This document shows positions 1-64,000 of a stretch of 64,000 nucleotides of DNA, piece by piece. This DNA comes from Ceratodon purpureus (lineage: Eukaryota; Streptophyta; Bryopsida; Pseudoditrichales; Ditrichaceae), in the NCBI GenBank assembly GCA_014871385.1, contig CM026426.1, forward strand, positions 67,417,692-67,481,691. Direction: 5' to 3'. The notes beneath the pieces are model-generated. The model saw nothing but the letters and a program-made list of their open reading frames with translations, ran no database searches and had not been told where the DNA came from. The first letter of the stretch is position 1. Every line of letters begins with the position of its first letter. Made by a program: the position numbers and the translations under genes.

Positions 1-1121
1 GTGTACTGACTCAAGGTGCGCGCTCCTTGCCTAAGTCTGGTGAACGCCACCGCATCTCTAAAATCAGAGAACTTGGTGGTGAATCGCTCGATCATTTGAG
101 CTTTTACTTCCCTCCAAGTATAACCGAACGGCCACCTCTTTGTCGCAAAAGGATCCTCGGTTCTCTTCTTGGTCGTCCACCAAACTCTTGCGGAGCCTCC
201 AAGGTTGGTAGCCACAACCGCTATTCGCTCCTTGTCGGGAGTCTGGAGCATGTCAAAATGGTCTTCCATTCGCTCCAGCCACTCCCGAATTTTGGCCCCG
301 CTTTGGTTCGTAAAGGCAGCGGGCAACTTCAATCCTTGAGCTGCTTTTCCCGGGCCTCTATTCATCTCCCCAAAGCGCGCTCTCTCCCCAAGTCTAGCCA
401 CTTCTACGCGAAGATCGTTCACGAGGTCGATCAATTTCATTTTGCTTGGCATTCCATCGGCTTCCTCATCGGGTGAAGGGGAGCGGCGCCTTCTTGCTCT
501 TCTTCAAGCACGGCGGTCTTCCGACTCCTCATCATCATCATCCCTTCGTCCTCCTCCTCATCTTGCTCCACTAGCGTCAGCATTGTTTGAGTCTGTATCG
601 TCACCCCCACCTCCACTTGGAGGGTCAGCGGCGACGATCGCTACTCTCGCCGCCTCGCCTTGGTTATTCGCTTGGACATTGGAGGGGCCAGCCGTGCCTT
701 CGCCATCAGCAGGCGGTTTTTCCTTAGGGACTTGTTCTTTAGGAGCACTCTTTGCTCCCATCCCTTTGGCCGCCGTGCCACCTCGTGCATGTTTTGGATC
801 TTGCTCCGTTTCCTCCCCCGAATCGTGAGCCCAAGTTGCTTCTTCCACTCCCTTCTTGAGAGTCTTCGCTTTACTTGTTGCCGGCTCCTTGGTAGCTTGT
901 TTTCCCTTAGCCTTCTCTTTGGCCGCGCCACCTTCCGGTGCCGTTGTGGCCGTCTTCTTAGAAGGTCGTCCAACCTTCTTAGTCTTGAAAGCTGTTGGGT
1001 TCGTCGCTGCCAATTCGACGAGGTCAACTTCTCCTTAAGTCGCAGCTGCGGCGTCACCCGCTTCCACTTCCGCAGTATCTTGGTGAGCTGCTAGAGCCCC
1101 AACTTCATCTAGTCGAGCCAT
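1..1121 (-). pseudogene. Retrotransposon gag, decayed and cut by the window edge
   Basis: A minus-strand frame from the ATG at 1121 has a basic, AT-hook-like stretch (KVGRPSKK) and a long disordered charged region, then a retrotransposon-gag domain. The domain shows REWLERMEDHFD at about 256-290, RVWW followed by WREVKAQMIERF at about 80-185, and the LRQGARTLSQY core near position 5. Gag would form the particle that packages the element RNA. In-frame stops lie at 1037-1035 (TAA), 560-558 (TGA) and 509-507 (TGA), so this copy cannot make full-length Gag. Protease and polymerase would lie beyond position 1. Family assignment rests on the gag motif and the LTR; the Ty3/gypsy label is inferred. 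Confidence 0.7.
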
Positions 1122-1171
1122 CTTGCTTGTGCTCTTTCACTTAGGCTCTCGCAGCTATCCACCCTTACGGT

Positions 1172-1184
1172 GCTCTGATAACCA
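1172..1184 (-). other. Primer-binding site, initiator-Met tRNA type
   Basis: Two bases inside the LTR end, the minus strand reads TGGTTATCAGAGC. This is one base different in spacing from the usual plant initiator-methionine PBS TGGTATCAGAGC. Its position just after the LTR and before gag is what the family requires. Confidence 0.65.
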
Positions 1185-1186
1185 CG

Positions 1187-1694
1187 TGTCACGCTCCAAA
1201 CTTAGTCGCTCGTTCCTCACGAGTCCAAGTCCGTCGCGGCGCTCCTAATTACCTGCAAGGCAACAAGTCCCATGAGTTAGCTTACTCCGGGGTGCACTCC
1301 ACTCCGGGGTGTGCTCACTCATGGTACCTCTCATCAGTCAGACTCTCTAAGACTAACTAAGTCTAACCCTCGCGACCCGCCCAAGAGACAACTCCGGGGT
1401 GCGGGTGAGGCGCCTTAAGCCTTCGCTAGCCAAGACCCGCTTTTGTCTAGCTCCGGGACCTTAGCAAGCTCCCACCTCAACCATTCGTCACTCGTCACTC
1501 AACTCGTGACGCCTAGTCCGCTTTAGGCCCAAGGCCAAGGTCCGCCCGCCGACCTCAACAAGGGTCATCCCAACCGGCGTCAACCTAAGACATTGCTCAC
1601 CCACTCCGGGGTGAGCCACTATCCTACTAAGTCCCGGTCACTACTCCGGGGTGCCCTCTTAGTCACAGTGTGTCTCTAACTTATGGTCGTGACA
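1187..1694 (-). repeat. 5' LTR of a Ty3/gypsy-like retrotransposon
   Basis: The segment begins and ends with a perfect 7-bp inverted repeat, TGTCACG at 1187 and CGTGACA ending at 1694, giving the TG...CA ends expected of an LTR about 508 bp long. On the minus strand a primer-binding-site-like sequence and then a gag frame follow directly, so this is the 5' LTR of an element that leaves the window at position 1. The body carries at least five copies of CTCCGGGGTG (for example near 1287, 1306, 1391, 1604 and 1650). The 3' LTR is outside the window, so the pair cannot be compared. Confidence 0.7.
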
Positions 1695-3894
1695 CTTGCC
1701 CTAGATGGCAATTGACACACCCACCCCCCCCCCCCCCACAGGGCCCTTGCAACCCAATCCGGCTGGTGGCATAAAGCGAGCGTGGTAGGGACGGGGCCCG
1801 CCGGCAATGGGGTCCTGGCCTTCCCCTTGAGCCTCCCTTGCCACCCATCCTCCCTTAAACCCTACCCCCCCCCCCCTTCTACTCTGTTCCCTTGAAATGG
1901 GTCAGCTGCCTATTCCAAAAGTCAAATGTACATGCTCATTTTCATTGGCTAACTTATTTTGTAAACTTGCCCCTAGAGGAGCTTTTGCGGTTCATAGGTG
2001 AATAACTTTTCACTCTGACATTGGAATTGAGAATAAAAAATATGGACATGAAGCTCCCACCAAGGCTTACTTTCATTAAAATTTTCATAAAATTTGAGTT
2101 CAAATTGCATTCGTAGGTACATGCCCAAACTCCAAAAAGCCTCACTTTGCCAAATTGTCCTTTAGGGGTTAAAATAAGATGAAGGACTGGACCCACGAAT
2201 TGAGATAAGAGATTTCAAGGGCCTACATGGGTGAATACGCTCTAAACAATGACGATGACATTGGAACTACCTTAGGTTACTAGTAGTTTGGGCACTGTTT
2301 TGCCTAATAATTAATTAAAGTGCTAAAAGTGGTTTTACTAGTGGAAAAGCAGTTGCAGTACACCCGGAATGACACTAGATTTTGGTCTAAATGGGGGAGT
2401 GGGAGAATGGTGTCATGAGAGCACTGTTTGATGTCCTTCGCCACCTGACAATTTTAATTGTGTGGGATACTGAAGTTGGAGACAAAGTCTATTTGGGCCC
2501 ACTCTGCTGCGAGATTCTTTTCAGTATCAAAGTCTGATTACTTGGGGTGGCAAGGAGTTAAATGTTTTAGTGGGGTCCACGGTAATGTGTTCTTGGATGA
2601 TTGAGGGCTGGATAACAGTTTGGTTTACAGCAACTAGAGTGTTCAGTGCGGTTATTTGATTATGTAGTTTTCACTCGCCGGGGAGAGATGGTACCCTTGT
2701 GGACTATGGATATCCAATTTCGTATCCGGATCTGTATACCCGTCCCGGGTCAATCCATACCCAAGTCTGTTATTGATATCGGTTTTTTCAACATCATACC
2801 ATTGTGCATACCCGTAACACTCGGGGCCAATTATACCTAGACTAAATACCTGGGGATATAAATAAGGGCACATGTATGTTGATTTGAGTTCATAACCGAG
2901 GTGGTCATCTATATCCGCCATTGTACAGGCTTCCTTTTTGGATATGAATAATGTAATCGGGTATTACGCGTAGTAAAGGGTATGTGCAGTTGGACAATTT
3001 CTAGTCCAGGGTATTTTGGAGGATTGAGTGGTGGTAGATGGTTTGCCGTGGGAATTTCAAGAATGCATGCTTGTTGTAGTGCAGACTATCAGTGTGTACG
3101 ATTGCATGATGGACCGAATCAGACACAATGAGGAGTGGAATTGAGACAAAGATGCAATTGGAATTGCATTTCGTAAGTGAACACACAATACTTCAAGTGA
3201 AAGGCTATGTGATCTGGCAATGATTCTGATACATGTGGACGGTTCAACCAAAGTAGTAAAGTGGCTGTATAGTCCGAGTGCACACAGTAATGTGCATCTA
3301 CGCAGACTAACGAGACTCTTGTGTGCATGCGCACTCACTTGCTCCCTCTAATCGATTTGGACTTCTTCCACAAAGAGTAAGAGTTCCACTTGACATAAAC
3401 GCCAGATTCGGAAGGTTTGACAAGAACATCATCCAATGTTTTGAAAGAGTGACGCTCCTCTGCAATTATCAACGGCAACTCAGTCTTGATAATTTTATGC
3501 ACTTAAACCATCTATTGGCAGGGTTGTTCACAAGACCTCTCCGTCCAAAGTGCCGTCCAGTCCGCTCGTTCGTCTGTTAGGGGTCAGGGGAGGTCCATTT
3601 GACTGAGACTTAGGATTGATCGTGTTAATCTTGCATATATTGAAGATTATCTTGCACATATTGAAGATATGTACCTATTAAATTTTTTCTAGGGGACCGT
3701 TATGTCCGATAAATGTTGGGGACCGACCGGTCCCTTCGTCCAAAGTGCCGTCTGGTCCATCAGATTGGGCCCATATCCGTCTGTTATGACAACCCTGTCT
3801 GTTGGCCTTCTAAGCACATTGAGCCAAATTTATGAGATCTTGACTTCCACAATCCACCTATTTTACCTTTCGCTACAATTGAGTCACCATGATC
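1695..3894. other. No gene recognised
   Basis: Two long C homopolymers occur at 1724-1737 and 1865-1876. Short open frames here are not supported by any domain or composition signal. A 15-bp motif, GTCCAAAGTGCCGTC, occurs at about 3543 and again at about 3739, each followed after some 20-30 bp by a CGTCTGTTA-like string, which suggests a small diverged duplication. Otherwise I see nothing. Confidence 0.5.
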
Positions 3895-5058
3895 TCAATG
3901 GAGGATAAAGCATAGCAAGTTAGGAGCAATAGCATTGTTTGTTATGTGAGGAAGAAGACCAACCTCAAATTGCTCTCTGGGTGGTCCAGGTGTCGAGGCC
4001 TCTCCAAGTACTGTCATGCCGCGAGTGGTGACACAGTTTGCTGCGAGAGAGCAGTCCCGTTTTTCAAGGCCTGAAACTAGGGAATACACTGCGTTGCTTC
4101 TGTATGATGGTGGCTGATTATTCGTAGTCGTAGGTGACATCAGAGCGCTTGGATGAGGCGACAAAGAGGCATGCGAGATTGTACCAATGGAGGTAGAGAG
4201 ATCCGTCGACATAGCAGCATCGACCGGCATCCGGTTGGTGAAGTTATGAAGAATGGTGTTTGGCGTCACGGGTACTGTGTCGCCGCTACCCCAAGAATTT
4301 GAAAGGACAGGTACTGACGGGGCTTGGGATGTTGCATTCTCATGGAAAGGTCCACTGTTGCTTTGTAATGTGTTCTCAGTGTGATGTGGATGGCCTCTGC
4401 TACATGTCGGTCTACCTTCATTACCGCGAGGAGAAGTACATGTAGAGGGAACCGAGTTATTGGGAATTTGCGATGGAGACGAAGCTTGGGGAGGTGGCTG
4501 CCACTATGTGGGTGATGCAATAGTCTTGGATTGAGGCAGTGCTGCTGGAGCGGGTTAATTGACCGTAAGAGCAACTCCTTCACTTCGTTGATTTGGTCCT
4601 TGCTAGTCGATAAATCTGATGCCATCCTTTGTACGGTGGATTCCTACGCATTTATGCGTGTGGCCTCGCGGATGAGGAAAGGAGGGGTACCTAGACGCTG
4701 AGATGGTGGATGGAGATTAGCAAATGTGACATTGGTTACACTGTGAAACGATTAACCAAGACTAAATTGCATGAAAGCAAATTGAGCGTTTCAAACTTAG
4801 TATATGGGATGGGGTATTATATTTCTAGAAAATCATACAATCCTATGTGAATGAGGAAACAGGTTCAGTAGATTACTCGGGGGAAGCTGGGCATTGTGTC
4901 TTTGGGACGTGGGCCTTGGACAGAAGCGCAGTGGTGACATGACGGGGGCCGGTTGTTGGCGTACTGTATTGGAAGTCCACACTGAAGCTATTGGTGGACT
5001 CCGTATGAAGAGTTGACGAGCTTTGTAGACGACCAGGTAGGTGATTGGTCACAAGCAT
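3895..5058 (-). other. Possible further exons of the Ptta-like remnant
   Basis: Minus-strand open stretches at 5058-4873 (Ser/Thr/Pro-rich), 4625-4266 and 4269-3895 follow the Ptta-like fragment in the same direction. They have coding-like composition with clusters of Ser, Thr and Pro, as in the linker regions of such proteins. I recognise no domain in them, and exon boundaries are not resolved. Confidence 0.25.
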
Positions 5059-5222
5059 ATGATGTGGCTGTATGACGAGTGTTTAATGCATAGCAATAAA
5101 CAAAGCATAAGTGATGGAACGTGGGCATATGACTAATCAGTATGAGCAGAGTGTAAGACATTAAAATGAACACGGCAAAGCCGCACATGCTATGATAAAA
5201 CAATACTGCAGCCAACAGTTCA

Positions 5223-5768
5223 TGGTTTATTTTGAAAACTAACCTCTACAGGCATGGCAGCATGCTGATGGTTGTCAGGGGTATGTGTCGATGGGCTGCT
5301 ACGTGGTGCCTTGTTCTTGCCTTTGCGCATTTCAGTCATTTGTAGTGATTCCTCTTTGCCTGCTGCAGACACCCAATATTTCTTCCATTCGGTGAACGCC
5401 TCCATTTGACATGGAGGGTGTCTCAATCCACCGATGGCAAAAAAGTGTTTTTCTTGGCGTTTTTTATTGTTTTTCAGAGTGTTCCTTAGAAATTTACTTA
5501 TATAACCCATGTCTAGCGGCCTACTATACATGAATGTGTGAGCCAACTTCTCTGCGATGCATTGAACTTGAGATTCCCAATACTCTCATTTAGACTTATA
5601 ACTTCTCACTCTGAAATTGATAGTTTGTCGGGCACATAGGCGTGCTGCCCGTTGCCACGGTTTTAGGAGGCCAAGAGTTGTACCTGAGTTGGAGACAGGA
5701 ATTTCTATGCGGGGCTCCCAGTTCTCAGCATGAACGGCTGCCATTTCTTTCAAGTACGGACGCTGCAA
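5223..5768 (-). pseudogene. Ptta/En-Spm-like transposon protein fragment
   Basis: Two minus-strand open stretches (5768-5589 and 5585-5223) are in the same frame and separated by a single TGA at 5588-5586. The second contains a run of basic residues (FLRNTLKNNKKRQEKHFF), then EWKKYWVS and MTEMRKGKNKA. The pattern of a basic stretch, then W..L/K.YW, then S...M...R is that of the C-terminal half of plant Ptta/En-Spm (Transposase_24) proteins, and it is also seen in the related gene at 39.6-45.1 kb of this window. A GTTAGT donor-like site follows the end of the second stretch, so further exons probably lie at lower coordinates. The call is by motif resemblance only. Confidence 0.45.
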
Positions 5769-7489
5769 TTCACGAGAGGCACACCGTTTTAGATTATCAT
5801 GCTCACGCTTTTCCTCTTTTGATGCAGGTAGTGTCGGCCTCCACTCAGTACTGTTCTCGGGAGCTCAAGCGAGGCAGCGGAGGCTCGATGAAGCTTCGAG
5901 AATTCAGGTGAGGAGACCTAGCCGTAGCCACTTCATGGCGCGCCGCACTTCCTCGCTGCCGCCCTCAGTGTTGCTGCTGCTTCTGCAGCTGCTCGCCATC
6001 GCCTATGTCGACATCTCCAGCCAAGATCGCCCCGGCCCCGCATCCCTCCTCCACTCCCCGCCCCTGGCCGCATGTGTTTTTCAGCACGCTGCACCTCTTT
6101 TCACTACTCGCTATTTCCCCAAGGGCTCTTGTCGACTGCAAGCACCTTCGGCGCCCACGTTCTCGCAACACCCCTGCTCCTTTACTTCACCACCGCCGAC
6201 CCGCCCCAACTCTAATCGTCCCCGATGGCTACTTCTTCATGGCCCCCCTCCCTTGTGTTTTTTGCCCACCCCGACACCTCCCTCCGCACCCTACCCCTTC
6301 TCATACCACCCACCATTCCCACACAATCATCGAGCCCTCCCATGTGCTCACCCCCACATCACAGCTCTGTTCTCCCTCCTCCCTCTCCTCACTGACCTCT
6401 CTCTCCCACATTCCCTCGCCACTCTACTCCTCCCTCCACCATTCCCCCAGCCGTGCTTCCCCACACACAAATCCCCCTACCCCCTGCACCATCCCCCAAC
6501 AGTAGTTTCGATCCCTCCCCGCGTGCTTTCCTACTCACTGCCACCACCCCTCGCCCATCAAACCCACATATCCCCTCCACATTCCATAATTCTCCTTTCC
6601 ACCACTATGTATACCCCTCCCTCGTCCCTACCTCTGCCACACTTCATTTCTCAACTCCACCCACAGCCACTTCTCCCAATTCTCCCGCTCTACCTACACC
6701 CATCTTCCCATCCACAGTCCCCACCCCCATTACACACATCACATACACTATATATCCATACTCAAATGTTTATTGTCACAGAACATATTACAACACACCT
6801 AAACTCATATTGCATCCTACATATCCTACCACCTACTCTATCACTTCACCATATCCTCCTACCCATCTAATGCCGCCTTCCTCTACCCTTCTTCCCCCTC
6901 ACACCAAGCCGCCCCTTGCCTCTTCACACATGTCCTGCTCCCACCACTCCGCTTGCCAACGCCCCCGGATGTCTTCCTTCACCTGCCATAACCCCCACAT
7001 CCATAACAATCACCCATGGACACCTGCAAAATCTTCTCCTTGCCTCACACCCCCACACTCCCCCTCCCCCCCCCCCCCCTCGTCGCAAGAACTTTCGGCA
7101 CCCGCACTCTCTGGCCCCTTCTCCTGCTTCCCCGCCCATCCCCCCCCCCCCCCCCCACCATCACTTCCACCGCAATGCCCTGGCCTCTTTTGCAGCTGCC
7201 CCTTCCTCACCCCACTATTTACTTCCATCCATACAGCTCTCCCTACTCTCTCAAAACTCCCACCTCCCCAACAACGCCACCACTGCCCCTCTCTCGCAAC
7301 CCTGCCCCAATCCCAACAGCCACCCCTCCTCCCACGCCACCTCACCTGCCCTCGCACCCCTGCTCACAACTCACGGCCCTGGAATTTAAACGAACCCGCC
7401 CCCTCCCACACACCCTCTTCGCACACCTGCCACCCCTATACCCTCTTACCTTCTCCCCCATCCTCCCACCCCACCTCCTCACCATAGGC

Positions 7490-9560
7490 AAGGAACGCTC
7501 CACCCTCGCTTCCCGCTCCACTGGTTCCCTCAAGGGCCAGAAGGCTGTTTCAACTGGTACTAGTGGTAAGAAGATTGTCATTAGACTCAACAGCCGTGAC
7601 ATTAGCCCTCCAACCGTAGAACCCTCCTCCTCTGAACCCATCGGGGTAAGAGATTACCCTCCCGGGTGCCGTCCTTCTCCAGGCTGCCTACCCAAACCTG
7701 CCGATGATCAGCCTCTTAGCTCCTCCAAACGCTCTCGGGCCCAGCGACGACTCTTGGACAACGACGACTGCAGTGATGGCTCCGACTCCCCCACACGCCA
7801 AACCAGATCCGCTTCGTCCCGGGACTCAGTGCTCAACACCCGCCCCTCCACTCCTACCAGCGCCTCTACTCTTGCTGCTCCCCCGGCCGAGCACAACGCC
7901 CGCCCCGCCACTGCAAGCCTGTGCACCACACCGCGCCTCCCCGCCCCTGTCAAACCTCCTGCCACCGGCCACACTTCAGGCACTCTCCTCCCCCCTACAA
8001 CTCATCTTTCTCCATCTCAATGCATTTCTTACCTTTGGCTCTCATTCAGCGTACATGAGCAGCTCAACCTTAAACTAGGGCTCCCGGAATATAGAGGAAT
8101 TGCGACGGATGCTCTTACCGCAGGAATCATGCCGGACTCGGAGGTGCTCGAATTTTATTTGTGCCGCCATGCCTTCCCCACGTGCTTCAACGCCTCTTTC
8201 CCTCGGTCTGCCTCGACGGCCTCCCGGGACAGTACCTTCACCTAACACAGATCCCTCTAGGTACCGAAGTTGAGCCTTCCACTGGACTTTCTTGCAGTTA
8301 CCAAATCATAATTAGATTTGACTCAGAGTACCACCGCATGTCCAAAGCGGAAGTTCAAGAAGCAGCACTCGCTAGGTTTGCTCACATGCAGATTCCCCTC
8401 TCTAGCCGCTACCGCAAACCTGTCTCCGCCATCGTCAACAGAAGAACCCATGGTTGGTTAGGGTTCTTACTGGTGGATCTCTTAAACCTAGAGGTCGATG
8501 CCATAGCCCTTCTCCACGGCCACAGAATCTTTGCCCTGAAAATGCACAATTCTAGAGAAGGGATACGAGTTCCTGTCAACTGCCAGTAACAGACGTCTAC
8601 AAATCACTGGCACGATCCTCTCATCTTACAACTCTAGAGACTTGTTAGCGGATATAATTGAAATCTGCTACACTCACTCTGGACATGCCGAGGTTGTTGG
8701 AGTCGCGAAGAAACTCACTACATCGGAGCTTGCCGAGATTACGGTCACAGGCGCCCTCTCCAAGCAGTTCCTCTTTACTATGCCCAAAACCCTTGCCGCC
8801 GACCCCATCTCAATCACGGAGATCACCACCTCGCGTGAGGAGTCTTTCGCCTCGGCCGCCGATGCTCTAAGCACCACCGTTCTTGTCCGCGGACTGAACA
8901 TTCAGTTCTCCTAGGTACAAGTCTCTGTCGCTCTACACTAGCTCTTGGGCGCTCGCAACATCACCTCCATCTCATTTAACAGAGCCGAAGATGACTCCCT
9001 CGGCCGGCATGACAGGGCAGCCACCCTGCGGTGCCTTAACAGTGCGGTATACACTGCTTCGTGCTCCCGCCGCGCCATCCCTCTTCTCGGCAAATTAGTG
9101 GACTTCTCACCACATCATTGAAGCCTCGCAGGATCTGCTCTTCCTGCCAGCACCCGCGCCCTGGACTCCCGCCCCACTCGGAAATACATCCATGAGGCTA
9201 TACTTGCCTTAAAGAACGAAACCAAGACCGGACCCTCCCTCATCGAAATCCAAGACTCCATACAAGCGGGCGTGAATAGCTTGCAGCACCAACTCACCTC
9301 TCTTCAGGCCGACGTCAATGCGCACACCTCCCACGCCGTCGAAGCCTCGCTTACCGCCCAGCAAGTTCAGCACAATCACCTTCTTCACCAACTCCAACTC
9401 CTAACAACTGCTTCAAGCAATTATTCTAAACAGATGAGTGGCATTTCCACTGCTCTTCTCACTGGCCCCTCACACAGCCCCCCCATCACCCCCCGGACCT
9501 CCTCCTCACGGCCACGCATGAGTTACACCACACACAGCTTAGGGTCTCTTCCCGCATGCC
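7490..9560 (+). pseudogene. LINE ORF1 remnant
   Basis: Within the C-rich region this stretch has balanced, protein-like composition, but the reading frame changes. One frame carries SLKGQKAVSTGTSGKK and a KRSRAQRRLLDNDD basic patch (about 7490-8245). Another frame covers 8240-8589 with a mixed hydrophobic/basic segment. A third covers 9200-9500 with heptad-like residues (IQAGVNSLQHQLTSLQ) that look like a coiled coil. Order and location upstream of the endonuclease suggest the nucleic-acid-binding ORF1 protein. The frame changes mean the copy is dead. No RRM or zinc knuckle could be recognised with confidence. Confidence 0.4.
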
Positions 9561-10557
9561 CTTCATGGGACGCATGCCACTGTACCGCACTCCTTTGTAA
9601 TGCGAAGATTCTTTCCGACCCTAAAACTCCCGTCTCGACTCTCACACACCTTGTGTCTTTGTCTGTATGCGCCATCTCCCCACACCCAACATCCTCCCCC
9701 CAGCCCCCTTTGCTCCCTCGTTGCACTCCACCTCCCACACAGCTCCTCGATCCCTACCCCACTACCTTCCTTCACTGCAGCCTCCTATCTACACCTCATC
9801 AGAGCCCCCCACAAAATTCCGCACATAAACCCTCCCCTATCCCACCTCCCACCAAGCAATTCTCCCCCAACCACAACCATTGCTCCCCCCTTTCCATCGC
9901 CCCCACCTTCCCCCGTCACCGACACCGCTCTACACATCACTCCCCGACTGCCCTTCCCGCCTTACTCATCTGCCTGCTCCTTCTGCTCGCTCACTCCGCG
10001 GTCAGTCTCCCCAAACCCCCCCGAACTTCAGCAATCTCCTTCCCCACATCCCGTCTGCCAAACCCCCACCATCCCCTGCTCCCTCCTCCCCCACTTCACC
10101 TCGCCTCCTCCTAGCACCCCCGCCTGCATCCGCCATCTCTCCGCCCCGATCTGCTTCCGCCCCTCCCCCCAACACTGCTCCGCTCCGCCATCGCCCTTCC
10201 CTCGACTCTGCCCCTCTACCCGCCCCGATACCTTGATCCCTACCCACCCCCTTACCCGGCCACACACCCGGCCTTACCTCGAACCCCAGACCCCGCCCTT
10301 ATCCGGGCCGGATACCAGGGCATATACCCCGCCCACGTCATACCCCTCCCTATAACATCTACACCGCCCGATACTTGGCCCTCTATACCTCCCCCCCCCC
10401 CCTACACATCACCTTCCCCCCTCACCCTCCATTTTCTACCTCACATCCTTCCGTCTCCACCCCCTCCTTTCCCCCTCTTCTCATCTCTCTTCCATCAATT
10501 CAATACCCCTCCACGCCACCGTACTTCTACCCCCCCGTCTCTCCAACACCACTCCTC

Positions 10558-10561
10558 CCTT
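10558..10561. other. Left target-site duplication CCTT
   Basis: CCTT directly precedes the left terminal inverted repeat and is repeated directly after the right one at 23781-23784. The two copies flank the 13.2-kb insertion in the LINE. Confidence 0.8.
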
Positions 10562-10582
10562 GGGTGTAAGTACACTAGACCC
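10562..10582 (+). repeat. Left terminal inverted repeat, 21 bp
   Basis: Exact reverse complement of 23760-23780. It contains the palindrome GTAC within AAGTACAC. Similarity beyond 21 bp is weak. Confidence 0.88.
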
Positions 10583-11506
10583 ATATACTTTTCTAGTCAC
10601 AGTCGTATTTTTCCAGGGTGCGGTCTGTTCACATCAAAAAATACCATCCGAGCTAAATGTTTCTACGTTTTGTAACAGGTTTGCATAATAAGTATGCTTG
10701 TTTAGATCGTATTTGCAGTGTCAAAATAGTTTAGATATGTGATCGCCTATGTTTTAATTGTACTTGTTTACAGTGCAAAAAAAAGTCACAAGTACTAGTT
10801 TAGCAGAAAAGTACAAATTTCTTGTTTATCCAAAACTTCGAATCTGATCTCTTTCATGCAGAGGAAAGGAAAGCATGCCGTTTTTTAGATTCTATCAGCG
10901 AATTGACGGTTTTGTGGCTTATTTGTGGAAGATTTTAAAAAGTAGTACTGAATGCTTAGCAAGGGAAAAAGGGGGGAAATATTCTACGTTTTCAAGATCC
11001 AGCGGTGGATTCTGGACGCCTTAGGATAGTCCTAGGTTGGCTCACTGTTCAATTTGGAAAAAGAGAATTTTTCCGTTATTCATTTAGTAGCCGATCACAC
11101 TGCGTTCACAGTGTATATACAGTACTTATAGTACTCAATGTACATTCGATGTCGCATCCTGACCGTCCACGTGGGCTACCCTATCACTTGAGCCGTTCGT
11201 TTTCGCGATCAAGATCCGAAATTCAAGGGCGCCGAGCTTGGGAGGGTGCCCATGCATGACCCATAGAGCAGATCCCTTCAACGCCCCTCGAATATGCCGC
11301 CGCCACCTGCAATCAACCCCAGCTTTGACATTCTCTTCGTCTCCCCCATGCAGTTTTTCCCACCTTTCGTGGCGGCTGCGCTCTGTGCTCATGTTCAGCT
11401 GTGTTTTCAACGTCTAAACAATTAGGGCGCTCAATGACGGGCTGGTTGCGTAGTGTTTTTTCCATAGTTGCTTGCAGATTCTCTGTGTTTGCTTTGTTCA
11501 TGCAAA
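10583..11506. other. Left noncoding arm of the 13.2-kb transposon
   Basis: No supported coding sequence. The arm would hold the promoter of the transposase gene and subterminal transposase sites. GTAC-containing words (AGTACAA, AAGTACT, GTACTT) recur. Confidence 0.5.
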
Positions 11507-11868
11507 ATGTCTAGGTCCGCTCAGAGGTCGAATCTGGTGCAGAAGTTGATTACTTCGTACTTCACCTGTATCCCACAAACTTCAGAGGTCGAATCGATTT
11601 ATCATACAGAAAATAGCGAAACTAGTGAATCCTGTTACGTATCTGAGACCCCTGTTTCAAAGCAAGGGGTGCGAGATTTCTACTTAGGAAAGTGCAACGC
11701 TGTATCAGTATCACAAGAATCTCCTAGGCATGCATTGTTTCTTGCCGCAGTATCTACTGATTCTTGTAGTTACCCCTCTAGTAGCTATAACGTTTTGCCT
11801 TCTCTGTCTGATGTGAGGTATCAAATATCTTCTCCTACTAGAAGCGAGGAGTCAGTTGCATTCAGAAG
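11507..11868 (+). CDS. Possible 5' exon of the transposase gene
   Basis: An ATG at 11507 opens a 120-residue Ser/Thr-rich frame starting MSRSAQRSNLVQ with no recognised domain. It ends at a GT donor-like site (AG|GTGATG at 11868/11869). Splicing to an acceptor-like AAAGCAG at about 12011 would join it in frame to the large transposase exon. It could equally be a separate small gene or untranslated leader. Position just upstream and on the same strand as the transposase is the main argument. Confidence 0.35.
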
Positions 11869-12039
11869 GTGATGCTTGTCAGCAATTTCGGTGAGTTTTG
11901 TGGAATAGATTGTGCATTCTTCGTGGAACTCTTCATTATGTACAGGACGGTGTTAATCTCTCAACTCCACAACTATGTACTGAGTTTGTCTATAGATTAC
12001 TAACAAAGCAGTGGGTGTCGTGCACAACTCCTAGGTCTC

Positions 12040-15000
12040 ATGGGAAACACCGCCAAGAGACAGCGTGTGAGACATGGTGTTAGTCGGCCTGGACCATCTG
12101 CTAGAGCCGCTGAAAGTAGGTTGCGGAATGAACAGAGGTCGGCTACAGTTGAAGGGGCGAGAGAGAGGAAAGCTCGACAGAGAGCACGTGAGAGACAGAT
12201 GGTCGAGGAAACACGAGTGTTGGCAACTGAGCTTCCAGATGAGGACGTTGAGGACCATCTGAGTGTGAGGGAGTCCAATCGGATTTCATTACGCATAGCT
12301 CAGTACATAGTTGAGGAGTTGAGAAGTTGTCCCGGTCCTTTGAGTCGGAAAGATGTCATGGAGAGTCTGTTGCGTCGTGACACTGTTTGGCCACTATTAC
12401 CTGATTATTACCCTCGACCGCAAGAAGCAAAGGTCGTGCACGGTTTTCTTTTGAACTTCAGGCATGAGCTTTCCATGGTGAAGGTTGCGAATTCAAACGA
12501 GTTGTTAGCACGTAAGAGTGCCCTTCTAGATGCTGCAGTGAGCATGGGGATTGGTGGTGTGAGGGCGTTATCACGAGTTCTGCACACAAGTACTGAGAGC
12601 ATCACGATAGCAAAGAATCGTAGGGTCTATGCTCTCGGCCCCAAAGAAGCTGTGCCAAGACTTCGTCTCCAACGCAAGAAGAGAGGAGGCTTATCCGACT
12701 ACATCAAGGACCAGATCGAAGCATGGTGGAGGAGTCAGACTAAGGTGTCACCTAATAAGAAGGATATTGTGAAGCACAGGGTTGGAAGGAATCTTTGGGC
12801 CGAGCCTCACCCTACTCACTACTTGTGTGAGGCACAAGTACGTTCTTCCCTACCACTTGTATCTGTTGCCTTTGTAAAATCAGTGATAGCTGCCTTATTG
12901 TACACGGAGTTATAATTGTTGCTCGAAGGGTTTTTGGGTACTGTATTCTTAATACTTCGAAAGCCTGTGTTTTGTACTTCTCTTGTACCCTTCTTGTGGC
13001 TATATGTACTATACCATACTAGATGTGAATTAGTGGTGGCCATTTATGTACAAAGACAAATTCGGGTAGACACTTTATACTTTGGATACATTGAGGTACT
13101 GGACGAGTGTGTAGTCTTGTACATGTCTGTGGTAGAAAATGTGGAGTCCACGAACATATAGTACAAACTGTATACTTCTGGAGTTCAAGAGTTTTGTATA
13201 GTTAGTACTCCATGTGGTAGCAGTTGAAAACAACGTACTTGTCTTGTACCAATATATACAAGTTGTACTTTGATGTTGTAGCAAATGTGAAGTCCAATAG
13301 TATATGTGTACTCAAAGTTTACTTCTATATCATTTGTACTCAATGAAACGTCATTTGTACACAACCATAGTACTGTTTTAGTACTGTTCGAGTTCTTTGT
13401 CAGTACTTCATACTCTGGTTTAGGGTACTTCTCATGTTTATTAGTGGTACTAATGTACTATGATACTGATTTGTACTCTCTGATGGAATACAGACAACGT
13501 TCTTCTTGCGGTTTACAGAAGCGTATCCAGAGTGTAGTGTTCGCCAGAGAGCTTTCGAGAGGTTGAAGCCTTGGTGGGTGCGAAAGCTAAAAGAGAGGAA
13601 TACTTGTTGTTGTATCTACCATGTGGAAATGGATCTGATGAAGGTTGGTCTGAGCAATTTGAGGGACAAAGTGCGGGGCCTTCATGCACAGTCTAACTGT
13701 GATTGTGGGTGCTTGGTGTGTGCTACTGATACGGAGGGGGGTTGTCATGCTCATTGTCAGATTTATAAGCGCATAACCTTGATGTGGGAAGCTTGTGTTT
13801 GTCCCAAAGGGGAGCTTGATGTTTGGCACAAGCTGGATTGCCTCATGGGGGATTGTCCTGATTGTGGCTTTGAGTTATTTCCTTTGTGTCCAAAAGAGTT
13901 GGCTAGTATTGACTCATTCACGTTGAAGTGGAAGAGCTTTGAGTATTACGAGGTGGGCGTGGACAAGAAGACAGGGAGACCGAAGAAACGACTGAGAGAG
14001 GCTTTTAAAGAGACACCCGTTGACGAATTCTTGTCCTACATGGAAAAGACAGTGACAACGTTTATCACTCACAATTTCAGGGCGAGATGGCAAGATGAGC
14101 AGTGCCAGAAGATGATGAAGAATGTCCCTGAGGGAGTTATCATCTCCCATATTGATTTTACAGAAAATTATAGTTTCGCAATTCAAAACGAGGTGCAAAG
14201 TATGTATTACTTCAGCACCTCTGTCACTATCCTAGTTCACATTACCATGTGGAGAGAAGGAGAGAACATCATCAAGCAAACACACTTCTATGTGTCTGAC
14301 GACAAGGACCATGATTCGGCATATGTCCAGCATTGTTTGCTCTTGCATTGGAACTGGTTGCAAGATTCTGGCTTCAGTCTAGAAGAACACTGGGTGTATA
14401 GTGACGGGTGCAGCGCCCAATTCAAGTGCGCCACGGCCATGTACTTTGTGGCAAGATACCCCATTCTTACCAAGGGTTGCAAGATGCGATGGAGCTACTT
14501 CAAAAGTGCTCACGGGAAAGGCGAATGGGATGGAGCCGGTGCGGTTGTGAAGAGAGCCTTGACTTCCGAGCAGATCCTAAATCCATCGAGGCCATTGCAG
14601 AATGCTGAACAAGTTGTTCAGTTCCTGGAGGAAAGATACACTGAGCGGGTTACAAGCACGTACAAGCGGACAAATACCCCATCCCTTTCTCGTGTGTTTT
14701 GGCACATTGGGGAAGATGAGGTCGACCATGGTGACACGAGCATACGCTGCAAGACTCTACCGGGCTCGAAGTCACTTTATTCGATTATGGGCTTCTCTGA
14801 TACCGACCCTACTTTGCTGAGGACTCGATCTTTGTCATGTTTTTGTATACCTTGTGTTGATTGCGATTGGGCTAACTGTGAGAACTTATCTCATGTGCAG
14901 GGCTGGGACGTGAAAAGGTTAGTTCCGGACAGCGCTGGTCCAGTAGCAGAGGTGATACAGGAGTTGGACGATGAGGCGAACTGGATGCATGACGGTGTCT

Positions 15001-15122
15001 CCATGTCTCTAGGGGACTTGGTAGATGTAGGGGATAACTTCATGATACCTGCAGAGGAGGATAATGAGGATGGAGTCGATTTTTATATTCTTCAGTGTAC
15101 AAAGCGGAAGTTTGAGTTGTAG
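12040..15122 (+). CDS. DDD-type transposase (two exons)
   Basis: Cut-and-paste transposase of the 13.2-kb element. Exon 12040-12837 ends at CAA|GTACGT and exon 13494 onward follows a TACAG acceptor; both are phase 0, and the 656-bp intron is GTAC-rich. The N-terminal exon is Arg-rich (nuclear localisation/DNA binding) and ends KVSPNKKDIVKHRVGRN then HPTHYLCEAQ. The second exon has a Cys/His cluster (NTCCCIYH, CDCGCLVCATDTEGGCHAHC), likely zinc-binding. Catalytic candidates are the Asp of HIDFTENYS (14154), YSDGCSAQFK (14403) and HGKGEWDGAG (14529), spaced as a DDD RNase-H fold. A TAG stops the frame at 15120-15122, but conserved-looking sequence continues in frame to 15380. The metazoan DFxENY/HGKG transposase family is recalled, not searched; a Sola assignment is tentative. 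Confidence 0.7.
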
Positions 15123-15380
15123 GAGCATCTAAACTGTCCATGGGGGGGCGTGTTTAGTGCGGGCGACGAAGTAATCAGAGCAAAGTATTTCAAGAAGTTT
15201 GGCCGTGGCGACAAGACCTTTGTGTTCTGCGACAAGGCCGTAGACGCTCACGTTGATTCGCATTTGGTGCGGGCTTGCAAATTTCCAATGATTCTTGCTG
15301 CACACAGGGTGAAGGGCTCCCCTGTATACAAGATGTCCAAAGAGAGCTTGAGGGTCTGTGAGGATGCTTTACGGGAGTAG
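15123..15380 (+). pseudogene. Transposase C-terminal segment after a TAG
   Basis: Directly after the TAG at 15120-15122 the same frame stays open for 85 codons to a TAG at 15378-15380. It encodes FSAGDEVIRAKYFKKFGRG, then DAHVDSHLVRACKFPM and a YKMSKESLRVCEDAL end. This has the character of a compact C-terminal domain and fits the preceding DFYILQCTKRKFEL sequence as one domain. I therefore read the TAG as a nonsense mutation (CAG to TAG would do it) or as readthrough, rather than a natural end. No splice pair that removes the TAG in frame was obvious. Confidence 0.5.
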
Positions 15381-15665
15381 TGGGCATTCAATGAGGAATA
15401 GTCATGTGGTACTTCAAAACTTAGATGTACTAATTGTACTAATCTTGTATTGTACAAGGTATTTGTGAATACTCTTTGTACGGTTTGAAACGGGCAGTGA
15501 GCGTGTTGTTGAAGTTATGTGACCGTTGTTCTTTTTATAGAATTTGGCAAGATTTTCGGTCCCCGTCTTTGTACAAATGGACGACTCTTACGTGATAGCT
15601 TCTTTGTGTGTGACCATGTGCTTCTGCGAGATTCATAGTGTTGTTTGCTCCTCTCTTCCTGTGCT

Positions 15666-16052
15666 ATGGACCCTGAGTTAGCCATAGATGAATTTGTTGT
15701 TGCCTTGGGGTGCTTTCTAATGCTGTACCTAGGAATACTAGTTGTTACAATTGTGGCATGTAGGAGGATAGTGCGTGGCGTTTGGGCTGCAAGCTCACAT
15801 GTGCGAAAGTGGACCATTCAACATGGGAGTAAAGAAATGTTCTATTCCCTTCTCTGGAGGCTGAGGGCTGTTCTACCTAGGCAATACAAGGCTGCATGGA
15901 CAGGAGGGTTGGACAGAGCCTCTTTATCAGAGTGTTCTCAGAGTACGAGTCCCCGATGGACGAGAGAGGAAGTAAACGCTGTGTGGGATGAATTTTATAA
16001 TAGAATGAGTGAAGAGGGACTAGAGAATTTGCAGAATTATCTAGAGTCGTAA
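15666..16052 (+). CDS. Small single-pass membrane protein, unknown
   Basis: A 128-residue protein from the ATG at 15666. Residues about 10-33 are a strong hydrophobic segment (FVVALGCFLMLYLGILVVTIVA), immediately followed by a basic CRRIVRG, typical of an N-out or N-in single transmembrane anchor with positive-inside flank. The C-terminal half is polar, with a RWTREEVNAVWDEFYNRM stretch that could be a small helical domain. I recognise no family. It sits inside the 13.2-kb transposon between the transposase and the convergent methyltransferase gene, so it is likely cargo of the element, but it may also be a chance open frame. Confidence 0.4.
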   Translation: MDPELAIDEFVVALGCFLMLYLGILVVTIVACRRIVRGVWAASSHVRKWTIQHGSKEMFYSLLWRLRAVLPRQYKAAWTGGLDRASLSECSQSTSPRWTREEVNAVWDEFYNRMSEEGLENLQNYLES

Positions 16053-16059
16053 CATTATC

Positions 16060-16400
16060 TTCCATAGTTGCACTGTACTCTGTATGTCTTCGGTTCTTTA
16101 TGAATTTGGACCGCTGTGGTTCCAATTGTTCCTACATGTTCCAGATTGTGCAAGTACAGTTAGGACTGCGTGGTAGTCCCAAATTGTGCCCTTGACTTTA
16201 ATTTTAAGTTATCCATTCTTATCTGTATACAAGTACTTAATGCATGAACAAATGATATTCTTTCGGTACTGCTATAGTATCACTTGTAGTATTTTAACTT
16301 AAGGTACAAATGATATACTTTTAGTACTAATTAAGTATCATTTGTATATAAGATTCCTTCATTAGAGTAGTAGGATTCATCTAAATTTCATTACAGAGCT
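16060..16400. other. GTAC-rich spacer between convergent genes
   Basis: Noncoding, AT-rich, with repeated (A)GTACT and (T)TGTACT words. It separates the convergent plus-strand transposon genes from the minus-strand methyltransferase gene and should hold terminators for both; no discrete terminator can be defined. Confidence 0.45.
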
Positions 16401-16414
16401 GGTTCCAAACACGA

Positions 16415-17493
16415 CTAAGCAAGGTCAACTACAAGGGAAAATTTGTCCCTACACATGCTGCTTTGACATTTGCATACAAAGGATGGCAACCCTGGGTCTT
16501 CAAGGTCAAAATCTATGCCATAGTCCCATGTGAGCTCCTCTTGTTCTAGAATGGGACGTTTCGTGAAGAAGGCTACGTGATAAAAACTCTTGTCCCGTTC
16601 ATCAATCAATACTGGCATGTCTATCAGATTCGCATCTTCACACCTACACAGAATAGTATACAAATATTAGTTGACGTTTTACATAAATGAAATAATACTT
16701 AGTGAATGCACACAAATATTACAAACCTGTGATTTAGAAATCTTGCAACATTTCCAAACAAGGTGGAATCCAAGCAGAGGGCGCTGTTGTCATCAAGTTT
16801 TTTTTCGGTAGCCCAATCGGCATCCAGTTGTAGTCCATAAGAGGGTCCTTTCCACACTGCAAAGTTTCTAATTTCCATCTCTGCGTTTGTCAGAATCTCC
16901 CCACTCAACTCAAACAGAAACGCACCTCCTGGGATAGCCTTCGTCGCCCTAATCCCCCATCCCTTCTCGCCCGTGTGGAAAACCTCTACTCGGTACCTCA
17001 TTCCCTGCTGTACAACGCAATTACCACATTTACGGTCGCAGCCACACTTCACACTACACTCTCTAATAAAAGTGCGCGGAACTTGACGTTTTCTACCCCT
17101 CCCTCTAGCATCTACATGTGACACATCAAGACAATAACAGCCTGCTCCCTTCTTACAACTGCTGCAGTCACTGATTCCATATTGGAGGTAGCAATCTCTG
17201 AGGAGGCCATCTTCGTCATATGCGAATTCCCCTCCCGATTCTTTTGCACAGTCGCAAGGCACTGGAGAGGTCAAGCAATCCCTCGTCCCACATTTGCAGC
17301 TGTCTCCAGTGCGAATGGGATACAGACTGTGGTCTACACGGGCTTTTTCGTGAACCATGCTTGAGGACATGTAGTGCAATGGAGTTAAAGTAACATTAGA
17401 ACAAGCTACAGGAACAGGAATGGGCTCCATGCCCCGGGACAAATCTTTGAAGTCAAACCAAGACTCAGCCTGGTATGGTCCCCAACCCAACAA
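16415..17493 (-). CDS. SUVR-like histone H3K9 methyltransferase (SET domain)
   Basis: Encodes a lysine methyltransferase that would methylate histone H3 Lys9 in chromatin. Exon 17493-16727 and exon 16643-16415 are separated by an 83-bp GT-AG intron. Domains in order: Cys-rich pre-SET (CKCGTRDC, CDCAKESGGEFAY, CSSCKKGAGCYC, CSVKCGCDRKCGNC; residues about 66-159), SET (GWGIRATKAIPGGAF, GEILTNAE, GNVARFLNH, then CEDANL, ELTWDYGIDF), and post-SET CKCQSSMC. The cofactor-binding GWG and NHRCEDAN motifs and the catalytic-pocket DYG are intact. The wording of the NVARF.NHRCEDAN and ELTWDYGIDF blocks is that of plant SUVR1/2/4 proteins. No YDG/SRA domain is visible upstream. The true start is unresolved: the frame reaches 17493 without ATG, the first Met is at 17430, and a TGA lies upstream, so another 5' exon is possible. 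The gene lies wholly inside the 13.2-kb transposon. Confidence 0.85.
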
Positions 17494-17525
17494 GCCACAC
17501 CCCCACTGTCAAAGACCGCGATGAC

Positions 17526-17670
17526 AGTGCAAAACGATACTTTACTCACACAAAGTGATGCAAGTGCAAAACAATACTTTACTCACACAGCCTCAGCACA
17601 ATCTGAATACAATCAGAATCACACAAGAGCAGCACAATCACAGCACAATCACAGCACAAACACAGCATAA
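17526..17670 (-). repeat. Short direct repeats upstream of the SET gene
   Basis: A 27-bp unit (AGTGCAAAAC ... TTTACTCACACA) occurs at 17526-17552 and 17563-17589 with one mismatch, 37 bp apart. It is followed by several CACAGCACAAT-like copies at about 17610-17670. They lie just 5' of the methyltransferase gene on its strand, where promoter elements would be expected. Function is unknown. Confidence 0.5.
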
Positions 17671-17938
17671 TCACTTGCCAAAACATAATGTACTCACACA
17701 ACGAGACTTACAAAATAATTGAACCATACAAAACGCCCAGAGTCACAGTGTCGACGAACAACACAATACAAATAGTAAAGGAGGGCAAAACCCCCACGTT
17801 TCTGTTCCCTAAACCCCAAAGGTGGAGAAGATACACATCAGAACTTAGAAGGACTACATACACCTTCTATGCACATCACTAAAAGAAAAATAACTCAAGA
17901 AATCTCCAGCAGTTTAGAAGTGGTGAGAAGGGCTAGTC

Positions 17939-20900
17939 TTATTTGCGCCTCCGCTTCTTCTTTTTCTCTACCTGTCCCTGGAGACTAACAGCTTCAGCTT
18001 GGAGTTGCGCCCTTGTTTTTACCCTTGATTTGCCCGGTTCTTTAGCATTGACCTGGTCCCCCCTACTCGAATTCTCCACCTCATTCTCTGCCTCTGCCTC
18101 ATCTTCTAAATCCTTACTCAGCCGTTTCTTCCTATCCTTCGTAACGTGCTGACTCTCCTTCTCGGCTCCATCTTCACCCGTATTACCATCCTCCAGCGGC
18201 TTCTCCTTGAATTTTAACTTCCCATTTTTCCGCTGTGGCTCCTTCTCAGCTTGATCAGCATCTCCTCCCTCCAGTTCCTCCTCCTGATCTTCCTCCTCGT
18301 CTTCCATGACAACCTTCTCTGGTAGTGGCGACTTAGGGGTCTTCTTCCGTGTCTTCTTTCCACTTGTCTTTTCTACCTTGCTCCTGCCTGGCAAACAGTC
18401 GGAGCCTGTCGCTTCAACCGCCACTTCCAGCCCCAACATGTTAGAACTCCGGAAGATGCTTGGTTCCGGAGTTGGTGTGCTGTCCAACCGGTCCTCTTCC
18501 ACCACCTCTTTCTCCTCGACTCCAAGCTGGTTTGCTTCGACCGGTGAGGTAACGGCCATCTTTGTCTGAGCCTTGGTCTTTGGGACCTCCTGAGGACTAA
18601 CAAACTTAGGATCGTATGACTTAAATACAGGCAACATCACGCCCTCGCTTATTTCTTCTACCTCGTCCTGTTCATCACCTTGCCCTCCTGCTTGCTCACC
18701 CGAATCCACAGACTTCTCACCATCCGAGTCGCCATCGTCACCGTCCGAGTCCTCTGTGGTACCTGAGCTCGAGGGCAGTGTCCCAATAACTTTGTGTTTG
18801 TCTTCCCCATCCGTCTCCTCTTCTGAATCAAGGTCAGCCTCTGCAATTATTCCACGACCCCCTTGCCCCTCCAAACACTCAAACGAAATGACGTCAGACT
18901 TTTGACGCTTCCCAGTGCTTTTCTTCTCTGCACCAGTTCTTTTCCGAGACTCGATCGGCGTCGACATCTGTGGTTCTTCGCCTTCAATAGCCAAGGCTCT
19001 CGTCTTCCCACTGACCTCACTTACCTTGGCTGAGGTACAAATAGCTTGACTCGCATCTCCCTCGGTAAAGTTGGCAGGAGAGATCTCTGATGTTGCCAGT
19101 GCAAACAATTGGGATGCTATCTCTGAAACATGCCAACAGAAAACCGTAAGGCACACAGCGAAGATTTAACTCACAATTGGGTATAATTAGCACCTCTAGT
19201 ACAATCTTTTGTACAAAGAATACCTAAAAATATACATATACTACTAATCAGCTAAAAAAGTACTTGTACCTGAACTGCGCAAAATATGGGTACTGCAAGT
19301 ATCTCTTCTAGTACATTCTAATTGTATAAGGAATACATCCGAGAGTACGTAAAATACACTCGGAACACTTGTACAATATGCAATGTACTTCTGATTTCTA
19401 CAATGCACGTACATTAGATAAACGATACAGCAGATGTTTGTACAAACTTTACAAATGAAACTCTGACCTCGTACACATTCTACAAATGTTACAAGGTAAT
19501 GTACAACCATGATAAAATCAACTACTTCAAAGATTAGGACAGATCAGGGAATGTACACTACGTGCGTATGATAAGTACAGTGTAAGAGACGCATGACTTA
19601 CCTCAAGTGTACAAGGCGTACCAATAGACAAATGTTATGTAATCCGATAACAAGATGCACATGCGGTACATGAATCATAGTACCTATGATCAGTATCCTC
19701 AATCACAAGGAATACAAGTCTTACATCTTCCAATCGTTACAGGTGTACTCTAACCCCGAATAACAATTCAAAGTGTACGCACATGTACATGTCAGAAATT
19801 ATAAATGTAGCATAAGGGAACTCTGGCACTAAGCGTACTTAAGTTTTCTGCATACATTATATAGAATTCCAGTCTTCGGTGGTTGAGCTCTACAGAGTCT
19901 ATTTAGGAAGGAAATGAAGACTCAGCAAAGGAATAGGAATACTCACCTACTGTAGGCGAAGTTTCCTTTGCGGCATCCATTCTCACTTTGAACACCTTCT
20001 TCCTCTCCTCAGCACAACCCAGCATTCGGGCCCTCTGCAACATTTCCGCACTTGGTTCCCCCCAACCGAAGCTTCGATGCCACTCAGGGTGACAGAGTTG
20101 TTGGCATCCTCGTGCCAAACACTTGTTTCCATTCATAAACAAGACCGATGCACAAAATGGATGGTACAAGTGCCTACACGAGGAAACAACAATATCACTC
20201 AATGGAAATGGAAAGAGACACAATGAGCAAACCGTAATACTCAAGAAGGTATTGTCTTCGGATTCGTTTGAGCCATTGTCTTCTAGGTATACCACTGGAC
20301 GAGGCCAGAAGGTACCTATATTCTTTCCCCTCCTCAGTTGAAGCAACTCTTGCTTTAGATTCTCCAATGCTAATCCACGACCTTCTGCCCCAGCGACTAT
20401 GTTCAAGAAATCGGTCTCTGCAGATTGGAAATCAGTCGCAAATTTACATAGCCTCTCCTCCTCATCCGCAAGCTGCTCCTGAATGCCCTCCATCTTTATC
20501 ACCTCTCTGTCCACAGCCACTCCATCGCCTTTTAGCACTTCAATTCTCTTAGCCTTATCTTCCAATTGCCGCTGGTAGCTCTGTATCAAGCACTCTGACT
20601 GCTGCATATCCACCCTACATCTGTCTCTCTTCTCAGCCGCGGTCTTCTCCTCCATTTTCGTTGCCGACATCTCCACCGCCATCAAGGTCATCACCTCCTC
20701 AATCTCCTCACGACGCTCCAGAACTGAAGCTTGGGTCCACCGTCCACCTCGTTGCGCCTCAGTTCCCTCCCCCTCAATTGAGACCCCCGAATCCCCTGAT
20801 TCCCCCAACCTCGACTTCGTCCTCCTCTCCCACATCTGATCACCTCCAATCCCTGCCCCACCTCCCGTCGACGTCGGTGTGGAGCTCGCTCCTGGCTCTA

Positions 20901-21588
20901 GTTTTATAGCCCGCCATTCCCTCCCCCGAACCTCCAGCGGTTTCTCCTCCTCAAAGGTTCTGCGCAGCGCCATCAACTTCCCCAAATCCTGCTTGTATCT
21001 GTTCCGCTGTCTCTTGTTGGTCTCTGCTCCAAACGCACACCAATCCACAAATCCAGCTCCCTTCTCGTACTCCATCGCCACTCCTTCGGCAAATCTTATC
21101 TTCAGGTACTAAGGTATGGGGAGGCGTGGGTGTTGATAGAGTATTGGATGCAGATACTCGATTCGCTTCACAACATTTGCTTCTTTGCAAGCAGCCCACG
21201 CGTACCCTTGGCGGCCGTTGTCTCCGTAAGCAGCTCCGAACAGCTCCTTCATCAAACTCTGGCTCACCGTATCCTTACGAAAACGGTGAGGGTTATCTCC
21301 TACACTCGGCAGCTTCGGGTACGCTGCCATGAAATCTTCCCGACTGAGCTCTTTCGGTGGAGCTCGTAACCTCGAGATCTCGGCATCAACATCCTGCACC
21401 CTCGAGAACGCCGGCTTCGACATCGCATCGCCCTTCTTCATTGGCCGGCGCGGTCTCGCTTTTTCCTTCCCTCCCGGCGTCTTCGTCTTCTCCCCATCAC
21501 TGTCGGAGCCCGCCGCCTCGAACTCCCTGCTGGTCTCCACACCATCGTCCTCCATGGTGGAAGGTGGAGCTGATTGTCTCCTTCCCAC
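17939..21588 (-). CDS. RING-like, coiled-coil, highly charged protein
   Basis: Minus-strand cargo gene of the 13.2-kb transposon. Exon 1 runs from the ATG at about 21552-21588 to 19947 (GTAG|GTGAGT donor) and exon 2 from 19124 (TTTCAG acceptor) to the stop at 17939; the junction keeps frame. The N-terminus is charged. Residues in the middle (about 20730-20340) form a long coiled coil (REEIEEVMTLMAVEM, QRQLEDKAKRIEVLK). A zinc-binding RING-H2-like motif follows: C-x2-C, C-x-H-x2-H-x2-C, C-x4-C, around CSLCLFPF and CRHLYHPFC (about 20230-20100). Exon 2 alternates acidic and basic runs and ends in a KKKKRRRK nuclear-localisation-like tail. A TAG at 21111-21109 interrupts the frame between two same-frame parts. 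Ubiquitin ligase activity or chromatin binding is possible but not shown. Confidence 0.6.
19160..19940 (-). other. GTAC-rich intron of the RING-like gene
   Basis: Intron of about 820 bp with an exceptional density of GTAC and GTACAA/TTGTAC words, far more than one per 256 bp expected by chance. No open frame is supported. Confidence 0.6.
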
Positions 21589-21599
21589 CTTGCGCCCGC

Positions 21600-23759
21600 T
21601 CTATGTGCTCCCAGACCGCGTGCTGCCAATGCGCCCCGCCATGGCAATCGCCCCTGCACCAAACCCTAAGCTCTCCAACCACCCTTACCCTCCACTTCTC
21701 ACCCTTCACTCCAAACAAAACCCCTAAACCCTACGCACGCGAGAGAGGCTGCGCCATCGCTGGAGAGAGACGACCTCGGAAGAATTGGAAAAACCAAAGT
21801 CCACTCCTTCCCGCGCGTGAAGGAGGGAAGACGATGACTACCGGCGGTCACCGGTCGTTGCTCTTCCTAAACCTGCCGTCACCGGTCATAACCAACAAAC
21901 TAAGACCGGCGCAACCGGCAGACCGTCGGCCACCGGTCACCACCTTCCCGCCACCTGCAACCACCGGTTACTCAAACTGAATAAGTGACGCCTTATCCTT
22001 CACTAACCGGCCCAACCTTTCCGTAACTATAATTGTTGCTTCTTAATAAAATCTAGGAAAATTAAAAATAAATCTATGTAATGTACCTAATTGAAAATTA
22101 AATTATGTAATTTATTTATCTCACATTCATTAGAGGAAGGAAGTGCCATCTTATCTTTGTTTGAGATTACTAGTGTATTTATATACATTGAACATATGTT
22201 TATTTCACATTGCCATCGGTAATAAATGGTGTGCCTTTAATCCTTTATCTACAAAATCACTTATGGAAGTCCATCATATTTAATGGACGTCTAAAAATTT
22301 CATACTTTACTTTATTTACCATCTTTAAGTTACATATTTTAACTAGTGAAGAAAAATCACCAACAAAATAATGTGTATCAAATAATTATAGTAGATAAAT
22401 ATTGTTGCGATTTAATTCTCTTGATTAGCCCATTTCATACATATTTGGCCATGTATATGGATAGACTTGCAAGCTCTGGTTTAAATTAATTGAAGTGAAT
22501 TCCATGGAATGTAATATTAAGTGGATTAATAAAGAAATATAAATCTTTCCAGTGGTTTGATTTATTTTATATGTATAAATTGAACATGCTTCTAAGAAAA
22601 ATAGAAGTACAGTTTTTTTTTTAATAACGTTGTATAAAAATATTATTACATCCTTAGTTGCCAAGTTTAAACCATTAGAACAATTTGAATATTATATACA
22701 ACTATAGGCAGACCCTAACACCTCTATTTTAATTATTCACTGAAGTATATGAAATTTATATGGGTTTATAAATAACCTTAAAATTAACCAAATATCAAAA
22801 CAATATGTAATTACTATGGACCCAATTTAATTTAAATACGGTTTAGTTTCTATGCTTTCATAGATAATGAATATATTTGTATACCTTAATCAATTTTTCT
22901 TGTACATGCTTCATAAATTTTATTGTGATAACAATAAATACTTGGTGATATTTCTCATTATACCGTACCCCTAATTTGAATTTTATATCCTACATATTTT
23001 TAGTACTCTATATGCTTGGTCATTTCCAACTAAAATCTTAGAATTAATGTAAACAAAATTCTAATACTAAATATGGCAGTGGATATGAATACTATACAGT
23101 GTATTGTTATATAGATATACGTCTACATATGTTTCAAATAATTATGTTCCAAAATTTGGTGGAATTCACGAATAATAATTGATAATCATCCAATCCTCAA
23201 CCATTTTAGGTTACGATAGAGCTTTATATTATAATATAACAATGATGTGTGTCTAAAAAGACGCACCAAAAAATATAACATACTCCTTTTTATCATTATA
23301 CATGTATAATGGTAATTTGGAAAGTTAAAACATGGTTCTGATGTAATTTCATCCAGCCATCATCCACAAAAACGCACTTTGATTTAACAAAACCAAACCT
23401 TTGAGCCTAATTAAAACAAACTACCAAATATTTTTTCTTCTCCGAATGCCTTATTAGGATGAAAAGTTGAGTACCAGACTTTTCTTCCACCCTGAACCTA
23501 GGATTCCACCTCGGATCCGTTTGCCAAGTCACATGCCCCACCTACTAATATACCAGCAATAGCAAACCGCATGTACGTCCAACCTGATGAGCACGTGGCA
23601 TGTCAGGGAACCCTCCATCGTCATTGGTGGATCTAGATCCATGGAACTAACCCCCACGATCTACATCTAACGGTTCAGATGCTCCGATGCTAGAACTATA
23701 GGTACAATATTGTACTCCTCTGTACATCAAGTACAACAGCATTTTGCCCAAAGTGTACG
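21600..23759. other. Right noncoding arm of the 13.2-kb transposon
   Basis: To about 21990 the sequence is GC-rich with several CACCGGT/ACCGGTC words, probably the promoter side of the minus-strand RING-like gene. From 22020 to 23700 it is strongly AT-rich with no credible coding frame. Close to the right terminal repeat GTAC words return (AATATTGTACTCCTCTGTAC, then AAGTACAAC and GTGTACGG), consistent with subterminal transposase sites. Confidence 0.5.
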
Positions 23760-23780
23760 GGGTCTAGTGTACTTACACCC
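23760..23780 (-). repeat. Right terminal inverted repeat, 21 bp
   Basis: Exact reverse complement of 10562-10582. It is followed by the second CCTT at 23781-23784. Confidence 0.88.
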
Positions 23781-23784
23781 CCTT
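23781..23784. other. Right target-site duplication CCTT
   Basis: Direct copy of 10558-10561. Deleting the element plus one CCTT leaves the C-rich LINE in a single frame across the junction. Confidence 0.8.
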
Positions 23785-23825
23785 CTCTTTTTGCCCACTC
23801 CCACTCTAACACACCTCAATCCTCC

Positions 23826-25915
23826 TTGCTAATACCCTCCACTGCACCTCCGTGGACTCGGCCTACCGGCCTCGTCCAGGAAAATGTATCCACCATATTC
23901 TCCCTCCATATTCAATCCTGGAATTGGCATCATGGCCCAGACACACCTCCCTCCCGTACCACAACTCACAATCCCCCTCCCTCCAGCTTCTCATCATTTT
24001 TATATCAGACACTATCTCCCCTCCCTCCTCCCTTGCTATTTCCTTCCTTCTACTCCTTCCACCTTACCTTCTACATATACTCCCACACACACCGCCGTCG
24101 CCCAAAACCCCACACACTCCACTACCACCTCATTTACGCCCCCCATCTTCTCCTTCTCAGTGGAGACATCGAAACCAACCCAGGCCCTATGCCTAACATC
24201 CTACATGCCCATCCCCCCATACACCGGAAACGAGCCAGAACGTACTTTATCCCTAGCACCATCAAACTCCACCTTGAATACCAACATCTAGCACAAACTT
24301 TTTCCCCCCTCATCACCCCCACACACCCCCTCCACTTACAGATCACCACTACACACCCCCATCTTTACCACTACATTCAAAACCAACCCCACTCCCCATC
24401 CTCTCACATCATTTATGCCCTAATTGTTACTATTCACCGTTCCATAACCATCTGTAACAATACTTTTGCCCAACCTTAAACCTACCATTTCAACGATATA
24501 TGGACTAATACAATCCTTATCCGCCTCTCTTGCCTTTCAAACCCTCCAGAACGTCACATCCCAACTCAACATCCATATACCTCCTTCCTCAAAAACCACC
24601 ATCACTTGATTATCCCCCCTAATACCATTCACTCTGACCTATACCACTTCATCCACCACCATCCCCCTCTCCTAACTCTCCAACACTTGTCTACCAAATT
24701 TCCATACCTTCCTGCTAGCTTACTAGCAGAATCTCTCAGGATCCATGAATCCCTCCCTGAATATACCCACCCCCCGCCTCCACCCCCCATCCCCAACCCC
24801 ACGCCCCACCCTTCCCCCACGCTTAACCATTCCACCCATTTTATCACTTGGAATGCTTCCTCCCTCAACACTGCCCTCCCCACCCTCCCAGAACTCATCA
24901 CCAAAACCCCCAATGCCCCTGCTATCATTACTATCCAAGAAACCAAACTCATTGCTACAAAGTCTACCAAATACATCCAAGCACTTTTTCCCCAATACAA
25001 ACTCATCTTTAACAACACCCACTCTCTTACTCGTTGCGTGCAACAACGTATGCCTTACACCCCAACCCGTGGTGGCCTCCTCACCTTAATACACCAAACC
25101 TACGCCTATCCAGGCAACATTATCAAAATCTCCACTCCTAAAGAATTCTCTCCTTACCTCCAAATCATACAAATTCTCAACCAACCCCTCCAATCTTTCC
25201 TACTCATACATCTATATATGCCCTCTCATTCTGATGACCTACCACTTATTACACAAATACAACAACACATCACTCAACAACTCCAACTGCACCCCACACA
25301 TCTCCATATCCTTTGTGCTAACTTTAACAGATACATAACTCTCATTGGTAGATATGATGACCACAACATTACCCCCCCCCCCCCAACCGGAGGACACTGC
25401 TTGAAGAACATTCAGAGACTCCCTTCACCTAGAATACATCCCAACCGACCACCCTTTTACCAGACAAGGCGGCCCCAACTATTCTTAAACTAGCCTTATC
25501 GATGGCTACTATCTTCGCACCCCGAACAATTCCTTATACACCTCTACCACTGATATTTACCACCACCTCAATTCAGATCACTCTCCAGTCACTCTACATA
25601 TCCCACCCAACACCCTCCTCGCCAAACCTGTTCCCCAACGCGCACACACACCTCGTATCCTTAACCCCATTCCCCCGGCCAACTTAGAAAAATTTCAAAC
25701 TGAATACTTCGAAGAAAATGCTCTCCCCATAAATGATCTCACAACCCTCCTATCCATAGAACACCTCACCCAAGACCAATGGCAAACCGCCTGCTCCAAA
25801 CTTGATCTCTCAGTCCACAACATCTCCACCAAAATCGAAGCCACCTGTAGCGCCCCACCAATTCCCACTCTTAAACCCAGCACCTCCCTCCAAGGTGGCT
25901 TCCTCCCTAGAAAAC
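23826..25915 (+). pseudogene. LINE ORF2 N-terminal part with APE-type endonuclease
   Basis: Would nick target DNA to prime reverse transcription. The frame holds the 2A-like motif, a His/Pro-rich linker, then the endonuclease blocks FITWNASSLN (about 24840), IIIQETK-like TIQETK (about 24935), LLIHLYMPS (about 25205) and ANFNRYITLIGR (about 25318-25350). After a frame change at the C-run near 25373-25383 the STTDIYHHLNSDHSP block (about 25545-25595) carries the catalytic SDH. Expected GDFN is altered to CANFN, losing the aspartate. A TAA at 24477-24479 and a TAA ending the frame at 25493 add to the damage. Inactive copy. Confidence 0.7.
24162..24188 (+). other. 2A-like ribosome-skipping motif in the LINE
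   Basis: The frame reads LLLLSGDIETNPGP, with the D-x-E-x-N-P-G-P core complete (24165-24188) and the hydrophobic lead-in usual for such motifs. It lies about 650 nt upstream of the endonuclease, in the same frame, with one TAA (24477-24479) between. 2A-like sequences skip the Gly-Pro peptide bond during translation and are known in several APE-type non-LTR clades. Here it would release an N-terminal peptide from the ORF2 polyprotein. Confidence 0.75.
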
Positions 25916-25940
25916 TCCAAAAAACTTGGAAACAACAAAA

Positions 25941-27711
25941 TTCTAAACTAAAGTATAGTTCAGTACCACTGTCGAAGATAAAAAGGGGTCTACCTGATGT
26001 CGTTGGCTTTGTTGAACAGGGATGCTTGAATAGAATATTTCTCAACCTGTTCAGGTGAGTGACCTATTCTTCAAATTGCAATTTGCTGTAGAGGAGGTTA
26101 CGGCGTACCCCATACAGCATTAGATGGAAGAGGGTTCTGCATGTCTCTCGATCCTAAACACCGATATAGAAGTCGAGAGTGATTTCTTTTGAGTATGTCG
26201 ATTGATACATTAGATAACGAAATAGATTATGACAATGGAGGGGACGATGATGTTGAGGCAGAGGTAGAGGTTAATGAGTATGAGCAAATACGTGCGGCAA
26301 GAATCGCGAGTAACAATGCTTACCTGCAGGCTACCGCTACCCTGAACTCGGCTAATGAACTGTAAGTCTATTGCAATTATAACCCTACTTCTACCGTGAT
26401 CCTACCATACGATTGAAAGCACGCGTCAAATCTGACGGTCCGGATCTTCCCAACAAGGGTTTGGTCAGGACAATTGCGGAGAGTAGAATAGTCTTATTTG
26501 CATGTTGACGTCGTCTTTGTTTGCGAAATACTGCTTACTTGTTGTTTTGTTGTAACTAGGAATGCTGATATAAGAGATGTTAGAAGAAGGTCTAGGGCGC
26601 ATCATACACCTAAACATGGCGAACCACCACGTTGTTCCAAGAGACTGTATGATTCCATATCCGAAGATTGTGAACCTCGTATAGTCCGCCACAATTCAGA
26701 GGACACTCCTTCGGATGGTGAGAAAGACATCTCTAGCTCACTCGACTACAATGGTAAAATTTCTAGTTGTTGGTTTCCCTTCGAGTTTTCTATCTACATC
26801 GAAAGCGTGCCTTAAGTTGTTTTTCTGTATAATACAGTATTAGTCTTAGAAGTAATTTAAGAGTCACATTGAGCTGCAGATATGAATCTTTCATGGGTTT
26901 TGTTAGTCTTTTTACTCTTCAAATTTCATGTTTCGTCTTTTGGAAAGCAGCCCATGCATTTCCTGTCAATGTTATGTGGCTTGCCGTTAAGTATTCTTCT
27001 ATTGCGATGGGCTATTGTAGAATATACACAATATTTATGTCGTCTTGATTTTGTCTATGAGATAATGCAGAGGGGAGTGGAAGCGAGAATTCCACAGAGT
27101 CTTCAGCGGAGTGTCGTCACAAGACATCACGGCGACAAATCTAAATAGCAAAGGCAAAGGCACCCTAGGATCGAGTAAGACTTCACGGGGGAAGATGAAG
27201 GGTCAGAAGTCGAGCAGGCGTGGGGACAGAAAGGGCGAGAATGCAAACAACATCATCACTAGTGAAGCATGTCGCTCGCTTCCCAAGGCGACTACGAACC
27301 AAAAAGATGCACCACATGGTTTTACATGGGTGCTTGTACCCAACAACCAAGCAACATCAGGTATGTTCAATGTCCTCAGTGGATTCCCCCATGATGTGTT
27401 TCCTCCTAACTGGGGATACGTTCAGTCGAAGTCGACTCCAGGCATGGGTGGGATAGAGGGACAGGGAAATGACAAGGATCGAAATAGCCTCGCATCTGGA
27501 TCTTCATCAATAAAAGAAGAGTCCCTCAAGAAAAGAATCAGGCGAGCCAAGACGAGAGAGATAGAGGAGGTGGCAACAAACAGGGTGGTTGTAGGGAAGA
27601 AGCCATATGCCGTCTAAGTGCGTCCATCCGGAGAAGTAGACAGTGGATGCACAGGCCATCTGAAATGACAAGAGTACATTAGGGACCTTCTACCCCGAAT
27701 TCTTGATATGA
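25941..27711 (+). pseudogene. Ptta/En-Spm-like gene piece, copy 1
   Basis: Internal exons of the gene described at 39586-45060. Recognisable parts are SKLKYSSVPLSKIKRG, an exon near 26195-26360 (DNEIDYDNGGDDDVEAE ... AARIASNNAYLQATA) ending at a GTAAGT donor, an exon starting about 26561 (RDVRRRSRAHHT ... PPRCSKRLYDS), and a Lys/Arg-rich exon about 27065-27620. It begins at 25941 in the middle of the LINE and ends at 27711 where a short duplicated filler and LINE sequence start. Stops TAA (27615-27617) and TGA (27666-27668 region) interrupt the frame, as in all three copies. Confidence 0.55.
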
Positions 27712-27761
27712 CAGCCAAGAAGGTCTCCGAGTACATGACAGCCAAGAAGGTCTCCGAGTAG
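27708..27761 (+). repeat. 27-bp tandem duplication at the Ptta/LINE junction
   Basis: Two adjacent 27-bp copies, each starting ATGACAGCCAAG and ending TCTCCGAGTA, differing only at the last base. They fill the junction between the Ptta-like piece and the LINE. The same structure is present at 34731-34784, so it predates the 7-kb duplication. Confidence 0.85.
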
Positions 27762-27775
27762 AAGGTAGCACCGCT

Positions 27776-28966
27776 CGGCAACTCCAACTCCTCATTGCTG
27801 CACTTGAAGATGCCAAATTCACAAACCAAGACATTTACCTACTCTAGATTGACTTCAAAAACGCTTTCGGCTCACTCGACCACGCCCGTCTCCTAGCCAT
27901 CATGAAAGACCTTGGCTACCCAACCGATGCCGTTATGTTAATAGGCAATATCTACTCCCACTCCAACACTATATTTACCGGCAATTTTTTTGATAAAACC
28001 AAACCCATACCTATCCAACGCGGCACCATCCAGGGTGACACACTCAGCCCCTATCTTTTTATCATCTTCCAAGAACCACTCCTCCGCTGGCTCCAACAAA
28101 GCAAACATGGTTACACTTTTGGAACTCCCCCCACAACTGTCAGCTCCGCAGCTTATGCCAATGATCTCGCCGCTCTTGCTACAACCCTCCACTCTTTACA
28201 ACTACAACTAAACAAAATAGACAAATTTTGCCAATGGGCAGGAATGGACTTAGGTGTCCCCAAATGTACGGTCACAGGTTGTTCCAACAAAACCAAACTA
28301 CAACCCACTGCTTTTTCCCATCACCTCCGTCACCACAACATCTCTTATCGCGGGCAACCACTCCCAGTCCTCCACCAAAACGAACCATATGTCTACCTCG
28401 GTATTTAGCTTGTCCCCTCTCTTAAATGGAAACTCCAAACCCATATCACCACCACTAAAATCACAAACCAATGTAAACAACTCGCCAAATGCCCCGCTAC
28501 CATGCGGCAACGGATTAGTATGGTTGACACCGTCATACGCGCTCGCATTGCCTACAGCTTCGACGCAGTCCCTTACTCCCTCCCCACTATCAAAAAACTT
28601 GATAAAAAACTCATTGCCATCCAAAAAACCATCTGCGGGCTTCCCAAAAGTACTGCCAATGTCCTCAGCCAACTCCCTCACGAACTCTTCGGACTTGCAG
28701 CCTTTTCTCTAAAAAATGCCTACCTTCGATGTATCAGTGAACAACTTCGCAGTGCCATTAACGACAAGGGCCGCTTAGGGACAATATACAATGGTTTGGT
28801 ACACCACATCCTGGCCAAAGCCGGTGGAGCCAAACACCTCCCCGACTCACGCCCCATGCTTGCCAACACTCCTCCACCACACGCACACTTTTTCTCACAA
28901 AAATGGTCGCTGGCATCCACCTTAATAGCACACATACCGACTTCCCCCTTCACCAAACCCCCTTAG
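27776..28966 (+). pseudogene. LINE reverse transcriptase, inactive (copy 1)
   Basis: Would copy element RNA into DNA at the nicked target. Blocks in order: QLQLLIAALEDAKF, IDFKNAFGSLDHARL (finger/palm motif with the first catalytic Asp, about 27848), PIQRGTIQGDTLSPYLF (about 28012-28060), AAYANDLAAL (about 28150-28180), GMDLGVPKC (28243) and YVYLGI (28390). The catalytic Y-A-D-D box reads YAND: the first of the paired aspartates is Asn (AAT, 28160-28162). TAG codons interrupt the frame at 27845-27847 and 28406-28408, and a TAG ends it at 28964-28966; the following sequence continues in another frame. The copy is dead. Confidence 0.8.
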
Positions 28967-30737
28967 AACTTGAATGGACAACTATAGCTACCTCTGAACT
29001 TCCTCATCTCAATCCTGAACTCTCTCTCAAACTCCTTTCCAAACTTCAAGCCCACAGTATCTACTCCATCCAACAGCTCACTCTGCCCAATGGCACCCAC
29101 CTTATGTCCCCGGATGACTTCAAAATTTATTACCACCACACTACCAAACTTGAAAAAAGTGCCCTCCATCTCGCCAAACAACTCTTTTGCCAAACCACTT
29201 GCTCTATAGACTTCCCCAATCCCTGCCTTACACATCCCTCCTTCTACATATTACGCCACAAATACATCCTCCAACCTCACCATCCCACACCATGCCAATC
29301 TGCCCCATTGGCCCCCCCTCCCGCCAATCCCTCAACCCCCCACTCCCGAACCTCCATCTCACATGCTCCAACACCCTCTCCAATTCCCCATCCATAGCAT
29401 TCTCGACCACCAGACTACCACCTCCAAAGATAAATACAAAATCTCCAAAACTTCCACCACCTACCTCTGCCAATGGCTCGGCCCCAATCACATCATCTAC
29501 AACAAATGGCTTCCCCAACGCCAACTATTTCCCCTCAACGAACCCCCCGTCATCCAAACCCACCTCACCTTACTTACTCAATACTACACCACTTATCGTC
29601 ACCGCTACTACCACCACATCACCAATACCCTTTTTTCTCCTACCCAACCTCAAGACACCAGATACATCCCCCGCCCACCCCCATCCCTCTCCTTCATCTC
29701 TCCACCCTCCAATGTAACCTTGACAAAGATATCTCCACAACGCATAGCACTATTCACACACTCGACTCAAACGCACATATCTACAACAACATCGGCCAAT
29801 ATATCACCACCATCTCCATCTCCCGGCTAACTTGGCTATGGTACCAATATCACACACACAAACACCAAACTCACAACCTCCTCCCTCCACTACAGTCCTT
29901 CAAAACCGAAATTGCCTGGTTATGTCAATGCTACACCCATAAAACCAGCAACAAAAACCCTCAACTCACACCCCATCACTCCCTTCTAGCCCCACTTCTT
30001 GATACCCTCACCACCACCTTCATTGTTACAAACCCTTACTTCTCCTCACCCCTCACATGTCCTTTACCCCTCACCCAATTTAACTCTCAATTTAACAGAG
30101 ACAAGATCTTTGGCTCCTTAGACAGTGCCTTCTCCTATAAATGGCAAGGCATTGGCTATGCCCACCCTCCCAATGCTGCCATTGCCCAACAAGCCCTACA
30201 CTGGGCTTGTCTTGCAGCCAAAAACGACCCTGCCACCATCACTTTCCTTGCCATTCCCGACCCCACTTGGTACCTGAACTCCTCTCCATACACTGGACCC
30301 TTCCCAGACACACATGTTCTCCTCCACTTTCCTGCTCATACGGCCCCCTATACCCCAGCCACCTCCCCCCCTTGAACCACGCCCCTCCTCCTCCAATGAA
30401 CCCCTCGCACTACATATTTGGTGTATTCATTACCAAAACCACCCTCTTGGCACCCCCTCTCAACTCGACGCCCTTACCACCTCCCTCACCACCCTCAACC
30501 TCCTCCAACACCATTCCCAACTCATCTCTCCTACACCCCCTCACACCCGCGTTCACAACAACAAAACATGGCACAAACTCCTCTATCCACCTTCTACTTC
30601 CACACACCCTCCTCTCCTCCTCTCCTCCCCCCCTCTCCTCTTTTCATATCACTCCCACCCTCAAATTCCTACCAGATCATAGCTACTATACTGATGGATC
30701 TTTCCTACCCCCTGAGCAAGCCCCAGATGGTCACTAG
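28967..30737 (+). pseudogene. LINE ORF2 linker between RT and RNase H (copy 1)
   Basis: Reading continues in shifting frames. 28903-29320 covers LEWTTIATSELPHLNPELSLK, and about 30080-30375 covers DKIFGSLDSAFSYKWQG. The RNase H entry motif SYYTDGSF, with the first catalytic Asp, is near 30690-30710. The frame is broken by several indels, including a C-run near 29318 that is one base longer than in copy 2. Confidence 0.55.
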
Positions 30738-30816
30738 AAAAAAGAAAAAGCAGGTTATGGCATCTACAGCCCCTCTAAACCTAACATTCAAATCTCCCGA
30801 CGCTTGCCCGGGCTAC

Positions 30817-32057
30817 AAACTTGCTTTTGAGCTGAACTGATGGTCATCTATGACACCCTCTTACTCCTTACCACCACCTACGCCAATGAACCCGCTCACA
30901 TTTTTACCGATTGCCTCAACTGCATCCACGTCCTCACAACACAACTTAACCACCCAACCCTGCAAAACAACCACGCCAATAAAACCATCTTACAAGAAAT
31001 GATTGCCATGCTCAAACAACGCACTCAACCAACTACAATCAATAAAGTCAAGGCACACTCCCACATCACTGGCAATGAATACGCTGACAAACTCGCCAAG
31101 GCCGGCACCATGAAACACAACTATCAATTTGCCCACCGCCCCCACAAATTTGCCCATACAACCCCCTTTTACTATCAAAAAGATACCTGGCATGGTCCCA
31201 ACAAACGCCCTGAAAAAGGCCCTGTACGCAATTTAGAAGAACATATTGACAAATACGACCGTGAACACAACATTGCCACCCTTGCCCTCAACTTCCCCAA
31301 CATCAACAAATGGACTACAGACTCCATCATCGATAACGAACTCTCTAACTACTTCTGGACTAACCCGGACATCACCGACACACAAAAAACCAGCATACTC
31401 AAGTTCCGCATCGGCCAATATATGGGCAATGCCCGCAAACAACTCTTTTTTGGCATTTCCCGTTTCCCTACTAAAACCTGCTCCATGTGCCCCACCCAAG
31501 ACGCCGACACTTGGCTCCATACTCTTCTCCTCTGCCAACACCACCATATCCATGCCCTCCGTACCAAACGCCATAACAAAGCTGTCTGGGAACTACGCAA
31601 ACCTCTCCTTTCCTCACACAAATCTCGTTGCTACACACTCATGAACGCTGGAACTTTCAACAACACCCCCCCAGAAAACACGGTTCCATCTTGGCTCCTT
31701 CCATGCACATGTACCCAACCTTGTTGCCGTTGTAACGCCCGATTCCGCCCAGACTTACTTTGCATCAAAGGCCTCCCCCCTCATAGCCCCCCTCCCCTCC
31801 ACCCAGACCCTAGCCTCTCTATTCAATTCTTAGAATTGACCTACACATATGATAGATTCTCCCCTGACACAATTGGCAACAAAATTCTCAAATACCAACC
31901 TCTCCTCCATGACATATCCCAACTTGGTTGGAAAGTTGAACCCATCCTTATTATCACCGCTCGCGCCCGTGGAACTACACACATCCCCCCCCCCCCCATG
32001 CAAAACATTGAAAAAACCTTTCACATCTGTGAAACCTCTATCAAACGCACATTTTGA
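30817..32057 (+). pseudogene. LINE RNase H and Cys-rich C-terminus (copy 1)
   Basis: RNase H would remove the RNA strand during reverse transcription. After a frame change the sequence reads AELMVIYDTL (catalytic Glu, about 30831), HIFTDCLNCIHVL (catalytic Asp, about 30898-30935) and VKAHSHITGNEYADKLAK (His and Asp of the last block, about 31046-31100). The Cys-rich part follows: CSMCPTQDADTWLHTLLLC and CTCTQPCCRCNARFRPDLLC (about 31480-31770), zinc-binding-like. The frame stops at 32057, whereas in copy 2 a different C-run length lets it run 40 codons further. Confidence 0.75.
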
Positions 32058-32215
32058 GCAATCAATACTATTGCAATCCAATACGCCGGCTCCATTCTTC
32101 TCCATAAACGCCGCCTTGAAAACAAACAACCGCTACCCCACGAATAAAACAATCCTCCACACACACTTATCTTCATGAACTAATCCGCTCCTTCTATATC
32201 CCTTTATATATACTC

Positions 32216-32221
<6 letters not shown>

Positions 32222-32260
<39 letters not shown>
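32222..32260. repeat. (TA)n microsatellite in the LINE 3' UTR (copy 1)
   Basis: Alternating TA run of about 35 bp. The corresponding run in copy 2 (about 39244-39306) is roughly 28 bp longer and accounts for most of the length difference between the two 7-kb units. Confidence 0.9.
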
Positions 32261-32261
<1 letters not shown>

Positions 32262-32523
32262 CCTATACACATATCCAACTCTGCACATCCAGCCACGACC
32301 CCTACCAACCCCGGCCCCCTCCAGACCCAATTTTGCATCTTTTCCCCTACTTATCTTCTTCTGTTCTTTCTTTGGTTACTATAGTGTCCATTCTCACAAG
32401 AGGAGAGTAGTTTTGTCTTACTGTCCCCCTGTCCTGTGGGCACCGGGTCAGTAGCCTTACGAACGGACACTTTATTCACGCCGGCCATTCAATTGGCTGG
32501 TGTTTCTATCTCTATCTCTACTA

Positions 32524-34734
32524 TTTTCGGGAAACAGTGAGTTCGACTGAGGAAGGCCAAGGCGGGGGCTCGCTTGTACATATACTATGTTGTACAGTCA
32601 ACTACCACCGCCATTCAGAGGCCGCTGTGTTGAATGGGCGGATGCACGCAACTCTGAATCCCAAGGCTCATGGACTTGTATGTCCCCAAAGTGGTGTGGA
32701 TACTCTGCCGTTGATGACGGAAGCAACGGAGGTGCGACAGAGCGTGGGGGAAGCTGCGAAATGACATTTGACATCTGCGAAGGTATCCTCGGAAGTACAA
32801 AGCCTTGTTCCTGCAAGGGTATAATCTGATTGATTTCCGTTTCAACTTATAGCTGCACAAAAGACCTAGCAATATCTGGATTCCAACAAAGGAAGCTAAA
32901 CTCTAAGGGAACTGATGCTTATAAAAGTACGCATGGATTTCAATCGTATCGAAGACTAAAAAATTCTAAACTAAAGTATAGTTCAGTACCACTGTCGAAG
33001 ATAAAAAGGGGTCTACCTGATGTCGTTGGCTTTGTTGAACAGGGATGCTTGAATAGAATATTTCTCAACCTGTTCAGGTGAGTGACCTATTCTTCAAATT
33101 GCAATTTGCTGTAGAGGAGGTTACGGCGTACCCCATACAGCATTAGATGGAAGAGGGTTCTGCATGTCTCTCGATCCTAAACACCGATATAGAAGTCGAG
33201 AGTGATTTCTTTTGAGTATGTCGATTGATACATTAGATAACGAAATAGATTATGACAATGGAGGGGACGATGATGTTGAGGCAGAGGTAGAGGTTAATGA
33301 GTATGAGCAAATACGTGCGGCAAGAATCGCGAGTAACAATGCTTACCTGCAGGCTACCGCTACCCTGAACTCGGCTAATGAACTGTAAGTCTATTGCAAT
33401 TATAACCCTACTTCTACCGTGATCCTACCATACGATTGAAAGCACGCGTCAAATCTGACGGTCCGGATCTTCCCAACAAGGGTTTGGTCAGGACAATTGC
33501 GGAGAGTAGAATAGTCTTATTTGCATGTTGACGTCGTCTTTGTTTGCGAAATACTGCTTACTTGTTGTTTTGTTGTAACTAGGAATGCTGATATAAGAGA
33601 TGTTAGAAGAAGGTCTAGGGCGCATCATACACCTGAACATGGCGAACCACCACGTTGTTCCAAGAGACTGTATGATTCCATATCCGAAGATTGTGAACCT
33701 CGTATAGTCCGCCACAATTCAGAGGACACTCCTTCGGATGGTGAGAAAGACATCTCTAGCTCACTCGACTACAATGGTAAAATTTCTAGTTGTTGGTTTC
33801 CCTTCGAGTTTTCTATCTACATCGAAAGCGTGCCTTAAGTTGTTTTTCTGTATAATACAGTATTAGTCTTAGAAGTAATTTAAGAGTCACATTGAGCTGC
33901 AGATATGAATCTTTCATGGGTTTTGTTAGTCTTTTTACTCTTCAAATTTCATGTTTCGTCTTTTGGAAAGCAGCCCATGCATTTCCTGTCAATGTTATGT
34001 GGCTTGCCGTTAAGTATTCTTCTATTGCGATGGGCTATTGTAGAATATACACAATATTTATGTCGTCTTGATTTTGTCTATGAGATAATGCAGAGGGGAG
34101 TGGAAGCGAGAATTCCACAGAGTCTTCAGCGGAGTGTCGTCACAAGACATCACGGCGACAAATCTAAATAGCAAAGGCAAAGGCACCCTAGGATCGAGTA
34201 AGACTTCACGGGGGAAGATGAAGGGTCAGAAGTCGAGCAGGCGTGGGGACAGAAAGGGCGAGAATGCAAACAACATCATCACTAGTGAAGCATGTCGCTC
34301 GCTTCCCAAGGCGACTACGAACCAAAAAGATGCACCACATGGTTTTACATGGGTGCTTGTACCCAACAACCAAGCAACATCAGGTATGTTCAATGTCCTC
34401 AGTGGATTCCCCCATGATGTGTTTCCTCCTAACTGGGGATACGTTCAGTCGAAGTCGACTCCAGGCATGGGTGGGATAGAGGGACAGGGAAATGACAAGG
34501 ATCGAAATAGCCTCGCATCTGGATCTTCATCAATAAAAGAAGAGTCCCTCAAGAAAAGAATCAGGCGAGCCAAGACGAGAGAGATAGAGGAGGTGGCAAC
34601 AAACAGGGTGGTTGTAGGGAAGAAGCCATATGCCGTCTAAGTGCGTCCATCCGGAGAAGTAGACAGTGGATGCACAGGCCATCTGAAATGACAAGAGTAC
34701 ATTAGGGACCTTCTACCCCGAATTCTTGATATGA
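32524..34734 (+). pseudogene. Ptta/En-Spm-like gene piece, copy 2, with its 5' part
   Basis: Here the 5' part (about 32530-32963) and the internal part (32964-34734) are contiguous, showing the ancestral order of the gene. The 5' part contains a Cys-rich stretch (WCGYSAVDDG, CEGILGSTKPCSCKG) ending before a GTATAATC donor-like site, then an acceptor (ACTTATAG at about 32853) and CTKDLAISGFQQRKLNSKG. Internal exons are as in copy 1. It is truncated at 34734 by the same filler and LINE junction. Confidence 0.55.
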
Positions 34735-34798
34735 CAGCCAAGAAGGTCTCCGAGTACATGACAGCCAAGAAGGTCTCCGAGTAGAAGGTAGCACCGCT

Positions 34799-35989
34799 CG
34801 GCAACTCCAACTCCTCATTGCTGCACTTGAAGATGCCAAATTCACAAACCAAGACATTTACCTACTCTAGATTGACTTCAAAAACGCTTTCGGCTCACTC
34901 GACCACGCCCGTCTCCTAGCCATCATGAAAGACCTTGGCTACCCAACCGATGCCGTTATGTTAATAGGCAATATCTACTCCCACTCCAACACTATATTTA
35001 CCGGCAATTTTTTTGATAAAACCAAACCCATACCTATCCAACGCGGCACCATCCAGGGTGACACACTCAGCCCCTATCTTTTTATCATCTTCCAAGAACC
35101 ACTCCTCCGCTGGCTCCAACAAAGCAAACATGGTTACACTTTTGGAACTCCCCCCACAACTGTCAGCTCCGCAGCTTATGCCAATGATCTCGCCGCTCTT
35201 GCTACAACCCTCCACTCTTTACAACTACAACTAAACAAAATAGACAAATTTTGCCAATGGGCAGGAATGGACTTAGGTGTCCCCAAATGTACGGTCACAG
35301 GTTGTTCCAACAAAACCAAACTACAACCCACTGCTTTTTCCCATCACCTCCGTCACCACAACATCTCTTATCGCGGGCAACCACTCCCAGTCCTCCACCA
35401 AAACGAACCATATGTCTACCTCGGTATTTAGCTTGTCCCCTCTCTTAAATGGAAACTCCAAACCCATATCACCACCACTAAAATCACAAACCAATGTAAA
35501 CAACTCGCCAAATGCCCCGCTACCATGCGGCAACGGATTAGTATGGTTGACACCGTCATACGCGCTCGCATTGCCTACAGCTTCGACGCAGTCCCTTACT
35601 CCCTCCCCACTATCAAAAAACTTGATAAAAAACTCATTGCCATCCAAAAAACCATCTGCGGGCTTCCCAAAAGTACTGCCAATGTCCTCAGCCAACTCCC
35701 TCACGAACTCTTCGGACTTGCAGCCTTTTCTCTAAAAAATGCCTACCTTCGATGTATCAGTGAACAACTTCGCAGTGCCATTAACGACAAGGGCCGCTTA
35801 GGGACAATATACAATGGTTTGGTACACCACATCCTGGCCAAAGCCGGTGGAGCCAAACACCTCCCCGACTCACGCCCCATGCTTGCCAACACTCCTCCAC
35901 CACACGCACACTTTTTCTCACAAAAATGGTCGCTGGCATCCACCTTAATAGCACACATACCGACTTCCCCCTTCACCAAACCCCCTTAG
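34799..35989 (+). pseudogene. LINE reverse transcriptase, inactive (copy 2)
   Basis: Same domain order and same lesions as copy 1: IDFKNAFGSLDH, GTIQGDTLSPYLF, AAYANDLAAL with the first catalytic Asp of the pair replaced by Asn, and internal TAG codons. No substitution unique to this copy was noticed within the domain. Confidence 0.8.
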
Positions 35990-37838
35990 AACTTGAATGG
36001 ACAACTATAGCTACCTCTGAACTTCCTCATCTCAATCCTGAACTCTCTCTCAAACTCCTTTCCAAACTTCAAGCCCACAGTATCTACTCCATCCAACAGC
36101 TCACTCTGCCCAATGGCACCCACCTTATGTCCCCGGATGACTTCAAAATTTATTACCACCACACTACCAAACTTGAAAAAAGTGCCCTCCATCTCGCCAA
36201 ACAACTCTTTTGCCAAACCACTTGCTCTATAGACTTCCCCAATCCCTGCCTTACACATCCCTCCTTCTACATATTACGCCACAAATACATCCTCCAACCT
36301 CACCATCCCACACCATGCCAATCTGCCCCATTGGCCCCCCTCCCGCCAATCCCTCAACCCCCCACTCCCGAACCTCCATCTCACATGCTCCAACACCCTC
36401 TCCAATTCCCCATCCATAGCATTCTCGACCACCAGACTACCACCTCCAAAGATAAATACAAAATCTCCAAAACTTCCACCACCTACCTCTGCCAATGGCT
36501 CGGCCCCAATCACATCATCTACAACAAATGGCTTCCCCAACGCCAACTATTTCCCCTCAACGAACCCCCCGTCATCCAAACCCACCTCACCTTACTTACT
36601 CAATACTACACCACTTATCGTCACCGCTACTACCACCACATCACCAATACCCTTTTTTCTCCTACCCAACCTCAAGACACCAGATACATCCCCCGCCCAC
36701 CCCCATCCCTCTCCTTCATCTCTCCACCCTCCAATGTAACCTTGACAAAGATATCTCCACAACGCATAGCACTATTCACACACTCGACTCAAACGCACAT
36801 ATCTACAACAACATCGGCCAATATATCACCACCATCTCCATCTCCCGGCTAACTTGGCTATGGTACCAATATCACACACACAAACACCAAACTCACAACC
36901 TCCTCCCTCCACTACAGTCCTTCAAAACCGAAATTGCCTGGTTATGTCAATGCTACACCCATAAAACCAGCAACAAAAACCCTCAACTCACACCCCATCA
37001 CTCCCTTCTAGCCCCACTTCTTGATACCCTCACCACCACCTTCATTGTTACAAACCCTTACTTCTCCTCACCCCTCACATGTCCTTTACCCCTCACCCAA
37101 TTTAACTCTCAATTTAACAGAGACAAGATCTTTGGCTCCTTAGACAGTGCCTTCTCCTATAAATGGCAAGGCATTGGCTATGCCCACCCTCCCAATGCTG
37201 CCATTGCCCAACAAGCCCTACACTGGGCTTGTCTTGCAGCCAAAAACGACCCTGCCACCATCACTTTCCTTGCCATTCCCGACCCCACTTGGTACCTGAA
37301 CTCCTCTCCATACACTGGACCCTTCCCAGACACACATGTTCTCCTCCACTTTCCTGCTCATACGGCCCCCTATACCCCAGCCACCTCCCCCCCTTGAACC
37401 ACGCCCCTCCTCCTCCAATGAACCCCTCGCACTACATATTTGGTGTATTCATTACCAAAACCACCCTCTTGGCACCCCCTCTCAACTCGACGCCCTTACC
37501 ACCTCCCTCACCACCCTCAACCTCCTCCAACACCATTCCCAACTCATCTCTCCTACACCCCCTCACACCCGCGTTCACAACAACAAAACATGGCACAAAC
37601 TCCTCTATCCACCTTCTACTTCCACACACCCTCCTCTCCTCCTCTCCTCCCCCCCTCTCCTCTTTTCATATCACTCCCACCCTCAAATTCCTACCAGATC
37701 ATAGCTACTATACTGATGGATCTTTCCTACCCCCTGAGCAAGCCCCAGATGGTCACTAGAAAAAAGAAAAAGCAGGTTATGGCATCTACAGCCCCTCTAA
37801 ACCTAACATTCAAATCTCCCGATGCTTGCCCGGGCTAC

Positions 37839-39199
37839 AAACTTGCTTTTGAGCTGAACTGATGGTCATCTATGACACCCTCTTACTCCTTACCACCACC
37901 TACGCCAATGAACCCGCTCACATTTTTACCGATTGCCTCAACTGCATCCACGTCCTCACAACACAACTTAACCACCCAACCCTGCAAAACAACCACGCCA
38001 ATAAAACCATCTTACAAGAAATGATTGCCATGCTCAAACAACGCACTCAACCAACTACAATCAATAAAGTCAAGGCACACTCCCACATCACTGGCAATGA
38101 ATACGCTGACAAACTCGCCAAGGCCGGCACCATGAAACACAACTATCAATTTGCCCACCGCCCCCACAAATTTGCCCATACAACCCCCTTTTACTATCAA
38201 AAAGATACCTGGCATGGTCCCAACAAACGCCCTGAAAAAGGCCCTGTACGCAATTTAGAAGAACATATTGACAAATACGACCGTGAACACAACATTGCCA
38301 CCCTTGCCCTCAACTTCCCCAACATCAACAAATGGACTACAGACTCCATCATCGATAACGAACTCTCTAACTACTTCTGGACTAACCCGGACATCACCGA
38401 CACACAAAAAACCAGCATACTCAAGTTCCGCATCGGCCAATATATGGGCAATGCCCGCAAACAACTCTTTTTTGGCATTTCCCGTTTCCCTACTAAAACC
38501 TGCTCCATGTGCCCCACCCAAGACGCCGACACTTGGCTCCATACTCTTCTCCTCTGCCAACACCACCATATCCATGCCCTCCGTACCAAACGCCATAACA
38601 AAGCTGTCTGGGAACTACGCAAACCTCTCCTTTCCTCACACAAATCTCGTTGCTACACACTCATGAACGCTGGAACTTTCAACAACACCCCCCCAGAAAA
38701 CACGGTTCCATCTTGGCTCCTTCCATGCACATGTACCCAACCTTGTTGCCGTTGTAACGCCCGATTCCGCCCAGACTTACTTTGCATCAAAGGCCTCCCC
38801 CCTCATAGCCCCCCTCCCCTCCACCCAGACCCTAGCCTCTCTATTCAATTCTTAGAATTGACCTACACATATGATAGATTCTCCCCTGACACAATTGGCA
38901 ACAAAATTCTCAAATACCAACCTCTCCTCCATGACATATCCCAACTTGGTTGGAAAGTTGAACCCATCCTTATTATCACCGCTCGCGCCCGTGGAACTAC
39001 ACACATCCCCCCCCCCCCATGCAAAACATTGAAAAAACCTTTCACATCTGTGAAACCTCTATCAAACGCACATTTTGAGCAATCAATACTATTGCAATCC
39101 AATACGCCGGCTCCATTCTTCTCCATAAACGCCGCCTTGAAAACAAACAACCGCTACCCCACGAATAAAACAATCCTCCACACACACTTATCTTCATGA
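37839..39199 (+). pseudogene. LINE RNase H and Cys-rich C-terminus (copy 2)
   Basis: As copy 1: AELMVIYDTL, IFTDCLNC, VKAHSHITGNEYADKL and the Cys-rich CTCTQPCCRCNARF region. Because the C-run near 39008-39019 differs in length, the frame reads on through FTSVKPLSNAHFEQ to a stop at 39199, giving a 445-residue open stretch from 37862. The extra tail may be the original end or simply a frame accident. The SYYTDGSF block upstream (about 37712) is in another frame. Confidence 0.7.
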
Positions 39200-39236
39200 A
39201 CTAATCCGCTCCTTCTATATCCCTTTATATATACTC

Positions 39237-39243
<7 letters not shown>

Positions 39244-39306
<63 letters not shown>
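39244..39306. repeat. (TA)n microsatellite in the LINE 3' UTR (copy 2)
   Basis: Alternating TA run of about 60 bp, longer than the copy in unit 1. Confidence 0.9.
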
Positions 39307-39310
<4 letters not shown>

Positions 39311-39585
39311 CCTATACACATATCCAACTCTGCACATCCAGCCACGACCCCTACCAACCCCGGCCCCCTCCAGACCCAATTTTGCATCTTTTCCCCTACT
39401 TATCTTCTTCTGTTCTTTCTTTGGTTACTATAGTGTCCATTCTCACAAGAGGAGAGTAGTTTTGTCTTACTGTCCCCCTGTCCTGTGGGCACCGGGTCAA
39501 TAGCCTTACGAACGGACACTTTATTCACGCCGGCCATTCAATTGGCTGGTGTTTCTATCTCTATCTCTACTATTTTCGGGAAACA

Positions 39586-42500
39586 GTGAGTTCGACTGAG
39601 GAAGGCCAAGGCGGGGGCTCGCTTGTACATATACTATGTTGTACAGTCAACTACCACCGCCATTCAGAGGCCGCTGTGTTGAATGGGCGGATGCACGCAA
39701 CTCTGAATCCCAAGGCTCATGGACTTGTATGTCCCCAAAGTGGTGTGGATACTCTGCCGTTGATGACGGAAGCAACGGAGGTGCGACAGAGCGTGGGGGA
39801 AGCTGCGAAATGACATTTGACATCTGCGAAGGTATCCTCGGAAGTACAAAGCCTTGTTCCTGCAAGGGTATAATCTGATTGATTTCCGTTTCAACTTATA
39901 GCTGCACAAAAGACCTAGCAATATCTGGATTCCAACAAAGGAAGCTAAACTCTAAGGGAACTGATGCTTATAAAAGTACGCATGGATTTCAATCGTATCG
40001 AAGACTAAAAAATTCTAAACTAAAGTATAGTTCAGTACCACTGTCGAAGATAAAAAGGGGTCTACCTGATGTCGTTGGCTTTGTTGAACAGGGATGCTTG
40101 AATAGAATATTTCTCAACCTGTTCAGGTGAGTGACCTATTCTTCAAATTGCAATTTGCTGTAGAGGAGGTTACGGCGTACCCCATACAGCATTAGATGGA
40201 AGAGGGTTCTGCATGTCTCTCGATCCTAAACACCGATATAGAAGTCGAGAGTGATTTCTTTTGAGTATGTCGATTGATACATCAGATAACGAAATAGATT
40301 ATGACAATGGAGGGGACGATGATGTTGAGGCAGAGGTAGAGGTTAATGAGTATGAGCAAATACGTGCGGCAAGAATCGCGAGTAACAATGCTTACCTGCA
40401 GGCTACCGCTACCCTGAACTCGGCTAATGAACTGTAAGTCTATTGCAATTATAACCCTACTTCTACCGTGATCCTACCATACGATTGAAAGCACGCGTCA
40501 AATCTGACGGTCCGGATCTTCCCAACAAGGGTTTGGTCAGGACAATTGCGGAGAGTAGAATAGTCTTATTTGCATGTTGACGTCGTCTTTGTTTGCGAAA
40601 TACTGCTTACTTGTTGTTTTGTTGTAACTAGGAATGCTGATATAAGAGATGTTAGAAGAAGGTCTAGGGCGCATCATACACCTGAACATGGCGAACCACC
40701 ACGTTGTTCCAAGAGACTGTATGATTCCATATCCGAAGATTGTGAACCTCGTATAGTCCGCCACAATTCAGAGGACACTCCTTCGGATGGTGAGAAAGAC
40801 ATCTCTAGCTCACTCGACTACAATGGTAAAATTTCTAGTTGTTGGTTTCCCTTCGAGTTTTCTATCTACATCGAAAGCGTGCCTTAAGTTGTTTTTCTGT
40901 ATAATACAGTATTAGTCTTAGAAGTAATTTAAGAGTCACATTGAGCTGCAGATATGAATCTTTCATGGGTTTTGTTAGTCTTTTTACTCTTCAAATTTCA
41001 TGTTTCGTCTTTTGGAAAGCAGCCCATGCATTTCCTGTCAATGTTATGTGGCTTGCCGTTAAGTATTCTTCTATTGCGATGGGCTATTGTAGAATATACA
41101 CAATATTTATGTCGTCTTGATTTTGTCTATGAGATAATGCAGAGGGGAGTGGAAGCGAGAATTCCACAGAGTCTTCAGCGGAGTGTCGTCACAAGACATC
41201 GCGGCGACAAATCTAAATAGCAAAGGCAAAGGCACCCTAGGATCGAGTAAGACTTCACGGGGGAAGATGAAGGGTCAGAAGTCGAGCAGGCGTGGGGACG
41301 GAAAGGGCGAGAATGCAAACAACATCATCACTAGTGAAGCATGTCGCTCGCTTCCCAAGGCGACTACGAACCAAAAAGATGCACCACATGGTTTTACATG
41401 GGTGCTTGTACCCAACAACCAAGCAACATCAGGTATGTTCAATGTCCTCAGTGGATTCCCCCATGATGTGTTTCCTCCTAACTGGGGATACGTTCAGTCG
41501 AAGTCGACTCCAGGCATGGGTGGGATAGAGGGACAGGGAAATGACAAGGATCGAAATAGCCTCGCATCTGGATCTTCATCAATAAAAGAAGAGTCCCTCA
41601 AGAAAAGAATCAGGCGAGCCAAGACGAGAGAGATAGAGGAGGTGGCAACAAATAGGGTGGTTGTAGGGAAGAAGCCATATGCCGTCTAAGTGCGTCCATC
41701 CGGAGAAGTAGACAGTGGATGCACAGGCCATCTGAAATGACAAGAGTACATTAGGGACCTTCTACCCCGAATTCTTGATATGAATGTTATCAAGTACGGA
41801 GAACATAATGAAAACTCTCGGAAGAAACTTCGTGAGGCGTTCAATGCGAAATTTGAGTTCATGGAACACGAAGTCACAGAACAATCATTTGACACAATGA
41901 TCAAAACCTGGATTAGGAGGGACAGAGAAAGATGTAGGAGGCTGCACGCGCTAAACCACCCCCCAAGTACTCAGAAAGGGAATGGGAGAGCCTCAGAAAA
42001 TAATGGAACTCAGAAGAGTATAAGGAGTAGTCGGATAAAATGACAGAGACTAGGAAAAAGGTGGTATATAATCCTCGGGTTGGTCTACACGGCTACGCTG
42101 GTAAATAAGCAAAGATGGTAGTTCCTCTGTCCGACAGTTTCTTTTAACTTTTTTTTTTCTGCATTTCCTATTTCCTGTTAGTTGATGTAGGAGAATGGCA
42201 ATGTTACCAATGTTATGTACAGTCCTTCTAGTTCATTGTTAAAGACTTATGTAAACTTAACACTTGTGTATGTATTCTATGAAAGAGGAGAGAACACGAA
42301 AGCACACCAGACCCTACGGAAGTGGCAGATGAGATTCGAACAACTGTGGCAAATCCGCTTAGTGAGGTACTTTGAGGTCTCGTTCTAGCGTTTACCACTA
42401 AACAAAACTTGTTAGTGTCATATTGTTAGGTACTGTTTCAGGTCTTCAGTTGTTGCAATTGTCTTCGTAATAATTTTTGTGCTTAGAAATCCCCATTAGA

Positions 42501-45060
42501 GTTGAAATTGGTATATGACCATGAACATTGTTAGTACTTTAAAAGATGTGCTGAATGGAAGTATTTATTGTAGTTTCAAATTCTCCTTAGTTGTTGTTGT
42601 CATGTCAAAACTCTTATTACAACTGTATTCATTTTGCAAGTATTGACTGAGGATGTGATGTTTTGAGGTTATTTGACTTCGTTTTCTATTTGTAATAGAC
42701 AAATGTTAGATGTTCTCCTTCAACTGAGATTCTTTATTTTTGGAATCTCTATCTAAAATCTGAGGAACTTGGCACCCAGGACAAGGAGTCAGAAAATGCA
42801 TTGCAGCTTTCAGTTGTGGAACGAAACCAATTGGAATAGAACAAGAGAATGGAAGACATGATGAACAGTAACCAAAACCTGCAGAGCATGCTTTAGAATG
42901 TATTGACTACCCTGTCCAACAATGACGTAGTAGCAGGTAAAGCAACCAAAGAGCAGACAGTACCGGCCATAAGGGAAACTTCTGGACGAGGACGTGAACC
43001 TAACCAACGAAATGAAGAGGAGTTGGCACCAGTGGATAGCACTAAACTGTGGCAGGATAAGCTTTGCAAAACATCAGACGACGATTCACATAAGAAGAAC
43101 AACGTAGACGTTGATGGACTGCATCAAAAATCTCGTCCACAAGAACAGGTAAAATTTGGGCTTGAAGTTGATTTCATGTCAACCCATATGTACTATATGT
43201 TTTTAGCATCACTCATTACCTCATTGGTCGTTTATTTGTTCACCATGTTCATATCATTTGATCTTAATAGAAACAATCATTTGTTTAGTTAGAATTTATA
43301 TGACCATCGTTTTTGATGTTCTACTATATATCTAATTTGGTAGTGATTATAGTGGACATGTTAAATGACATTTGAAATGAAGGTATAGTTTATACCTTGT
43401 GGCCGTTGGTGGCGTTTAACATGTAGAAAGTGTAACTCTGTATTTTATGCTCGGAACCAACCTTTCATACGCCATTGAAATGATTGTGTGTTCCACATTG
43501 TTTTGAGTGAACGGAATGGCAGCTGCTCTTAGTAATTGTATTTAAGAAGTATGCTAATGAAGCTACTAATATTCCTAGCGTCATTACAGGGAAACAACTT
43601 CAACAGAAAAGCAAAAACAGTGACGACATCGATATGTTCCAATCAGAGAAAGGTGTGTGTACAAACCAATTTCACATGTTTAGAATATCGTAAATGGAGA
43701 TGGTTTATGGTAAGCATTACAACTTGGTTTTGTGTATGTTTTTAAATGTTGACTTATGATATTCGATATTCGGGGTCAATATGTAGAGCAATCTTTTTTA
43801 GATTGGAACAGATCGTTTCTCAAATGTATCATGTTGGATTCTCATCATGTCAGAATAGTTGCAACATCTAAAAAAATATCTAAATAGGTTCAGGATTTGT
43901 GTCCCAAAATTCAAATTAATCCTTTGTGCTATTACTGTGTTTTCAACAACGGTCACATAAAATTCCAGGAGGGAATACAGTTTTATGATTATTCTCTAAT
44001 CAACCTATGATTCATTTGAGTATAGAGATTTAGTTCTTTATGGTTTCTAAGATAATATCACCATTTCAGTTTCAGGGAATGGAAAGTGAGCGGGCAATTT
44101 CAGGGAGGCATGTAGATGATAAGGTAAAAAATCTAAATATGATTTGGTATTTAGAGAATGGAATGCAACAAATGATTATGATTCATGTATGAAAATTGAA
44201 ATGCAATGGGCTAGAGTTGTAGACATTTGTTCCTAGAACTATTACATGGACATGGCATTGACGTTGTAATAATAACACAATATGTGGAACATAATGTAAT
44301 CTGTAATGCTAATTTTGTGTAATATAGCGTTTCCCACTAGCGCACATAAAGTTTTTGAGTACCTAGTTTATTTGCGAACATTACACGTGTTCTTGCTAGA
44401 TTAGAAACAAGTGAATTGTAGTGAATCAATGTACTAGCAGCAGTGTTATGGGACATTGATTCGGAAATTTTATTTCTGGATCGTTATAAAAGTAGCAGAA
44501 CAAGTACTTCAAATTAGTTTGTGATACTTCTATGAAAATTGTTTGCTAATTGCTCGTTGTTTGAATCCTGACACAACACCTCGATGGATTTCAATACTCC
44601 AGGTACTACATGGGGAGGTTATTTCTGAACGACCAAATTAAATCACAAGAGAAGAAGATGTATTATTTTGCTCATCACATTTTGCTAGCTCACTTGTCGA
44701 TGAATGATGGAATTGTGTTGAAAATGTAAATTCACATTTGTATACTCATGGTATAAAATGATACGCTCTTTACAGCTTCGTTTTTCTTTGAACGCAGGTT
44801 AAAGCAGGGGACAAGGTATGGCTGGGGGACACATTGGATCCGGGAGTTCACATAGGCGCGGGTACTGTTCTGAGCACCAGAGGTAGAGGGATGTTTCACA
44901 ACCGTCCAGTACCAGCTGAGTATGTGTGAATAAATTTGGAAGTACTTGTGGACCTTCCCCTCATGATACCAGTCGAGGAGGCGGATCAGGTGAATTTGAG
45001 TGACGCAAAGGGATCTAGCGTGTCATGGTTCAAAGGTTTGATTTCTTTGCACGAGCGATA
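39586..45060 (+). pseudogene. Ptta/En-Spm-like transposon gene, longest copy
   Basis: The only copy that continues past the 7-kb repeat. Exons seen in order: Cys-rich 5' part (39636-39868); 39903-40125; acidic exon 40267-40435 with AARIASNNAYLQ; 40631-40826 with PPRCSKRLYDS; a Lys-rich exon about 41142-41430; 41640-42100 with YIRDLLPRILDMNVIKYG, KLREAFNAKFEFME, TWIRRDRERCRRLH, WESLRK and VVYNPRVGLHGYAG; 42780-43148 (helical, ends at CAG|GTAAAA); small exons near 43590 and 44070; and 44798-45058 with VKAGDKVWLGDTLDPG, GRGMFHNRPVPAEYV and VNLSDAKGSSVSWFKG. The last matches my memory of the DUF8039-type C-terminal domain of plant Ptta/En-Spm proteins. In-frame stops at 41687-41689, about 41738 and 44926-44930 mark it as decayed. 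Confidence 0.55.
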
Positions 45061-45829
45061 AGTAGGTCGAGAATTTTTTTTCCTATTTGATATCAAAATA
45101 AGTAGTCGACTCTTTTTGTTCAGAGGATTACTCCTGATTTTTGCTGTAAACCATTGTTTTATTTTATAAAACACTTCAAAGCAACGTTTAAGCCAGATTT
45201 ATCCAATACACTATTTGAAATTATGGGGATCATTGCGATGACACCACGTGTGTGAATGAGGTTTGCATTCAACCATTGAATGAGCGCGCAAAAAAGGGCG
45301 ATATACCGTCTGATTTCCAAAAATCAGATTACCTGACAAATGTCACTACCGTAGTGGACAAAGAAGAGATAATCAAAACTACGGCAATAAATCAAAAAGG
45401 CTTCAAGCCGATGCGTGTATAGAAGAGAGTAATGAACTCCGAAAGATAAGGCAATGACTGCTAGTGAATGGGAGAGAGTTCCAAGATTTTGACTGTGTAC
45501 TTGTTGATTGAGTAATTGTGCGACCCTGGAACAGAGTCTGGGTAGTCGATAATGTACGTCAAGAGCAGTGAATGATCGACAACGTGAAGAGGCCCTGTTG
45601 TACAGGTCGCGGACAGTTGGTGACTGAGAGAGCCCGCGGAAATGGCGTTTACTACGCCAGTAAAAATGGTCTTTCGTGACTGGGACATAAAAAAGCCAGG
45701 AGTTTTGTGACATGAATAGTCATTGTCCTTTTTTTTTCCATTTGGTCTAAAAGGACTAGTATGTATGTCATTTGTTATGTCTTATAATCACGAATTTCTA
45801 CTTGTGCTGGGTTCACCTTTGTCGACCAC

Positions 45830-46864
45830 GGGAACCCGCAGCACGCAGAGTATGCGAGGAAACTGTTCATTCGAGTACTGCAAATGCCGTGGCCTATATC
45901 CGGGGTATTGCCCTTTCATTTCGCGCGTGGGCTGATGGCAAAAGCAGCGGATTTGGAGGAGAATTGGGCTGAGTTTGCGTATAAGCCAACTCACCTGCAT
46001 CAAAACCCCACCGGGAAGCCTAGAGTGTTACCTGGATTCGAAGACCTTGTGACTCCACTTCCGGCTTTGACCAAAGTGTACCCACTTCCAGGATTCAAGG
46101 TACGTTACCGCTATTTAATGCTTGTTCATCTCCCTTGGTACACTAAATTCGCATGTCCTGTTCAATTCTGTTTATCCGTCGTAACGAAGTGACATTGAGA
46201 TACTATTACTTTATTACCATTTTGTAGGTGGTCCTCTTACTAGAATTTTGGCGAGTTGTGTGATTTCCGCATGTTGCAATTTGTCGTTCTTGTCAGATGG
46301 CCGAAGTGAAATTGGAGAACCCATTCGGAGGCTCAGAAATGGAGAATGTCATTGACTTTAATGATGTTTTGCCCCCGCCATTGGAACCTCTGATAAATTT
46401 AGACGTCGATGCCGTCCATGCCACATGTTCAATCCACTGCCGACGGCGTCGTCAATGTCACCGTTGAAGCTATGGTACCCGACACCATCATCCGTATCCG
46501 ACCCCGGGTGAACATCGTGAACGAAGGAATTCCCCCTGTCATCGCAGCTGCAGTCTCTGGTTTATCTGTAATACGACCGGCACCACTTGAGGTTCTGGAT
46601 GTGAAAATTGCAGATCTGCGTCAGTCCCGCCACGACCAATTCTCTGTTGTCGCCACGGCTCAGAGCCGCCTTGAAAAGGAACGTATGAAATTCGTGGAAC
46701 AGAAGCTTGCCGAAAAAAGTGATAGCTGCAACCGCGCTTCTGAGGAATATGAGCGCGCCCGGGAAGTACTGATGGCGGCGACAGCTGACGAAGCGAACGT
46801 GACATCTCCAGAGCAGAAACTATCAAAGAGGAGTTTCACCGAAATATGCGAGACTCTGGTTTAA
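45830..46864 (+). CDS. Unrecognised spliced gene
   Basis: An open stretch from about 45830 encodes EYARKLFIRVLQMPWPISG, FHFARGLMAKAADLEENWAE and ALTKVYPLPGFK and ends at AAG|GTACGT (46099). A CTTGTCAG acceptor precedes ATGGCCGAAGTG at 46299, which opens MAEVKLENPFGGSEMENVID. A second frame from 46409 to 46864 encodes an amphipathic region with likely coiled coil (ADLRQSRHDQFSVVATAQSRLEKE, residues about 60-115). The two downstream frames differ, so either another intron or a frameshift lies near 46400-46440. I recognise no family. It may be an element gene or a host gene fragment. Confidence 0.35.
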
Positions 46865-48350
46865 TCTTGGTCTGGGAATCTGGAGAGTAACAAACGTCGT
46901 TGAGCAGGTTGGGACTTCGAATTCAAGCGCCAGTCTGTTGTAGTTCGGAAGATCGAAGCAGAAGCCACAACAGCACCTGCCAAATATCGATGTAGCTGCG
47001 CGGACATAGACGACCAGATTAGGAACCTTGCGGCCGCAGTGGATCTCCTCACTGACTTGGAGTAGCATCCTGGAATGTGAAGTGTCTGATTTTGAAAATA
47101 GATACAGGCACACAGAATGCATGATTTGCATTCGACTCGACAGATCTTAACGTATCCCATGTCATTGATAAAAAGGTTTAATTGGTCCAGGCCTTACCGG
47201 AAATTTGAAAATCATTATGACTTCACAGTTGTAGGTGCGGAATATACGTGATGAGACAATGCTAAATCTCAGACTTTCTAACACTCACTTTAGAAACCAT
47301 AAGGGTTGCTGTGTCGTCCCCTCTCGATTGATATCCGCGGATGACAGTTATTACTTGCATAGGTATTGGTATCGCATGTTGAACAAGTTCAGGTTACCGA
47401 GGCACAGTGAACTTCGCATTTCATGACTGTTGATGTTAACCAGATGGACAGAAAATAGTTTGACATGGATGACGGTGTCAGTTACTGACTGTTACAACTT
47501 GTTGTTGCTCTTTTACCTTGTTGTTGCTCGTCTCACTTGAGTAAAATAGAACGTTAGAGCATCCCCAGGGAGGCCTGTAAGTCTGTAAATGTTCATCCAC
47601 TTCATCCCGGTTACAGGTTTAGGGGCCCGAAATTCTCCCACTGGTCGCCTGTAATTGAATTGTTCATCCAGGCTCAGACCTGTAAATCCCAAAAGACCTG
47701 TAAATTACAGACCTCCGGAAGTGTCTGTAAATGGTCGAGAATAGCAACTTCGGAGAACCATTTCTTTATTCCTTTCGGTCTTTTTCGCTGCGGAGTTGGT
47801 AGTTGGAAGAGGAGCGCCTGCTGCATCCGGAGGAGCTCTCCCCCGCAACAGCGCATCGCCATTTTTGGAGGAGCGCGCCCTGGGGGTTGGGAAACTTGGC
47901 AATGGCGTCGACTCTCGGAAACTTGGCCAAGTGATGGGAATGGGTCTTGCTAGGGTTTTGTGTGGTGAATTGTAGGGGTGGTGATTGTTTGCTGCAGGTG
48001 CGGGTATTGGGTTCACATTTTGTAGCTTCATTTCTACGTTTCGAATATCGGGTTGATGAATTGGGAACCTGTTTTCTGGCCCAGACTTCTTGCGAGACAG
48101 GCGATTCGATTGTCAGTTGGATTCTGTAAGGTCTGGTGCAATCGAGCTTGTAAATCGATGTGAGTGTTAAGTGTTGTTGAATCGATGTTGAGGTCTGTCA
48201 CTCGATGTTCTTTGAGGTTCAGAATTTCGGTTTAACTGGAGATCAAGACTTGTTTTGTTGCTGAAAACCTGAATGCGGGCTGCAGATTTGAGTGTCAAGG
48301 GCTTGCATTTCGGCTTTTGAGCAGAGGGGATTTTTCACTTGGAGGCATTC
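46865..48350. other. No gene recognised
   Basis: No supported coding frame. The only structure seen is the cluster of short CCTGTAAAT-type repeats at 47574-47732. Sequence from about 47760 to 48350 has moderate GC and could be promoter and leader of the small gene starting at 48351. Confidence 0.45.
47574..47732. repeat. Cluster of CCTGTAAAT-like short repeats
   Basis: At least six copies of [CT]CTGTAA[AT]T lie within about 160 bp (near 47574, 47582, 47648, 47679, 47698 and 47725), with inverted TTACAG words between and two GTTCATCCA words. Just before it is GAGCATCCCCAGGGAG, similar to ends of some plant miniature elements. Possibly a MITE remnant. Confidence 0.35.
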
Positions 48351-48870
48351 ATGGCTTCGTCAATGCAAGCGATCAGGTGCTCATCAAGCTTTGCAAATGG
48401 ATCGACATTGATCGGAGTGCGAGGATCACCTTCTCTATGCAGGCGTGCGAGGAATTTGTCTCCACGAAGCTCCCTTTCAGCACAGGTACATTGGTTCACT
48501 TTTAGTTGTTTGCACCAATTCATCTGTGGATTTCTTGGACTTGCGATCATCTTCATTTCTGTCAAGATGGATGGAGTTGCATCATCTTCAGGCTGGGACA
48601 TGGACACAGGTAACATGCTGACATGCTCGCGAATGAGACGGTCTCAAGCTTGTGGTATGTTAACCTTGTTGTCTTCGTAAGCATGTCTCTTTGACTCATT
48701 TCAAAATTTTGATGATTACTCTGTTCTTATCTTCAATTGCCCAATGGTTCTGATTTTTCTGCGTGATGTCCTTTCTCTCAAATTCAGGTCCTCCATGTAC
48801 AGATGCTTGGGATGAAGGATGAGATCCACATGCTTTCACTGAAGGCAAATGGGTACCTCTTCCTGACAGA
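48351..48870 (+). CDS. Small spliced gene with transit-peptide-like start
   Basis: The ATG at 48351 begins MASSMQAIRCSSSFANG, rich in Ser, Ala and Arg without acids, like a plastid or mitochondrial targeting peptide. The exon ends at CAG|GTACAT (48485). Splicing to the TTCAG acceptor at about 48787 keeps frame and adds VLHVQMLGMKDEIHMLSLKANG before a stop near 48875, giving about 75 residues. Alternatively the exon is the 5' end of the gene at 48913-49557 through a different exon chain. I recognise no family. Confidence 0.3.
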
Positions 48871-48912
48871 AAGTTAGCTAAAGTGGCTGGTTCGGTTGAT
48901 CCTTTAGGACAA

Positions 48913-49557
48913 ATGGGGGTCACTGGAAGCAGGTTATTCCCATCTGCTGGCTCACCTCAAAGTGGACGAGCTCAAAGCGAATACACGAACGATGATGGAT
49001 GGGAAACCGTGCCGAAAAGAAAGAAGAAGGGGTTTTTAGGAAATAAGAATCCACCAACTCTACAAACAGGCAAAGTGCAATCGAATAGAGCAATGTTGCA
49101 GGACAGTAGTGGTACGACAACAAGTAGGAGCAGAGCAGTGGAGGATTTTGAGCTTATGGGTAAAAGACTGGGTGGGGGCAATAAGCTTCCAGGTTCCCAC
49201 GAGGAATTTGGGAACCGTAGTAAAGGATATAGCATTTCCAGAGAATCTTACAAGGGCAACAGTAGCGCCAGCTATGTGGACATGCTACGGGGAAAAGGAT
49301 CGCTAAGTGTGTCTCCAGGTAGGCAGCGACACTTTCCCACTTTAAGTGATTCAGTATACAGCATCAAGAACCCGGAGAGAGTTCCCTTGAGAGACACCGA
49401 AGGTACATCAAGAGTTGGGACTTCGAAGACGGAAATCAATGCGGACAACATGAACATGGCCTTCCAGAATCTGATACTAGAATTGTCAGAAGAAAGGGTT
49501 GAAACGAAAGGTGGTTCATTTTCAGGTATTGGTTGCACGAGTTCTAATTCTACATGA
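48913..49557 (+). CDS. Hydrophilic protein with WETVPKRKKK motif, unknown
   Basis: An open frame of about 214 residues from the ATG at 48913 (open further upstream to a TGA near 48820). It is Ser-, Gly- and Lys-rich and appears disordered, with DDGWETVPKRKKKGF near the start, a D-G-W-E-x-V-x-K-K/R pattern seen in several plant RNA-related proteins, and SYVDMLRGKG later. No catalytic domain is visible. It could be one exon of a larger host gene. Composition is coding-like and different from the surrounding element remnants. Confidence 0.4.
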   Translation: MGVTGSRLFPSAGSPQSGRAQSEYTNDDGWETVPKRKKKGFLGNKNPPTLQTGKVQSNRAMLQDSSGTTTSRSRAVEDFELMGKRLGGGNKLPGSHEEFGNRSKGYSISRESYKGNSSASYVDMLRGKGSLSVSPGRQRHFPTLSDSVYSIKNPERVPLRDTEGTSRVGTSKTEINADNMNMAFQNLILELSEERVETKGGSFSGIGCTSSNST

Positions 49558-50391
49558 TAAGTAATCTGCGTGTCCGTGATTGTGTGTTAACGACTACTTC
49601 GCTCGCCTGTTTTCACTGGTGTAGGTTCTTTCCTTCATGTCCTTCTGACATAGCCTATGCAGCATAGTTCTTAATCTTGAGACTAATTCGATCTTTCCAT
49701 CGTATGTATTCAGTTGGATGTCTAGCAGTGCTTTTATAGTCTCTTCCACTGGTCTACATGGTTATCTTTAAAGTTCTATAGGAGAGGTTATTCTCGGGAA
49801 TGCACCCACTGAAGAGGATTGATTACTGACAAAATAGATGACAAAGAGCACGAGGTAGTGAGGGGGAAAGTTCGTACGTGAGCGGAGAGCGGTGAGCGCA
49901 GAATGGAGAGCACAGAATTGACAATTAGGAAAATTTTCAAAAGCAAAGTAGACCCTATAACCGTGGAAAATTACTAAATTAAGGCTTAATTTTGACACTT
50001 TTTTTAGAAAAAGAGTATATTACCGTGGAAATCAGGATTATCTCTGGTAAGAATTTATTACGTTTGTTCTCAAAGATACAAATTAGGGCTGATGTCATGA
50101 TGACGTCATGCATACATTCCTTTAGATTTATCATGGGTTTGGGCAAGATACAATGATCAGGCGTTGAGTTTTAGATCAAACAAATAATTCTTTCATAGAA
50201 TTATGTAAATGCACAAGGAAAAAAACAACTTTCACAGAACATGAAGGAGGCAAGGTATACACGAGTATAAACTGGAAATGAGAATCATGAATATTTTAGT
50301 GCTTTGCAGTAGAGTAGACGATGCAGTATGTAATGAACTCCACTGAAATCAAATCAAATTAAATGGAAACAATGATAGAGCGAGGCCTCTT
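49558..50391. other. No gene recognised
   Basis: AT-rich spacer between a plus-strand and a convergent minus-strand gene; it should contain both 3' ends. Nothing else seen. Confidence 0.5.
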
Positions 50392-53300
50392 TCAAACTTC
50401 GAAGAGGCTACAGTCGCTACTTCCACTCTCAGAACCCGATGACTCAGACTCTCCTTCTACAACCTCTTCATCGACAAATAGAAGGGCCCTGGGATCAAAA
50501 TTAGTGGGCCGACTAGGAACATATCTAAGTGCACCACATTGAAGCGCTTGTGCTAAGCCCTCTGCATAGTCCGGAAGAATAAAAGGCTGAACCGGGCTGG
50601 AATTAAGACGCCACGATGGAGTGAACACGGCTCTATGCCCACTTGGCGGTGTTGTCACAACTACTCTGCAATAGAAAGCCAGAAGTGGTTAGAACGAATA
50701 GGTAAATTTGCGTACAGAAATAATACTAGATGTATTGCACGAAACCTACAAAGCATAGACTAAGACTTACAATACTTAGTGGGTCTTTGTTTCTTTGCTG
50801 GTGCTTCCTCTGCTGCTACCGGTCTAGGATGTTTAGGGGGGCCCATGGGAGATTTTGCTGCCATATACGGTTTGAGAAGGGCGTTGAATATGGCTTCGTC
50901 ATCCTCAAAAGCTATAATATGACGACCAATAGCCTGGCAAGCCTTGACAGAGGCCCCTGCAACTCAAAGCAAGGTGAAGACGTGAGAAACTGAGGAAGGA
51001 ATCAGAGAAATAATTCTGTAGAGACATGTAAGAACGGTTACCTGTTCCTGCCTTCCAGTCCAGGACTATGTCGCCGGGCTTCGAGAGCTCTCCAATTATG
51101 CTCTGCATCATCCCAGGGGATTTTTCCCTTGGCCCTCTCCATGGAACATCCCCATTCATTTGCTGAGAATCAACGTCGATAAAGTTGAAAATCGCATCAC
51201 TCTCGGTAATGTTGAGGTCGCCATGTATGACATCGGATTTCTTCGTTTGAAAGGAGAACTTAGATGGCGGCTCGCCACCACGAACGAAGACCCGGATCCA
51301 GAACCGATTAGTCTGCAATCAACCAAATTATGTCAGAATGAATAAACGGACGGGATAGTACTAAGTAAACTGAAGGAAAGGAAAGGATGAAATTACCAGG
51401 TTTCCGGGGTTCGTAGGAGAAGTCAGGCCGAGCTCATTGAAGCCCCACCAGTCTTTGTAAAGGACAAACTTAGTGGCGCTAGCTTCTTCAAGAATCTCCG
51501 TAGCCAACGCTTGATCATTGTTGTAGATGATGCACAGAGCGCCATCATTTTGCAAGTAAAGACTTGCGAAATAGAAAATGTCGTACACATAATCCTTTTC
51601 ACGGGAGTTCCAAGGAGGAATCACGGTAGGAGGATCGGAAACGAGAGGGACAGGAAGATTCTCTGGGATGTCAACGATGATCAAGTCGACTCCCAGATGA
51701 TTCTCATCCTGGCACCGCTCAGGAACTTCGTTCTCGCGGCCACGTCCGAACTGGAGAAACAACGCTATAGGGTTAGACTATATGAAGTTAATTGAATGTG
51801 TATGTAATATCGAATTATGTAAGAAGAGAATCATACCTTGCGCACGAACTCTAGAGCCTTCACCCAATCCGGATGGCCACCCTTATCTTTGAGCTCCATG
51901 TTACGAACCAGTAACGGGGTCACGGATGACTTGATGACAGAAACACCAGTGGAATGGAGAGTTCCAGCGGAGGAGGTGCTTGCCGGGAGAAGTCTGGCCT
52001 TCCTTTGTTCCAGAAGACCTCTGGTGATAGCGGATGCACTGATCGATGAAGGGGCAGGAGTAGGGGACGGATTGGGAACGACAATCACAGGAGATGGAAC
52101 GGCAGCGCCCTTCTCCGGTGCGGAGGACTCTGCAACAGTCTCCTGAGAGCCCTGGGACGTAGCACCCAGCTTTCGCAGTCGCCGCCCCCGCCCTTTCTTC
52201 GGTGGAGGTGCAGATGATTGATCCTGGAGGCCTTCGGCCTCATCAGAACCGTCTCCAGAATCGGCGATGGCTATTGATCCCGCGTCAAGCTCAGCTTTGA
52301 GCTCCGCTTCAGATTCAACAACGAAACCTCGAATGCAATCGAGGTACCAACAACCAGCGGCTAGGTGCGGAGAGCTGAACCTCTTCAGCTGCAGAGGAGT
52401 ATAGATACACTGATCAGAGCCTCTCTGAATCCACGAGGCGAAGTATGAAGGGAACTTCTCAGGGTCAATTGCACCTTTTGGAAGCAGCTCTCTCTTGAAG
52501 TACCTAATGAAAATCATGTGCCATATTAATCAGAATCATAGTATTGACAGTAAATAAAAGCGAAAAAGAAAAAAAGATAAAAATTCGAAGTGAATAAAAG
52601 TCATACCGGTATGTCACACGCTTAACAACATCTGCTGCTCCCGGATAAGTGGAAAAATCAGACTTCTTATCAAAAGGCTTTTCTGCGCGGGTACTTATAA
52701 ATGCGGGGAAAGCCTTTTCCCAAAGGAGAATACGCCAACTCTCCACATAAGCGTCTGGCCGCAACAGTCCCGGGAAGGACTTCCACTTGATGACAAGGTT
52801 CTCGGTCTTGCAGATGTCATCAAACTCCCGGGTAACAGCATCCTCTATCTGCGATTGAAAGGTAAAGTCATCGAGGTAAATATTGACATGGGACAAAGAA
52901 GAAGTAGTATCTGTAATTATTTCGAAGTTTGAAGGTACTATACCATAGCCCAGAATGTTGCCTTGTTCAACCAAGGGTCGAAGTCGGCCTCTTTAAAGTC
53001 CTGGGGCAAAAATCTGTAAGATTGTCGTGCACTTGCTGAAGAGTTCCACCACCTCAGCCAACGCGCCTTGAACTTTGCATCAACAGCTGCAGGAACAATC
53101 TTCTGAAGCTTCTCCACTGTCATCTCCGGCTTGGAGAATTCACTGTAATGCCGATTGATCTGGGAAGTGAACATTACATGAACGGGAAGGTTAGTGTTTA
53201 GATTACTTATTCAAAAGTAAAGTAGAGATGTGAAGAAACTAACCTCCGCGAGGAAGTCATCACCGTTTTTGGGATTGGCAATGGCGAGGTACTTGGTGAA

Positions 53301-56300
53301 GTCCTTCTTCTTAATGTAGTTGATCATGTCGGACGAAGCAGCAGACATAGCATCCCAAACCCTTGCGGGAGTTTGCTCTGTAATGGGTGTCTTCTCCTTG
53401 TAGATCCTGGCTGCTTCGTCAGAAGCAGCCACGATTTCTCTCTGGAAAAAAAACATTATCAACTTCTGAGTGTACAGAGCACGGCAATTGATGACATTTA
53501 GAATCGTAAGGGGGGGTGGGGAAGAAGTGCTTACACGATAAAGAAATGCGATGAAGATTTTGGTTGGCAAAGTAAACCATCCTGGAATCGATGGTTTGTG
53601 ATTCAAACATAATTGATACTCTGCTGGTGAGAGCAGATCCTTGAATTCCTCCAATTTCATCACACCAAAAGAGCGAATACGAAAGAGTTTTGCAGGAAGA
53701 TTACTCTTCACATGATCATTTTCTGTAGACCTGCTCGAAGATATGGTAGTTAGTTAAAGCCCTGAAGTACAACCAGCTTTCAAGAAGTGGGGACAAGAAG
53801 TAGGGAAAAAATTCTTACCAGTTGATGTCGTGCATGACATGAAGAAGGTTTCCCACATGACCGCGGGGGTCAAGAACAATGCAATGCACGGAGATGTGCC
53901 AAGCTGGATCATCATAGTGATGGTTGTTGATATGTCTGTACCATGCGGCAAGGCGATGGTTACCTTCCCAGACATAGAACATCTTCCCGGAGAACTCCTT
54001 CCAGTCCGGATCGGCCAAGAGCTCATCCTCAAAAGCATCGTTGACTTTCTGCCAACAAGGGCTCCAGTCAGCCTTGATCTCAGGCGTGACTTCCGCTGTC
54101 ATCTCCTCGTGGTTGTACATGGAAATGTACATGACCCGGTCACCATCTCTATATCCATTGACAAACTCTCGCTCCAAATGTTGAACTCCCATTTCGCCTA
54201 CCGGTCGCACTCTTGCCATTGACTGCATCCTGCAGAGGGGTACGAGCATACGGGACTTCGTCTTTGGGAGTATTTGGAGGTCGTTGATGACGCTTGTAGA
54301 GTCCAATTTGAATTGTTTTCTGTGTTCCAATTCACTGTCCACTGCATTCGTCAATTCAGTCGGACAAGGTGGCGCTGGCAACTGATCCTGTGTTTGTGTT
54401 TGAGTTACCTGTCAAACGTCATACGTATTTAGAGTTGATTCAAAGATAATGAACGTAAGCAAATCAAAAACAAAAATGTAGAATATAAGAATTACTTCGC
54501 AGACTGGTACATCTCAGACTGGAGCAGAAATAAGTAGAGCTTAGGCCACTATGTGCGTCGTGCACGACTATAATACTCCCTAGCCTGTCTACAGTTCCAG
54601 TGACGGCGCCTCTTCCAAAATCGCCTAGTCTGCTGGACAGGGCATGGCAGTATCGCCGGGAGGGCGAAGACAACATGGGCTGGCCTCCTCACTCTAATAG
54701 GCGAGGATGGAGAAGGTGGAGACATAGGCGGGGTCCCAAGTCTTGGAGAGGTAGGCATGTAGCCCGAGGATGTAGGCTCGTAGACAGGAGACGTAGGCAT
54801 GTACTGAGGAGAGTGGACCTCGAGAGGTCCACTACCTAAACCTACAGGGTTGCCCAAATCACATCTACATAAATAAGGCTGATCAAAAGAATCCGAGAGG
54901 TCGGAGACATTGATCAGTGAGATCGGCGAACTGATGGACAAGGGTGCATCTGAGAATACCTAGAGAAAAAGAACAAAGACATTGTCAGATTCCCAACTAA
55001 GCTTTCAAAAGAAAATTAGAAAAGACTATGGAGGTTGAAAATACTATGCTATTCTTAATTGAGAAGACAAAATCCAACAACTTACCTCAGTTTCAGCTGG
55101 AGTTGGGCCATCAAAGTCACTTGCAGTGAATTGCTCTGTGACCTCCTACAATACAAAGGGAAAACAAATAATAAGAAATCAACAGAAAACACCAAACAAC
55201 AAGAAGAAAGCAACAGTTGACATTTAAACATATTCATTCCCCAGATATAATTCTTCTTGTTTTTAAAATAAGCCCCCTTCTCCCCCTCCTCCTCCCCCCA
55301 CTCCTCCCCCACCGCAAGGGGGAGTGTCGGCTCCGAATGCGCCTTGGCGGGGGTGGCTTCCCCCGGGGCTGCGGCTCCAATGCGGCTCCCAAAGACTGCA
55401 GCTCCGACCTTCCTTGCCGCGGCCATGGCTTCCGCAAGGGTCCACTGTAATTTAACCCCCCCATCCCCCCACTCCTCCCCCACCGCAAGGGGGAGTGTCG
55501 GCTCCGAATGCGCCTTGGCGGGGGTGGCTTCCCCCGGGGCTGCGGCTCCAATGCGGCTCCCAAAGACTGCAGCTCCGACCTTCCTTGCCGCGGCCATGGC
55601 TTCCGCAAGGGTCCACTGTAATGCAACCCCCTTATCCCCCCACTCCTCCCCCACCGCAAGGGGGAGTGTCGGCTCCGAATGCGCCTTGGCGGGGGTGGCT
55701 TCCCCCGGGGCTCCGGCTCCAATGCGGCTCCCAATGCCTGCAGCTCCGACCTTCCTTGCCGCGGCCATGGCTTCCGCAAGGGTCCACTATAATGCAACCC
55801 CCCCATCCCCCCACTCCTCCCCCACCGCAAGGGGGAGTGTCGGCTCCGAATGCGCCTTGGCGGGGGTGGCTTCCCCCGGGGCTGCGGCTCCAATGCGGCT
55901 CCCAATGCCTGCAGCTCCGACCTTCCTTGCCGCGGCCATGGCTTCCGCAAGGGTCCACTGTAATGCAACCCCCTTATCCCCCCACTCCTCCCCCACCGCA
56001 AGGGGGAGTGTCGGCTCCGAATGCGCCTTGGCGGGGGTGGCTTCCCCCGGGGCTGCGGCTCCAATGCGGCTCCCAATGCCTGCAGCTCCGACCTTCCTTG
56101 CCGCGGCCATGGCTTCCGCAAGGGTCCACTGTAATGCAACCCCCTTATCCCCCCACTCCTCCCCCACCGCAAGGGGGAGTGTCGGCTCCGAATGCGCCTT
56201 GGCGGGGGTGGCTTCCCCCGGGGCTGCGGCTCCAATGCGGCTCCCAATGCCTGCAGCTCCGACCTTCCTTGCCGCGGCCATGGCTTCCGCAAGGGTCCAC

Positions 56301-57319
56301 TGTAATGCAACCCCCTTATCCCCCCACTCCTCCCCCACCGCAAGGGGGAGTGTCGGCTCCGAATGCGCCTTGGCGGGGGTGGCTTCCCCCGGGGCTGCGG
56401 CTCCAATGCGGCTCCCAATGCCTGCAGCTCCGACCTTCCTTGCCGCGGCCATGGCTTCCGCAAGGGTCCACTGTAATGCAACCCCCCCATCCCCCCACTC
56501 CTCCCCCACCTCAAGGGGGAGTGTCGGCTCCGAATGCGCCTTGGCGGGGGTGGCTTCCCACGGGGCTGCGGCTCCAATGCGGCTCCCAATGCCTGCAGCT
56601 CCGACCTTCCTTGCCGCGGCCATGGCTTCCGCAAGGGTCCACTGTAATGCAACCCCCCCATCCGCCCACTCCTCTCCCTCCTCCCCCACATTCTCTTCCG
56701 CCCCGACTTAGTCTAATTCACTAGAGTTTTGAACCCTCTCTTACCGATCACCCACAAACACAACCCCAACAAATCTCATCACCAAGAATTCAAGAAGACT
56801 CAACATCCGAACTGGAATCCTCACCTCCTCTGTAGCAGGGCCGCGGTCCGATCCGCCATGCTCACTCGCCATCTCTTCCTCCACACGCTCCTGTCCTCGC
56901 TCCTCTTCACGCTCCGCCATCTCCTTAGGTGTCCCCTCCTCTATAGATGCCGCGGGTGAATGTTGCACTAGGGCTTGCGAAGAGCCCTTTCGACTCCCAC
57001 CTCGACCCTTACCCCTCCCTCGACCCCTCACCTCGGCCCTCCGACCTCTCCCTCGGGCCGACCCCTCATCCATGTCCTCTTCTCCTGGGCTTACCGCAAT
57101 GTCGAGCGAATCAACATCCTCCCCACTAGTTTCAGTAGGACTTCCAGGGTGCCCTCGCCCCGCTCGTGTAGCAGCAAGTAGATCCCCACCTTCGCCCGCC
57201 TCCATAATTTGGCGTCTCGCTCTCGTAGCGATTTTTCTCAACGTCTTTTGATCTGACTCCTCGCCCGTACCCACTTCTGGCGTCTTCTCCTCTTCAACGT
57301 CTTGCTCAATCCTAAACAA
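50392..57319 (-). CDS. ParB-like / DNA-methyltransferase-like fusion gene, multi-exon
   Basis: Minus-strand gene with a consistent chain of GT-AG exons and no internal stops seen. Order: acidic/basic disordered exon (57319-56825, ends GAG|GTGAGG); 55145-55086; 54959 onward with CTD-like heptads (54803-54741); about 54412-53819 with a ParB-like box, FYVWEGNHRLAAWYRHI; 53738-53520, then about 53445-53250; 53162-52945; 52860-52605; 52505-51837; about 51762-51400; 51310-51048; 50954-50778; 50664-50392. The C-terminal part has DLIIVDIPE (motif IV position, about 51680) followed later by GDIVLDWKAGTG spliced to GASVKACQAIGRHIIAFEDD (motif I, SAM binding), the beta-class order of DNA amino-methyltransferases. 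The DPPY-type tetrapeptide is replaced by DIPE, so catalysis is doubtful. ParB plus methyltransferase recalls phage and bacterial modification proteins. 5' end uncertain. Confidence 0.6.
54741..54803 (-). other. Three RNA polymerase II CTD-like heptads
   Basis: Three consecutive seven-residue repeats, YMPTSPV, YEPTSSG and YMPTSPR, then LGTPPMSPPSP. They follow the Y-x-P-T-S-P-x pattern of the polymerase II C-terminal domain. They lie in a Ser/Pro-rich linker of the ParB/methyltransferase gene. A donor-like TAG|GTAGTG lies just upstream, so inclusion in the mature transcript is not certain. Confidence 0.6.
55280..56695. repeat. 171-bp minisatellite, eight copies
   Basis: Period exactly 171 bp: the word GCCTTGGCGG recurs at 55341, 55512, 55683, 55854, 56025, 56196, 56367 and 56538. 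Copies are nearly identical, differing at scattered sites such as AAAGACT/AATGCCT and CCCCAT/CTTAT. Because 171 is divisible by three and the unit lacks stops in most frames, long repetitive open frames exist on both strands. Flanking GT-AG sites of the minus-strand gene (56824 and 55146) place it in an intron of about 1.68 kb. Each copy ends in a C-rich run. Confidence 0.92.
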
Positions 57320-57537
57320 GTCGCCAATCTTCGCAATTGTTTAGGACTAAGACGAAATTTACTACTCCACTTTTATTTTGAACAACCGTTCATATTCATG
57401 CAGCTTCACTATTCTAAACAGTAAAACAACGAACCCGCAGCAAAGACATTTGTTCAAACCAAATATAATTTACATTTAATATCTTTTTATTGATGGATTC
57501 AGAAACTTACCATATCTATATTACCATGGTCGCCCGA

Positions 57538-57981
57538 CTAAGAATCCGTCCCTCCTGTCGAACACTCCTTGAATCCGAAAGAAGGTTGCGGTGTCTCCAA
57601 AGTCGGACTACAATTCAACCCCAGCTCTTCCGTCATCTCCAGATGTTTCTCTCCGCTACTTATTACTTCATGCTCCTCATGCTCAACTGCGGTATCCTCT
57701 AAAACCTCATCTTCCGCCTCTACTATGGACTCTAGAATGAGTTTACGGATGCTACAAAATTTAATTGCCACAGGCAGCCCAGCTCCTCGAACCTTCAGAG
57801 GTGCACTCAAGAGGTTGCCTTTCGACTTTGACTTCCTACGTAATTCTCTCCTCTTCCTCGATCTCCTGTTAGTAAAATCTATACCACCTGGTTTTCTTCT
57901 ACGCCTAGGAGTGACATAAGTGGAGAGAGCTGACCCTCCACTCTCCTTCATATGTCTAACTAACGAGAGAAGTCTCCTCAC
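57538..57981 (-). CDS. Basic/acidic hypothetical exon upstream of the methyltransferase-like gene
   Basis: A 147-residue minus-strand frame beginning with ATG at 57981 (MRRLLSLVRHMKESGG). The first half is very basic (TPRRRRKPGG, RRSRKRRELRRKSKSKG), compatible with nuclear localisation; the second half is acidic (EDEVLEDTAVEHEEHE). No domain is recognised. It ends with a stop at 57538, but a GTAATA donor-like site nearby would allow splicing to the exon at 57319, making it the 5' exon of the ParB/methyltransferase gene. This link is inferred from strand and proximity. Confidence 0.35.
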   Translation of the reverse strand: MRRLLSLVRHMKESGGSALSTYVTPRRRRKPGGIDFTNRRSRKRRELRRKSKSKGNLLSAPLKVRGAGLPVAIKFCSIRKLILESIVEAEDEVLEDTAVEHEEHEVISSGEKHLEMTEELGLNCSPTLETPQPSFGFKECSTGGTDS

Positions 57982-58748
57982 AATATAGCTCTCCTCCTAA
58001 CTTTCCTCTAACTTATGTATCCCAAACCTGCAACCCCCCTGACTCTGCCCTAAATACTTCCCATATTCTAAACCTACTTGAATTAATGAAAACTATAAAT
58101 AAATTGCAACTTGAATTAAAGCTGATGAGATCAATCTATATTTGAAGAGAATAAACCAAGCCCACATAATATTAAAAGATTTGAATTAAGCACAGGAATA
58201 CTTGTATTAAATATGGATGCAAGTGACGGCTCACTCTAATCTCACTCACAGTCTGTCTGTCCAGCAATTTATTATGAATATTGAGGAACTCTAACACTGA
58301 ATAAAATATAGAATTTGAATAAATCATATGCTTGCATTAGTCCTATAAATATATAACTAATGCATGAATTTGATTAATTCAAATTCTATATATTTATTGT
58401 TTTAAATGCAGAAAGAGTAGACGGCTCTTTTTAATCCAATCACACCCCATAAAATACAGAATCTGCTCCACCATTCAAATACGCGAAGCAATAGTCTAAA
58501 AATCTTCCTACATATTTATGGGCCTGCAAAAAGCAACATCATAATTAGTTAGCGCCGTCTCTCTTTAATCATACATTTGTTACGTAGCAGAATGAATCAT
58601 TACCTAGTCGTCCACATGGACATTCCAATTTGAATAAAATGATCAACAGCGATGCATCATTCCTCTCACTTCGCTCTCGCGATACTGCTTTGCTAGTATA
58701 CTCCCTCTTTTCCTATCTTCCTCTAGTATCACTGAGTTGCCTGCGAAC
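57982..58748. other. AT-rich spacer
   Basis: Strongly AT-rich, no supported coding frame. It lies between divergent genes and should contain their promoters. Nothing specific could be identified. Confidence 0.5.
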
Positions 58749-61700
58749 ATGGGGATGGTCTGTCTGTACGCCCAAGGCATGGGCATCCCTCTTAGGTTTC
58801 GCGTAGATGACGATGGTCTAGCTACGGTGTCCTCTCTTCGCCTCAGTCTCAGATTCCATTTTCGTGAGGATTCCATCAGTATAGAGGAGGAAAACTTTGA
58901 TGACGTTACTGCCGAGGTTACCCACACCCTCGGGCAACCTTCAGTGAGAGATGAGAACAACCTGTTGCAGTGGAGACTCCTCCCTGGATCCTATAGAGTC
59001 TATGGTCTTACTGATTCTCTTATGGCTGCATCTACTGAGATCCTCACCCCCCGTCGCTCTTCTACTTGCACAAATCAGACTCCCTTACCTCGTGATGTCA
59101 AAGTCAAAGTCGAGCCTGGTACCGAGACTTCAGATGTAGAGAAACCTCCTCCGACCGTCATATCTCTCTCTTCTGATGACGAAGTCAGTCCCGTCAAGTT
59201 GGTGCCCAAGGTCCACGCTGATGCTCCTCCTTCCAATGTCTCACCTCCATTGTCCCAGGTCACAGTTAGCATTGTTCCGCTCCTTAAAGAGATTGCTAAG
59301 ACGCGTGGGTCCAAAAACATTTTGAAGAAGATAGACTATTCCACTATTAGACACGAGATAGTAGAGTACTTACCTGCGAAGTTTGATGGTCCGGTTCTTT
59401 TTGAGTTGCCCCCAGCTGCTGCAGGATCCTCTAAGCTCGCCGCCAAGTCTATGCAGGGAATGGATAAACGATACGACGGACACTTGTGGACCAAGACCAT
59501 CACAACAAACATCAAAAACGACTTCGGACTCTCTTTTCGAAGTTCCACTTGCGTCGGATGGCTGCGCTGCAGCAACCCGGAGTGTGACTTTCTGAAGCGT
59601 GTTCCCAAGATCTTCGACGTTAACGAGACTGAGTTCGAAGGCTGTACCCTGCAAGCTTTTGTTATGGATCAGCCTCCTCCATCTGACTCGACGCTAGTGT
59701 GCAAGGTATGTAAAGAACCTCCATCATGTGTAGCTACATGCGAGGCTAAGATTTATTACGTTGTGGGCAAACCAAATCAGACTAGAGCTTGTATTCACAT
59801 AGGAACACATCATCATCAAGTGAAAGTAGGAGACTACAGAGACTCTAAAGCAGAGATTAGTAGCTTAATAGAAGAGCAGGTAGAGATGAACAACAAAGCG
59901 ACAAAGAGCGCCGTTGTCCTGGAGGCGAGCAAACTCCTCATCGGAAGCTACCTTCTACAGCCCGAGGATGCACCACCGAGGAAGCTGACGATGGAGGAGC
60001 TGGTTCCTGTTCTGGATCGATGCAAAGATATGGCGTCGCCCAACATCCGCAACAAAGTCGCCACCTTCAAAAAATTCAAAAGGTACGGAATCATGGACGG
60101 TATCACCAAGCTCCGTGGTAACAGTCTCTGGGCGTATGTCCAAGAGAATAGGTTTCCTGGTCAGGGATCTATGCGTGACAAAGTCTTCCTCTTCAAGATG
60201 TCGGAGGTCGGGCCGGGAAGTGGTGTCGACTTGGTCAGCCGAATGTAAGCTGGTGGCGACTTGGAGAACGCATGGATCATGTTCGACCATGTAAAACGCG
60301 TCAAAGACTGGTCAACCATGGCGTGCCATGTGTACGACGCCACCTACTGCCGCGTGATGACAATCGCCACTTGCGACATGCAGTCCGAGGACACGGACGC
60401 CCAGCTCGTCTTCTGGAAAAACCTGAACCTGGTCATGGAGATCAATGGCGTTGCAGCGCTGAACTTCAAGGGGTTCATGGCGGATAACGCACAGGCGAAT
60501 TGGAATGCAGTGCGAATCCTTTACGGCAATGGCAACAAAGAGGACCCAATGGAGGACCGGGAGAGGTCGTGCTTGTTCCACTGGACTCAGAACATGGTGG
60601 CGTATACGCAGAAGCACTTTCCCGAAGAACTCTGGGAACAGCACAAGAAGATGTGCACTCAGTACAAGAATGCGACCAGCATGGCAGAGGCGGAAACTCT
60701 GTACCACGCGTTGTGAGCATGGTGGGCATCCACCGGGGTCGTTGGCGAGAGCGGACTCATCAAACTCGATCAGTGGCTGTCATTCTGGCACCACCGCTTC
60801 CGCCAGTGGGGGGGATTCATGACCGAGGTACGATCTCTGCACTCTGTTTTGATGCTTTTCATACTGGTTTCCTATCCCAAATCTACAAAACTCTAATCCG
60901 AGAATCTAACGGCACCTACTGTCAAATGTGCAGAAATTCACGAAAGAAGAACTCACAGAGATGCCCACCTGTAACCTCGCCGAAACAGTTCACAACAAGT
61001 GGCTTCAAGCTTCAGGAAACAACGGGAACGACCTGTACGTTGCTACCGTGGACGATTTCGTTCGGGCTTTTCTTCAGGTTGTTAACTACTACCAGTTCCT
61101 CAAAGGTGACGTCGGCGGAACAGGACCGTCCAAGAAGGAACTCAGGCTCCGGATGGCTGAACGCAACGCGAAGAAATGGGGAAATCCTACAGTGCTCGAT
61201 AAGCCCATGCTCGATATGCCAGGCGCGGATGAGTTCTGCACCCGTCAGCCTATCATGCCTGGAGCGGAAGTCTTCGGTTCACAGAAGCGAAAAGCCGACG
61301 TCCCCATCGGAGCTGACGAGGAGTCTCATCGCCCGGACAAGACAAACTTCTCACGCCCAAGAGGCCCAAGACGTGCCGTCAGGGCTCGCCCTATGCAGAT
61401 GCCAGTCATTGTGGAAGACGACTCCGAACACGACACCGAGGTACAATGTACCCAACCTCCTGCCCAGGAAGGTGATTCCCCTTTACCTTCACCTGTGAAC
61501 AAGGGCGGCATTCGCCATGTCAACGCGGTTGAAGAAACCAAGGTCGACGTCAAGGAATGGCACATTTCCAGACTTCACAAACTTTCTGCGAAGTGCTGCT
61601 GGGCCCAAAGAGCTGAAACAAAGAAGAAGTGCACTGAGAGAATCGTCAGAGGGCCCCTTTGCACAGCTGCACCGACCTACACTGGGCTGTGGACTAACTA

Positions 61701-62427
61701 TCGCAGGAACACAGTCGAGAAGACTGAGTTCTTCTTCTGCTCCGACGATATTGAGCGCTGCGTGAAAGGCTCTAAGCGCAAGTGGGTAGCACACTACTCA
61801 AAGGACCAGGAATTGCCCTCCATTCCTGACGTCTGGCCAGTGAAACTAGGTACTAACCTAAAACTGACTGAGATTCTTGCCCTCGAAGCAGCAGGTTTTC
61901 AACTTCCGCCGAAGAAGCCGGTCTCCCCAAGACGCCTCTTCTCCTTTGCCCCGCCCCCTGCAAATCTCAACTCGGTGCCAGTCCCTACAGACGCTGACCG
62001 CTACCCAGGCAAGAGAGACGGCAAGATGGTGAAGCGCACTGCCACTCGTCCCAATCCGGCGCAGCGACTATCCATGGGCTCCTCCGAGTCTCTCAAAGCG
62101 CGCCTCCGTTCCGTCACCATGATACCTGAGCCGGGCCACGGTTGCATCATTGGGCTGGATTCGGGCGTCGCTCCACACATCACACGTTACCAGATTACCA
62201 TCAGTTCTTACCCTGGTTGCACTTGCCCAGCATTCAAGAAGACGATGACTACGTTCAAAGGCAGGACTCAGTTCACGTATTGTAAGCACCTTTACTACAT
62301 ACTCTTGAAGGTCTGCAACCGTGATCCCGAGGCCGAGCTTTTCATCCATGCGCCTACCTTTAGCTTCAACGAGGTCAAGCTTCTCCTAGAGAGTGGAATC
62401 TTGCGTCACCCCTTGGCGAAGAAGTAG
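58749..62427 (+). pseudogene. MULE-like transposase with SWIM zinc finger, two nonsense codons
   Basis: Mutator-like cut-and-paste transposase. Exon 58749-60827 (ATG at 58749; donor GAG|GTACGA) and exon 60934-62427 (acceptor TGTGCAG) join in phase 0 across a 106-bp intron, about 1,190 codons in all. The N-terminal half is a variable DNA-binding region with WLRCSNPECDF. The DDE region shows HVYDATYCRVM (first Asp, about 60336), FKGFMADNAQANWNAVR (second Asp, about 60483) and CLFHWTQNM (C-x2-H, about 60570). The C-terminal exon carries a SWIM finger, CTC ... YCKH (62218-62289). The frame is uninterrupted except for TAA at 60246-60248 and TGA at 60714-60716, so the element is recently inactivated. 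Terminal inverted repeats were not identified. The MULE assignment rests on the D..D..C-x2-H plus SWIM layout. Confidence 0.65.
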
Positions 62428-62681
62428 GTAGCCCTCCTACTTTAGAACTGCCGTTTCCACAATGGCCATTTGTCACGTAGTGAATGATTTTAGTAATATA
62501 CCATGTATTAAGTCAGCTATTCAGAAGCTGTATTGACTTTTTCATTATATTAAAGGCTTTGTCGTTCACATTGATTGCATTCTATTTCAATACATTCTAT
62601 CTTGAACAAGTGCACTATATACCTCGTATCCTCTGACATGTACCCTTTATTATAGCAAACATATACTTGTTATTAGATGTC
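62428..62681. other. Spacer with no gene
   Basis: 3' flank of the MULE-like gene, AT-rich. Nothing specific seen. Confidence 0.5.
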
Positions 62682-63134
62682 CTAATCTTCGAACCTAACA
62701 CGTTTAGGGTTGCCCACTACACTATCAGCAGGGCTCCGAACCTCTGACTGTACTGCAGGACAAACTATATTTGCATTCACTTTCGTTCCAACATTTGGTA
62801 AGTGTCCTTGGTATGAACGTTTCAGCAATGGCCCACCTCCCCGCCTCCGATTCACTGATTCCCTGGAATAGGTTCCCCTTGGGATCTTTCCAACCCTGGA
62901 GTATGCATGAGTTTGCAAAGGCACATCTGCGTTCTCCTCCAGCACTCTGATATCATCCGAATTTTCTGAACGTGGAGATTCAGCTCTTACATCCGGTTGT
63001 ACGTCAACATCCGTTGTCAAAGGACGCCCTTGGCTGTTGGCCATCACCTCTTCTTCGTCCTCGACCTCAACATATGGTTGAAATGGACAAACATCGTCAG
63101 CAAGTGATACAACAATATCTCTAACGTCTTCCAT
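62682..63134 (-). CDS. Hypothetical acidic/basic protein
   Basis: A 150-residue frame from the ATG at 63134. The N-terminus is acidic (VEVEDEEEVMANSQG), followed by a Ser/Asp-rich part and a basic C-terminal half (ESVNRRRGGGPLLKRS, GNPKRVRFED). It appears disordered, with nuclear-localisation-like basic clusters. No family is recognised. A possible intron start cannot be excluded, so this may be a first exon; strand and position opposite the MULE-like gene suggest a second gene of the same element or a host gene. Confidence 0.35.
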   Translation of the reverse strand: MEDVRDIVVSLADDVCPFQPYVEVEDEEEVMANSQGRPLTTDVDVQPDVRAESPRSENSDDIRVLEENADVPLQTHAYSRVGKIPRGTYSRESVNRRRGGGPLLKRSYQGHLPNVGTKVNANIVCPAVQSEVRSPADSVVGNPKRVRFED

Positions 63135-63392
63135 AACTGCTGTCCCGCACTACGGAAAAGAGCTTCACAAAACACCAACAGAAAAGAGGAAGAGACATAC
63201 AATAATCCCACCTTAAATATCCGTGAAGATGATGCTTGGCGCCCTTGAAAACCGGCTGTTCATTGATTCGAAAGTTGTCGTCCTAAAATGAATGAAAAAG
63301 GATGAGGGTTGAGCGGAAGTCATTTAGCATTTAAAAAAATAAAAAATAAAAAAGTTTAAAAATTAAATTGAAAAAGCAAATTTTAAAATTAA

Positions 63393-63423
<31 letters not shown>

Positions 63424-64000
63424 ATAAAAAATGAAATTAGAAAAAGAAAAGTAAACAAAAGGAAAAATAAATGTTAAGGTTGAAAAAATTATGAAGGCGA
63501 TTGAGAAAATAAAAGAGAAAATAAAATGAAAGAGAATTAAAGGAAAGGACTCTTTTGACCCCTTTAACAAGATAGATAGAATAATGGAAATTGATATAAA
63601 AAATAAAAGATAAAAAGTTGTAAGGCATGTAGACTATGGCGGATGAATTCTAGCAATGTTAAGAAAATGTTAGGAAATTAAATGTTACTTGATTCCTTTT
63701 AAGAGGTTCAATACGAATACATTTTAAGTAGTAATTTGCATATAAATTTGAGGAGATAAGGGAAATTAATGTATGCCTGAACTAGTTAGAAGGAGCTGGA
63801 GCATAGTAATTGGTGCACACTAAAAAATTAATCACCAAGAAAAGAGAAAATGAACTACAAATTCAATGAAAATACTGTAATTAATCCACGGTTATAGGGT
63901 CAATAAAAGTACTAAAATTAGTAACTTTCTAAAAATATACTAAGAATATTCGAATCTTCTAATTTTATAATTTATTTTTAGTAAAAAAATTGCTATTTTA
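63135..64000. other. AT-rich right edge, A-rich low complexity
   Basis: 63330-63480 is a run of AAAATAAAAA-like low-complexity sequence. The remainder is AT-rich with no credible frame. Nothing else seen. Confidence 0.6.

Follow-up and report, generated by a model that had tools for sequence, protein, structure and literature searches.

The segment at positions 10562-23780 of the window (the whole 64,000-nt stretch of Ceratodon purpureus that was analysed: assembly GCA_014871385.1, contig CM026426.1, 67,417,692-67,481,691, forward strand) is a DNA transposon of 13,219 bp. The explanation that best accounts for the results as a whole, and which we consider very probable, is that it belongs to a transposon family whose SET and RING genes have long been co-inherited and most probably work for the element. 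The features of the element and its target are:

10558..10561, target-site duplication CCTT, left copy, adjoining the left end
10562..10582, plus strand, left terminal inverted repeat GGGTGTAAGTACACTAGACCC, perfect 21/21 pairing with the right end
12040..12837, plus strand, transposase exon 1, 266 codons, methionine at 12040, GT donor in 10/10 aligned copies
13494..15122, plus strand, transposase exon 2, AG acceptor in 10/10 copies, premature stop at its end in the window copy
14154-14156, 14403-14405 and 14529-14531, plus strand, candidate catalytic D codons inside transposase exon 2
15123..15401, plus strand, stretch into which the transposase frame runs on in other copies, belonging to a conserved C-terminal region; in the window copy it follows the premature stop
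15666..16052, plus strand, small membrane-protein gene, 128 codons, matched in 10/10 copies
16415..16643, minus strand, SET gene exon 3 with CEDANL, EELTWDYG and post-SET CKCxxxxC, from aligned copies and motifs
16727..17505, minus strand, SET gene exon 2 with Pre-SET cysteines and SET core, from Pfam, PDB and 146 scored genome matches
17972..18967, minus strand, SET gene exon 1, charged, methionine at 18967, in-frame splice join
19903..21555, minus strand, gene of the RING-like protein, with the RING spanning approximately 20101-20238
23760..23780, minus strand, right terminal inverted repeat, 21 bp, exact reverse complement of GGGTGTAAGTACACTAGACCC
23781..23784, target-site duplication CCTT, right copy, adjoining the right end
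23785..25937, plus strand, right part of the interrupted LINE (the target; its left part ends at 10561), endonuclease-like ORF by eye

Both inverted ends are exact and the CCTT duplication lies directly outside them, as the original prediction had claimed; at three or fewer mismatches the end sequence has just two matches in the window, and none was obtained in 100 shuffles. In the host genome, at least 39 matches were listed for the left-end 299 bp and at least 40 for the right end, and a left-end pattern of 23 bases was found at 21 places (reversed control, 0). The proposed search for paired ends at 5-20 kb returned, among the matches listed, at least 15 left-right pairs spaced 13.0-13.7 kb apart, ten of which were read, chosen for an end spacing of 13.2-13.6 kb. 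The nine copies other than that in the window have 0-2 mismatches per inverted end, except for one left end with a register shift. In nine of the ten copies the 4-bp target duplications are exact; in the remaining copy 3 of the 4 bases agree. The flanks (100 bp) show no match to each other between copies. A chance pair of inverted repeats flanking ordinary host genes, to which we give almost no credence, is already refuted by these ten copies with the same ends, 4-bp duplications and differing flanks.

The target site was less informative about the boundary. Deleting 10562-23784 does leave a 339-aa open frame over the junction, but shifted junctions also leave open frames (299-381 aa), and the frame therefore does not prove the boundary, which is established by the other copies; the argument from a restored LINE frame is weak. 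A related LINE copy (L043) aligns across the insertion point without the insert; its left flank scores 184, and the best of 100 shuffles reaches 141. A second copy (L042) is marginal, as 5 of 100 shuffles reach its left-flank score, a third (L041) has no left-flank match, and a fourth (L044), which aligned weakly, was left out of the empty-site evidence. The suggested check for empty sites thus gave modest evidence; a genome search with the joined flanks found no near-identical empty site.

For the claim of a DDD transposase the signs are mixed. The spacing D-x82-D-x41-D is kept in all ten transposase sequences examined, but searches of Pfam, NCBIfam, PHROGs and PDB returned nothing for the protein. 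Because the transposase lacks a library match, we infer cut-and-paste movement from the ends, the duplications and the D-D-D spacing. By established DDD-transposase chemistry, the protein would bind the GGGTG ends, excise the element and integrate it through cuts staggered by 4 bases. C(2)C and H(3-4)H motifs are absent between D304 and D346; further along, C451-x2-C454 was found in 8/8 sequences and HxxxH in 9/10, and given these downstream residues, the catalytic residues may be others than D221, D304 and D346. A BAH-like fold of the conserved C-terminus, suspected by eye, was dropped when Pfam and PDB gave no support. Peptide-pattern scans of viral contigs and prokaryote genomes confirmed no relatives outside this genome, and PHROGs gave no match.

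We found that the transposase, small membrane-protein, SET and RING-like genes are present in all ten full-length copies read, a count that covers copies with an end spacing of 13.2-13.6 kb; neither outcome that the original prediction had named as refuting it, the lack of a second copy with the same ends or copies devoid of the SET and RING-like genes, was observed among the copies read. Over the ten copies, frames free of internal stops and frameshifts were observed for RING in seven, SET in six and the whole transposase in two. The window copy is damaged in its transposase and RING genes. In nine of the ten copies the transposase frame ends at the same place, codon 636 of exon 2, and the window copy ends 93 codons earlier, at a stop absent from the other nine; its RING gene has an internal stop (21109-21111) that is likewise found in no other read copy. 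With both proteins truncated, the window copy would need other copies to move.

The predicted SET methyltransferase was borne out by Pfam (Pre-SET, 5.5e-10; SET, 7.7e-8) and by PDB, where the closest proteins are EHMT1/2 and Clr4, H3K9 methyltransferases. The pre-SET cysteines, GWGxR and RFxNHR were found in 14/14 sequences and FExxGEI in 12/14, and with Pre-SET, SET and post-SET regions and catalytic motifs present, the protein is by sequence a SUV39/EHMT-class, H3K9-class lysine methyltransferase. The charged stretch at 18967-17972 is the first exon of this gene, which corrects the earlier reading. The RING-like protein is supported by eight C/H ligands kept in 4/4 aligned proteins, though its Pfam match is weak and below the cut-off (best E 0.002). 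Compared with the RING-H2 metal-ligand pattern, six of seven spacings fit and the last pair is C-x4-C, and the protein is a probable ubiquitin ligase. A library search found no DNA-binding domain in the SET or RING proteins. The predicted small membrane protein has a single hydrophobic segment, judged by eye; in two 18-kb regions from distant families no match to its gene was seen.

To place the gene set in a wider context, matches to the transposase were compared with those to SET and RING. SET lies within 15 kb of 63 of the 80 scored transposase matches (73-100% identical), against an expected mean of 1.4 and a maximum of 5 in 200 shifts; RING is near 44 of the 80, and 77 of 106 RING matches have SET nearby. 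The remaining 17 transposase matches have no listed SET within 15 kb. At five such loci about 4 kb beside the transposase was read, and SET was present in three; of the two without SET in that stretch, one has a MULE-like gene and the other frames of no recognised kind, and two loci are too few to call a SET-free sister family. A second family, on contig C5, is 11,362 bp long with ends paired at 20/21 positions and AACT duplications, and identities of 73% for its transposase, 49% for SET and 44% for RING. Across 11 loci, SET distances correlate with transposase distances (Pearson 0.94, Spearman 0.60; 0/5000 permutations as high). Between subfamilies, dN/dS by a counting method is 0.05-0.18 for the transposase, 0.12-0.15 for RING, 0.31-0.46 for the SET core and 0.51-0.75 for the small membrane protein; among very close copies the values are noisy, up to 3 for SET. 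These comparisons indicate that the gene set is older than the window element's family, and SET and RING have the appearance of hallmark genes for a large group of transposons.

As related copies carry the same gene set, SET and RING look like working parts and not accidental passengers. That a single capture brought in host genes which the element has since carried as functionless passengers is very improbable in our judgement: SET evolves faster than the transposase and SET or RING frames are broken in some copies, but the same genes stand in the same order in families whose SET proteins are only 49-58% identical, dN/dS is well below 1 between subfamilies, and SET co-diverges with the transposase. 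Since SET and RING have long travelled with the transposase, with frames and motifs kept, they most likely serve the element.

How they would serve it is less certain. SET and RING proteins would act in trans on chromatin or host silencing factors, and such action would tune the strength of silencing of the element family, as described for Vandal elements and proposed for fungal TET/JBP transposons; we regard the general idea of trans control of silencing as evenly balanced. The benefit to a transposon from a silencing-class methyltransferase is not obvious. Self-limitation, in which SET writes silencing marks on the element's own copies to hold copy number at a tolerable level, or directs insertion into heterochromatin, would agree with the H3K9 methyltransferases closest to SET in PDB and with the location of copies below 97% identity mostly on the large contig C6 (22/26), less so for copies at 97% or above (7/13). 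The difference between young and old copies is not significant alone (Fisher p 0.056), however, and low recombination on a sex chromosome would explain it equally well, and we consider self-limitation rather unlikely. Less likely still is a direct part in transposition, such as end binding, synapsis or target choice. SETMAR, a SET domain-transposase fusion, keeps end binding according to PMC9062482, and SET and RING are co-inherited with the transposase, but here the two are encoded apart from it, on the opposite strand, and library searches showed no DNA-binding domain in their proteins.

Fungal TET/JBP transposons likewise inherit a chromatin- or DNA-modifying enzyme with their transposases, thought to oppose silencing, though both enzyme class and transposases differ. 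The anti-silencing protein of Vandal elements, VANC, is sequence-specific and is not known as a SET or RING protein. The Sola superfamily, said to go back to Bao et al. 2009, reportedly has a DDD transposase and 4-bp target duplications; we know of no SET or RING genes in it. The Lanisha superfamily was proposed by authors who also wrote the Ceratodon genome paper, and its source is probably the same moss. In the account of PMC12730594, Vandal elements of Arabidopsis (MuDR) encode their own anti-silencing protein, which makes them alike as plant transposons coding for a chromatin regulator. A table of PMC9033089 lists Sola1 for Physcomitrella. By its description, Sola resembles our element in its 4-bp duplications, in its DDD transposase (a candidate here) and in its presence in a moss. 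Lanisha (Maumus, McDaniel, Carey, Repbase Reports 2020) was newly proposed as an EnSpm-like superfamily in which the second D and last E enclose C(2)C and H(3-4)H, in a clade (CMCT) whose ends are mostly CA..TG, as summarized in PMC12730594. In contrast, the moss element ends in GGGTG..CACCC, and between D304 and D346 it lacks these motifs, similar residues lying further on. Among Phytophthora transposons, HarbingerS and MuDR carry SET methyltransferase genes (Repbase Reports 2014, as cited by PMC12730594); these DNA transposons likewise combine a transposase with a SET lysine methyltransferase gene. The moss element differs from them, as there described, in its 4-bp duplications (0, 2 or 3 bp in Harbinger relatives; PMC12730594), GGGTG ends, library-unmatched transposase and added RING gene; its duplications and the missing Pfam transposase match place it outside HarbingerS. 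The claim that chromatin-modifying cargo is unusual needs tempering: because SET genes in oomycete transposons have been described (PMC12730594), cargo of this kind is not in itself a novelty.

What appears to be new is the library-unmatched transposase group, the SET and RING pair and the moss host. The pairing of a SET methyltransferase with a RING ubiquitin ligase, if borne out, would have a logic comparable to the fission-yeast Clr4 complex. We raise tentatively, as an outside prospect, that the element represents an undescribed plant DNA-transposon superfamily or deep lineage whose hallmark is an H3K9-class SET methyltransferase and a RING ubiquitin ligase as a portable chromatin-writing pair. 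Old copies lie mostly on what would be the sex chromosome, and if this is true the elements could set the chromatin state there. If SET and RING act on silencing, nature would here offer many copies of a transposon that writes or edits the chromatin marks of its host, and the moss is one that laboratories can cultivate. The element is also relevant to the question of what makes big, old sex chromosomes of plants fill up with particular transposons. Copies in this one moss perhaps number hundreds, maybe over a thousand, and the distant families are independent versions of the SET and RING pair, so that function is testable by comparison.

The element in the window belongs to a family with many members in the host assembly (362.5 Mb, 151 contigs), in which its left 299 bp had at least 39 matches and its right 300 bp at least 40. 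The features of the window considered here are as follows.

10562-23780: DNA transposon of 13,219 bp, with genes for a transposase (two exons, + strand), a small membrane protein (+ strand), a SET methyltransferase (three exons, - strand) and a RING-like protein (- strand)
10562-10582 and 23760-23780: paired ends, a perfect 21-bp inverted repeat
23785-25937: right part of the interrupted LINE
25937-41783: 7.0-kb unit directly right of the LINE fragment, head-to-tail about 2.25 times, 99.6-99.7% identity
55293-56678: tandem array, 171-bp unit, 8.1 copies, 98% matches

Among the matches listed, left and right ends on the same strand and less than 60 kb apart formed 30 pairs, 15 of them spaced at 13.0-13.7 kb. 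Ten of these 15, including the window copy, were read; as they were chosen by end spacing, the gene counts apply to full-length copies. The SET, RING and membrane-protein genes were matched in 10/10 copies and transposase matches were present in all ten, so that the paired ends recur elsewhere with the same genes, the check that the original prediction had named. The copies were 13.2-13.6 kb long, with element-wide pairwise identities of 0.80 to 0.99. The GT and AG splice sites of the transposase intron were found in 10/10 copies, and three of the four SET splice sites were kept in 10/10, the first acceptor in 7/10. Target duplications were 4 bp long (CCTT, CCTC, AAGA, AGTA, TGTT, AAAG, AAAC, AACA and CCCG), the tenth being imperfect (CCCA/CCCG). 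The 100-bp flanks gave no match when compared between copies; in one copy the own left and right flanks resembled each other.

For the window copy, both the perfect ends and the flanking CCTT on left and right were recovered as predicted, and the terminal repeat had no further window match at up to 3 mismatches (0 in 100 shuffles). Restoration of a LINE reading frame had also been claimed: excision of 10562-23784 does give a 339-aa open frame spanning the junction, but shifted junctions also leave open frames of 299-381 aa, so the restored frame is weak evidence for the boundaries. A genome search with the joined flanks returned 8 matches, two of them the window's own flanks and the other six partial LINE relatives. 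Evidence for an uninterrupted site is modest: the relative L043 aligned across the insertion point without an insert (left-flank score 184, maximum 141 in 100 shuffles); L042 was marginal, its left-flank score being reached by 5/100 shuffles, and L041 had no left-flank match (59/100 shuffles reached its score). The LINE frame at about 24100-24200 contains GDIETNPGP, which we take to be a 2A-like peptide motif, ahead of an endonuclease-like region.

The window copy carries a stop at codon 543 of transposase exon 2 and another at codon 149 of the RING gene, both absent from the other nine copies; the frames for SET and the membrane protein are open. In transposase exon 2, 9/10 copies share a stop at codon 636. 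Frames without internal stops or frameshifts were found for RING in 7/10 copies, for SET in 6/10 (the aligned start codon missing in 3/10) and for the entire transposase in 2/10; each gene has open versions somewhere in the host genome.

In the predicted DDD transposase, three aspartates, D-x82-D-x41-D (SHID, YSDG, GEWDG), were kept in 10/10 sequences and suggest a plain DDD core. The protein had no counterpart in the libraries: single sequences had no match in Pfam, NCBIfam, PHROGs or PDB, nor did a profile of eight in PDB, and DUF7496 with one member was not significant (E 0.085-0.15). A conserved cysteine pair and HxxxH lie further C-terminal. A putative Sola affiliation would fit; a table in PMC9033089 has Sola1 in the moss Physcomitrella. 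Lanisha, which shares authors with the Ceratodon genome paper, counts as EnSpm-like in PMC12730594, a description that the ends of the element here do not fit. In the SET protein, the pre-SET cysteines, GWGxR and RFxNHR were kept in 14/14 cores (duplicate window row left out) and FExxGEI in 12/14; a text search found LTWDY and the post-SET part at 6/8 distant loci. The closest solved structures were EHMT1/2 and Clr4, before plant SUVH proteins, and by sequence the protein is a predicted H3K9-class methyltransferase.

The association of these genes extends to a wider group. Genome searches used single exons as queries, and the best 80 of 1,471 first-look candidates were scored for the transposase, 146 of 743 for SET and 113 of 1,904 for RING, the last reduced to 106 places by leaving out 7 rows that were second pieces of listed places. 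Among the matches listed, 63/80 transposases had a SET match and 44/80 a RING match within 15 kb; likewise SET lay near 77/106 RING matches and RING near 77/146 SET matches. As only the best matches were listed, a gene without a listed neighbour may still have one. Shifting transposase positions by 0.5-3 Mb left a mean of 1.4 SET neighbours (maximum 5, 200 shifts). For 17 transposases no SET was listed. One of these was a copy read here that carries SET remains, and six more were followed over about 4 kb beside the transposase: three had a SET gene, two had none (one adjoining a MULE-like gene, the other unidentified frames) and the sixth was read on the wrong side. At least 67/80 transposases are accompanied by SET. 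Loci L049 and L030 have, close to transposase exon 2, a MULE-like gene that presumably encodes a SWIM-type zinc-finger motif; its 146-aa pieces are 97% identical. An element on contig C5 (11,362 bp, AACT duplications) has ends GGGTGAAAGTACGTTACACCC paired at 20/21 positions and is 73% identical to the window element in transposase, 49% in SET and 44% in RING; two 18-kb distant-family regions had no membrane-gene match.

Subfamilies were compared by a counting method without a likelihood test, which gave these dN/dS values: transposase exon 2, 0.05-0.18; RING, 0.12-0.15; SET core, 0.31-0.46; membrane gene, 0.51-0.75. Values were noisy between the closest copies (SET up to 3), and in comparisons of distant families the synonymous sites were almost or fully saturated. 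SET and transposase distances were correlated across 11 loci (Pearson 0.94, Spearman 0.60; 0/5000 permutations as high). Some copies were mosaic: by synonymous divergence, the window and C9:5042 copies (L022, L023) are close in the transposase (0.06) and the SET core (0.10) but far apart in the SET first exon (0.50) and RING (about 0.73), the pattern that an exchange of element halves between subfamilies would give.

A DDD transposase is the likely means of movement, and SET and RING would give the element an influence of its own on silencing, the reading with most precedent. That influence may be either counter-silencing or self-limitation. Transposons with a SET gene are already known: Kojima (PMC12730594) names SET genes in HarbingerS and MuDR of Phytophthora, as well as the Vandal regulators and, from eleven lineages of fungal transposons, TET/JBP genes. 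The pairing of SET with RING was not met in searches of the open-licence literature, and neither were the transposase group that lacks library matches, a group this large in a single plant genome or the moss host; a Repbase entry for the group may already exist.

A review puts the C. purpureus genome at 360 Mb, with U and V chromosomes each exceeding 100 Mb, about 30% of it (PMC8000587). Contig C6, which carries the window, measures 110.5 Mb (30.5% of the assembly), and these sizes lead us to infer that it is one of the sex chromosomes. Among the matches listed, C6 held 29/39 left ends, more than its share of the assembly would predict (p = 2e-8). The simplest reading would be that the element inserted broadly and that its copies then survived better on a low-recombination chromosome. 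Over-representation on C6 was strongest for older copies: among the matches listed, 7/13 left ends at 97% identity or more were on C6 (p = 0.08) and 22/26 of those below 97% (young versus old, p = 0.056).
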